Source of the DNA: Bettongia penicillata ogilbyi
Lineage: Eukaryota > Chordata > Mammalia > Diprotodontia > Potoroidae
Reading direction: 5' to 3'
Assembly (NCBI GenBank): GCA_023548195.1
Contig: JAJHZJ010000121.1
Location: 6,931,528 to 6,995,527 of the forward strand
DNA length: 64,000 nucleotides
Below the pieces are notes generated by a model, which was not told the origin of the DNA, did no database searches, and saw only the letters and a program-made list of their open reading frames with translations. This document shows positions 1 through 64,000 of the stretch, in pieces. How positions within the stretch are numbered: the first letter of the stretch is position 1; the number at the start of each line of letters is the position of its first letter. The position numbers were made by a program, and so were the translations under genes.

Positions 1-507
1 AGTTGAATGGATTTGATCTGTGTGATAGAATTCAGAATCTAATTACACTTCCTAATGCCTGACTTCTAATTTACTTCCCATATTATTTCAGTGTTTGTTT
101 TAAGGCATAGTAGAATTGAATTTCTTAATTCAGATTAACCAACTGATAAAAATCACTGACCAAAATTTATCTGAAAAGCAACCAAAATGGTTAGTGGATT
201 TTTTTTTTTTTTTTTTTTTGGCTATCTTATTTAACAAGGAGAGCATTGGAGGAGGCTTTTTGTAAAATTAGTTAAAAATTTTTTTTGGAGTTTGGGATTC
301 ACAAAAGGTCTAGACAATTGATAAAGGAGTTGACAAGTGAGTCCTCTTAAGTGGATTATTTGACTTCTTAAACCAAGAAATATTAATTTTTAAAACCTGG
401 AAGAAAAGTTATAGACTAACATACGTTATTAACATTACATAACATGCAAACATATTTTCCAACTTCTTGTGGATAAAACCATTTACTCCTTGTTGACTAT
501 TTATGGA

Positions 508-885
508 GAACTCACATGGGACAGGCGATCACATGGTGGCTAGAAGAAATGATACAAGGGCACTCTCAAGGTCTCTCTCAAGAACTTTGGATTTGACTGT
601 GCAACATGGGAGACCCTGGCACAGGACCACTCAGCATGGCATGCCCACATAAGAAAAGGTGCTGTGTTCTTTGAACAGAGCAGAATTGAGATAACACAAA
701 GTAAATGCAGGATGCGCACATTTGGGATATCCACCCCAGATATTCACATAGACTCTCTGTGCCCAACCTGTGGTAGAGCATTCCAAGCTGGTATTGGTCT
801 GATCAGCCACAGTCGGACACTGAAATATTTCACTTTATCGTGGTGATGTCATTTTGGTCCTCTTCAAAGATAACAACCAACCAGC
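508..885 (+). mobile_element. RTE-type LINE 3' end fragment
   Basis: One frame stays open from about 601 to 846 and reads WETLAQDHSAW, then EQSRIEITQSK, then CPTCGRAFQAGIGLISHSRT. This is the zinc-finger-like CxxC...H tail found at the C-terminus of RTE-like LINE proteins. A noncoding tail ending in a CAACAACC-like motif follows. Only the 3' end is present. It is an old insertion in the TPP2 intron, not a host gene. The family assignment is from recall of the motif, not from a search. Confidence 0.6.
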
Positions 886-1879
886 TACCAGTAACCTCCC
901 TCACTGAGTAAATACATAAAATGGGAACAGAATTTAATTCTTGGTGCAGAATTTTATTTTATTCTGGCCTAATTATTTAATATTTTCTTGAACATATTTT
1001 CATTAACTTTTAAAGTTTTAAGAATGTTGACTTATTTAGCATTATTTAGTTCATGGATCTCAGAAGCTACTGCTATTTTTCCTTTTTGTCCTGAAGTTCA
1101 GTAGTAATCGGAGAATTAAGGAAGGATTTGGTTTTTTGGACATCCATATGAATATTTTTGATTGTTGACTTTTATCTCTGTCATATTTACCTCAAATATT
1201 ATAATTTCACAGTAACCTTGTGAATTAAGTAATAGAGATTTTCTTTAGGTGACAGAACTAAGGTTTAGAAAAGGTTGGATATCTTACCCATGGTCTCTCA
1301 GATTGTCTAAGGCCTATTTTCTCCTAGAAGCAGTTGGGAGCCCCTGGCACTCTGTAGGCTGGATTTGAGGAGGAGAAAGATACCACTCCTCTCTCTCGAG
1401 TTTCCTCATATTTGACTGTGTTGTATTATTCTACATATGCTGACTTTACACATTTTCTTTTATGTGTATTTGTTACCCACCTAATAACATATAAGTTCCC
1501 TGACAACAGGCACAGTTTTATACTTTTGTCGTTGTATCCCTAGCACTTAACAGATGCTTCATAAATGCTTTATTGAAATTGGGAAGAAGGCATTAATAGG
1601 ACTGTATCCTAAGTTAAGGAGATTTGTGAGTATCTCTCCTGTAGTCATAGGATTTTAGTCCTATAAAGGATTGTAATGCCTTAATTTTATGGGTTGGGAA
1701 ACAGATTGAGATGATGTTTTTTTCTAAAGAAAATGCACTGATTTAGTAGCATAAGCAAGATTTGGTCCTAGGTCTCATCACTCTCAGTGAAGTAGTCTTA
1801 TAATTCTACTGTACTATGTACACACTGTTTATCAGTTTCCCTTAAAAACCTTTTTTGTTTAGCTTTAATAGGAATTTGA

Positions 1880-2790
1880 CAAGTAGGGCATATCTTTCTA
1901 GTAAGGGGAGATAATAGGTACATACAAATTGATACTAGGTGTTTTTGGCAAGAAAGCACTAAGCAGCTAGTGAGAAGCAGGAAAGTCCTGAAGTAGAAAG
2001 TGGTGTTTGAATTGAATCTTGAAGGAGTCTAGAAGTCCTGAGAGGTGGAGGGTCACATGTGAGACATGACCTGTGAGAAGGCCACTCTGTCTAGGTCGTG
2101 GTCTACCCAGAAAACAGATAATGTCTAATACACCTGGGAAGGCAGACTGGAGCTGGTCAGGAATGCCAAAAAGAGTTTTATGTATTTGATATCAAAAGAG
2201 CAGAGTTATCTAGTCACACCTGAGCTTTTGGAACATGCCTTTGGCATATATTTGGGGCAGCTAGTGCTGCCAGTGCAGGAGTCAGGAGGACCTGAGTGCA
2301 AATCTCACCTCAGACACTTGACACTCACTAGCAGTGTGACCTTGGGCAAGTCACTTAACCCCAATTGCCTCATCCTGGGTCATCTCCAGTCATCCTGATG
2401 AATATCTGGTCACTGGATTCAGATGGCTCTGGAGGAGAAGTGAGGCTGGTGACCTGCACAGCCCTCCCTCACTCCAAATAAAGTCAAGTTCAAGTCATGT
2501 CATTATTTCTCTCATGGCATGGTCTTCTTCAGCAACGAAGGATAAACACACATTGGCATGTGTTTAAGATAAATTGGAAAGAGGAGACAAAATTTTAAAC
2601 TCAGGAAATTATAGCAGTCATCTAGACTATTAATAAAGGAGTTGACATGTGAGTGAAGAAAAGGAGGCAGATATAAGAGATGTTATGGAATTAGAATCAT
2701 CAAGATGTGTTACTTGTTTAAGAGCAGTTACTAGGACAAAAAGAATCCTAGCAAAGGAGGGTTGACAGCCAAGGGACTGTCTGTGATTGG
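1880..2790 (+). repeat. Unclassified old interspersed repeat, split by a SINE
   Basis: Both flanks (1880-2240 and 2566-2790) resemble one continuous diverged element of the type that also appears near 9570-10060, 14110-14560 and 27985-28260. Those copies share phrases about tissue-neutral 'ttgaaggagg' and 'gaggcagag' motifs. The SINE at 2254-2552 interrupts it. I cannot name the family. Confidence 0.35.
2254..2552 (+). mobile_element. Marsupial tRNA-derived SINE with target-site duplication
   Basis: The element starts GGGGCAGCTAG and carries the CORE-like middle (TGACCTTGGGCAAGTCACTT). It ends in a marsupial-type tail with GGCATGGTCTTCTTC followed by an A-rich CACA end. It is flanked by a 13-bp duplication, TTGGCATATATTT at 2241-2253 and TTGGCATGTGTTT at 2553-2565, with two mismatches. 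The tail type points to a marsupial genome, probably the Australian WSINE/WALLSI kind. That last step is from memory and not checked. Confidence 0.75.
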
Positions 2791-3642
2791 GGTATACCTA
2801 ACCAAATGACCCCTGAAGAAGAGCTTCATAGAGAGTTGCTTGAGCAGCAACTCAAAGTAGCCCTCTCTCCATGTCTTTGGATTATGATTTTACCCAGACA
2901 TACCAGAAATTTGTTCTCTTTTTTCTCATTGGCAGAGGATCCTAGGATGAAGAAAATTATTATCCATTGATTTATGAGGTGTTAGGGATGGTTTTATTGA
3001 ATGAGTCTTTCTTTGTGCTATGGTTTAATTGAGTGCTTTATTTCTGGGAATTTACCTGATCTTTGAGTAAAGAATATATCTGATTGGGGCTTAAGTTAAG
3101 ATGATTATTTCCCTTCCCGCCACCTCATGTGTACTACAGGAGAATAAGGTAGTATGGGAGAACCTCATTACCTTTAAATATGGTTTATTAGTGCATTGAT
3201 TTTTCAGTTAAATTCATGACAACTTTGTGCCCTGCCAACTTGTAATTGATCATTCATAAATGGGTCTTAGAGTCTTAATAGTTTTACATCAAAAGGTCTC
3301 TGTATGCCCTGATTTTTATTTTCATACTACTGTTCCCATTACGTATGTGTGTGTATAAGTATGTACTTACATATATTATGTAATAAATATGTAATATGTA
3401 TCCAAATACATATGTCCCTTCAGCAGTTTGATTATCATGTTTTTATCATCTAGTTATTTATAGATGAAACTTGAGTTATTTTTTGCTATTTCTATCCTTT
3501 AAACTAGTAGGTCAATTCGAAATATTTAAAATCTATTGAAAATTAGATACAAGAGGTGCATTAATTGTAGATATTTAATTTTTTTTCCAGATTATGAATT
3601 CATAGGCTTATAGTAAAGGTTGCTCTTAAGAAGAATCTTTTC

Positions 3643-3893
3643 ACTGGGTATGGTGGTACATTCCTATAATCCTTGCTTTCACTGAACCTGGGGTGGGTAG
3701 ATTGCTAGAACTTGAGAGTTCTGAACTGGAGTGGGCTAAGCCAATGGAATGTCCTCACCACATCTGGCACCAATATGATGTTGCCTCAGGAGCAGAGGGG
3801 CCACTTGCTTGTCTAAAAAAGGGCAAACCAACCCAGGTTGGAAATGGAGCAGATCAGAACTCCCATGCTAATCAATAATGGGCTATCAATGAC
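3643..3893 (+). pseudogene. 7SL (SRP) RNA pseudogene
   Basis: The stretch follows the signal recognition particle RNA along about 240 nt. It has the 5' domain (CTGGGTATGGTGGTACA, compare the GGGCGCGGTGGCGCG start), the GAGTTCTGAACTGGAGTG segment, and the S-domain core (GGCACCAATATGATG). The segment GGTTGGAAATGGAGCAGATC and the end CTCCCATGCTAATCAATAATGGG follow. Most differences are CpG decay and scattered substitutions. The last part of the 3' Alu domain is missing, so it is a 3'-truncated retrotransposed copy in the TPP2 intron and not an active RNA gene. It is not an Alu, because the S domain is present. Confidence 0.85.
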
Positions 3894-4154
3894 TTTTGTG
3901 TTTCCAGCAGGGAAAAGATAGGGACATGAGTTTTAAAAAAACATGGGTAGGTAGAGAGATATCAATTTTTCTTTTAATAAAATATTCTAATGTGTAAATT
4001 ATATGCATTTTGTGATTCTACCTTTTGAAGTTATGAATTTTTTTAAAAATTTAAATTTAGTACCAGCTAAATCATACTGTAATTTCCAATATTATATTTA
4101 TGGTATCACAGTGTTTAAATTTTAATTTAAATTATATCTGTTTACCTATTGTAG

Positions 4155-4274
4155 GTTTTGACATTTGCATATAAACATGCATTGGTAAATAAAATGTATG
4201 GGAGAGGCCTCAAATTTGCAACCAAACTTGTGGAAGAAAAGCCAACTAAAGAAAATTGGAAAAATTGTATCCAA
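4155..4274 (+). CDS. TPP2: TPP2, penultimate coding exon
   Basis: Tripeptidyl-peptidase II is a giant cytosolic serine peptidase of the subtilisin (S8) family. It trims tripeptides from peptides released by the proteasome. This exon is exactly 40 codons, phase 0-0, with a CTATTGTAG acceptor and a CAA|GTAAGT donor. It encodes [20 protein letters not shown] and then [20 protein letters not shown], which match the C-terminal helical region of mammalian TPP2 almost residue for residue. No earlier TPP2 exon was found in 1-4154, so the window opens inside an intron. The catalytic domain lies upstream of the window. Confidence 0.95.
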
Positions 4275-5639
4275 GTAAGTAATCACAAAAAAATGTTAAT
4301 AATCTGTCATTAGTATGTGATCATTGGTAAAGACAGCTAAACTCTGTTGAAATAATGATTATTTTCTGTGAAATAAAAACTTTTTACACTATATTTAGGA
4401 ACCTGTCATAAAATGATCATACCGCATGTGATGTATAAAAACCATTGGTGGTATAAAAACGGAATTCATTGTAGATCATAAGAGATTTTCTTTTCCAAAT
4501 TTAAAAAGGCGTTTTAAAAATCAAGGAAAATTATATTTAGTCTCACTGTGCTATAAGAAAGTTATTGACTTTATTTGGAATTTTAACATAGGAATTAATG
4601 TTTTTTATTTATTAGAAATAAAATGTTTTTCACTCGATAGAATGGGGTGGATTTTTTAAAGTGGGTAGTAACTGAAAAAATACTTAAACTTTAAGGATTC
4701 ATACTTGATATTTAGTTCTTTAATGGAAAACATTATCATGATAGTATTTTTTTTTACACAGATAAGTATATAAAATGGTTTTCTGAGCATATTGGTAATT
4801 GAATATGAGAGTATGGTGAATGCATTAATACTTACAGAGAGGATTTAGGTTTCATTTTAATTCTTTAGTTATATGTGTAATGACCCATGTTCACAAATAA
4901 TGTGAATGGAATGGTCAGTGCAGGGAAATTTCGATCAAGCTAACATGATGAGGGGACAGTGGAGTTTTTAAAGTAAAGTATTTACTTATTAAATTCATTT
5001 ATTAAATTATTTATTATTAAAAGTTATCATTTAGATTTATTTATTTAATAAGGTATGATTTATTTACTCATTAATTTACTTTATTTATTTTTATAATAGC
5101 AGCAAATTTAATCTTGAAAAGTTAGATAAAATTTCCACTGACTATATAATTAGAGGTAGATGCTATGGAGGGCCTTTAAAAAAAAAAGAAAATGAAAGAT
5201 TACATTAGTCATCTCTTCATAGAGCTATTACTCTCTGCCCTCACTTTAAGGACTATATAGCAGTCCTTGATACAAAAGATTTTATATTAACCTGCATTTC
5301 CTTGTACTGAAGAATTCAGTAAAGACATTGTCTAAAAATTATTAATAATTATATCTTTACATAAAAATCATTCCTTTTTATATGTTAAGGTATAATGACA
5401 AAAATTTAAAGCACTAGTTTCAAGTGCAGAGTAAATTTAGGAAGTAACTGCCACTTTGGAATTAGGTGTTTATCAGTAAGAAAGAACATAAGGGAAATGT
5501 CATTAATTTGCCATATGTAACAAACTAATGATCCATACTGTTCCATAATCTAACAAAGACTTCTTGGGGCAATTTATGGTGAAGCATAGTTGCTATTACC
5601 CTTCATTACCTTGTCCTTAGAAGTTATACTAGGTACTTT

Positions 5640-6550
5640 TTAAAAATAGGTTTTTTAATTGATGTCTTCTGTTTTTATATCATCATAGTTATTCCTGGTA
5701 TGATTCCTTCTCCCAGAGAGACATTCTGTGTAACAAGTAATATTTTTTAAAAACAAGAGAAAAAAAAGGAAAAGAGAAGAAAAAGTTAGCACAGCAGATC
5801 AGTACACTGAAAATCAAAAAGTCTTACATAATGTCTGAACCTCTTATCTCTACAAAAGGGTGGGTTAGAGGTGTCCTTTTTTGTCTCTTCTTTTGAGATC
5901 TTTACAGTTTTGTTAATTTCAGTTTTGATTTTGTGTGTGATTATTTTTTCCATTTATATTCATGTACATCCTTCTGTGCTTCTCTGTATTCATCACATAC
6001 ATTTCTTACACACAGTAATACTTTATTATATTCATGTACCACGATTTGTTTAGCTGTTCCTCAGTAGATGAGCCTCTACTTTATTTCTAGTTCTTTGCTG
6101 ACACAAAAAGTGCTGCTATAAAAATTTTTAGTATATATGAGATTTTTTTTCCTATCAGTGGGTTTCTTGAGAGTATAAGGCCATTAATAGAGGCTTTGGT
6201 TCAAAAGGTACAGACATTTTAGTCACTTCTTTCCCTCATTCCAAATTGCTTTCCAAAATGAAGGTACATTTTGTCACACATCACAGCTCTACCAACAGTG
6301 TGTCAGTGTGCCTGTCTTTCCACACTCTCCAGCATTGACAGTTGCCATTTTTTATCGTCATTGTTAATCTGCAGGATGTGAGGTAAAACCTCTAGTTCAT
6401 TTTGATTTGCATTTCCCTCATTATTAGTGAAAGAATGGAGCATTCTTTTATGGGTTTACAAATACTTTGGAATTCTTTTGAGAATGGTTTGTTCATATGC
6501 TTTGACCACTTACGTGTTCACAAATGGCTCTTAGAAACTTAGTACTTGTT
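5640..6550 (+). repeat. L1-like LINE 3' region relic
   Basis: The text has the well-known L1-associated run: 'caaattgctttccaaaatg', 'ctctaccaacagtgtgtcag', 'actctccagcattgaca' and 'gatttgcatttccctcattat'. No open reading frame of note remains. Similar stretches occur near 25620-26360 and 36370-37330, so it is a dispersed family. It lies in the last TPP2 intron. Confidence 0.55.
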
Positions 6551-7566
6551 CTTTAAAAGCTAATAAATACTCAGTTTGAAATTTTTATTTTTTGCTTGAT
6601 CTCATTTTTTCCTATAAACAGAAAAGGAGTGAAGAAAAAATAGGAAAACAAAATAGAAACTGGACACAGAACCAAGAGAGCATAGAAAAGTGATGTATAT
6701 AAAAGATAGCTGTATAAACCAGAAAAAGAATATAAAGGGGTAGCAGTATCAACCACAGAGAACAGAAGAGATAAACTAGTAAAATACTATGTATTCTTGA
6801 GATTAACAGCTCTAGATGCACATAACCTAGCCTGTATTAATTGAATTCCCTATTTTTATAAGTTTAGTATAGCAAAGCTCCACATATTAGCTTGCTATTG
6901 TGAGGTGATGGCCAAAATAACAGAAGGAAAGAAAAAGAGAAAGGAAGAAAGAAATGAACTCCTCTTCATTGTTAGATCACACATTAGCGTAGCTTCCATC
7001 ACTCTCCTTGAACTCTAGAATTAGCCCAGTCCTATGCTGTATCACACTTAATCTCATTAATTAATCTTCACCAGAGTTTTGAAAAATTCTTTTTTAGTTA
7101 ATCCAAGACAAGGCTAAGTTTTTCCAAAAGAAATTTTTACTTTGAAGCTAGGAAAAAATAATGCTCACTACCTCTTCCAAAGGTCAGGGAAGAGAATACA
7201 GAAAAGAAGAGGAACACTTGAGTCTGTTTTACTTGTCTGAAGGAGTGGCTGGCCTGGTTCTGGGTGTCTTAGTTCAGGTTCCTTCACTTTGTCTCAGCCC
7301 AGCTGTGATGTCATATTGCCACCTAAGAAGCAGATTCAGTGTACCTGACATGATGGACTTACTTAGGAACCTAAAAGATCCAATGTGTTTTAAGCCATAA
7401 TGAAAAATTATTTGCTTTTACTTTCATCTGCTAATATAAATGCCATTTTCTATATTGCAGATTCTTTCCAATGGTAAAATATCTGATGCAGAATTTATTG
7501 AGAATTAAGTGGTTCAAATTCATCTCTTTTTCTATTTTAACGGTGTATTCATATGTTTCATTTTAG

Positions 7567-7656
7567 CTGATGAAGTTACTTGGATGGACCCATTGTGCAT
7601 CTTTTACTGAAAACTGGCTCCCCATCATGTATCCTCCTGATTATTGTGTATTCTGA
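7567..7656 (+). CDS. TPP2: TPP2, last coding exon and stop
   Basis: The acceptor is TTTCATTTTAG, and the exon reads LMKLLGWTHCASFTENW and then LPIMYPPDYCVF before a TGA at 7654-7656. This is the conserved C-terminus of tripeptidyl-peptidase II. The 3.3 kb intron before it holds an L1-like relic. It joins in phase 0 to the exon ending at 4274. The gene is convergent with METTL21C; the two stop codons are about 4 kb apart. Confidence 0.95.
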   Translation: MMKLLGWTHCASFTENWLPIMYPPDYCVF

Positions 7657-8509
7657 AATATCAACTAAGACTAAAAATTTTAAAAAAATGTTTTATAGTG
7701 ACCTATACAACAAATTTGTGACATTTTTATTCTGATGCATGTTCATCCACTATTAAAATGATGTGTATTTATCAGAAAATTCACTGGTGTGTGGCTTAAT
7801 ACATGTAAACTCAGACCCTGACATCAAGAAGTTTTCTTAGTGCATCACATTGCTGGCAATGGGATGTGTCTTTACTGCCAGCACCAAGGATTTTCATTTG
7901 GGTTGCAGCTTATTGCATGCATATTAGGTTTTTAACTGTTACTTTGAACTGCAGACCTGTAAAATTTCTATTTTTATTTTATAAATGGACAGGGTTTTAA
8001 AATGCTTGACTTTAATTTTTTTTCAATTGTATGAAGGCCTTAAAAATAAGCTACATTAGGTGTAGCTAAAATTATTTATTAGACTAAAGTAATGGAACCT
8101 CATTTCATTTTTTGTTGGCAAACGTTTACATTTTGATTAATGATTCAGATGAAAAATTGTCACTACTAATATATGTCATTTGATGGAGCATAGCTCCTCC
8201 TATAAATCTTCATCTTGGACTTATTTCAGGCAAATCATTTTTTAAAATATCTACGTGAAGTTCAGAGTATCAGGATGAACTGATACATGTATAAGTGCCA
8301 GACAGCTAATTCTTTATCAGGTATTGTAAAGCTATACATATGATATGTTTATTAAAGTTGAAATAATGTAAAACACTTGAGAATAAATGTGCAAAATTGA
8401 AGATCAAAGTACACCATATGCACTCTGATACCTTAAGGAAATTTTTTTATAATTAATAAAAGTGAATATTGAAGCTACTTAAAGTTGGTCTTACTTTTTC
8501 ATAAATAAA
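7657..8509 (+). other. TPP2: TPP2 3'UTR with candidate poly(A) signals
   Basis: Downstream of the stop the DNA is AT-rich and free of SINEs. AATAAA hexamers stand at 8381-8386, 8455-8460 and 8504-8509, giving possible cleavage sites around 8.40-8.53 kb. Which one is used cannot be told from sequence alone. A MIR relic starts just beyond, at about 8605. Confidence 0.55.
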
Positions 8510-8604
8510 ATTTTGAAAAGCTGGTAGCACTTAGCAAGAAATATATGTTAAATCTTGTGGGAAAATTTTGTTAGTGCAGTACTTTATGTTGCAATGTCCT
8601 TTGT

Positions 8605-8764
8605 AGGATTGGAATTACCAAAATCCTGTCTGTGCCACCTGTCAACTGTGTTCCCATGGATAAATCACTTAAATCTTTCTGAGTGTTCATTTTCTCATCT
8701 GTAAAATGAGAGGATTGGACTAAATGACCTTCAAGTCCCCTTCTAACTCTAAATCTGTAACATT
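8605..8764 (+). repeat. MIR SINE relic
   Basis: The order of motifs is MIR-like: 'ggataaatcacttaaat', 'cattttctcatctgtaaaatg' and 'ggactaaatgaccttcaag'. It lies between the TPP2 3'UTR and METTL21C. Confidence 0.7.
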
Positions 8765-11690
8765 ATAATCACATTTTCATATATTTTAAATTCTAGCTGT
8801 ATTATTCAGTTGGCCAAACATTTTTAATTTTCTCTTTGCCCTCAAAACACAAGTAATCATTATAAAGTATATTTTTTATTCACTCACATAATTCTTTTAT
8901 TACAAGCATGACTTCTTAATAGGTAGACAGGCCATTGATTTAGTATTCTGAATATATGAATCTAGAATCAAAGAACCTTAGAGATAGACAAGGAATAGCC
9001 CCCCCCACTCCAAGCCTCAACAATATAGTTCTTGGTGTCTTTCCTTAGATCCCATTATTGCAAGCAGGACCCCACGAGAAGCACTCACATTTCAAATTGT
9101 CACCACTAGCCTTGGTACAAGGTCCACTTATTTCTTCCCACATTCCCACCTTTGAACCTAGGGTGAAAAGTAAAAATAGTACCATTGTCTCCATAACACC
9201 AAACAGAAGTATCCCAGGAGTCAAAACATGTTGCTTGTCCACTAAGCATAACCTACCAATTCATTGGCTCAATGACTCCTGGCAATTTTCCTAATTTTTT
9301 TTTGTTTTCATGATTAGATTTTAAATATTTTTTGACATGACATTGATGTCATAAGATTGTAAATATTAAGTAGGCTGTTATTGATACCACCACTAATTGT
9401 GTCATCATAGTTGTCATGTGACCTTTAAATAGAGATATCTGTTCTGTCTACCTCAGATATGAATACCAAAACGAGAATCCCTGCCTTCGAAGACCTTATA
9501 TTATACCAGGCCAAATAAAATAAATAATAGAGGTTTTATATAAAATAAAAAATAAATGTGCAGTCTTGTGGAGGGTAGTAACAGTGGAGCAATTCTTGAA
9601 AGGCCTTTGAAGGAGGCCATGCTTGAGCTGAGCCTTAAAAGAAGAGAGGGATATCAAGAGGCAGAGCTGAGGAGGGTAGGCTGTTGCGGGCTGGAGTGAT
9701 CACATGTACAGAGACACAGATGACAGGAGGAGTGTCCCAGGAGGAACAGCAAATAGGACAGTTTACCTGTGACATGCTATGTACAGAGTAAGACCAAGCA
9801 CATTGGAGCTATATCGTGAAAGCTATAAATATCAAAGGATTTTGTTTTCGCTCCTACAAACAATCCCGTGGGAAATGGAGTGATAGTCAATAATATGTTG
9901 TGTGAAGAACTTTTAAGTGCCAGAACAGAGTTGGTATTTTAACCTAAAGATAATGGGAAAACACGGAAGCTTCTAGCACAAGGGAAAGGCATGGTCAGGC
10001 ATACACTTCCACCTCAGGCTCAGAGAACTGAATAGCGACAGTCCAGGCAAGAAGCTATGATGAGCTTTTATAAGCTTTTTCACTTGTATGAAATGGCTTC
10101 TGTGAGGGAGGTATGAAGTGAGAGGGGGAAATGAGAGTTGATGTTTTGCAAGTGCCAGCAGACCCAGCAGTCAGCTGGGCATGTGCTGTAATGAAGATAG
10201 ATTGCTTCCCAGTTCCTTGGTGGCCTCTCCCAGCTGGCACACCAAAAGGGACTTGTGGGATTGCGGTGAGGAGCCATCACAATCTTGGCACAGGACAGAT
10301 GTGCTTTTCATGTGCTTGCACAGACTTGAGACACTCAGCAGAAAATGATGAGAGCCACCTCTCTTAGGTCTGTGGTGACTTTGCTCATTATCTCTTCCAA
10401 TAAGAATCCTTTAAGAACAAGGTTTGAAGAATACGGGTTTTGAAGTAGTTTTATTTGGGAGTGAACTGCCAAAATTACCATAAGAGCACAATTTTGAGTA
10501 AATGGCAACATTGCCATCATCATAGCGTGCATCATTGTAGGATGTTAGCACACTAGGAACTACATTAGACGATAGGCCATGCCATGGAAGGAAAGGATAC
10601 CACTTTTCCTAGTACTACTTGATTTGAATAAGCTTCATGAAAATTGGGACCACAGGAGTTCCTGTTTGCCTCTCCAGAAACAAACACAATGCCTTGCACA
10701 CAGTAGGTGCCTAACATTTGAAGTGACTTAAGCAATCTGGAATAATTTAAGATTGAATTAAATACTTGAGAGTCAATAGCCAATGCAATATTTTATGAAA
10801 TAATTATCTTCCTCAAAAGTATACTATAGAGTAAACTTTTACAAAATCCAAAATGTTTTCCAGTGGCTTATATTATAAAAATATTAAATGTCAGTACTAA
10901 AATGTAGTAACAATTAGTTAAGAATGCAAATAGTTTCAAATGCTACCTAAAAAATATTCTGATGGTATAATGCACTAAGCAATCTCAAACCTGGAAGGAT
11001 TGGGTTTTGAACTGGTTGCAACCTCACCCTATAATGTAAATGATATTATACAGTTTGTTTCTTTTATTCGGTTGAATAGGTAACTTTTCTGTGAGGAGAA
11101 ATGGCTTCTGAATAGTTATTAGCTAGAGAAAATTACTGAGTAAATGCGTCATTTAACAAAAACGTGTGTCTCATACTGCAAATATAGTGTAAAGTTGCAT
11201 ATTTGAAGGCATGTTGTTGAGGATTCACAAAAGGAGATGACCATTTTCTGAACAAATTTGAAAATAATTCAGCAGTTTTATGTTAAACTGATATTTGTAA
11301 TATCTTTGCCCTATATTGCTTCATCAGGAGTTTTAAAAACATAAGCTAAATGTGATTCAGATAATTTGGAAGCATTTATTTCAAGTATATGAGAGGGTAA
11401 ATTTAATTAGGTGAGTTTATACTTGTGAATTATAAAGTGTTACTATTTCAAAATATGTAATGTATAAAATTTGGTGTGTGTATATATGTGTATCTATATG
11501 TAGATGTATAAATGTAGATACAAAACTTGGTTTGACATTAGTGTCTGAAGTATGTCTACAAAGCATTTTGAAGACATATATTTAAATTCTTAATTTCTCA
11601 GGTACTTATATCTGTTTTGCCTCAAATATAATGCATCTGCATTTGCTTCAAAAGGTATATTAACATGATGGCTTGTTTTCCTATTTTATT
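8765..11690. other. TPP2-METTL21C intergenic region
   Basis: No gene is seen here. It holds an old interspersed repeat around 9570-10060 with 'aggaggccatgcttgagctg', and AT-rich single-copy DNA. The part next to 11691 is probably METTL21C 3'UTR: on the minus strand AATAAA occurs 1-6 nt past the stop codon (11685-11690) and again near 11370. Confidence 0.5.
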
Positions 11691-17272
<5,582 letters not shown>

Positions 17273-17819
17273 AACCTAACCAGGCTAGAGGAGAAATACC
17301 TAGGCAAAAAGCTGAAACAAAGTACAAATCAAATACATGTGTTGGAATTTGAGATTTGGTCTTTTTCTCCAAGTTACAGATTTATAAAACTTAGACAGCA
17401 GTACCATTTCCTGTTCCAAATTTTCATTTTTGCCAGTTTCTTGAGTCTAGTTGCTTTTACAAGAATTTGTCTGTATATAGATGTACCCTTTCTTAGAGTG
17501 CTGTCAAGGTTGACGAATTCTTGGTCATTGCTTTGTATCCTCATCTCTGCCTCGTTTCAACTTCCTGAAACAAGGTGCCTCTCCCAGGAAAAGCTCATCA
17601 CTTCTAATCTCATCACTATGCTGCTGACTGACTCAAACTTTGTATACCACTTCCTTCAGTTTCCTCTCCACTCTGACTGGAGGACTGGAGGGTAGAGTTT
17701 AAAGTCCTCCCAAAGTCTTCCTATATAGAGGGAAGAGAGTGGACTTTCAGCTCACTCCACTTTGCATCTGCAGCTCTGCTCAGTTTCAACTCCAAGGCAC
17801 AATTTTCTCCAGTGCTGAG

Positions 17820-17960
17820 TACCCCCTTAGTTGCCCAACCTTCCCTGCCCCTCAAACTTCTGCACCCCTTGTGTTGTCTTCCCCATAAGATTGTAAGCTC
17901 CTTAGTAAAATGTCTGGCACATACTAGAAGCTTACTAAATATGTATTGGATTGAATCATC
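17820..17960 (+). repeat. L2 LINE 3' end relic
   Basis: The text 'agattgtaagctccttagt', 'aatgtctggcacatactaga' and a tail ending TTGGATTGAAT is the usual L2 3' end. Confidence 0.6.
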
Positions 17961-18639
17961 AATTGGAAATATATGCTACTCTTGGTCATGTTGATTTCAT
18001 CCTGACCACTATCTTTTATTACATTTTACCAAATCAGTTCTGATAATAATGTTATTATTGCATTTTTGGCATTTCATATAACTGTAATTGGGAAGTTGGT
18101 AATATCTGACACCACTAAAATAATAGTGATGCCCTTCCCTACACAGGTGGGAGACTCAGCTCTTTCCCACTGGTTTCCAGCAATTTTATCAGTCTTCCAT
18201 AGAACCACACTTCAAATCAAATGAGAAGAACAGATTGTTGACAATCAAGTCAGAAAACAGTCCTCAAGTAATAAAGAGGACTTTTCCTATCTAGTTCCCC
18301 TGGGCTAGAAATATTTAACAAGTGGCCAATAGCAGGTTCCTTGAACAGCTGTAGTCTAAAGAGCTTAAGGGAAGAAAGGATAGAAGGACATGGGCAATCT
18401 GCTAAAATGGGTGGGGGGATCAGCAAAATGCATCCCAAAATGCTAAGCAGTAGCATCCTTTGAGAAGTGCAGAAATTAGCCATATGGTTCATATCCTAAG
18501 GGCAAGAAGGAACTATACCTTCCTCCTCTTCATTGCTTTTAGGATACCTAGGGTAGTATTTTGTGTTGTTTTTAGATCACTCTTGGGATCTGGTAGAAGC
18601 AACGCCCTCTACCAATTACTCTGCTATTTATAATCTTAT

Positions 18640-18745
18640 TTATAAACTTCATCTAAGAGATCAAGCGATTTGTCCAGTGACACACTGGCCATATGTGAGC
18701 ATCAGGGCTTGAATCCAGATCTTCTAGATGCCATACTGCCTTTAT
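18640..18745 (-). repeat. MIR SINE relic, antisense
   Basis: It reads 'gatttgtccagtgacacact' then 'gggcttgaatccagatcttc', the reverse complement of the MIR core. Confidence 0.6.
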
Positions 18746-19159
18746 CTTATGTTTAAGGACTTGAAAAACATTTCCTGAGTTGAACAGAATTATTTGAAAT
18801 TATAGTTATACAAAGCTACTACAATCACTAACCAGAGGATAGTTTCTACGTATGTGTTTTCATTTTGACAAATACAAATAGTTCATGGGGTCTTTCAGGT
18901 GCAGACCAGAAGCGCATCTTCATATATAAAAGTGAGCAATATATTCATAAGCACCCAGGATCATTCAGTTGTTTAAGTCAGAATGAGGTTAGCCTGACTT
19001 ATGGATCCATGGTTAGCCTATTGTGAACCTGTACGGATAGTTCTTCATTCAGTTTACATAGGAGTGGAAGAGTCCATCTTTCCCTGTTAGAGAATACCCT
19101 GTCAAGGACATAGGTTGGTACTGTCTACCAGGTGTACCAATGTACATGTACTGTAACAG

Positions 19160-19800
19160 AGACAGCTAGGCGGTACAGTGACTAGGACACTACACCTGGA
19201 ATTGGGAGGATTCGAATTAAAAAACTGAACTTAAATTCAAATCCAGACTTAGACACTTACTAGCTGTGTGACTCTGGGCAAGTCACTTAATCCTTCCGAT
19301 CTTGAGTTTGTTTAAGTGTAAAATGGGAATTCTAACAGCACCTACTTCCCAGATTTTGTGGTTAGAATCAAATGAGACAATATTTCTAAAGTGTTTAGCA
19401 CAGTGCTTGGCATATATCTAGGAGGCACTATATAAATGTTATATAGAAATAGTAATAGCAGTAGTAGTAGTAGTGGTGGTAGTAGGAGTAGTAACAGTAG
19501 GAATAGTAGTAGTAGTAGTAGTGGTGGTGGTGGTGGGTAGTAGTATTAGTGGTAGTAGTATTAGCAGTAGTAGTAGTAGTAGTAATAGCACCTATCTGCC
19601 AAGGTTGTCATGAGGATTAATTGAGATAATAGTTGTAAAGAATCGTACAGCACTTAGCACAATGCCTGGCACATAGTCAGTGCTCTGTAAATGCTTTTTC
19701 TCTTCCTTCCCCTCACCTAGACCTCAGTTTCCTTATCTGTAAAATGAGTGTTGGACAAGATGGTTACTGAAGTCCCTTCTACCATGAAGCTTTTCATCTG
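19160..19800 (+). repeat. MIR/SINE cluster around a triplet array
   Basis: A SINE with 'tgtgactctgggcaagtcac' and 'cagtgcttggcatatatct' runs to about 19443. A (TAG/TGG)n array follows. A second SINE 3' part, with 'agcacaatgcctggcacat', runs to about 19690. A third MIR piece with 'tccttatctgtaaaatgag' ends near 19800. Confidence 0.6.
19444..19586. repeat. (TAG)n/(TGG)n trinucleotide array
   Basis: About 140 nt of AGT/GGT triplets with interruptions, sitting between two SINE 3' ends. It probably grew from a SINE tail. Confidence 0.85.
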
Positions 19801-19884
19801 TGATATGCTCCAATCAAGGATAACTAATACAAATTTTCAGTGATGTGACTGAAGTGATATGACTGATCCTGACCAAGAATACTA

Positions 19885-20345
19885 TATTAAGAATCAGAGG
19901 ACCTAAAGTTCAAATACCCTCTCTGTTACTTATTATCTTCATCATAGGGGTTTCACTCTTCATCCATAATATGAAGTTGGAAGAAAGTAAAGAAGCAAGC
20001 ATTTATTAAACTCCTATTGCGTACCAGTCACTGTGCTAAGAGATTTACAAATATCTCTCAATCTTCATAGCAGCTTGCCCAAGGTCAAAGAGGCAAGATT
20101 TGAACTCAGGTCTTCCTGACTCCAGGTCCAGTTTGCTACCCAATGCACCACTTAGATAGGTCTAGGTTAGAAAAGATGATCTCTCAGTGGCTAAATTTGG
20201 AGTAAAAAGACCTATATTCTACTGTGTATTAACTATATGACAATGGGCAAGTCACTTAACTTCTCTGGCTTAATTTCATTTTTCTCATCTGTAAAATGAA
20301 GGCATCAATCCAGATGAACTCTGATAGTTCTTCCTCATGTTAAAT
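19885..20345. repeat. MIR and L2-like fragments
   Basis: 19885-19985 and 20165-20345 are sense MIR pieces ('gggcaagtcacttaacttc', 'ttctcatctgtaaaatga'). 19993-20150 begins with the 'agcatttattaaactcc' opening and ends in an antisense SINE end ('ggtcttcctgactccagg'). Confidence 0.55.
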
Positions 20346-20669
20346 CTATGATTTTTATCATTTAATAAAATTGTTAAGGCTCTACTTAATATATGCCAAG
20401 ATATATATATAGATATCTACATAACTAAATCTGGAGATATGAATATAAAAATGAAACAATCTCTGCCTTTAAGGAATTTACAGCCTATGATCTCAGTTAG
20501 CTTCAATCCAATTAAACTATTTTTATTTAAGCCTTTTTTTATTAAGCTCTTATGTGCAAGGCACTGGACTTCCAGCTTTAAATCCATAACCCTTTGGAAG
20601 AAAAAGTGATGATTCCTAGGTCACATGTGTAATAACAGTTTGGACAGAGTCTTAAGATAAACTAGCAAT

Positions 20670-20780
20670 ATATATATATATATATGCATATATATATATA
20701 TATATCCATACACATGCATACATACACATATGTGTGTATACACATATATGTATGTATATATATAAATATATAATCATTGA
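20670..20780. repeat. (TA)n/(CATA)n microsatellite
   Basis: Two pure TA runs are separated by GCA, then CATA and TGTGTA steps. AT-rich simple sequence, not coding. Confidence 0.85.
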
Positions 20781-21339
20781 TAGCATCTTTGATAAATCAT
20801 CTGTGAAAAAAACCTCTCAGATCATACTGGTAAAAATAGTCATCCAGCTATGGACCCTCATTACTACAGAGTACAAATGTAGGCTTACTGCCAAAGGGAA
20901 GCTTGCTGAGTCTATCACTGGCATATTTACTCTTACTGCACAGCTTCTGAATAATATTTGCCTTTGGTATAGCCTCTTGTGATTTCTTTGTGAGTAAGAA
21001 GAAGAAATGGATGATAACTTCAAATTGATTTCTGACAGCTTTCAAAGTGTTCGCAAAAATCAACTAATTTTGGAAGCATCTACAATGCTTTACTCCTCCT
21101 TGAACACTGGTGAGCAACACCAGCTGTTTTGTACAGTTAGTAAGGGAAAAGAGACTGATATCATTCACCCACCCTAGTATGGGTCATCTTTTGCCTTACT
21201 TTTACTTCCTGTTTTTCGCTGGAATTGGCAGATTGAGAGAGTGAAATATCTAGATGTTTTACATAAAATTAATTTTTACCTTATCTGTTTAACACCATAG
21301 GTGCACTCTTGATGATGATAATGCTATATACTGTTTTTG

Positions 21340-21960
21340 CTTTCCCTAGGTCGTTAAGCAGATGCCAGTGTTAGACTTATTGTGATTGCAATGACCTCCT
21401 AGCTGTTCTTCCTGCTTCTGGTCTTTCCCCTTTAAAATCCACCCTTCACATAAATACCAAAATAAACTTCCTAAAGCATTGGTCTGACCAACTCACTCAA
21501 CTGCTCAATAAAATCCAATGACTGTTATCTCTAAGATTAAAAACAAACTCCTATATTGGACATTTAAAGACTTTCACAATTTGATTCCAGCCTTATATTA
21601 TTCTCCTTCCTGCACCCTCTTGTCAAGTCAAAGTGACCTCTCCTTTCCTTATCCACTACACTCCATCTCCCATTTTTATGTTATTGTCCTTCCTTCATTA
21701 GAATGCATTCCCTCCTCATCTCTTTCTTTCAGCTCTACTTTTCTTTTCAAACTCAGCTCAAATCTTCTACATAAAACTTTTCTTGACTGCTACCAGCAAC
21801 TAGTGCCCACTTAAATCTTGTATACATGTGAATATTTTCCCCCCAATATGATGTTAAGCTCCTTGAAGACAGAAACTTTTACATATTTATCTGTGTCTCC
21901 CCAGCCTGCAGATAGTAGATGCTATGCAAGCAAATGCTTGCTAACTGATAACTGCCAAAT
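21340..21960 (+). repeat. L2 LINE 3' region
   Basis: It follows the L2 3' end: 'cttcctgcttctggtctttc', a middle with 'aaactcagctcaaatctt', then 'ttaagctccttgaagacag' and a terminal 'agcaaatgcttgctaactg'. About 620 nt, with no intact frame. Confidence 0.7.
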
Positions 21961-22221
21961 CTGATACAAGATACAACACAGAACATAGAGAAGCACATTA
22001 TCTCAGAGTTGGAAGAGACCTCAGAAGTCTTCTAATCCAATTTATGCCTAAGCAACAATTACTTCTAAACATCTCTTACTGAAAAGACCTCTACTTCTGA
22101 GGCACTAATTACCTGTTAAGGCAGACCATTTCACTTTTGGACACCTCTAAATGTTAGGAAGTTGCTCTTTTTATCGTCACCGTCTCATTCTTTGCCGTAT
22201 TCTTTCCAACCATAGCTGCTC

Positions 22222-22358
22222 CAGAGGTGGGGACCTGCAACCTTGAGGCCACATGTGGCCTTCTAAGTCCTCAAGTGTGGCCCTTTGACTGAATCCCAAC
22301 TTCATAGAGGATCTAGAGGGCCACATATGGCCTCAAGGCTGCAGGTTCTCCACCCCTA
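22222..22358. mobile_element. Palindromic MITE, probably hAT-derived
   Basis: The left end (AGGTGGGGACCTGCA, then GAGGCCACATGTGGCC) is matched in reverse complement by the right end (GGCCACATATGGCCTC, then TGCAGGTTCTCCACCCC). The inverted arms are about 38 bp, and the element is about 135 bp with no coding capacity. This fits a non-autonomous DNA transposon. I could not make out a clear 8-bp target duplication, so the superfamily is an inference. Confidence 0.65.
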
Positions 22359-22399
22359 TACCTAGACCATGCCTCTGGGACCATATAAAAGAAATATAA

Positions 22400-22960
22400 T
22401 TTCTCTATCAATTGACAGTCCTTCACAAGTTTAGGTACCTAGGATTTTGAGTGGGAAGTATTTTTTTTTAATTTAAGAAGCAGATTTTTTTTTAACTCAA
22501 ATGACTTTGTATTTATCTCCATAAAATTTCATCTTTTTTTATATTCAGTTAATCACTTTTGCCTGTCAAAATCTTTTCTGGATACTATTTGTATTATCTG
22601 CAAATCTGATGTGTATGCAGTCTATGTCTTCATCCAATTCATCCTATTATTGATAAAAAAAAATTCTTGAATAGACTTAAGTCAAAACCTGCACCACTGT
22701 GGAGAATAAGGAGAGGTCTCTCTTTATGTTGATAATTTTAATAATCACTTTCTGGATGAGCCATTCAACCATTTCCAAATCTACGTAGGGACATTGGATA
22801 TATGTAAAACACTTGGATCACCTACAAAGGAGAGTAGCCTGTCTGGGAGTCCAAATATTTAGAAATCAATTTATGCCATCCAAGTGAAAAAGGTGATTGC
22901 TATCTGAACCCTGTAGTTTTCAAAGTAAAAGCTAGAATTTTTTTTTAAAGAATGCTGCCC
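22400..22960 (+). repeat. CR1/L3 LINE relic
   Basis: It holds 'ttatctgcaaatctgatg' and 'cttcatccaattcatcc', as in the CR1/L3 consensus where a 'dying' LINE describes the same words. The second copy is at 28490-28960 with clearer matches. Confidence 0.5.
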
Positions 22961-24225
22961 CATTTTTACTCTTATCTGGCATGAAAATGACTGTAGTTAA
23001 GACAGACCATGAAGGACAGTCAAAGAACTGCTAGAATTAATGGAAAATTATCACCTAGCCTTCATTTCTCAATTTTGCCCATAAGAATATCATGAGAGGC
23101 TCTGTCAATTCAGAAGCTGAATAACTCAATCAGGAAGAAAATGTTCCAGACCTAGACAGACTGAGCAACCTTTGCTTTAGCAGTAAATTTTTTTGTACTA
23201 TTTAGCAAAGGTGGTCCATGCTTGTACAATTTATGTAGAAATAATATATCACATAAGATGTAAACCAACACTAACTTCACACTACTTAAAAAAATAGATT
23301 GCTTGAAAAAGGCTTTAACATTGTCAGACATTGAATTGATTGCCCTGCCCATTTCTCTTACTAATCTGAGCATCTTTAACGCTAGTGAGGGAAAGCCCTC
23401 CAAGCAGATTTTCTTTTCTTCCCTGGTCTTTCATTCCCTCTTCCCTAACCATACCACTTTCCCATCATCCAGTTTACTTCTTAGCAAGAGAATATCCTTC
23501 CCTCTATAGTTTTAAAGGACAAAGTATTGAACCCTGCTCCAGGAAGGGTTAATCAAGTAGATTGATAATTTATTTAAATTTATAAAATATCATCAAATCC
23601 AAGTCTTTTGAGTTAATTTAGCTTTTAACATGTATAAAATCCTACACCTTCTTTTCTTGGCCTCCTTTCCCTGCATCCCTTCTTTTGTGTCGTCTTTTCT
23701 TAGATTGTAGGAGGCATACATAGAGTAAAATGTACCTCTCTATGATATATGTTCTGAAACTTAGAAATTTAGCAGTGTTAATATTAAATAACTACAAATT
23801 CTGTTTTTTTAACAATGCTAAAACTCTAGAAAAGATAGATTCCAAGATTAGAATCAAGCATAAAAATCCCATCCATCACAATGGGATTCTATCCATAAAA
23901 TACATACAAATTCTTCCATTGTAATTCAATGAAGAGCACGCCATTTAAGAGATTAATGTTGGAGTAGAATGAAAGAAAATTCCCTCCCTCATCATACTCA
24001 ATAATATGTGAAATTTATTTTCCATTTCCAAAGCCAGGTGTACATTGATAAGCAGCTCAAAAGCACCCGAAAAAATTACTGACTCTCTTGCTAAGTATTC
24101 GTCTCATATTATCAGTTTACAAGGAGCGTTTAAAAGACAGCTACGCGATCTGAAAGGTTTTCCAAAATGATTTCGTTAGTGCTTAAAACAGTCATGCCAA
24201 GTTAGTTTAAGGGAGTTGTCATTAC

Positions 24226-24290
24226 CTTCTGCACCACAGCAGGTTTGAAGTTGCCTGTGCATCCTCCAGTCCGTCTGGGTTTTATATAGA
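24226..24290 (-). promoter_or_regulatory. Candidate METTL21C TATA promoter and 5' noncoding exon
   Basis: On the minus strand a TATATAAA box occupies 24288-24281. About 30 nt below it a start site near 24258 would begin a short exon that ends with a good donor, CAGAAG|GTAATG, at 24226. The METTL21C coding exon has acceptors just above its ATG (near 17312 or 17284) and no donor-capable leader nearer, so this exon is a natural partner. A CArG-like box, CCTAAAATAG on the minus strand (24354-24345), lies about 57 nt above the TATA, which suits a muscle gene. The pairing with METTL21C is inference from order, strand and splice sites. Confidence 0.5.
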
Positions 24291-25619
24291 TCTGCACCTG
24301 AAAGAATGAGTTACTGCACGGAAGCCAGCCAGTGCGAGTTTGTTCTATTTTAGGGTAGTATTACCCACCAGCTCTTACAGGGAAGTTACTATGTTACACT
24401 TCTTAATGTAGTCTATGCAACGCAAATGACAATCTCTCTGCAAAGGTCCGGAGAGGGAGCTGTTCTCTCAGTTACCTAGTGGCTGAGATGTGGTTTGAAA
24501 ATCGTTAACTTCTTACTGTTTCCCTTGGGATGGGGGTGGGAAAGGAGGAGGACAGTAGGGTAGACTTGCCGGCTCTCAAAATACCCTGCAAATGTCTTAT
24601 GGCTAAAAGAGTGCAGTAAATTCAAGGCTCTGGCAAACAGACACTGGTTGAGGAAACCAGAAATAAGCCGTGTCTTATGGTCAGGAACTCCCAAGATTAA
24701 AGTAGAATGCCCAGGTGATGGGATACAAGAGAGATCTGGGCTTGAATTTTAAAATGTGATGCTTGGGAGAGACAGCAGGGAGCAGGAAATCGGGGAGACT
24801 CGTCCTGAAATAATTAGTTGAAGCCACTGGAGTTGTTTTGTGGCAAACGAAAGTCAGTCTTATGGGGGAAGTGTCTTCATTCAGGAAGAGAAGAGCCTTC
24901 GGATGAAAGTCTAGTAAACATAAAAATTTAAATAAAAAAAAATCATTTATACATAATGAGAAGCATATTTACTGAATATTTCTAGTTTTGGAATTAAATT
25001 ATCTTGGAGTTAATTTAACTGTAACAAATATAAAATCCTATACCTTCTTTCCATGACCCCTCTCCTCATTTCCCCTCTTTCGTATCGTTTTCCCTCAGAT
25101 GCTATGATTTTTACATAGAGAGTCAGATATGTTTCTCTATGTTATATATTCGAAAACTGGGCACTATATCAGCATTTAATAAATATCAAATAAATGCCCA
25201 TTCTGTTTTTTTGTTTTGTTTTTGCTTTTTACCCCCAGTGCTAAAAACTTTATATTCTACTATTAGTGCCTGCAGTTCTGCTATGTATCCACTAGGTGCC
25301 GGCTATACTTGTCAGTAATATGGAAAGGGCATCTTATCCTGGGCTTACTTTTTTAAAATAGAGAAGAAAAAAGGCAATTGGGGAAATAGGACACATACAT
25401 ATGTATACTTAAATAATTTCATCGGCATGCACTTTCTCTCCCATCAGTGCAAATAGAAGTGCCTCCTTCATTTTTATTCATGTTCTTTAATGGATCTTCC
25501 ATTTGAGAACTACCCAGCATGCCAAAGGCCTGCTTGTGGGACTTTTTTATTTCACTGGTACAAGCTGAGCACTCTTGCTACCCATAAGATTTCCTTTTGC
25601 TTTTTGTGAGCTCCTACTC

Positions 25620-26360
25620 ATGGCACTAACGAGGGAGATGTATCTTTTAAAAAAAAATTATTGATATGTTTTGTTTTTACATCACAAACATTTATAGACT
25701 ACTATTTAATGACAAAGTGAAGCAGTTAAGTAAAACTAGACCACAATGATCTCACCTGAATGTGGTTACAATTTTGCACATCGGTAGTGCTCCCAACCTA
25801 TTTTTCAAATTAACATAAATCTACTGTCTCTTCCATCCACTGTCCTATTAAAAAAAAAAAGAAATTTCTCGTACCAAATATGCAAGTCAAGACAAATCCC
25901 TCAGTGGTTGCAAACAATATATAGATATACATATAATATATTATATGTATATATATATATATATACATATTTATGTCCCATTCTACACCCTAAGTCTATC
26001 ACCTCTATACAGGATTCCGTGTTTCATCATCAGACCTCTGGAATCATGAACGATCATTGTATTGATCATCGTTTTTACAGCTTTCAAAGAAGATTTGTTT
26101 TTTACGTGTTATTATTATATAAATTGTTCTCCTGGTTCTACTTATTTCATTCTTCATCAGTTTATAAAAGTTCTCAAAACTGATCATTTTTGTAACACTG
26201 ATGTTATAGCATAAATTATTCTTCTGGTTCTACTTATTTCATTCTTTGTCAGTTCCTAGAAATCTTTCTTCTCTTTTTTGAAATCATTTATCTCCTAATT
26301 TCTAACAGCACAATAGTACTCCTTTGCCTTCCTGTTTCACAACTTATTCAGTCATTTCAC
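25620..26360 (+). repeat. L1-like LINE relic
   Basis: It has 'ttctggttctacttatttca' twice (near 26130 and 26225, a local duplication) and 'cacaatagtactccttt'. These are typical of marsupial L1-like 3' regions. A TA microsatellite sits inside at 25913-25970. Confidence 0.45.
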
Positions 26361-26617
26361 AACTAGTTACCATCAAAGTCAGAATTCAAACCTAATTGTC
26401 TCTTTGACAGACAAACACGCTTCCATTGCCTCTTGAAGAAAGCAAAAAGTTTAAAAAAAATTAAGGTGAGATGAATGCATGCTAGGCGCTGATGGTCTGT
26501 GCAAACATAAGGAGTTGGGAGAAGTCAAGACTGTAAGAAGTTTAAGTGGCATGTTAATTCCTTGAGGTCAGGGAATGTTTTCACTTTTATCTCTGTTATC
26601 CTCATGCCTAGCCAGTT

Positions 26618-26880
26618 TTGTTGTTGTTGTGGTTTAATTGTTTCAGTTGTGCCCAATTCCTCATGACCCAGTTTGACTTTGAGGGTTTTTTTGGGCAAAG
26701 ATACTGGAATGATTTGCCATTTCCATTTCTTTCTCCAGCTCATTTTTACAGATGAGGAATTGAGACAAACCAGGTTAGGTAACTTGCCCATGGTCCCAGA
26801 GGTCATATTTGAATTCAGGAAGATGAGTCTTCCCAACCCCAGGTCTGGCACTCTATCCACTGTGCCACCTACTTGTTCCA
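26618..26880 (-). mobile_element. Marsupial CORE-SINE, antisense
   Basis: In this orientation it runs from a (TTG)n tail through 'gcaaagatactggaatg', 'ttttacagatgaggaattg' and 'gaattcaggaagatgagtc' to 'ctgtgccacctacttg'. It is the same type as the element at 14565-14809, reversed. Confidence 0.75.
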
Positions 26881-27044
26881 AGTGGAGTTATGAGTTCAAA
26901 GACCTTTAGAAAAGTCATTAAAGGTTTAGTTTGGTTTTGTGTCTACTAGACCTATGATTTCATCAGTCTGTGGAGATGTTTTCGAAGAAAGTTTCATCAT
27001 TCCATGTAAATCAGCAACTGCTCTGCAACATATAGCCTTAAAGA

Positions 27045-27180
27045 GTTGTCTGGGATCCGGAAAGGTTGAGCCACTTGCCAACATTGAGCCAACATTGCCA
27101 GGATGCATCAGCAGTAAGATTTGAACTTAGATCTTCCTGACTCTGAAATTGGCTCTCTCTCAACTATATCATGTTGCTTC
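27045..27180 (-). repeat. Antisense SINE end
   Basis: It ends 'gatttgaacttagatcttc', 'ctgactctgaaattggctc', then 'atatcatgttgctt', the reverse of a tRNA-derived SINE head. Confidence 0.5.
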
Positions 27181-27744
27181 TTAATGAATATCATCAGTGT
27201 TAAATGTGATTGGCATTGTGCAAGGACCCTAGTCATGATGAGGAAGGAACTCTTTGTACTATAGACAAAGAGACATAATTGCACCTTTTGAGCAGAGGAG
27301 TAAAAGGGTCAAACCAGTACATTGGGGAAGATATTCTGCTGCTATGTAAATGGAGAATTATGCAGATCAGTTATTTTAGTTCAAGTGGGAGGCAATAGGG
27401 TTAGGGTGTTGTATGGTAGTAGAATGAGTAGAATGAAAGAGACAAAAGGAAACTGTACTGTAGAGGTAGAATTAACAGGCTTTCACAGTTGCTTAGATGT
27501 GAAGGGTGAGAGAGAAGAAAGACTAGAAAATTACTCTGAGATTTTAAAATGACCATTTAGTGCTGATATTAATACTTATATAGAGTGCTAAGGTTTGTAA
27601 AGAGAATACCATTTAGAACAGTTTATGAACTGATTATATGTTATGTGAGGTTCATGTCATTAGTACCAGTATCCCCAGTGGATACTTTCCTGAGAAATTC
27701 CCTAGGGGGAAGAGTAAAAAACTTAGAAGTCAAAGCATCTGGGG

Positions 27745-27925
27745 TACTATGGGAAGTCTAGTGGCCCTGAAGTCATAGGACCTGAATTCAAATTCCACTT
27801 CTACTGCCTGCAGTAACTCAGGTGAATCACTTAACCTCCATGGGCCTGAATTTCCTTATCTATAAAATGAAGGAAGTTGGATGGGATGAATTTTGCTTCA
27901 CTTTAAAATCTAGATATATATTGTA
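27745..27925 (+). repeat. MIR/SINE relic
   Basis: It contains 'aggacctgaattcaaattcc', 'tgaatcacttaacctcc' and 'ccttatctataaaatgaagg' in order. Confidence 0.65.
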
Positions 27926-28489
27926 ATAAGCCTATGATAATCTATATGATGTAACAAGAATTGTCTGTCTTCAATTCCATCCAACTAAATGAGCATTTAT
28001 TGAGCACCTCCTATGTGCAAAGTCATCTGCTAGGGTCTAGGGATTCATAGTCAATAATGAAAAAGTCCCTGACTTTAAGGAGGTTACATTCTATTAGGAA
28101 ATATAACAGGTATATATGCAAGTAAGGGAAAGGGAACATTAAGCAATAGGGAAGATCAGAAAAGGTCTTATATAGGAGGGGGCACTTTAACTGAACTTTT
28201 AAGAAAGCTAGAAATTCTAAGAAGAGATGAAGGAGAGTATCAATCTGTAACATTCCTGATAAGGAATCAAAAACTTATAATGATAGGAACAATGATAAGA
28301 ACACCATTGCTGACCACAGAAGTATATATGTTATATGATCAGAAAAGAGTGCAGCTAGATTATCACCTCCCTGATTCTGGATACTGTGTACCTTTTAATG
28401 CTATCCTAGACTAAATCCACTTTTTTGTCTACCATGCTACTCACTGTCTACTTACACTTGGGTTATAGTCCACTAAACTACCCCCCACC

Positions 28490-28960
28490 CAGATCTTTCT
28501 CTCATAAACTGTTATACGTCTGTAATTCTCCTGTCCTGTACTTGTTAAATTGATTTTTTCATACTAAGTATAGGATTTTATATTTGTCCTTAATTAAATT
28601 TTAACTTATTAAATCTAGCTCATCATTTGAGCCTATAAAAATCTTTTTAAAGACACAAACTGTCATCCATTATATCATTGTCTCTCAGATTCAAGTCATC
28701 TGTAAATCTGACAAGCATGCACTACATGCTTTGATTCAAGTAACTGATACAGATTTTGAACAGGACAGGACCAAGGACAGTTCTCTCAAGGCCATCCTCG
28801 GGGGCTGAAATCAAATCATTAAGTGATTGCCTTTTATCTCCAATCATTTTAGAAATTTTGAAGCCATCTAATTTTACACTAATTGATCCTAAATCTCTCC
28901 ATGGTATTTATAAAGATTACATGAGACTCTTTGTCAAAGTGGTGAAGTGGAAATAATGGT
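28490..28960 (+). repeat. CR1/L3 LINE relic
   Basis: Motifs 'catctgtaaatctgacaagc', 'tttgattcaagtaactgat' and 'ttgaacaggacaggaccaag' match the 3' part of the mammalian CR1/L3 LINE. A short open frame here is not a gene. Confidence 0.65.
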
Positions 28961-29067
28961 GGACTTTAGAAGAAAAATCCTTGACAGGCACATCAAGGAT
29001 TCTTTGTTCATATGATCTGATGAGACCTTCCTAACAAAAGTACAGAAAGTGTGTTCATAAGCCCCTA

Positions 29068-29162
29068 AACCGAGAGAGAGAGAGAAAAAGCAAAAGACAC
29101 ACAGAGAGAAAAAGCAAAACAGGCAGAAAGAGACAGAGATACAGAGAAAAACTGAGACAGAA
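29068..29162. repeat. Purine (GA)-rich simple sequence
   Basis: GAGA and AGACAC steps for about 95 nt; low-complexity DNA. Confidence 0.75.
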
Positions 29163-32100
29163 CCAGTATGTCCAGATGGTTGAAGCACTCTCCTGCCTTA
29201 AGATAATGCCTCCGTGCCAAAACTGATGTTTCTGAAGCTCTTTATCTATTTCTTCCTTCTGAACAAATAGTCTGTATACTCCCATGACAACATCGCATCT
29301 GTTTCTCCTTCCATTGAGCTGTATTCAAATACTCTCTAACAAGCTTTTTGCTCAAGGTCCTGGATTTTTTCATATGAGTATATTGCCCTAATAGATAATT
29401 CTATTATCCTACACCCTTTTATTTATTTTTTCTCTTGAAAAAAAGTTATGTAGCTTAGGGTGTTATATGCAGCTCAAAGGGAGACTGAATAAACACTTCT
29501 AACCTCTTTTCCACTCCCCTTCTTCAAAAGAGACTTTAATTTCTGCCAGGAGGAGAAGCAAGAAATTGAGGCCAGAAGTTTTTCCACTCTGTTCTCCTCA
29601 GAGAGAGGCAGGGCACCAGGCTATAATTACATCTGTCTGCTCTCTTAAATAAAGGCTATGATTTTTCAGATTCAAGCTAACTTCTGATCACTTTTATTAA
29701 TAGGGGAAGCAATATCTCAAGTTTATTATACAAGGCTTGACTCCTTTCCCAACAAATACCAGTTCCACAATGAACACACACATACAAATTAGCCAATTTA
29801 TCTAAATACCCATTTATCCAAATCACAGCAAAACCGAACTCAAAGAATGCATGACATGAGAATATATAATAGATGATACAGAGTGAAAGAGTTCTCCCAT
29901 TGCAAGCGAGGTTATTTGGTTCAACCAAGAGAGACAGTCTGAGATTTCACCCAAGAGAAAGTTCCACAGCATCTCTCAGGTAGTGAGCTGAGCATAGGGA
30001 TATAATGGAAGCTGCAGCCTCCTCTTATGTTAACTTCTTCCCTGAGTCTTTTCCTTTAGCAACCTGAAGTCAGGTAAACATTGTCCATCTTTTTTCTCTT
30101 GAAGCCCAAAGAGACTTAGTGATTCTAAGAAAACTGAAGAGCTATCCTTTCTCCTTCTCTTATCCACCAGGTGCACACATTGATCTCTTTCCATTAGGAT
30201 AAGGATCCATACCAATGGGCTTACATTCCATTTGCTTAAGCTCTGCTCTGCTATTGCTTTGGGAAGTGCTTGGGGGTCTGGCTAGAGCTTTTATAGAGGC
30301 ATAGTAAGACTATGACTGTTGTGGAGATTAACCCACAATAATAAAATTCCATAACTTAAAAAAAAGAAAATTGCCTTGAACCTTTAATAAGTTGCAAAAG
30401 AGCACTAGAAATATTTACTGGCCTCTGTCAGTAGTCCTTTTCTCCCATACATAAGTGTATTTCTATATGCATTTGCTAGGATTACTTCATCCCTGGCCAA
30501 GAGTCTATGATTCCTATATTTTAGACCCCCACATCAAAATCCTATTCCTATACATCATTTTTTAAAACTATTCATTTCCCAAATCTACTTTTTATCTTCT
30601 GAAACCTTTATCTTCAATCAGCAGCAGTAATAAAAAGCCATTATAGTCTTCACAAGTCTATTTTGTTTTTGCTTAGAAATTCATAATCCTGAGCAAGGTT
30701 CCACATTTCAGGATCATTTGTCCTCACTTCAACCCCAAGACTGGGGTAAGGAGAATTGACAAGTCTGAAGAGACTCTCCATCATATCCTGGATACATACC
30801 TAAGGAAGATAACAGGTCTTTTCATTGTTAATGTCAGATCAACAAATATCCTTTTTGTTTTCACACAGGAGAAAGTCACAAACCATTACTATTCATTTGG
30901 TCTTCCTCTGACCATTACTGGATGACTCCTCTCTTTGAGCACCTGATGATAAGAAAAATCATCTTTATTTGGTCCACAAGGAATTACTTCATCCTAACAG
31001 AGGCTAGTTCCATGCTTAATAGGAAGATCCTTATACTAATTACATAACTATAAGAATTCAGTGGCCCTTCTTCCATTTACTCTCTTTTTTCATAATCTTT
31101 TACTCCCAACCTCCTCCCCAGGTTAGGGTTTCTCTCTATTTCATTATATTCTTTCATCTCTTTTCAAACACTTTTAGCCTTTCAGAGAAGGTTTCTCTCC
31201 TCATGATTGCCTGTTGAGTTTGGATACATTCCTCCCACCCTTTCATCTTCTCTAGAAGGGAGACCCTTGGATGTAGTGTACTTGGAAGACATAAACATAT
31301 TAAGGGAAGCCAGATCCCTTCTTTCCCTCTCCTCCTAATTTTAAGTTTTAATTTACCACTAAACATTTTTATTCTATCTAGGAATCGTTCATATAGTACC
31401 ACCTATGGTGCTACATAATCTACAATCATTACTTCATTTGGTCATTTGAAATAACAAATATTTCTAGTGCCTTTTTAAAACTTATTAAAGTTTGTAGACA
31501 TATTCTGCTTGTTTTTAAGTTAAGAAATTTATTAGTCACCCCCATATCAGTCATAGTCATGAGCAGAGTTACTTGTCAGAAACACGAAGTATGTTTGCTC
31601 AAAGTCACTGCAAATTTCTCCTTGAATTCCATCCTTTTTTAGAATCTAGTTGCTCAAGCCTCTGTCATTCCAAGGCCTGTGTCTTTAAGCTCCACATACC
31701 TTTTATACTTTAGTGAAGTCACATTTTCCTAGTAATATTCTTTCTTTCCTTCTCTTTACCTCTTCCTCACCAATGTTAGAAACAATATCTTAGTTCTGTG
31801 AGATTTAAAGTTTTGTACTTCAAAGTACTGAAGTTCTTCCCCCTTTTCCAATAAAAGAGTCAACTTTGAACCAAAGGGCTCCTGTCCCATTAATTAATTG
31901 AAACTAGTTGCTTCAATTTAATAATGTGACTAATTGGGGTCCAACTTCCAGACTGTAACTGAGAGGAGAAGATAGAGTATGTCATCTCCGTCTCCTTTAC
32001 TAATAGCTGGAAAGGCATTAAGCATCAGCTGTTAATTTTTACCTCACCAAGCAGGCATGCTCCTAAAATTTGCAGTCAGATCCAGAGTTTAGTTTTGTCT

Positions 32101-32219
32101 TTGAGGCTAGAGTTGCTTTCTATACTGTGGAAAAGATGTTCTTGTCTAGAATAGTGACCATTTTTCTCATTTATCTTGATTCTGAAAGCGATTTACTTCC
32201 ATTCCTTGTTGAGATTAAC

Positions 32220-32830
32220 TTGTGCTAAGGGCACCATCATCTTTCCAATCACTAGCATCACAACTTCAATGTGAGCCTCTATTCTCCTCTCATTTATTCT
32301 ACATATCTAATCAGTTGCTAAATCTAGTGACTTATTTCTCTACAACCAATCAACAACAAGCATTTATTTACTTGGCACCTGCTATATGTCAAGTAATCTA
32401 CGAGGCACTGGGGATACAAGTTCAAAGAATAAAATGAATCCTACACAGTGAATTTCTACAGTTCCCCTTCTCTGCACTCACAGACTCCCACCCCAGTTCG
32501 GGTCCTCATGACTTTTTGCATTGATGACAACAGTTGTCTCCTAACTGGCCTTCCTGCCACAAGACTCTCCTCCTTCCAATCCAGCCTCTACCTAGCTGCC
32601 AAAGTCATTTTCCTAAAGCATAAATCCGATCACGTTCACTCCTTTATTCAAAAAACTCCAATATTTCCACTACTACCTCCAGGATACAATACAAAATCCT
32701 CTATTTGTCATTTACAGCTCTTCATAACCTGTCTCCTTCTTGTCTTTTTAACACATTACTGGCCAACTGCACTGACCTTTCGGCTGTCCCTCACACACAA
32801 CTCTCCACGCTAACCTGTGAGGGTCAGTAT
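32220..32830 (+). repeat. L2 LINE relic with a nested repeat
   Basis: It runs through 'acaacagttgtctcctaac', 'ggccttcctgccacaag' and 'catttacagctcttcataac', as in L2. A fragment opening 'caagcatttatttacttgg' and ending 'ggcactggggatacaag' (about 32350-32420) looks nested inside it. Confidence 0.65.
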
Positions 32831-35800
32831 CTGGCGCATCTTCTACTTCTACTTCAGATCATTTGAGTACACTTTCTGATTCACTGGATCCCAGAGCTTT
32901 CTTTTTTATTTCTTTCCACCTGTCCTTCTCTCTCCCCAAATTTTTGTGATCTCTACCAATGACAAATGGAGTAACCAAAAGGTCAATTTCAGACTATTTC
33001 AACTATTTCAATTGCTGGTGTGTGTTTTCATTTCAAAACTGAATGGCAAAGGTGGTCCAGAAGGAGATAGCATCAAGTTTCTTATATCAGACACTGTTAT
33101 TTGCCAAAGTCCTGTCCTCTTCAAAGTTTGTCCTTAAACTAGGCTGAATATCTATTCTCACACCCTAAATCTCATTTTGAGGCTTATTTTCTGAGTTCTT
33201 CTGGGGGTCACTTTAAATTGCACATAAAGAAAGAGCTTGGCTTGTTAAAGATCTGGGCAGCAAGAATTTGTTTCTGGAGTGGAAATGGCGAGTCCTGAGC
33301 CCAGCAAAGATAGGAAGTAAAAAAATACCCACTAAAGATGATTCCAGATTTTTATATTAGAAACCAATCAATTAATTCAGAATTTATTAAGGACTTACAA
33401 AGTACCATGTACTAAGTTCTGAGGATAAGAAAATAGAAAGAATAGAAAGACAAAAATAGTTTTTGTGCTCAAAGATTGTTCCATCCTGACTCTAAACACA
33501 GCTTGCTCTTTGTCTCATTGACTTTTTGTTTTGTCTTGTGATAACTTGTGTTATTTTAATCTTTAATTATGGATCAATTCCATTTCCTAATCCTTGTTAT
33601 TAGAAAATTTTGATGGATAGAGTCTAAGGCATTTGACATTTAGAAAATTTGTTTAAGTGAGGGGATGTTATACGATTAGTTAAATGTGAGATTGTAAAAT
33701 ATTATTAAAAATTAGAGAATTTTAGAGCTGGGGGACCTAAGAGAAAACAATTTTAAAAAACCAACTGGAATTGCAAAAGGATTTAGATCTAAATGGGAAC
33801 TTAGGAGTTACTTTTTCCAACTCTTTTATTTCCAGATGAAGAAATAGGGCCCAGAAATTACGTGTTGTACCCAAAGTCATAGTATGAATTACTTATATAC
33901 TGGCACCTTATCTTGACCTTTTTGCCCAAGTGTCTCTGGAACTTCATCCATTCATTTACAACAGACTTTGTAGGGGTTTGTGTTGGTCTACTCATTATCT
34001 GGATTCAATATACTCTACATTGACTTAGCCCCCATCCTACAGAACAGATCTTCCTCTCAGATCTTGCTATTATTAACAAATCACTTATATGTCTTATTAT
34101 AACCCAAACAAAGCAGGTTAATTGGATTAATAAAAGCATGGCAATATTGGGAAGCATGAATCAAGAGGTAATACACACCCACCACTTTTATAGCATCCCC
34201 CAAAATGTGTCCCCCCTCAATCTATAGAGGTGTAACCTATGCACATACACAGTAGAGGCGTTTTTTGCAGATATCTTTCACAAAATGACTAGAATAAAAT
34301 GATCCCTTGGAACTCGTTGTCCATCTTAGTAAGTTACTCTACTGATTCAGATCTGTAAGTGCCACAGAGTTCCTAGGAGCACACTGGAAGAACCTAAGAA
34401 AGGATATTGGTGCGATATGACTTAGGTTCTCCAAGGTCTAGGTCAGTCTCTGAGAATTTCAGTTGTATATCCATTTCTACTAATGGTTCAAGGGAATTCA
34501 CCCAATCAACCAACGAATGCCTGATTGTCTGCTTAATAGATGGCCAAATACCTTTGACTTTCTATTAGCTACTTGTATCAAATACAACCCCTTTTCTCCA
34601 GTTGTTGCTATAATGAAAATGGGCGGCCTTGACCTCTCAAACCACGCTCTTCTTATTTAAACTTTCAATTCTCAGTATACTTGTCCTAAGTGAATGAATG
34701 TGAATCCAGGTGACCCAGGTGACCTCTCCTTTTGCTTCAGTAGCCCATATGTAAGGAGATGTTTTCAAATCAGGTGAGACTAATTTTCCTTTTGACAACT
34801 ATTTATACCTGTCTGCTGATCCCTCCTCAAAGAACCTGACTATAGTATCTGCAGCAGTTTGTCATATCCAACCTGATCTCCTTTCTGATAAATCATACCC
34901 AGAAGTCCTGATAGGTCATTGTCAGGCAGTAACTCTCTACCTACATGATTCAGTCAGCTGACATCTGTCTGCTCTAGACATACTGAGCTTTTGGCCATTT
35001 GAAGAAGGCTTTCCCTAGGCAACGTTAATTCAGAAGGGGCTAATACATGCCAGCATTCCAGTGGTTGTACACCTATATTGCTATTTTTGTCTATCTTCAC
35101 ACAACAAAATAAAGCAACAGTGATCAATAACATTAAAATAGTACATAAGGTGCTATGCAAACCAAATTGGTGCTGTATTTACCATAGTATAGTAAAAAAA
35201 AAAATAGCTATTCTTTTCAGGAAGGCTTTCAGTGAGAAATAAAAAAGAAACTTTGAACTACTAAATACAGCCTAGAAGAGAAGGGAGACAAATATAATAT
35301 TTTTAATTCAAAAAGTTAAAATTGATCACAAGGAAAGCCCACAGAAATAAAATAGGTTCTTTCGGAATTTATGCGCAATTTTCCTTTACTATTACATCTA
35401 AGTCCACTTAGGACCCAGATTTAATATATTGTTTCAGCCCTCATTCCATGAAAGCAAAACAGTTGAATTGGATTAGGAAAAGCATGACAATCTTGAGAAG
35501 CAACAGAATGTATAACACAAACACATCACTCTTGTTTTGACCCCCAAATCTTCTCCTTGAGCCTACCCTTCAGGCTGGTATGATCTCTCCCCACAATCCT
35601 ACCACACCATGAATGAAGGAGTCATTCCATATCCATCTCATGCTCTACTGATCACTCTGGTTTGATAGGACAAGAACAAAACTCCATCATGTTGCAGGTA
35701 TGTGAGAAAAATTAAGGTCTACTCTACCTTGGCAAGATGGAATGTGACAACATGACTTACAAAGTGCCCCAGTCAAAATAAGCACTGCCTTTTTCTTTCT

Positions 35801-36369
35801 TTTCACCTATTTTTCCTAGTGTTCTTTTAAAAAAATCTGTTGCTACCTGCATCTCCACCCAGAGTTCATATCCCCCTGACTCTAAGAATCTCAGGATGAA
35901 TGGGTACAATAAACTATAGTGTTGTCCTCCTGGCAAGTTCCTAGAACATGCCTCTTTACCTATTCAATAAATATTTCTTGAATACCTAGTAGTTGCATGT
36001 CTGTACTAACTGAATATTATAGATAATAAGAGCTAGAAATCTCTAGTCCAAATCATAGCTTAATGTCTGAGAAAGAGCCAGTTTGATTTGTTTAAAGTAA
36101 AATTAAATCAGCCTTATTGAGAGGTTCTTCTCATAGCCTTGTGTGATGTTTGATCTGGAAGTCAGACTAATTCAGAGTTGTTGATATCTTCAGAGATCAG
36201 GAAGCTGTAGCCCAAGACAACTTTGCAGGAACTCTTAGGGATGCACAAGAGACAATATCAGCCCAGATATAAGACCACTGAGTTTATAATGAATACTACA
36301 TGAGTAGTATACTTTTTACCAAATAATGTTATGTGCTTGTCCTACTATTACTGTTAAAGTACTTAATTT

Positions 36370-37330
36370 ACTTTTATAACTTTTTGTTTTTCAATAAAAT
36401 TGATTCCCTTTTATTTCTTCATGTGCTTTCCCCAATTCAACTGACTCCCTGAATCAAATCCTCTCTTGTAAAAAAAGAAACAAAAGTAAGAAAAAAAAGC
36501 CCCAACCAATACAGAGACTACCTCTGACAATGTACACAATTTTCTACTCTAGTAGTCTGTCATTTCTTTGCCAAGATTGGGGAACAATATTTGCATTATC
36601 TGCTTTCTGAGATGATTATTGGTTTTCCCAAGATTTAGCTTCCTTTTAGATAATTTTCTTTTTCATTACATTGCAGTTATTATGTATTTTGGTTTGGGGG
36701 TGTGTGTTTTTTTGGTTTTACTTATTTCACTTGAAACTGATCCATGCAGATATTCCCACATTTCTCTGAATTTCTCATGTCTCACAATTCATAATGAACA
36801 CAAACATTTTGTTATATTTTTATTCCTAAGTTTGTTTAGTCATTCCCCCATTCTCTGGACACTTATATTGTTTTCCAGTCTTTGTTTCTGTTTGACTTTT
36901 TTGAGGTATTTGCCTATTTATAAGGTCTTGGGGGCCAAAGTGTATATACATATATATATACATATACATATATGTGTGTGCATATAACATATATGTATGT
37001 ATATATGTATGTGTGTATTATAAATACATATATACATTATATATGCAGCTTTTTACCCTTCTTGAATAATTCTAAATTATTTACAACAATATGACTAATC
37101 AACAGCTATACTAATAGTGTGTTAGTATTCCTGTTTTCCCATATTCTCTCCAACATTGACTTTTTATATTTTTGGACATTTTTGACAAATTCTATGGTAT
37201 GAGCTAAAAGCTCTAAGTTACTCCAAGTTTCTCTTATTAGTAGTTATTTAGAGCTTATTTTCATAATTTTTTAAAGTTCAGAATTCTTCTTTTGAAAACC
37301 ATACTCTTAAAGTACTACTGGTAATGAGCT
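36370..37330 (+). repeat. L1-like LINE relic with TA microsatellite
   Basis: It resembles the stretches at 5640 and 25620, with 'gtgtgttagtattcctgttt', 'ctctccaacattgac' and 'tttctcttattagtagtta'. A CATATA microsatellite at 36940-37050 breaks it. A reading frame of about 120 codons here is chance and repeat-derived. Confidence 0.45.
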
Positions 37331-38365
37331 CGTTTTTTTGTGTCAGTTTCATAGATAGGTAGATTAGATAGATAGATAAATAGATAGAGAGAGAAAGAGA
37401 GAGAGATGTTTCTTAGATACAAGTCTTTAGCAGTAATAATTAACATAAAGATTTTCCAATTGAGTAATTTATTTCCCAGATTCCATTTGCATTGATTTTA
37501 TTGGTGCAAAAGCATTTGAATGTTATATATAACATAATAATAGCTTTTAAACACCATCTATGGCATGTACTACTGGCTTATCATAAGTTTACATATATAG
37601 ATATATGTGGACAGAATATATATACACACACATATACACACATGCATATTGCAATAATTGCTTTAAGGAGTTAGTGGTGAGTCGTCATTACTTTTAACAC
37701 AGAAATCCAAAACAGGAGAAGTTTTTTGAGTGGGGATAACAAAGCAATGGTCTGAAAGAAGCTATGCATGTTAATGCCTCTGCTTTAATTTGAAATTCAG
37801 GAGAAATAGGTGAGAAGGGGACCTGTACTGAACAGAGTTTTCAGACATATTGTATCCTCAAAGAATAACTATATTTCTGTTAGAAATAGAAATGAAAACA
37901 AAAATTTATTGATAACTTAGGGCAAAGAGCACACCTGCAAAACTCCCAAGTGTTGCCTAAACCAGATTTAAATGGAATTGGGGAATGTTTAACAGTACAT
38001 TTTGATAATATTAATCTGTGGTTTTCTAAGTCAGTACCTGGCATGTAGAGATCCATTTCTATTTGAGTTTGATGGTACCGATTTAGGTGAATGTTTATGA
38101 TAGAATGGCATTTTCAAGGGCCTGGTGGTATGATGGTGAAGAGGAATAAATTGAACCTGGGTATGCATGAGATGAATGTTATAGCTATAAGAATTCAGGA
38201 GATAGCCAAGGGAAAAGATCTTTACCTAAGGTAGGTCAGGATAGTAGGGATCTGGTAAGTAGGATATTGAAAAACAGCCTGAAGGGATATACTAACTGTA
38301 AGAGGAGTGGATTATGAGTCTACCAAATTTAGTTAGAGGACATACTTTTAGAAATATCATTTAGG

Positions 38366-39355
38366 CCCCGTGCTGGCCGTGGGGGCTGGACGTGGACCTG
38401 CCGCCCCAGAGGCTGCCCTCGTCGGGGTGGGAACCAGCCCTGGGCAGCTGCGCAGGTGCGGAGCTGCATAGCCCCATTGAGGGGGACCCCGAGGCAGTTC
38501 CTGGGAGAAGACTGGGCGCTGAGAACCATGCAGGCCGGCAAGACCTTCAGCAAACGCCGCGCATCCTCGAACAGGCTGGACAGTGAGGAGATCGGGTTGA
38601 AACTTGAAGAAGCCAAAGAAATTCAGAACTTGGGGAGACGCCTAATGGGGTAAGTGCCGTAGCCAGCCTAGGTGGGGAGAAAGTACAAGAAGAGAAAACT
38701 CTAGTGGGCGATCCCTTTAAGATCAAGACTGATGGAAGAGTGGACATGAAGAAACTTCGGGAGAGAAACAAGGACAGGATTAATGAAGAGGAGGAATTCA
38801 ACTTAGGAACATCATTTTCAGCAGAAACCAAGCAAAGGGATGGAGATACTGACATAATGAAATACAATGAGACTGAGCTAAAGAAAAGGGAAGGAACAGT
38901 GGAAAATAAGGAGCAGAAGGTGAGGCTGAAGAATGCTGAAGACTGTCTCTATGAGCTCCCCGACAGCAAGCAAATCTCCTCAGTTAGGAAAACAGAGAAG
39001 TTGCTGTCCAACCGGATGCTGAGCAGCATCCCTGAGGTGGACTTAGGCATCGATGCAAAAATAAAAAATATCATTTCGACAGAAGATGCTAAGGCATGCC
39101 TGCTGGCTGAGCAACAGAACAGAAAGACAGTGAAACCTCTTTTGTTCCAGCTAACATGGCTGTGACCTATGTGCAGCACAATCGATTTTACCATGAAGAG
39201 CTCAAAGCCCCAGTTCAGAGGCACAAAGAAGAGCCGACAATCTGACCCCTCAAGAGAAGCCAGAACCTGAGAGGTCTCCTTCAAATCCCAAACATCCTGC
39301 CAAGGAAAAGACAGCCGATAATTATGAGAAGTTTAAGATGAATAGACACTATTGA
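38366..39355 (+). pseudogene. C9orf78: C9orf78 processed retropseudogene
   Basis: An intronless copy of C9orf78 (the TLS1-like, spliceosome-associated protein). Clear stretches are DSEEIGLKLEEAKEIQNL, then LGTSFSAETKQRDGD, then EVDLGIDAKIKNIISTEDA, then YVQHNRFYHEEL, and finally an ending close to YEKFKMNRHY and stop at 39355. There is a one-base loss near 38640 (a stop follows the RRLMG reading) and another near 39128, so it cannot make the full protein. The first 160 nt are GC-rich, unlike the AT-rich flanks, which fits a copied 5'UTR. Absence of introns plus frameshifts shows a dead retrocopy. No clear poly(A) tail was found within 500 nt. Confidence 0.9.
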
Positions 39356-39829
39356 AATCAGCTCAGTGGGAGTAGGTGGGAAGGGGATTTTTGTAGAGAG
39401 TTTATTTTTTGTCAAGTACAAGATGCAGTGTAAATATCACAGAAAGAAAAGTTTATTTCTTTTAGATCTCTTTAGGCTGTACAGTTGTATTATAACTTAT
39501 TTTTAGATTCTTTTTTGTGTGTAAAGAGGCATGTTTATGAATGTGACCACATGAAAATTGACTAATGTTCTTGCATGTTCGCTGATAGGTTTTCTTAAGC
39601 AGTGGATTGATATCCTCGTTAAACTGAGGTTTTCCTTTTTGGTGTGTGTGTGTCAAATAGTAGTCTTGTTACTGCTTCCAAATCTCCTTTGTAAATAAGT
39701 TGGTTTTCTTTTGATATTTGGGTAATGTGAAGTAGACTGTAGGAATTATGTGATCTCATTCTTTAAACTACTTTCTTGTGCTCAGACGTTGCTCCACACC
39801 TTAGTTAAGAAGTCTTATTTAAGAAGTAT

Positions 39830-40000
39830 CATTTGGAAGACTGTAGTTTACTACTTGCTGTGTGACCTTAAACAAGTCCTTTCCCTTCTCATGAGCCACA
39901 CTTCCCTTGTTTATAGAATGGGGTGATTAATACCTACTTTGTCTCAAGGTTGTTGTGAAGATTGAGTGAGTACTTTGTCACCCTATGGTGCTTGTTTTTT
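39830..40000 (+). repeat. MIR SINE relic
   Basis: It reads 'gctgtgtgaccttaaacaag', 'tttatagaatggggtgatta' and 'caaggttgttgtgaagattg' in MIR order. Confidence 0.65.
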
Positions 40001-40789
40001 AAAAAAATATAGAGGCAGCAAAGAAATCCAGTATAGGACTAAGGAGGCAACAGTGACTTTTCTGACTTTCTCAGATTCCTATTGGTTGTTCCATACAATT
40101 TATTTCTTTATCAAGAAGTTGTAGCTGAGTGTTTTAATTGTTACATAGAATTATACCTAATTCTGACATAGACTAGAAGTGAAAACTGGACACTTCACCT
40201 CTGTTTGGGAGAGATTTCCCTTCTGCCAAATCTGCTGGTGGCTGGCATATCTGGTGTCTAAGGAGGTAGGGTTGTGTATTCTCTAGCCCCAGGGCTAATC
40301 TTAGTGGCTGAAATGGATTTTTCAGATCCAGCCCTCAAGACATAAAAAAACCTATTTTATAAGGCATTGACATTAAAATATTGGATAGTAGGTTTCCTTT
40401 AGATTTTCTCTCAAACTAGGCCTCATTCAGGAAGGAGACAGTGATCATCTTGGGATAGGAGGGTAGAAAACTCCTGAAATGCCCCCAGAAGTTTGTGCTA
40501 CAGGCTGAAAATTCTGATTCAAGGAAAGTCAGGTCCAAAAGGGGATATTTGAGGGTCTGTCAACGAAGAGAATAAATGTAAAGTCCTCCACAAACTGAGG
40601 GATTATTTACCTTGCCTTTTGAGATTAACGCATAGTAAGCATCTAATGAATGCCTTTACATTCATTCATTAAACTAATGATATACTTACACTACCTACCT
40701 CATAGGCTTGGGAGGAAAATGCTTTTTGTTGTAAAGTGCTATAGATTTGTGAGTTGTATTAGTAAGGATAGGATTGTTGATATGGAGTT

Positions 40790-40960
40790 CAAATGAATAT
40801 CATCTAATCCAACCTCCACATTTTACAGATGAGGAAGCAGAGGTTTAGAAAAGGTCAATGATCTGCCCTAGATCATAGATAATAAGCGGCAATGTTGGAA
40901 TTTGAGCCCAGGTCTTCTTGGTGCAAAATGTAATACTGCTCCATTATTGACTTGGTCTCC
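40790..40960 (-). repeat. MIR SINE relic, antisense
   Basis: It contains 'ttttacagatgaggaagcag' and 'gaatttgagcccaggtcttc', the reverse of MIR. Confidence 0.7.
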
Positions 40961-41826
40961 TATAATCAGTTGTTGTCCCCATCAGAAAGAACATTGAGTG
41001 GCTGTAGAGATCAGCTCAGGCAGGAGTATGGGTTCCTAAAATTCCATGATCTGACAATGTATTTAGGGTTAATGATAATGCAGTGAGGACTGATTTCCAC
41101 TAAAGTCCTTCTATGTGTGGCAAGGACGTGACCCTCTCAGAATCTGTTATGCCATAATGTCTTTGAGTATAGTCACAGTGGTGAACTATTCTCCAAACAC
41201 TTGTAATAAAAAAACACTTATTAAACACTTAAAAAAAGACATATCATTGAGAATGTTGGTAAAGAAGAATGATGCTGTAATGGCCTAGTCCCACATAAAC
41301 TGTAGCTTATGGGGTCAAAAAATTCTGATAATGTTAGACATGCAGCTACTAGTGGGAGAGTATATGAGAGTATCTTGCCTTGCTTGATTTTGTGTCTGCT
41401 GATATCATTTCTGTTATTTTATCCTTCCATTGTAAGTTGACCTATCTGACTTATTCTTGGCATTACAAGAAGGGTAGTGAGGGGGCATAAGCTAAATAAT
41501 ATTTAGATAGCTTGTGTAACACAGGATATCATAATATAAAAAGAAGTTAGTGTTTCTCTCTGGAACTAAGGTCACAAGATGGAAGATTATTCATAACTGC
41601 AATCATAACATAACATCCAGAGTTTCCTGCAAAGAAAACTTTGATTTCAAAGACCTTATGCAAGTCACGTGTAGAAGTGGCTTTTTTGAAAGAAGTTCCT
41701 GCCAGCCTTCTAACTCAACACAATCCAGGTTAGTTTGGGGATGGAAGGGACTTGATAGGCATAAAATAATCCCTCAAACAAAGGATTGAGTGTGCAGCTT
41801 CAATGGGAACATTGTGCTCCTAGGTC

Positions 41827-41877
41827 TTTATAAGGGAGGTTGCCCTGGGCTCCTCCAACGCAGGTGATATCGACACC
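41827..41877 (+). promoter_or_regulatory. TATA box and short leader of the tandem micro-exon gene
   Basis: TTTATAAGGG at 41827-41836 is a TATA box. A start about 30 nt on, near 41858, leaves a leader of about 20 nt before an ATG in strong context (CGACACCATGG; A at -3, G at +4). The compact arrangement (TATA, short leader, signal-peptide exon) is usual for abundantly secreted vertebrate proteins. No other regulatory site was identified with confidence. Confidence 0.6.
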
Positions 41878-41956
41878 ATGGGTACCACCAAGATTTTCCT
41901 GCTCTTTCTCTCACTGACTCTGTTGGCCCTGAGCTCAGCTCAAAGCTCAGATGATG
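41878..41956 (+). CDS. Tandem micro-exon gene, exon 1 (signal peptide)
   Basis: Starts MGTTKIFLLFLSLTLLALSS and ends AQSSDD plus one base, with donor GATG|GTAAGT. A single basic residue precedes a 15-residue leucine-rich core and a small-residue cleavage site (SSA|Q), which is a classical secretory signal. Confidence 0.8.
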
Positions 41957-43167
41957 GTAAGTGGGGGAACACTGGGAAAATGTGGAGATTTGGAGTTCAT
42001 CCAATTCAAATGACAGGATTTGGGGCAAACTGTCTTTAATGATTCAGTTACTTTAGTTTTCCTAGAGTTAGATAACTGGACAGGTAGTTTTACTACTTCT
42101 ATAAATAAAAACTAGCATTTATATAGTACTATATGGTTTGCAAAGAACTTCATATCTTTATATCGCATCAGATCTTCACAACAATCTTGAGATATTAGGT
42201 ACAAGGGAACTGAGATCAAGCTAACTGAGAGAGGTTAACTGACTTACCTAGGCAGTATAGTGGGTAAGAGTCCTGGACTTGGAAGTAGGAGGACCTGAGT
42301 TCAAATCCTGTGTCAGACCTATACTAGTAGTGTGACTAAGCAAGTCTGTTTCCCTATTCATTACATTGTAGTTATTATGTATTTTGATTTGGAGGAAGTT
42401 CTTTCTGATTTTGTAAATTGGAGCTGATAGGAGCACCTGCTTTCTAAGATTAGTCCAAGGATCAAGTAAGAAAACGTATGTATAGCACTTCGCAAATTTT
42501 ATAGCACTATGTAAATGCTAACAATTATTAGTCATTATCATCATTGCAAAAGAGCTAATAAGTGTCCAAGGCAGAATTTAAACACCAGGCCTTTCTGACT
42601 CCAAATCTAGTGCTCTATCCATTGTTTTCCATCCCCTGCTAACAACTTCAGTAACCTTTCTCCAGCACTGAGCACAAACCCAAACTCAACATCTTCTTTA
42701 AGTAAACTGCTGTTCTACTTTGAAAGTGTTTGGTTATTTGTACCAAAATAGTAGAATGAAAAATAGATAATTCCATCATTCCTTCAGATATCTAATCATT
42801 GAGACAACAAACTCAAATATTTATTTTTTCCAGATGATTGAATTGTTTACTTTCCTCTCTAATTTGGACATTGGTTAGGCATTCTACTATCTTCGTTGTA
42901 TCAGTCTTTTTAGACTTATTTCATATCCCCTTTCACATTCTTCATTCAGTCAAATTGAACTATTGACTATTCCCTGCACATGACATTTCATCTCCTGCCT
43001 TTGTCCTCATGCCTGAAATATGCTCAGTTGTTGGCTATCTTTATAGAATCTCTAGCTTCCCCCAAGGAGAGGTCAGTAGCCACCTCCAGCATAGGGTCTA
43101 CCCAGATCCCTCAAATGTTTGTTCTGTCTGTCTGCCTGCCTGTCTCCCTCTCCCCCCTGCTCCTCTC

Positions 43168-43245
<78 letters not shown>

Positions 43246-46200
43246 CTCTCTGTCTCCTCATATTCCATTTGTAGCAGCACTTAACCAGAAACCTGCTCCA
43301 CAAGAAAGTAATTCATTTTCTTCTACAAAGCACATTTGTCTTTACTTGGGGCTTCTGGAGCTCTTTTTCACTGACACTCTACTTTTGTGTTTATGTTCAC
43401 AAAATTCATTAACCATACATAGGTAGGCTGGTTCAGTTAGTGGGCACTGATCTCTGCAGTGAGAGGAGATCTCATCTCCTTTTTTTCCCAGAGGGAGTTT
43501 TTCTTAATAACATCCTGGAGAATCTACCTTACTCTCCGTTCTTCAATGAAATAATCTCTGTCTCTTTCTCTGAATTTTAAATGGAATCTCCCTAGGGCTC
43601 CCATTTCATGAGAAAGAAGAGGGAAAGGGAGAGAAATATATTATCAGCAATCCTGAAAGACCAAATCCAAATCCAAAAGTTTTGGCACTGAAAAACTTCA
43701 CAGAGAATTCAGGATTCCAATTTTTCAAATCATTTACATAGCTTCCTCCATTATTCCACCCACATTCTCATCACAGACCTATTAAGTCTGGTCAACAAAT
43801 TGGATGGAGGACAGGATAGGTAGATAATAGGAAAATTGTCCAAATTTGTCCCATCAACTGTCATATTCTTTTTAGTAAATTGAAGTTCAGTCCGGAGAGG
43901 AATATCATGTTGAGTGAGGCTTGTACTTGAACTTCAAATCACTCTTAATGCTTCCTCTAGGCATAGCAATGGGTTTTATGAGGTACTCAATGCAAAAGAA
44001 AGAAGTCACAATCTCTTAGTGAAATTAGACTTCAATCTTCACTGAGTGTCACTACTTCTGGTTAAGTCATAGTGCTTCTCTTCTATCTTCCAGCATGTAT
44101 TGTTCAATTAATTTTACCCTGTTGGTTACCTTCATTAGTTCTACAGTTCCAGAGATAATTAACTAGCTGTCAACATTGCTACAATGGAAATTATTAGATG
44201 GGTGACCCCTACAAATGACCAATTTTGCATCCCTCTCTTCTCCATTTCTTTCATTTTATCTCACATCTCCCCTCTTAACAATGGTTTGATAGCCTCAATC
44301 CTCAATTTTATGATAAGATACACATCCTTTATCAGAGTAGATCCATTTTTGTGTTCCTGATAAAATCTCACTGAACTATGTTTAGTTGAATATATCTTGC
44401 CATACCTAGACTGACAAATGTGAGAGATGTATAACTTTTTTTGTAAATTTTACTTTTTCCTTTTCTTTACCCACAACAGCCTCCAGCCAGGACTCTACTG
44501 CCCAAGAAGGTAAGTCCTAATTTCATTGAGTCCCTTCCATTTCAAAAGTACTTGACCTATCAATCTGTAGAAAACTTAAGGATTCATTAGACTCTTCTCC
44601 TAGACCTCATTCTTTTCCTGTTGCCTTTCCCCCCATATTCCACCCGTAACAGCACTTAGCTAGCACCCTGCTCCATAAGAAAGTAATACATTTTCACCTA
44701 CAAACTACATATGTCTTTCTTTGGGGCTTCTGGAGCTCATTTTCCTTAATATTCTACTTTGAGGTTTATGGTTACAAAAGTCATTAGCCATGGAAAGATT
44801 GACTGGGTCTGTTGGTGAATATTGATCTCTCTTGTTAGAGAAGAACTTGTCTCCTTTTTCTCAGAGAGAGTTTTTTCTTAATATCATCCTGGACAATTTA
44901 CTTTACCCTCTATTTTTCAGTGAAATGGACTCTGTCTTTCTCTCTGACTTTTAAACTTTTAAACTTCCCTAGGGCTTCCATTTCATGAAAAAGAAGAGGA
45001 AAAGAGAGAGAAATGTAGTATCAGGGAATCCTAAAAGACCAAATACAAGTCCAAAAGCTTTGGCACTGGAAACCTGCATGGAGAAATGGGGATTCTAGTT
45101 GTTTTAATAATATTGCATAGCCTCATCCATTTATCCATGCAAGGTCTCATCTCATACCTATCCTTAAATCTGGCCAACAAATTGGATGGGAGTTAGAGTG
45201 GGGCAATAATAAGAAAATTGTCAGGATTGGTCCCATTTATGTCATATTAAGGTGGATCTTCTGTCCAGAGAGGAATATGATAGGGCTCCCATATAAAAAA
45301 AAAGAGAGAAAAATATATTATTAGCAATCATGAAAGACCAAGTGCAAGTCCAAAGGTTTTGGCACTGAAAAATTACATGGAGAAATCAGGATGCCAGTTT
45401 GTTTAATCTTTATGAACAGTTAACTCCATCTATTCACCCGAACATCTCATTTGAGACCCATCCTTAAATATGGTCAACAAACTGGATGAGTTTTAGGTTA
45501 GAGGATGACAGGAAAATTGACTGGCTTGGTGCTATTGTCTTCTTCTCTTTAGTAAGTGGAAGTTATCCCCAGAGAGGAGTATGATATTGAGTGAAGCTAT
45601 ATTAGAACATCAATCATGTAATGCTTCCTTTAGACACAGCAATGAGTTTTATGTGGTACTCAATGAAAAGAGATCACAGTCTCTTAGTGAAATTAGACTT
45701 TAATCTTCACTGTTTATCCCTTTTTCACCTCTACCTTTCAGCACCTGTCGTTCAATTAATTTTACTCCCTTGGTTACTTTCATTAATCCTAGAGCTCCAG
45801 AGATAACTAATTAGTTCTCAACATGGTCATGATGGAATTTTTAGATAAGTGGCCCCACAAATAACCACTTTTTCATCCCTCTCTTCTCCATTTCTTTGCC
45901 TATATCTCTCACTTCCCTTCTTAACTATGGTTTGATAGCACAAATTCTCAATTTTATGATGAGATATATATCCTCTGTCAAAGTAGATCCATTTTTGTAT
46001 TCCTGATAAAACCTCATTGAACTCTATCTACTTGAACATACCTTGCCACACCTAGATTGTTAAAAGGAGAGATGTAGAACTTTGTTGTGAATTTCACTTT
46101 TTCCTTTTCTTTGCCCGCAGTAGTCTCCACCCAGGACTCCACTGCTCAAGAATGTAAGTACTAATTTCATTGGTTACTTCTGCTTCGAACAATAGAAAAC

Positions 46201-49200
46201 CTGAGAATTCGTTAAGACTCTTTATCCAGACCTCATTCTTTTCCTCTATTTTTTCATATTCCCCCCACAAGAGCATGTTGCCAGCAACCTGCTCCACAAG
46301 AAAGAAATTCATTTTCATCTATAAACTACATTTGTCTTTCTTTGGGGCTTCTGGAGTTTATTTTCCCTGATCCTTTATTTTTGTGTTTATGGTCACAAAA
46401 GTCATTAACCATAGAGAGGTAGACTGGTCTAGTTAATGGGTATTACTCTCTGTTGTCAGGGGACATTTTATCTCTTTTTCCCAGAGGGAGTTTTTTCATA
46501 ATATCATCCTGAACAATCTACCTTACACTCCCTTCTTCAATGAAATTAACTCTGTATTTCTCTCTGAATTTTAAACTGGGTCCTCCCTAGGCCTCCCATT
46601 TATTGAAAGAGAGAAATGTAGTATTTGAAATCCTGAATGATCAAATCCAAATCTAAAGGTTCTAGCAATGAAATATTTCAGGAAGAAATCAAGATTCCAT
46701 CTGTTCTAACCTTTTTGCATAGCCTCCTCCATTATTCCACCCACACTTTTATCACAAACCTATCCTTAAATCTGGCCAACAAATTGGATGGGAGTTAGGG
46801 TAGGACAATAATAAGAAAATTATTGGGATTGGTCCCATCCATTGTCATATTAAGGTGGATCTTCTGTCTAGAAAGGAAAATGATATTCAGTGAGACTTAT
46901 TCTCGAACTTCAAATCACTTTTAATGTTTCCCTTAGAGCAATGACTTTTATTCAGTACTCAGTGTCAAGAAATGAGGTTACAATCTGTTAGTGAAATTAT
47001 AATCTTCATTGAGTATCACTATTTCTAGTTAAATCATACTGCTTCACTTCTATGTTCCAGCTTCTCTCTCTTGATTAATTTTACCCCCTTGGTTACCTTC
47101 ATTACTCTTAGAGCTACAGAGAAAATTAACCAGTTCTCTATATGGCTACAATGGAGATTATGTGATGGGTGGCCCCCACAGATAACCATTTTTTCATCCC
47201 TGTCTTCTCCATCTCTTTCACTATATTTCATACCTGCCTTCTAAGCTATGGTTTGAAAGTACAGATCTCAGTTTTGTGGTGAGCTATATATCTTCTGTCA
47301 AAGTGGATCCATTTTTGTGTTGCTGATAAAATCTCATGGAAAACCTACTTGAACATAATGCCCTACCAAGATTGATGAATATGAAAGACATAGAACTTTC
47401 TTGTAAATTTTGCTTTTTCTCTTTCTTTACCCATAATAGCCCCCAGCCAGGACTCTTCTACCCAAGAAGGTAAGTCTTAATTTCACTGGACCACTTCCAC
47501 TTCAAGAATATTTGACTTTCTCAATCAATAGAAAATGTGACAATTCATAAGACTCTTCCCTTGGACCTCATTCTTTTCCTCTTTTATTTTTCATATTCTA
47601 CCCATAGCAACACTTAGCCAGGAACTTGCTCCACAAGAAAGTAGCTCCTTCTTCTTCTACAAAAATACATTTGTCTTTCCTTGGGGCCTTGGGAGCTTGT
47701 TTTCCTTGATACTCTACTTCTGTGTTTATGGTCACAAAAGTCATTAACCATTAAGAGGTAGGCTGTCCAGTTAGTGGGTATTTATCTCTATTGTGAGGGG
47801 AGATCTTGTCTCCTTTTTCTCAGAGGGAGTTTTTTCTTAACATAATACTGGACACTCTACCTTACTCTCTCTTCTTCAATGAAATAGACAATGTCTGTCT
47901 CTGAATTTTAAACTTGGTTCTCACTAGAGCTCCCATTTCATAAAAAAGAAGAGAGAAAGACAGAGAAATGTAGCATCAGGAGTGCTGAATGATCAAATAC
48001 AAGTCCAAAGGTTTTGGCACTGAAAACTTTCATGGAGAAATCAGGATTCCAGGTTTTTTTTAACCTTTTTTGTTTTTCTGCCTCCACCCACTCACCTAGG
48101 GTCTCATCTCAGAACTGTACTTCAATCTGGCCAAAAAATTGGGTGGGATTTAGGGTAGGGAGAGCAGAGGAATTGGTGTTGGTTCCCAAAATTGTCATAT
48201 TGCTTTGAATATAACTTGCCTTGTTCAAAAACAAAACTCTTGAGATACATAGGAATCTTGTCCTAAACTTTATGCTTACTTTTTTTCTTTCCACAGAAGC
48301 AGCAAGTCAACAGCCAGCTGAACCTGAACGTAAGCCATAGTCTAATAGTCTTTCTCCTTGTACCTCATGGACCTTATATCTCATTCTAAATGAGTTGCAC
48401 ACTTATGGTCTTAAAGATGAGTACTCTGAAACACAGGGTAATGATGAACTACCAGTGAGGTCAAGTTATAAGAAATTATTCTCTTTTGCCTTTGCAAAGG
48501 TAATTTCCCAGGTCAAAAATCCCAGGGTTGCTTGGTTATCTGCAATTAAAACTTTCTGTCTGTCTCTGACTGTCTGTCTGTATGTCTATATCTGTCTTTA
48601 TCTGTCTCCTGCTAACTATTTTTAACTTTCGTACTTAAACCTTTAAGAGAGTTTTGTTTAAGAAACTGAAGAGGGAAAGAAAGAAATGAATTATCAAGAA
48701 CACTAATGGTCAAATACCTATAAAATTGCATCTGACAAAGAAAACGTAAATGACCATCCCTTTTTCTGACCTGGCTTGGGAAAAGCATTTTCAATTAGTT
48801 TCCATTATTTGCCTTTTGTGTTCTTCTTCTTAGTAGGTAAAAGATCAATGTGTATGGGTGTTCAAGGAGTTCTATCTCTTCTAGTGTGAGCACTTCTGAG
48901 GTCCTTCACAGGGCTACTCATCTACCTTTGGTGTCCACCTAACACCCTAACACCTGTGCCTCCTGAGGCTCTAGTTTACACAAACTCCACACCTCAGTAA
49001 AAACCATCTCAGTATATGGGCTAAAGCAGGTTGAGTATAACTAACAGGTCTTAAACCCATTACTGAGTTAGAGGGATGTCTACCCCAAGCACTTCAGAAC
49101 TTCCTCCCGGTGGAAGGGGTGGATGAGAATGATGTAATCCAAGAGCCAAAAAGAGAGCTGAAGCGTACTTACAGATTGATGAGATATTGAAGAAGTCGAG

Positions 49201-52200
49201 GTCATTCACTACATGGGAGGCCATTGTCAGTCCTCTTGATTTTGTCCTGCCATTAGACTTTGATGACTCTGGAACACAAAGCAAGGCTGACAACTTTGTA
49301 CAATTCTGCCTCACTTAAATCCAACTCACATACAAGTCACCATATCACCTGTGATGTCATTTGTCCTCCTTAAAAAGGAAAGAATGAATTAAAACAACAA
49401 CAGGTGTATTGCTTACCTTTCAACTAACTTTGAAGGTTTCACTCAGTACCAAAGAAATAGGTCACAAATTTTAACGAATTCAACTAGTTTTATTGCATAA
49501 CATTTTTGTAGTTCAGTCATACTTTTTCCACTATGTCATCCAGATATCTCTTTTTCAGTTGATCTATTGCCTCCACCATGGCTACCCCCATCAATTACCT
49601 AGAATTCAGGAGATGATTAAGTACTTTATGTTATAGTCACAAGAGGTATTGTGTGATCTGGATGATCACATCATCATGTAATTTTCCAACCATTTTATCT
49701 ATATTTCCTTCACCTTCTCATATATCCCCTATTTAATGGGTTACGAAAGTTTCAATGTGGAGGCAATGAATTCTGTATTTTATGATTGGATGTATATGTT
49801 CAAGCCAAGTAGATTCTTATGTTCCTGAAAGAATTCCATTAGGGTCCATCACTTTGAACATTGCTTGCCTTATTCACAACCAAAACTCTTGAAACTCTCA
49901 GGAACCTTGTCCTAAACTTCATGCTTACCTTTACCTTTTTCTATCCACAGAACAAGAAAGCCAACAACCTGCTGAACCTGAACGTGAGTAACAGTCCAGT
50001 ATTCTATCTCCTTGCAGCTCCTGGGCCTTATCTCTCATTCTTAACCTTTGAGATATTTATGGTCTTAAAGAGGAGTACCCAGAAATACAGGGTAAAAATG
50101 ATCAAAGAGTGAGGTCAAGTTGTAAGGAATTATCTTCTTTGGCTTTTTCATGTGTCCCCTTTTACAAGTAGGAAATTCCCCAAGTCAAAATTCCCAGGGT
50201 TGCTTGGTTATCTGCAATGAAATGCTTTCTGTCTGTCTCTGACTGTTTCTGTTTGCCTGTATCTGTCTCTGGATGTCTATCTTCTTCATACTTAAACCTT
50301 TGGAGGAGTGTTGCTTCAGAAACTGGAGAGGGCACGGAAGAAATATATTGTCAAGAACCCTAATAGTCAAATTCCTATAAAAATTGTACCTGAAAAGTAA
50401 AATAAATAAAATACTACTTCCTGGCCATATTTTTCACCTTTATGCAAAGCCTCTTCACTTCTCCTATGAAAGGACACATCTCAGACAGAGCCTCAAACTA
50501 GTCAAACAGCTGCCTACAGGGAGAGAGGGCAAGAAGAAATAACATGGTTGACAAGATATTTCTATCCTTCCTCTGCTCTTGGACTAAGGGAATCCATTTA
50601 GATTGATTTCTATTGAGTTTCCTTTCTTGCTGTTTCCCTTGATGAAAGACTAATAAGAAGATCATGTGTAAGTGACCATCCCTTTTTCTGACCTGTCCTG
50701 GGAAAAGCATTTTGATTTGCTTTCAAATTTTTTTGTCTTTTGTGTTCTTCTTAGTAGGTAAAAGATCAGTGTGTACTGGGTGGTCAAGGAGTTCTATCTC
50801 CTCTGGTGTGACCACTTCTCAGGTCCTGCACAGGGCTGCTCATTTAACTTTGGTATCCACCTAACATCCAGCTCTCAGCTGTGGCTCCCATGGCTTTAGT
50901 TTAATCAAAGACAAAACCTCGGTAAAACCATATCAGTATATGGGCTAAAGCAGGCCAAGGTAGCCAACAGACCTTAAACCCATTATTGAGTTAGAGGTAT
51001 GTCGACCCCAAGCACATCAAGACTTCCTCCTAGGGGAATGCGTGGATAAGACCAATGTATTGCAACAGCCAGAAAGAGAGCTGAAGCGTACTTAGAGGTT
51101 GATCAGATATTGAAAAAGCTGAAGTCTTCCACAATATGGGGGGACCATTGTCATTTCTATTAACTTTCGTCCTTCCATTAGACTTTGATGATTTTGGAAC
51201 AGAAAGTAAGGCTGACCACTTTGTGCAACTCTCCCTCATTTAAATCCAACTCACATGTAAGTTACCACATGACCTGTGATATCATTGGTCTTCCTTGAAA
51301 AGGAAAGAATGAATTAAAACAAGAACAGGTGAAAGATCTGTCCAAGAAGTGAAAGAGGCTTATTGCTTGCTTTTCAAATAATTTTGAAGGCTTCAGTCAA
51401 TACCAAAGAAATAGGTCACAAATTTTAACCAAATTCAATTAGTTCTACTGCATAATATTTTTGTGTTTCAGTCATACTGTTTCCATTATGTCATCCAGAA
51501 ATATTTTTCTCACCTGACCTACTCCCTCCCTCAGGGCTACCTCCATTAATTTCCTAGAATTCAGGAGATGATTAGTGACTTTATATTATAGTCATAAGAT
51601 ATACTGTGAGATCTAGATGATCCATCATCATCCAGTTTTCCATCCAACTTATGTCTATTTTGTTCACTTCTCATACATCCTGCATTTAATATGTTAAGAC
51701 AGTTTCAATGTGGAAGGAAAGAATTCTGTATTTTATGACTGACATGTATCTTCTAGCCAAGTGGATGCTTGTGTTCTTGGAAGATTCGCATTGGGGTGCA
51801 TCACTTTGAACATACTTTGCATTTATTCACTAGCAAAACTCTTGTGATTCACAGGGAATCTTGTCATGTATTTCATGCTTTCCTTTACCTTTTCTATCCA
51901 CAGAACAAGAAAGCCAACAACCTGCTGAACCTGAACGTAAGTAGTCATCTAATAATATTTCTCCTTGTATCTCCTGGATCTCATTTCTCATTCTTAACCA
52001 CTTGGATATTTATACTTGTTAAAGACGAGTACTCAGAAACACAGGGTAATGATGAACTAATAGAGAGGTTAAATTATATTGAATTATTCTCTTGCTTTTG
52101 CAAAGGGAATTCCCCAGGTCAAAAATCCCAGGGTTGCTTGGTGATCTGCAATGAAATCCTTTCTCTCTGTCTCTGACTGTTTCCGTCTGCCTGTATAAGT

Positions 52201-55200
52201 GTCCGGATGTCTCTTGCAGTCTACCTCTTTGTTCACATTTAAATCTGTAAAGGAGTGTTGCTTCAGAAGCTGAAGGGAGAACGAAAGAAATGAATTATCA
52301 AGAACCCTAAAGGCCAAATTTCTATAAAAATTGCATCTCGCAACCAAAATAAATAAAATAGTACTTCCTGACTCTATTCTCACCTTTATGCAAAGCTTCT
52401 TCACTTCTTCTATGAAAGGATCCATCTCAGACAGAGCCTCAAACTAGTCAAACAACTACCTACAGGGAGAGAAGGAAAGAAGAAGTAACAAGGATGACAA
52501 GATGTTTCTATCCTTCCTCCACTCTTGGACTAAGGGAATCAATTTAGATTGATTTCTATTGAATTTCCTTTCTTGTTGTTTCCCTCGATGTGAGACTAGT
52601 AGGAAGATCACATGTAAATGACCATCCCTTTTTCTGACCTTGCCTGGGAGAAGCATTTTGAATTACTTTTAATTATTTTTTTTGTTCTTCTCAGTAGGTA
52701 AAAGATCATAGTGTGGGGGATTTTCAAGGGGGCGTCCTATATCCTCTGGTCTGAGCACTTGTCAGGTCCTTCACAGGGGTGTTCATCTACCTTTGGTATC
52801 CACCTAACACGCAGCTCTCACTTGTGGCTCCTGTGGCTGTAGTTTACATAAAGACCACACCACAGTGAAACCATGTCAGCATATGGGCTAAAGGAGGTTG
52901 AGGTAGCCAGTAGTACTTAAACCCACTTTTGAATAAGAGGGATATCTACCCCAAGCCCAACAGGACTTCCTCCCAGCGGAATGCATGGATGAGAACAATG
53001 TATTCCAACAGCCAAAAAGAGACCTGAAGAGTACTTAGAGGTTGATCAGATATTGAAGAAGCTGAGGTCTTCCACTACATGGGGGGCCATTGTCAGTTCT
53101 CTTGATTTTTGTGCTATCATTAGACTTTGATGATTCTGGAAAAGAAAGTAAGGCTGAACACTGTGCAAATCTGCCTCACTTAAATCCAATTCACATACAA
53201 GTCACCACATCACCTATGATGTCATTGGGGGTCCTTGAAAAGGAAACAATGAATTAAAACAAGAACAGGTGCAAGATCTGTCCAAGAAATGAAAGAGCCT
53301 TGTTGTTTGCCATTCAACTAACTTTGAAGGCTTCACTCAATACCAAAAAATAGGTCACAAATTTTAACCAAATTCATCTAGTTCTGTTGCACAATATTTT
53401 TGTGTTTCAGTCATGCTGTTTCCATTATGTCATCCAGAAATCTTTTTCTCAATTGATCTATTCCCTCCTCCATGGCAGCTCCATTAATTTCCTAGAATTC
53501 AGGAGATCATTAGGTACTTTCCATTGTAGTCATAAGAGATATTGTGAGATCTGGATAATCACATCACCATCTAATTTTCCATCCAACTTATCTCTATTTC
53601 ATTCACTTCTCATATATATCCAGTATTTGATATGTTATGACAGTTTCAATGTGGAAGGAAGGAATTCTGTATTTTATGACTGGATATGTATCTTCTAGTC
53701 AAGTGGATGCTTGTGTTCCTGAAAGAATTCCATTGGGGTCCATCACTTTGAACATACCTTGACCTTTTTCACTAGCAAAACTCTTGTGATGCACAGAGGA
53801 TCTTGTCCTATAATTCATGCTTTCCTTTACCTTTTTCTATCCACAGAACAAGAAAGCCAACAGCCTGCTGAACCTGAACGTAAGTAATAGTCTAATAATA
53901 TATCCCCTTGTAGCTCCTGGACCTCATCTTTCATTTTAAACCACTTGGACATTTATAGTCTTAAATATGAGTACTCAGAAACACAGGGTAATGATGAACT
54001 CATAGTGAGGTCAAGTTATATTGAATTATTCTCTTTTGCTTTTGCAAACGGAATTCCCCATGGCAGAAATCTGAGGGTTGCTTGTCTATCTGCAATGAAA
54101 TCCATTCTGTCTGTCTCTGACTGTTCCTGTCTGCCTCTCTCTGTCTCTGGATGTGTCTTGCTCTCTATCTCTTTCTTCATACTTAAATCTTCAAAGAGGT
54201 GTTGGGTCAGAAGCTGAAGGGAGAAATGGATTATCAAGAGCCTCACAAGTCAAATTCCTATAAAAATTGCATCTCAAAACAAAAATAAATTAAATGGTAC
54301 TTCCTGACTTTATTTTTACCTTTTTGCAAAGCCTCTTTACTTCTTCTATGAAAGGACCCATCTCAGACAGAGCTTCAAACTAGTCAAAAAACAACCTACA
54401 GGCAGAGAGGGCAAGAAGAAATATCAAGGCTGACAAGATGTTTCTATCCTTCCTCTGCTCTTGGACTAAGGGATCATTTTAGATTGGTTTCTATTCAATT
54501 TCCTTTTTTGTTGTTTCCCTTGATGAGAGACTAGTAGGATGATCACATGTAAATGACCATCCCTTTTTCTGACCTGGCCTGGGAAAAGCAGATTGAATCA
54601 GTTTCCATTATTTATCTTTTGTGTACTTCTTCTTAGTAGGTGAAAGATCAGTGGATACGAGGTATTCAAGGAGTTCTATCTCCTCTGGTGTGAGCATTTG
54701 TCATGTCTTTCACAGGGCTGCTCATCTAACTTTAGTGTCTACCTAATACCCAGCTCTCACCTGTGCCTCCTGTGGCAATAGTTTACACAAAGACCATATC
54801 TCAGTAAAAACCATCTCAGTATATGGGCTAAAGCAGGTTGAGTGTAACCAACAGGCCTTGACCCATTATTGAGTTAGAGGGATGTCTACCCCAAGCACTT
54901 CAGGGCTTCCTCCCAATGAAATGGGGTGGATGAGAACAATGTAATCCAACAGCCATAAAGAGAGCTGAAACGTACTTACAGATTGATGAGATATTGAAGA
55001 AGGCAGTGGAGTAATTCAATGTTGATCAAACATTGAAGAAGTTGAGGTCTTCCACTACATGGGAGGCCGTTGTTAGTTCTCTTCACTTTTGTCCTGCCAT
55101 TAGACTTTGATGTTCCTGGAACAGAAAGTAAGGCTGACCACTTTGTGCAACTCTCCCTCATTTAAATACAATTCAATATAAGTCACCACACCATCTGTGA

Positions 55201-58200
55201 TGTCATTGGTCCTCCCTGAAAAGGAAAGAATGAATTAAAACAAGAACAGGTGAAAGATCATCTAAGAAGTGAAAGAGGCTTATTGCTTGCCTTTCAAATA
55301 ACTTTGAAGGCTTCATTCAATATCAAAGAAATAGGTCACAAATTTGCACCAAATTCAACAAGTTGTATTGAATGACATTTTTGTCATTGTCATATTTTTC
55401 CACTGTTTCTTTTTGAGATACCTCTTCTTCATTTGATCTCCTCCTTTCCTGAAGGCTACCACCATTAATTTCCTAGAATTCAGGAGATGATTAGCGGCTT
55501 TATATTATAGTCATAAGATATACTGTGAGATCTAGATGATCCATCATCATCCAGTTTTCCATCCAACTTATGTCTATTTTGTTCACTTCTCATACATCCT
55601 GCATTTAATATGTTAAGACAGTTTCAACGTGGAAGGAAAGAATTCTGTATTTTATGACTGAAATGTATCTTCTAGCCAAGTGGATGCTTGTGTTCTTGGA
55701 AGATTCCCATTGGGGTGCATCACTTTGAACATACTTTGCATTTATTCACTAGCAAAACTCTTGTGATTCACAGGGAATCTTGTCATGTATTTCATGCTTT
55801 CCTTTACCTTTTTCTATCCACAGAACAAGAAAGCCAACAACCTGCTGAACCTGAACGTAAGTAGTCATCTAATAATATTTCTCCTTGTATCTCCTGCCTC
55901 ATTTCTCATTCTTAACCACTTGGATATTTATATTTGTTAAAGACGAGTACTCAGAAACACAGGGTAATGACAAACTAATAGAGAGGATAATTATATTGAA
56001 TTATTCTCTTTCTTTTGCAAAGGGAATTCCCCATGGCAGAAATCCGAGGGTTGCTTGTCTATCTGCAATGAAATCCTTTCTCTCTGCCTCTGACTGTTTC
56101 CGTCTGCCTGTATAAGTGTCTGGATGTCCCTTGCAGTCTACTTCTTTGTTCACATTTAAATCTGTAAAGGAGTGTTGCTTCAGAAGCTGAAGGGAGAACG
56201 AAAGAAATGAATTATCAAGAACCCTAAAGGCCAAATTTCTATAAAAATTGCATCTCGCAACCAAAATAAATAAAATAGTACTTCCTGACTCTATTCTCAC
56301 CTTTATGCAAAGCTTCTTCACTTCTTCTATGAATGGATCCATCTCAGACAGAGCCTCAAACTAGTCAAACAACTACCTACAGGGAGAGAAGGAAAGAAGA
56401 AGTAACAAGGATGACAAGATGTTTCTATCCTTCCTCCACTCTTGGACTAAGGGAATCAATTTAGATTGATTTCTATTGAATTTCCTTTCTTGTTGTTTTC
56501 CTCGATGTGAGACTAGTAGGAAGATCACATGTAAATGACCTTCCCTTTTTCTGACCTTGCCTGGGAGAAGCATTTTGAATTACATTTAATTATTTTTTTT
56601 GTTCTTCTCAGTAGGTAAAAGATCATAGTGTGGGGGGTTTTCAAGGGGGCGTCCTATATCCTCTGGTCTGAGCACTTGTCAGGTCCTTCACAGGGGTGTT
56701 CATCTACCTTTGGTATCCACCTAACACGCAGCTCTCACTTATGACTCCTGTGGCTGTAGTTTACATAAAGACCACACCACAGTGAAACCATGTCAGCATA
56801 TGGGCTAAAGGAGGTTGAGGTAGCCAGTAGTACTTAAACCCACTTTTGAATAAGAGGGATATCTACCCCAAGCACAACAAGACTTCCTCCCAGCGGAATG
56901 CATGGATGAGAACAATGTATTCCAACAGCCAAAAAGAGACCTGAAGAGTACTTAGAGGTTGATCAGATATTGAAGAAGCTGAGGTCTTCCACTACATGGG
57001 GGGCCATTGTCAGTTCTCTTGATTTTTGTGCTATCATTAGACTTTGATGATTCTGGAAAAGAAAGTAAGGCTGAACACTGTGCACCTCTGCCTCACTTAA
57101 ATCCAATTCACATACAAGTCACCACATCACCTATGATGTCATTGGGGGTCCTTGAAAAGGAAACAATGAATTAAAACAAGAACAGGTGCAAGATCTGTCC
57201 AAGAAATGAAAGAGCCTTGTTGTTTGCCATTCAACTAACTTTGAAGGCTTCACTCAATACCAAAAAATAGGTCACAAATTTTAACCAAATTCATCTAGTT
57301 CTGTTGCACAATATTTTTGTGTTTCAGTCATGCTGTTTCCATTATGTCATCCAGAAATCTTTTTCTCAATTGATCTATTCCCTCCTCCATGGCAGCTCCA
57401 TTAATTTCCTAGAATTCAGGAGATCATTAGGTACTTTCCATTGTAGTCATAAGAGATATTGTGAGATCTGGTTAATCACATCACCATCTAATTTTCCATC
57501 CAACTTATCTCTATTTCATTCACTTCTCATATATATCCACTATTTAATATGTTATGACAGTTTCAATGTGGAAGGAAGGAATTCTGTATTTTATGACTGG
57601 ATATGTATCTTCTAGTCTAGTGGATGCTTGTGTTCCTGAAAGAATCCCATTGGGGTCCATCACTTGGAATATACCTTGACCTTTTTCACTAGCAAAACTC
57701 TTGTGATGCACAGAGGATCTTGTCCTATAATTCATGCTTTCCTTTACCTTTTTCTATCCACAGAACAAGAAAGCCAACAGCCTGCTGAACCTGAACGTAA
57801 GTAATAGTCTAATAATATATCCCCTTGTAGCTCCTGGACCTCATCTTTCATTTTAAACCACTTGGACATTTATAGTCTTAAATATGAGTACTCAGAAACA
57901 CAGGGTAATGATGAACTCATAGTGAGGTCAAGTTATATTGAATTATTCTCTTTTGCTTTTGCAAACGGAATTCCCCATGGCAGAAATCTGAGGGTTGCTT
58001 GTCTATCTGCAATGAAATCCATTCTGTCTGTCTGTGACTTCCTGTCTGCCTCTCTCTGTCTCTGGATGTGTCTTGCTCTCTGTCTCTTTCTTCATACTTA
58101 AATCTTTAAAGAGGTGTTGCTTCAGAAGCTGAACGGAGAAAGAAATGGATTATCAAGAACCTTACAGGTCAAATTCCTATAAAAATTGCATCTCAAAACA

Positions 58201-61200
58201 AAAATAAATTAAATGGTACTTCCTGACTTTATTTTTACCTTTATGCAAAGCCTCTTCACTTCTTCTATGAAAGGACCCATCTCAAACAGAGCCTCAAACT
58301 AGTCAAAAAACAACCTACAGGGAGAGAGGGCAAGAAGAAATATCAAGGCTGACAAGATGTTTCTATCCTTTCTCTGCTCTTGGACTAAGGGAATCATTTT
58401 AGATTGGTTTCTATTCAATTTCCTTTTTTGTTGTTTCCCTTGATGAGAGACTAGTAGGATGATCACATGTAAATGACCATCCCTTTTTCTGACCTGGCCT
58501 GGGAAAAGCAGATTGAATCAGTTTCCATTATTTATCTTTTGTGTACTTCTTCTTAGTAGGTGAAAGATCAGTGGATACGAGGTATTCAAGGAGTTCTATC
58601 TCCTCTGGTGTGAGCATTTGTCATGTCTTTCACAGGGCTGCTCATCTAACTTTAGTATCTACCTAATACCCAGCTCTCACCTGTGCCTCCTGTGGCAATA
58701 GTTTACACAAAGACCATATCTCAGTAAAAACCATCTCAGTATATGGGCTAAAGCAGGTTGAGTGTAACCAACAGGCCTTGACCCATTATTGAGTTAGAGG
58801 GATGTCTACCCCAAGCACTTCAGGGCTTCCTCCCAATGAAATGGGGTGGATGAGAACAATGTAATCCAACAGCCATAAAGAGAGCTGAAACATACTTACA
58901 GATTGATGAGATATTGAAGAAGGCAGTGGAGTAATTCAATGTTGATCAAACATTGAAGAAGTGAGGTCTTCCACTACATGGGAGGCCGTTGTTAGTTCTC
59001 TTCACTTTTGTCCTGCCATTAGACTTTGATGTTCCTGGAACAGAAAGTAAGGCTGACCACTTTGTGCAACTCTCCCTCATTTAAATACAATTCAATATAA
59101 GTCACCACACCATCAGTGATGTCATTGGTCCTCCCTGAAAAGGAAAGAATGAATTAAAACAAGAACAGGTGAAAGATCGTCTAAGAAGTGAAAGAGGCTT
59201 ATTGCTTGCCTTTCAAATAACTTTGAAGGCTTCATTCAATATCAAAGAAATAGGTCACAAATTTGCACCAAATTCAACAAGTTGTATTGAATGACATTTT
59301 TGTCATTGTCATATTTTTCCACTGTTTCTTTTTGAGATACCTCTTCTTCATTTGATCTCCTCCTTTCCTGAAGGCTACCACCATTAATTACCTAGAATTC
59401 AGGAGATGATTAACTACTTTATATTAGAGTCCCAAGTGATATTGTGACATCTGAATGATCACATCATCAGCCAATTTTCCATCCAACTTATCTCTATATT
59501 TTTCACTTCTCATACATCCTGTATTTAATATGTTATGACAGTTTCAACGTGAAAGGAAGGAATTCTATATTTTATGAGTGGATATATATCTTCTAGCCAA
59601 GTGAAATGCTTGCATTCCTGAAAGAATTCCATTGGAGTCATTTACTTTGAATATACCTTGACCTTATTCACTAGCAAAACTCTTGTGATTCACAAGGAAA
59701 CTTGTCCTACACTTCATGCTTTTCTTTAACTTTTTCTATCCACAGAACAAGAAAGCCAACAGCCTGCTGAACCTGAACGTAAGTAATAGTCTAATAATCT
59801 TTCTTCTTGTAACTCCTGGACCTTATCTGTCATTTGAAACCACCTGGACATTTATGGTCTTAAGATGAGTACTCAGAAACACAGAGTAATGATGAACTAA
59901 TAGGAGGTCAAGTGATATTCAATTATTCTCTTTTGTCTTTGAAAAGGGAATTCTCCAGGTCAGAAATCCCAGGCTTCCTTGTTTATCTTCACTGAAATGT
60001 TTTCTGTCTCCCTCTGACTGTTGCTGTCTGCCTACATCTGTCCCTGGATGTCTCTTGCTGTCCTCTTTCTTCATACTTAAACCTTTGAAGGAGTGTTGCT
60101 CCAGAAACTGAAGGGGGAAGGAAACAAATGTGTTGCCAAGAACCCTAATGGTAAAATTCCTATAAAAATTGAATCTGAGAAACAAAATAAGTAAAATATT
60201 ACTTCCTGGTCATATATTTCAAATTTATACTAAGTCTCCTAACTTCTGCAAAAGGACCCATCTCAGACAGAGACTCAAACTAGTCAAACAACTGGCTACA
60301 GGGAGAGAGGGAAAGTAGAAATCACAAGATTGGCAAAATGTTTCTCTCCTTCTTCTGCTCTTGGACTAAGGGAATCAATTTAGATTGATTTCTATTGAAT
60401 TTACTTTCTTGTTGTTTCCCTCAATGTGAGAATAGAAGGAAGATCACATGTAAATGGCCATCCCTTTTTTCTGACCTGGCCTGGGAAAAGCATTTTGAAT
60501 TAGTTTCCATTATTTGTCTTTTGTGTTCTTCTTAGTGGGTAAAAGATCAATGGGTATGGGGTATACATGGAGGACTCTCTCTTCTGGTGGGAGCACTTGT
60601 CAGCTCCTGTACAGGGCTACTCATCTACCTTTGGTGTCCACCTAACACCCAGGTCTCACCTGTGGTTCCTGTGGTTATAATTTACATAAAGACCACACCT
60701 CAGTAAAAACCATGTCAGTATATGGACTAAAGCAGGTTGAGGGTAACCAACAGACCTTATTACTCATCACTGAGTTTGAGGGATGTTGACCCCAAGCACA
60801 TCAGGACTTCCTCCCAGTGGAATGCGTGGATGAGAACAATGTGTTTCAATAGTGAAAAAGAGAACTGAGGCAGGCAGTGGAGTACTTAGACGTTGATCAA
60901 ACATTGAAGAAGTCGAGGTCTTCCACTACATGGGAGGCTGTTGTTAGTTCTCTTCACTTTTGTCCTGCCATTAGACTTTGACATTTCTGGAACAGAAAGT
61001 AAGGCTGACAACTTTGTGCAACTCTCCTCATTTAAATCCAATTCATATACAAGTCACCACATCATCTGTGATGTCATTGGTCCTCCTTGAAAAGGAAAGA
61101 ATGAATTAAAATAAGAACAAGTGAAAGATTTGTCCAAGAAGTGAAAGAGGCTTATTGCTTGCCTTTCAAATAATTTTGAAGGTTTCAGTCAGTACCAAAG

Positions 61201-63695
61201 AAACAGGTAACAAATTTTAACCAAATTCAAACTAGTTATATTGAATAACGTTTTTGTAGATAATTCATATTTTTCCACTGTGTAACCAAGATATCACTTT
61301 TTCACGTGATCTCCCTCCGTGATGGCTACCACCATTATTTACGTAGAATTCAGAAGATGATTAATTATTTCATATTAGAGTCCCAAGTGATATGGTGAGA
61401 TCTGGATTGATCACATCAGCATATAGTTTTCCATCCACCTTATCTCTATTTTGTCAACTTCTCATACATCCCATAATTAATGTGTTATGAAAGCTTCAAT
61501 GTGGAGGGAATCAATTCTGTATTTTATGATTGGATGCATATATTGAAGCCAAGTAGATCCTTATGTTCCTAAAAGAATTCCATTAGGGGTCCACCACTTT
61601 GAACATTGCTTGCCTTATTCACAACCAAAACTCTTGAAATTCTCAGGAATCTTGTCTGAAACTTCATGCTTTCCTTTCCTTTTTTCTATCCACAGAACAA
61701 GAAAGCCAACAACCTGCTGAACCTGAACGTGAGTAACAGTCCAGTATTCTATCTCCTTGTAGCTCCTGGACCTTATCTTTCATTCTAAACCATTTGGATA
61801 TTTACGGTCTTAAACATGAGTACCCAGAAATACAGGATAATGGTGAACTAATAGTGAGGTGAAGTTATAAGGAATTATTCTCTTTTGCCTTTGCATATGA
61901 CCCCTTTTTAAAGTAGGAAATTCCCCAGGTGTGAAATACCAGGGTTGCTTTGTTATCTGCAATGAAATCCTTTCTGCTGTCTCTGTTTCTGTCTATATCT
62001 CTCTCTGTCTCTTTCTGTCCATCTTTTTCTTCACACTTAACCCTTTGAAGGAGTGTTACTTCAGAATCTGAAGAGGGAAAGAAAGAAACAAGGTATCAAG
62101 AACTCTAAACGTCACATTCCTATGCCAGATAGAAGCTGAAAAAGCAAAATAAATAAAATCCTGCTTCCTGGTCCTATTTTTCACGTTTGTGCAAAGCCTC
62201 TTCACTTCTTCTATGAAAGGACCCATCTCAGACTGAGCCTCACACTAGTGAAACACCTACCTGCAGGGAGAGAGGGCAAGAAAAAGTAAGAAGACTGGAA
62301 AGATATTTCTGTCCTTCTTCTGCTCTTTGGACGCGGGGAATCAATTTCGATTGATTTCTATGAATTTCATTCCTTGTTGTTTCCCTCGATGTGAAACTAG
62401 TAGGAAGATCACATGTAAGTAACCATCCCTTTTTCTGACCTGGCCTGGGAAAAGCATTTTGAATTAGTGTCCATTATTTGTCTTTGGTGTTTTTCTTCTT
62501 AATAGGTAAAAGATCAATGTGTATGGGGTATTCAAAATGTTCTATGTCCTCTGCTGGGAGCATTTGTCAGGTACTTCCCAGGGCTGCTCAGCTAACTTTG
62601 GTGTCCCACCTATCACCGTAATCTGTGGCACCTGTGGCAATAGTTTACACAAAGACCACACCTCAGTGACAGTAATGTCAGTATATGGGCTAAAAACAGG
62701 TTGAGTGTAAACCAACAGGCCTTAAACCCATTGTTGAGTTAAGAGGGATGTCTACCCCAAGCACATCAAGACTTCCTCCTAATGGAATGGGTGGGATGAG
62801 AACAAGGTGTTCCACCAGTCAAAAAAAGAGGTGAAGTGTACTTAGAGGTTGATCAGATATTGAAGAAGCCGAGGTCTGCCACTACATAGGGGTCTATTGT
62901 CTGTCCTCTTACCTTTTTCCTTCCATTAGACTTAGGTGACTGGAATAGAAAGTAAGGCTGATGATGTTGTACAACTCTGCCTCATTTAAATCCAATTCAT
63001 GCACAAGTCACTACATCACTGTGATCCTCATTGATCCTCCTTGGAAAGGTAACAATGAATTAAAACAAGAACTGGTGAAAGACCTGTCGAAGAAGTGAAA
63101 GAGGCTTATTGCTTGCCTTTCAAATCGTTTTGAAGGTTTCAGTCAATACCAAAGAAATAGGTCGCAAATTTTAACCAAGTTCAACCAGTTCTATTGAATA
63201 ACATTTTTGGAGTTAATTCATATTTTTCCAGTGTCACCGAGATATCACTTTTTCACTTGATCTCCTCCCTCCCTGATGGCTACTACCATTATTTACCCAG
63301 AATTCAGGAGATGATTAATTATTTTATATTACAGTCCCAAGTGATTTTTGTGAGATCTGGATTGTTCATGTCAGCATCTGCTTTTCCATCCAACTTATCT
63401 CTATTTCGTTCACTTCTCATATATCCTGTATTTAATATGGTATGAACATTTTAATGTGGAAAGAAGAAATTCTATACTTTATGACTGGATATGTGCCTTC
63501 TAGCCAATTGGATGTTTGTGTTCCTGAAAGAATTCCATTGAGGTCCTTCCCTTTGAACAAACTTCTCCCTTATTCACTAGCAAAGCTCTTGCAAAGCTCT
63601 TGTGATTCACAGGAAATCTTGTCCGATACTTCATGCTTTCCTTAACCTTTTTCTATCCACAGAACAAGAAAGCCAACAACCTGCTGAACCCGGAC
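41878..63695 (+). CDS. Unrecognised secreted repeat protein, tandem micro-exon gene (partial, 13 exons seen)
   Basis: Exons: 41878-41956, 44480-44509, 46121-46153, 47440-47469, 48297-48329, 49951-49983, 51904-51936, 53847-53879, 55824-55856, 57764-57796, 59746-59778, 61696-61728 and 63663-63695. All junctions are phase 1 and all have AG/GT sites. The join gives about 156 residues up to the window end: a signal peptide, three S/Q/D/T-rich decapeptides, one EAASQQPAEPE, seven identical QQESQQPAEPE and one QQESQQPAEPG. No cysteine follows the signal peptide. The product should be a secreted, disordered, acidic Q/E/P-rich protein. Its function is unknown. The repeated Q pairs could serve transglutaminase, as in involucrin, but this is a guess. 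The stop codon and 3' end lie beyond the window. I know of no matching gene at this site in other mammals. Transcription is not shown by sequence alone. Confidence 0.75.
42105..42540 (+). repeat. MIR-type SINE relics in intron 1
   Basis: 42105-42230 has an antisense-like end. 42255-42345 ('gaggacctgagttcaaatcc') and 42415-42535 ('agcactatgtaaatgctaac') look like the two ends of one sense SINE, parted by about 70 nt of L1-like text. Confidence 0.5.
43163..43242. repeat. (CT)n microsatellite
   Basis: About 80 nt of near-pure CT in intron 1, followed directly by the start of the class A repeat block. It makes a spurious poly-Ser/Leu frame on one strand and Arg/Glu on the other. Confidence 0.95.
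44480..44509 (+). CDS. Tandem micro-exon gene, exon 2 (class A)
   Basis: 30 nt between ACCCACAACAG and GTAAGT. With the shared first base it reads ASSQDSTAQE. Confidence 0.75.
46121..46153 (+). CDS. Tandem micro-exon gene, exon 3 (class A)
   Basis: 33 nt if the first acceptor (GCCCGCAG) is used, reading VVSTQDSTAQE. With the next AG, three bases on, it is 30 nt and reads VSTQDSTAQE like its sisters. Donor GAAT|GTAAGT. Confidence 0.72.
47440..47469 (+). CDS. Tandem micro-exon gene, exon 4 (class A)
   Basis: 30 nt between ACCCATAATAG and GTAAGT; reads SPSQDSSTQE when joined to exon 3. Confidence 0.74.
48297..48329 (+). CDS. Tandem micro-exon gene, exon 5 (transition)
   Basis: 33 nt between TTTCTTTCCACAG and GTAAGC; reads EAASQQPAEPE. 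It has the class B second half but a different first half. The intron before it is class A and the one after it class B, so it marks the switch between the two repeat families. Confidence 0.75.
49951..49983 (+). CDS. Tandem micro-exon gene, exon 6 (class B)
   Basis: 33 nt between CTATCCACAG and GTGAGT; QQESQQPAEPE. The GTGAGT donor is shared only with exon 12. Confidence 0.77.
51904..51936 (+). CDS. Tandem micro-exon gene, exon 7 (class B)
   Basis: 33 nt between CTATCCACAG and GTAAGT; QQESQQPAEPE, with CAA at the fifth-sixth glutamine pair. It is the first member of the first copy of the 3.92 kb dimer. Confidence 0.77.
53847..53879 (+). CDS. Tandem micro-exon gene, exon 8 (class B)
   Basis: 33 nt between CTATCCACAG and GTAAGT; QQESQQPAEPE. 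It differs from exon 7 only by a silent CAA to CAG. Confidence 0.77.
55824..55856 (+). CDS. Tandem micro-exon gene, exon 9 (class B)
   Basis: 33 nt, identical to exon 7 along with most of its intron. It is the second dimer copy, offset 3920. Confidence 0.77.
57764..57796 (+). CDS. Tandem micro-exon gene, exon 10 (class B)
   Basis: 33 nt, identical to exon 8 (CAG form), offset 3917. QQESQQPAEPE. Confidence 0.77.
59746..59778 (+). CDS. Tandem micro-exon gene, exon 11 (class B)
   Basis: 33 nt between CTATCCACAG and GTAAGT; QQESQQPAEPE in the CAG form. Confidence 0.77.
61696..61728 (+). CDS. Tandem micro-exon gene, exon 12 (class B)
   Basis: 33 nt between CTATCCACAG and GTGAGT; QQESQQPAEPE. 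Both flanks resemble exon 6 more than its neighbours. Confidence 0.77.
63663..63695 (+). CDS. Tandem micro-exon gene, exon 13 (class B, variant end)
   Basis: 33 nt between CTATCCACAG and GTAAGT; reads QQESQQPAEPG. The final Glu to Gly and a CCT to CCC change make it the first variant class B exon. Another intron of the same type follows to the window end. Confidence 0.76.
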
Positions 63696-64000
63696 GTAAG
63701 TAATAGTCTAATAATCTTCCTCCTTGCAACTCCTGGACCTTATCTGTCATGCTAAACCACTTGGACATTTATGACCTTAAAGACAAGCCACTCAGAAAAC
63801 ACAGAATAATGATGAAGTAACAGTGAGGTCAAGTTACAAGGAATTATTCTCTTTTGCCTTTTCATGTGTCTCCTTTCTTAATAAGAAATTCCCCAGATCA
63901 AAAATCCCAGGGTTGCTTGGTTATATTCAATGAAAGCTTTCTGTCTGTCTCTGGCTGTTTCTGTCTACCTCTATCTCTCTCTGTCTGTCTCTTGCTGTCC

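Follow-up and report, generated by a model that had tools for sequence, protein, structure and literature searches.

The nearest parallel to the locus described here is offered by the salivary proline-rich protein (PRP) genes (PRB1-4 and PRH1/2; PF15240), in which an intron lies at the same early position and the second exon is short. Coding tandem arrays are also known from LPA, whose KIV-2 unit encodes a folded kringle, and the SCPP genes, coding for caseins and enamel proteins, have phase 0 introns. In PRB1, introns interrupt codons 22 and 34 and the signal peptide comprises 16 residues, while the 20-21-residue repeats of PRPs, variable in number, lie together in one or few long exons (available part of PMC3235478). 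The LPA KIV-2 unit is 5.6 kb in size and occurs in 1-40 units (available part of PMC11462820). The MEGs of Schistosoma code for secreted proteins from exons of 3-81 bp separated by long introns (available part of PMC10526429), and marsupials possess the secreted milk proteins VELP and MM1, whose sequences change fast; VELP is encoded by four exons and had no gene prediction in NCBI or Ensembl in the devil, and MM1 has 98-99 residues and lies ca. 8 kb from TESPA1 (available part of PMC5054531).

The gene model consists of exon 1 and twelve micro-exons that together give a single open frame of 155 codons, spanning 21.8 kb of the window (the whole 64-kb stretch of DNA analysed); the last exon and the stop lie beyond the window, and the 155 codons are the visible part. 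Three micro-exons are of 30 nt and nine of 33 nt, all of phase 1-1, each with AG immediately 5' and GT(A/G)AG immediately 3'. The start ATG, at 41878, lies in the context caccATGG, and the TATA box upstream of it is a putative promoter element. The features are as follows:

41827..41834, + strand: TATA box (TTTATAAG), TATAA at 41829, 44-51 nt 5' of the ATG
41878..41956, + strand: coding part of exon 1, predicted signal peptide, ends in phase 1
44480..44509, + strand: micro-exon A1, 30 nt
46124..46153, + strand: micro-exon A2, 30 nt (33 nt with the start at 46121)
47440..47469, + strand: micro-exon A3, 30 nt
48297..48329, + strand: micro-exon B1, 33 nt, the most divergent of the B copies
49951..49983, + strand: micro-exon B2, 33 nt
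51904..51936, + strand: micro-exon B3, 33 nt
53847..53879, + strand: micro-exon B4, 33 nt
55824..55856, + strand: micro-exon B5, 33 nt, duplicated recently from B3
57764..57796, + strand: micro-exon B6, 33 nt, duplicated recently from B4
59746..59778, + strand: micro-exon B7, 33 nt
61696..61728, + strand: micro-exon B8, 33 nt
63663..63695, + strand: micro-exon B9, 33 nt, the final one inside the window, with G in place of E as its last full residue

Scored with a weight matrix, the 13 donors rank within the best 0.06-2.9% of the GTs in the window (the exon 1 donor within the best 0.25%), and the 12 acceptors within the best 0.02-3.6% of its AGs; the donors of the B exons, with C at -1, are of only fair strength. 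A2 has two possible acceptors, of which the one giving the start at 46121 scores better than that giving 46124 and would add one Val with the frame unchanged. The layout, the phases, and the open frame on which an earlier note had based a secreted-protein gene of symmetric micro-exons are thus all present in the sequence. The same note counted thirteen in-frame joins, which are in fact 12, and held that chance could not maintain so many; the joins are not independent, as the micro-exons look like copies of one ancestor, so that the open frame by itself is weak evidence. A second reading frame is likewise open across the micro-exons.

The descent of all the micro-exons from one ancestral micro-exon is suggested by several sequence comparisons. 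Both strands of the 64 kb were scanned with a 36-nt probe derived from extra copies of the micro-exon found in the A introns. All 15 matches on the + strand are copies of the array (the four extra copies, three A exons, and eight of the nine B exons), the - strand gave none, and six shuffled probes gave 0-1 matches per strand. Outside the exons, A and B units are 58-63% identical in the 14 matches listed out of 26 (best E 4e-21). The B1 exon has 25-28 of its 33 nt in common with the other eight B exons, while the aligned units are only 55-63% identical. The four extra copies are:

43275..43307, + strand: A'0, open micro-exon-like copy of 33 nt (or 30 nt), weak donor GTAATT
44653..44682, + strand: A'1, decayed copy with two in-frame stops
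46274..46303, + strand: A'2, decayed copy, donor GT lost
47608..47640, + strand: A'3, 33-nt copy with an open frame and the weak donor GTAGCT

Judged by its sequence, A'0 may be an optional or a decayed exon, and A'3 has probably decayed. From B2 onward the nine-exon B series is spaced at 1.94-1.98 kb, and within it a tandem duplication of 3.92 kb, with copies 98.1% identical, brought in B5 and B6 in frame:

51547..55490, + strand: dimer unit, first copy, containing B3 and B4; ends placed to within ca. 50 nt
55466..59409, + strand: dimer unit, second copy, containing B5 and B6; 98.1% identical, ends placed to within ca. 50 nt

The earlier proposal that the length of the repeat protein can change in the genome is borne out by the presence of this in-frame duplication in the assembly; since it added two copies with the frame intact, the protein can likely lengthen or shorten stepwise.

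The conservation of the B exon supports a gene more strongly than the open frame does. Six of the nine B units were aligned, B1 being omitted as too divergent and B5 and B6 as recent duplicates. Their introns agree at 81%, and in the 33-nt exon 3 of 33 columns vary. Intron windows have on average 14.8 variable columns and never fewer than 4; none of the 1642 (overlapping) intron windows is as invariant as the exon (binomial 1e-5, assuming independent columns). The splice sites are conserved as well (acceptor 0.93, donor 0.91). In mean identity one B intron block (0.960) nearly equals the B exon (0.964), and the A-exon window scores 0.879, above the 95th but below the 99th percentile of the windows in its alignment, with at least four intron blocks higher. 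Codon changes in the B exon, counted by hand, are four synonymous and four non-synonymous over all 11 codons (P 0.11, not significant) and 4:1 over the last eight (P 0.016, in a subset picked post hoc); of the two counts, only the second suggests protein-level constraint. Taken together, the copies found with the probe, the conservation of the B exon, and the in-frame dimer duplication make it very likely that the gene is living and growing by unit duplication.

On balance, the locus probably codes for a secreted, likely disordered protein, each 10- or 11-residue repeat of which is its own candidate micro-exon, with an array likely grown by tandem duplication. The signal peptide is likely cleaved after Ala21, before QSSDD, according to the prediction. 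The visible mature part consists of Q (31%), E (22%), S (15%), and P (14%) in the main, is devoid of Cys, Lys, Arg, and aromatic residues, and has a pI of 4.05 and a GRAVY of -2.1.

The likeness to salivary PRPs extends to the variable repeat number and to the product, both being Gln-rich and of low complexity. Given cleavage after Ala21, the first split codon is that of mature residue 6, as in PRB1, and a codon is split again after the short second exon, of 30 nt here and ca. 36 nt in PRB1 (12 codons between the split codons 22 and 34); the available part of PMC3235478 gives the positions and not the phase of the PRB1 introns. Nevertheless, that the gene is a true, divergent member of this family that multiplied its short second exon and not a long third one seems rather unlikely. 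PF15240 does match the N-terminus (E 2e-6 with the 155 residues, 2.4e-4 with residues 1-56), but at 28.7 bits for the whole protein and 26.2 for the first 78 residues it remains below the gathering score of 30 bits. With the mature part shuffled, three of four controls still match (18.4-24.4 bits), with the signal peptide shuffled none of four does, and the repeats alone give no match, so the similarity is mostly that of the signal peptide. Phase 1 introns are overabundant near signal-peptide cleavage sites (available part of PMC1626468), a further point against membership. The repeats differ in layout: each one here is an exon with an intron of ca. 1.9 kb, whereas those of PRPs share long exons, and Pro makes up only 14% of the visible mature part, in contrast to ca. 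40% in basic PRPs (available part of PMC3235478). The neighbouring gene is METTL21C-like, whereas the human PRB genes are on chromosome 12 (PMC10573131). Human METTL21C is on chromosome 13.

The array could alternatively be non-coding or dying, its exon-like blocks being kept as splicing or regulatory elements and not for a protein. The four additional copies, of which two are plainly broken, a further conserved intron block near 48755, 24-nt splice-like mock exons within the same units, the non-significant pattern over 11 codons, and the absence of an annotated relative are in accord with this reading, which we nonetheless regard as improbable: variable columns are more numerous in every intron window counted than in the B exon, which is in frame with the signal peptide and has conserved splice sites, and the mock exon varies as the intron does. 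Of comparably low probability is a transglutaminase substrate of a seminal plug or epithelial coat, crosslinked via its glutamines as are semenogelins and involucrin, known Gln-rich substrates of this enzyme. The Gln content of 31% in short repeats and the predicted signal peptide fit such a role, but the visible part has no Lys, and the partner lysines would thus come from elsewhere. Membership in the GLYCAM1/lacritin/MUCL1 cluster of gland-secreted proteins, like VELP and perhaps MM1, is highly improbable; small, fast-evolving secreted milk proteins do occur in marsupials, but MM1 lies close to TESPA1 and VELP has four exons (available part of PMC5054531), and the neighbour seen within the window is METTL21C-like. 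VELP and MM1 were also rejected as the identity of the gene itself, from which they differ in exon number or size and, in the case of MM1, in locus.

For the favoured reading, a secreted repeat protein, a sequence of steps may be proposed. Unequal crossing-over between the 1.95-kb units would add or remove repeats with no frameshift, and the spliced product, cleaved after Ala21, would be secreted from an exocrine epithelium as an acidic chain rich in Gln, Glu, and Pro. By analogy with acidic salivary PRPs, the numerous copies of a single weak binding motif could cooperate, with avidity set by the repeat number; minerals, microbes, or dietary polyphenols are putative targets, and a role as a lubricant is an alternative. 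This binding role is proposed from composition and analogy. The symmetric exons would also permit skipping, and thereby tuning of chain length. A bolder form of the proposal, possible though doubtful, is a marsupial-specific secreted protein with no relatives outside the lineage, its length dictated by micro-exons that form a coding macrosatellite. Unequal crossing-over would make alleles differ by whole steps of 11 or 22 residues, and splicing would select among identical symmetric exons. A single gene would then give a graded series of chain lengths, adjusted by genome and by tissue.

Among the other systems, SCPP genes differ in phase, since all 12 junctions here are of phase 1. As in LPA KIV-2, the array consists of tandem multi-kb units that each combine an intron with an exon coding in frame, their coding use being predicted here; the likeness is one of layout, a folded kringle per unit being replaced by a 33-nt micro-exon for a predicted disordered peptide. 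Schistosome MEGs resemble the gene model in building a secreted protein from short, widely spaced exons (available part of PMC10526429), but they belong to flatworms, have other motifs, and encode a hydrophobic or aromatic stretch after the signal peptide, while the exons here are near-identical copies in a vertebrate. With these two comparable types already known, the claim of an undescribed kind of gene holds less well. That of no known family stands in so far as no annotated protein relative was found in a database including marsupial proteins, the layout being similar to that of salivary PRP genes. The lack of an annotated match could also mean that the array is not expressed; on the other hand, 30-nt exons combined with no sequence relative suggest why such genes can escape annotation. 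In this one array, birth (a dimer copy of 98% identity), conservation of a core, and death (stops, a lost donor) can be seen together, and if the array is expressed, the growth of a repeat protein through exon duplication can be read from it directly.

A search of PDB with the protein gave no matches, NCBIfam three weak ones, all far under the cut-off, and the Rfam and tRNA scans nothing; viral and prokaryote contigs, scanned for exact patterns, had no match, as expected for animal DNA. The titles and abstract openings of the literature found, with few subscription journals covered, do not describe the gene. A 24-nt splice-like block (at 51182, 53124, 55104, 57041, 59023, and 60975) was considered as a second exon of each unit and rejected. 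Its variability, 8 columns in 22-24, is that of the intron; in the two row sets, conservation is as high in 26% and 45% of the intron windows, GC replaces GT in B2, and the frame is broken in B9. The stretch around it resembles 2377-2520, and the block may therefore be part of an interspersed repeat. Of ten ORFs of the window compared with Pfam in search of TPP2 or other genes, only a C9orf78-like one scored above the cut-off, and no Pfam profile matched a putative METTL21C exon (15796-16020). A marsupial origin of the stretch is plausible. The METTL21C-like gene of the window indicates vertebrate DNA. SINE-like cores, which we take to be of marsupial type, occur at five places in the window.

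The predicted gene opens with three elements:

From 41827 (TATAA at 41829), + strand, TATA box, seen in the sequence
41878, + strand, start codon ATG, after a leader
79 nt from ATG 41878, + strand, coding part of exon 1, ending in phase 1, from translation

Exon 1 translates as MGTTKIFLLFLSLTLLALSSA, which judged by eye looks like a typical signal peptide, and then QSSDD. It is followed, as the earlier note had claimed, by twelve micro-exons, three of 30 nt (A1–A3) and nine of 33 nt (B1–B9), each preceded by AG and followed by GT(A/G)AG, all twelve in phase 1-1; joined to exon 1, they give 155 codons with the frame open throughout. The gene model of unusual build is confirmed and very likely functional. 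From exon 1 to B2 the start-to-start spacings are 2602, 1644, 1316, 857, and 1654 nt, and from B2 onward 1940–1982 nt; B9 is the last micro-exon within the window, and the model continues past the window end. When splice sites were scored with a weight matrix and ranked among all GTs and AGs of the window, all 13 donors fell within the top 0.06–2.9% and all 12 acceptors within the top 0.02–3.6%. Position -1 of the B donors is C. A2 has two acceptors 3 bases apart; the upstream one has the higher score, and its use would insert an extra Val.

The window encodes 134 residues of the predicted mature part. This stretch (Q 31%, E 22%, S 15%, P 14%, A 10%) has a pI of 4.05, a GRAVY of -2.1, and a charge of -34, and is devoid of Cys, Lys, Arg, and aromatic residues; from this composition the chain is expected to be disordered.

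The in-frame joins had also been held to lie beyond chance. The open frame by itself is a weak argument for this, since the exons resemble each other and a second reading frame is also open across the micro-exons; the strong argument against chance is the conservation of the B exons. Six of the nine B units (a unit being a micro-exon plus intron) were aligned, namely B2, B3, B4, B7, B8, and B9, leaving out B1 as too divergent and B5 and B6 as recent copies; pairwise agreement in gap-free columns is 81%. The exon has 3 variable columns out of 33, two of them synonymous, against a mean of 14.8 and a minimum of 4 in intron windows of 33 columns, and none of 1642 overlapping intron windows (about 50 independent ones) has three or fewer. 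By mean identity (0.964) the exon window ranks 20th of 1702, the top window (0.984, from 49941) including the B exon's acceptor. Compared with each of B2–B9, the B1 exon has 25–28 of 33 bases in common, against 55–63% identity of the aligned units. The case is weaker for the A exons: their window scores 0.879, above the 95th but below the 99th percentile, and several intron blocks score higher. B codon changes of 4:4 (P 0.11) are not significant alone; the last eight B codons give 4:1 (P 0.016), a subset picked post hoc. An intron block at about 48755–48790, with its counterparts in other B units, has a mean identity of 0.960, near that of the exon, and is perhaps a splicing or regulatory element. 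The 24-nt blocks at 51182, 53124, 55104, 57041, 59023, and 60975, one per unit, mimic micro-exons in being flanked by AG and GTAAGG; they vary like intron and were rejected as a second micro-exon.

Growth of the array by duplication is well supported. A dimer of B units, 51547–55490 (B3, B4), is repeated at 55466–59409 (B5, B6) with a period of about 3.92 kb and 98.1% identity over 3.8 kb. Directly outside the copies identity drops to 58–88%, a short upstream piece (51300–51398) still reaching 92–94%. Most of the intron upstream of B5 matches that of B7 at 92–99%, which a duplication that took in this intron would predict. The duplication, which probably arose by unequal crossing-over between units of 1.95 kb, lengthened the coding sequence by 22 codons while keeping the frame, and the assembly thus bears out the proposal that repeat number can change in the genome without a frameshift.

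To judge from their sequences, the similarity between A and B units extends past the exons, and both would go back to one ancestor: among the 14 of 26 matches listed, identity is 58–63% over 190–580 nt, with a best E of 4e-21. Four further copies in the A region were first noticed by eye:

About 1.3 kb downstream of exon 1, + strand, A'0, open, weak donor GTAATT
121–144 nt (range for A'1–A'3) after A1, + strand, A'1, two in-frame stops
121–144 nt (same range) after A2, + strand, A'2, donor lost
121–144 nt (same range) after A3, + strand, A'3, open, weak donor GTAGCT

A 36-base consensus of these four, run over both strands of the 64-kb window at a threshold of at least 22 matches, hit 15 places on the + strand (A'0–A'3, A1–A3, and B2–B9), no other + strand place and none on the - strand; six shuffled probes hit 0–1 place per strand. 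B1 scores under the threshold and is linked by its exon and an upstream flank 70–74% similar to A introns. We read A'0–A'3 as putative decayed or optional exons. Directly upstream of A'0 lies a CT dinucleotide run (43163–43256), with whose length the splicing of A'0 could change.

The protein scores 28.7 bits against Pfam PF15240, the family of salivary proline-rich proteins (PRPs), for a cut-off of 30. The match persists in three of four controls with the mature part shuffled (18.4–24.4 bits) and in none of four with the signal peptide shuffled, and the repeats alone give no PF15240 match; it is therefore mostly due to the signal peptide. The real, unshuffled 78-residue piece scores 26.2 bits and a piece of human PRB1 52.4. 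Gene layout is the better PRP parallel: in PRB1, according to PMC3235478, the signal peptide has 16 residues and introns split codons 22 and 34, so that the first split codon belongs to mature residue 6; the same holds here if the signal peptide is cleaved after Ala21. Phase 1 introns are overabundant around cleavage sites generally, according to PMC1626468, which counts against this parallel. As to the role we infer, it is plausible by analogy that the predicted protein works like a PRP; the findings do not establish it as a member of the PRP family. Two other papers describe known genes of comparable build: LPA contains a coding array with exons inside multi-kb units (PMC11462820), and schistosomes make secreted proteins from micro-exons (PMC10526429).

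The whole protein, searched against 5.8 billion proteins with admitted lengths of about 85–271 residues, gave 7990 scored candidates and none at E 0.001; residues 1–56, with lengths of about 152–483, gave 64 candidates and none at E 10, and a PDB search gave no match. The first two of these searches require shared 5-residue words and a fitting length, and diverged, very short, or much longer relatives can be missed. Marsupial proteins are present in the database, since a control query, the neighbouring C9orf78-like ORF, found 349 proteins, with Dromiciops and Monodelphis among the 120 listed.

The neighbourhood of the array is given by a METTL21C-like exon and a likely further one; a C9orf78-like gene copy also lies in the window:

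11691–12140, - strand, METTL21C-like C-terminal coding part (E 3.4e-74 to 4mtl)
15796–16020, - strand, likely further METTL21C-like exon, by eye, no Pfam match
38333–39165, + strand, C9orf78-like (Hep_59) copy, by similarity

METTL21E, a close paralogue, is a possible alternative identity for the protein of 11691–12140. The C9orf78-like copy is probably a processed pseudogene, as by eye its start lies in a different frame from the rest. SINE-like cores, presumably of marsupial type, occur at five places in the window, and 2377–2520 and 57001–57142, which are 62–63% similar, are probably copies of an interspersed repeat.
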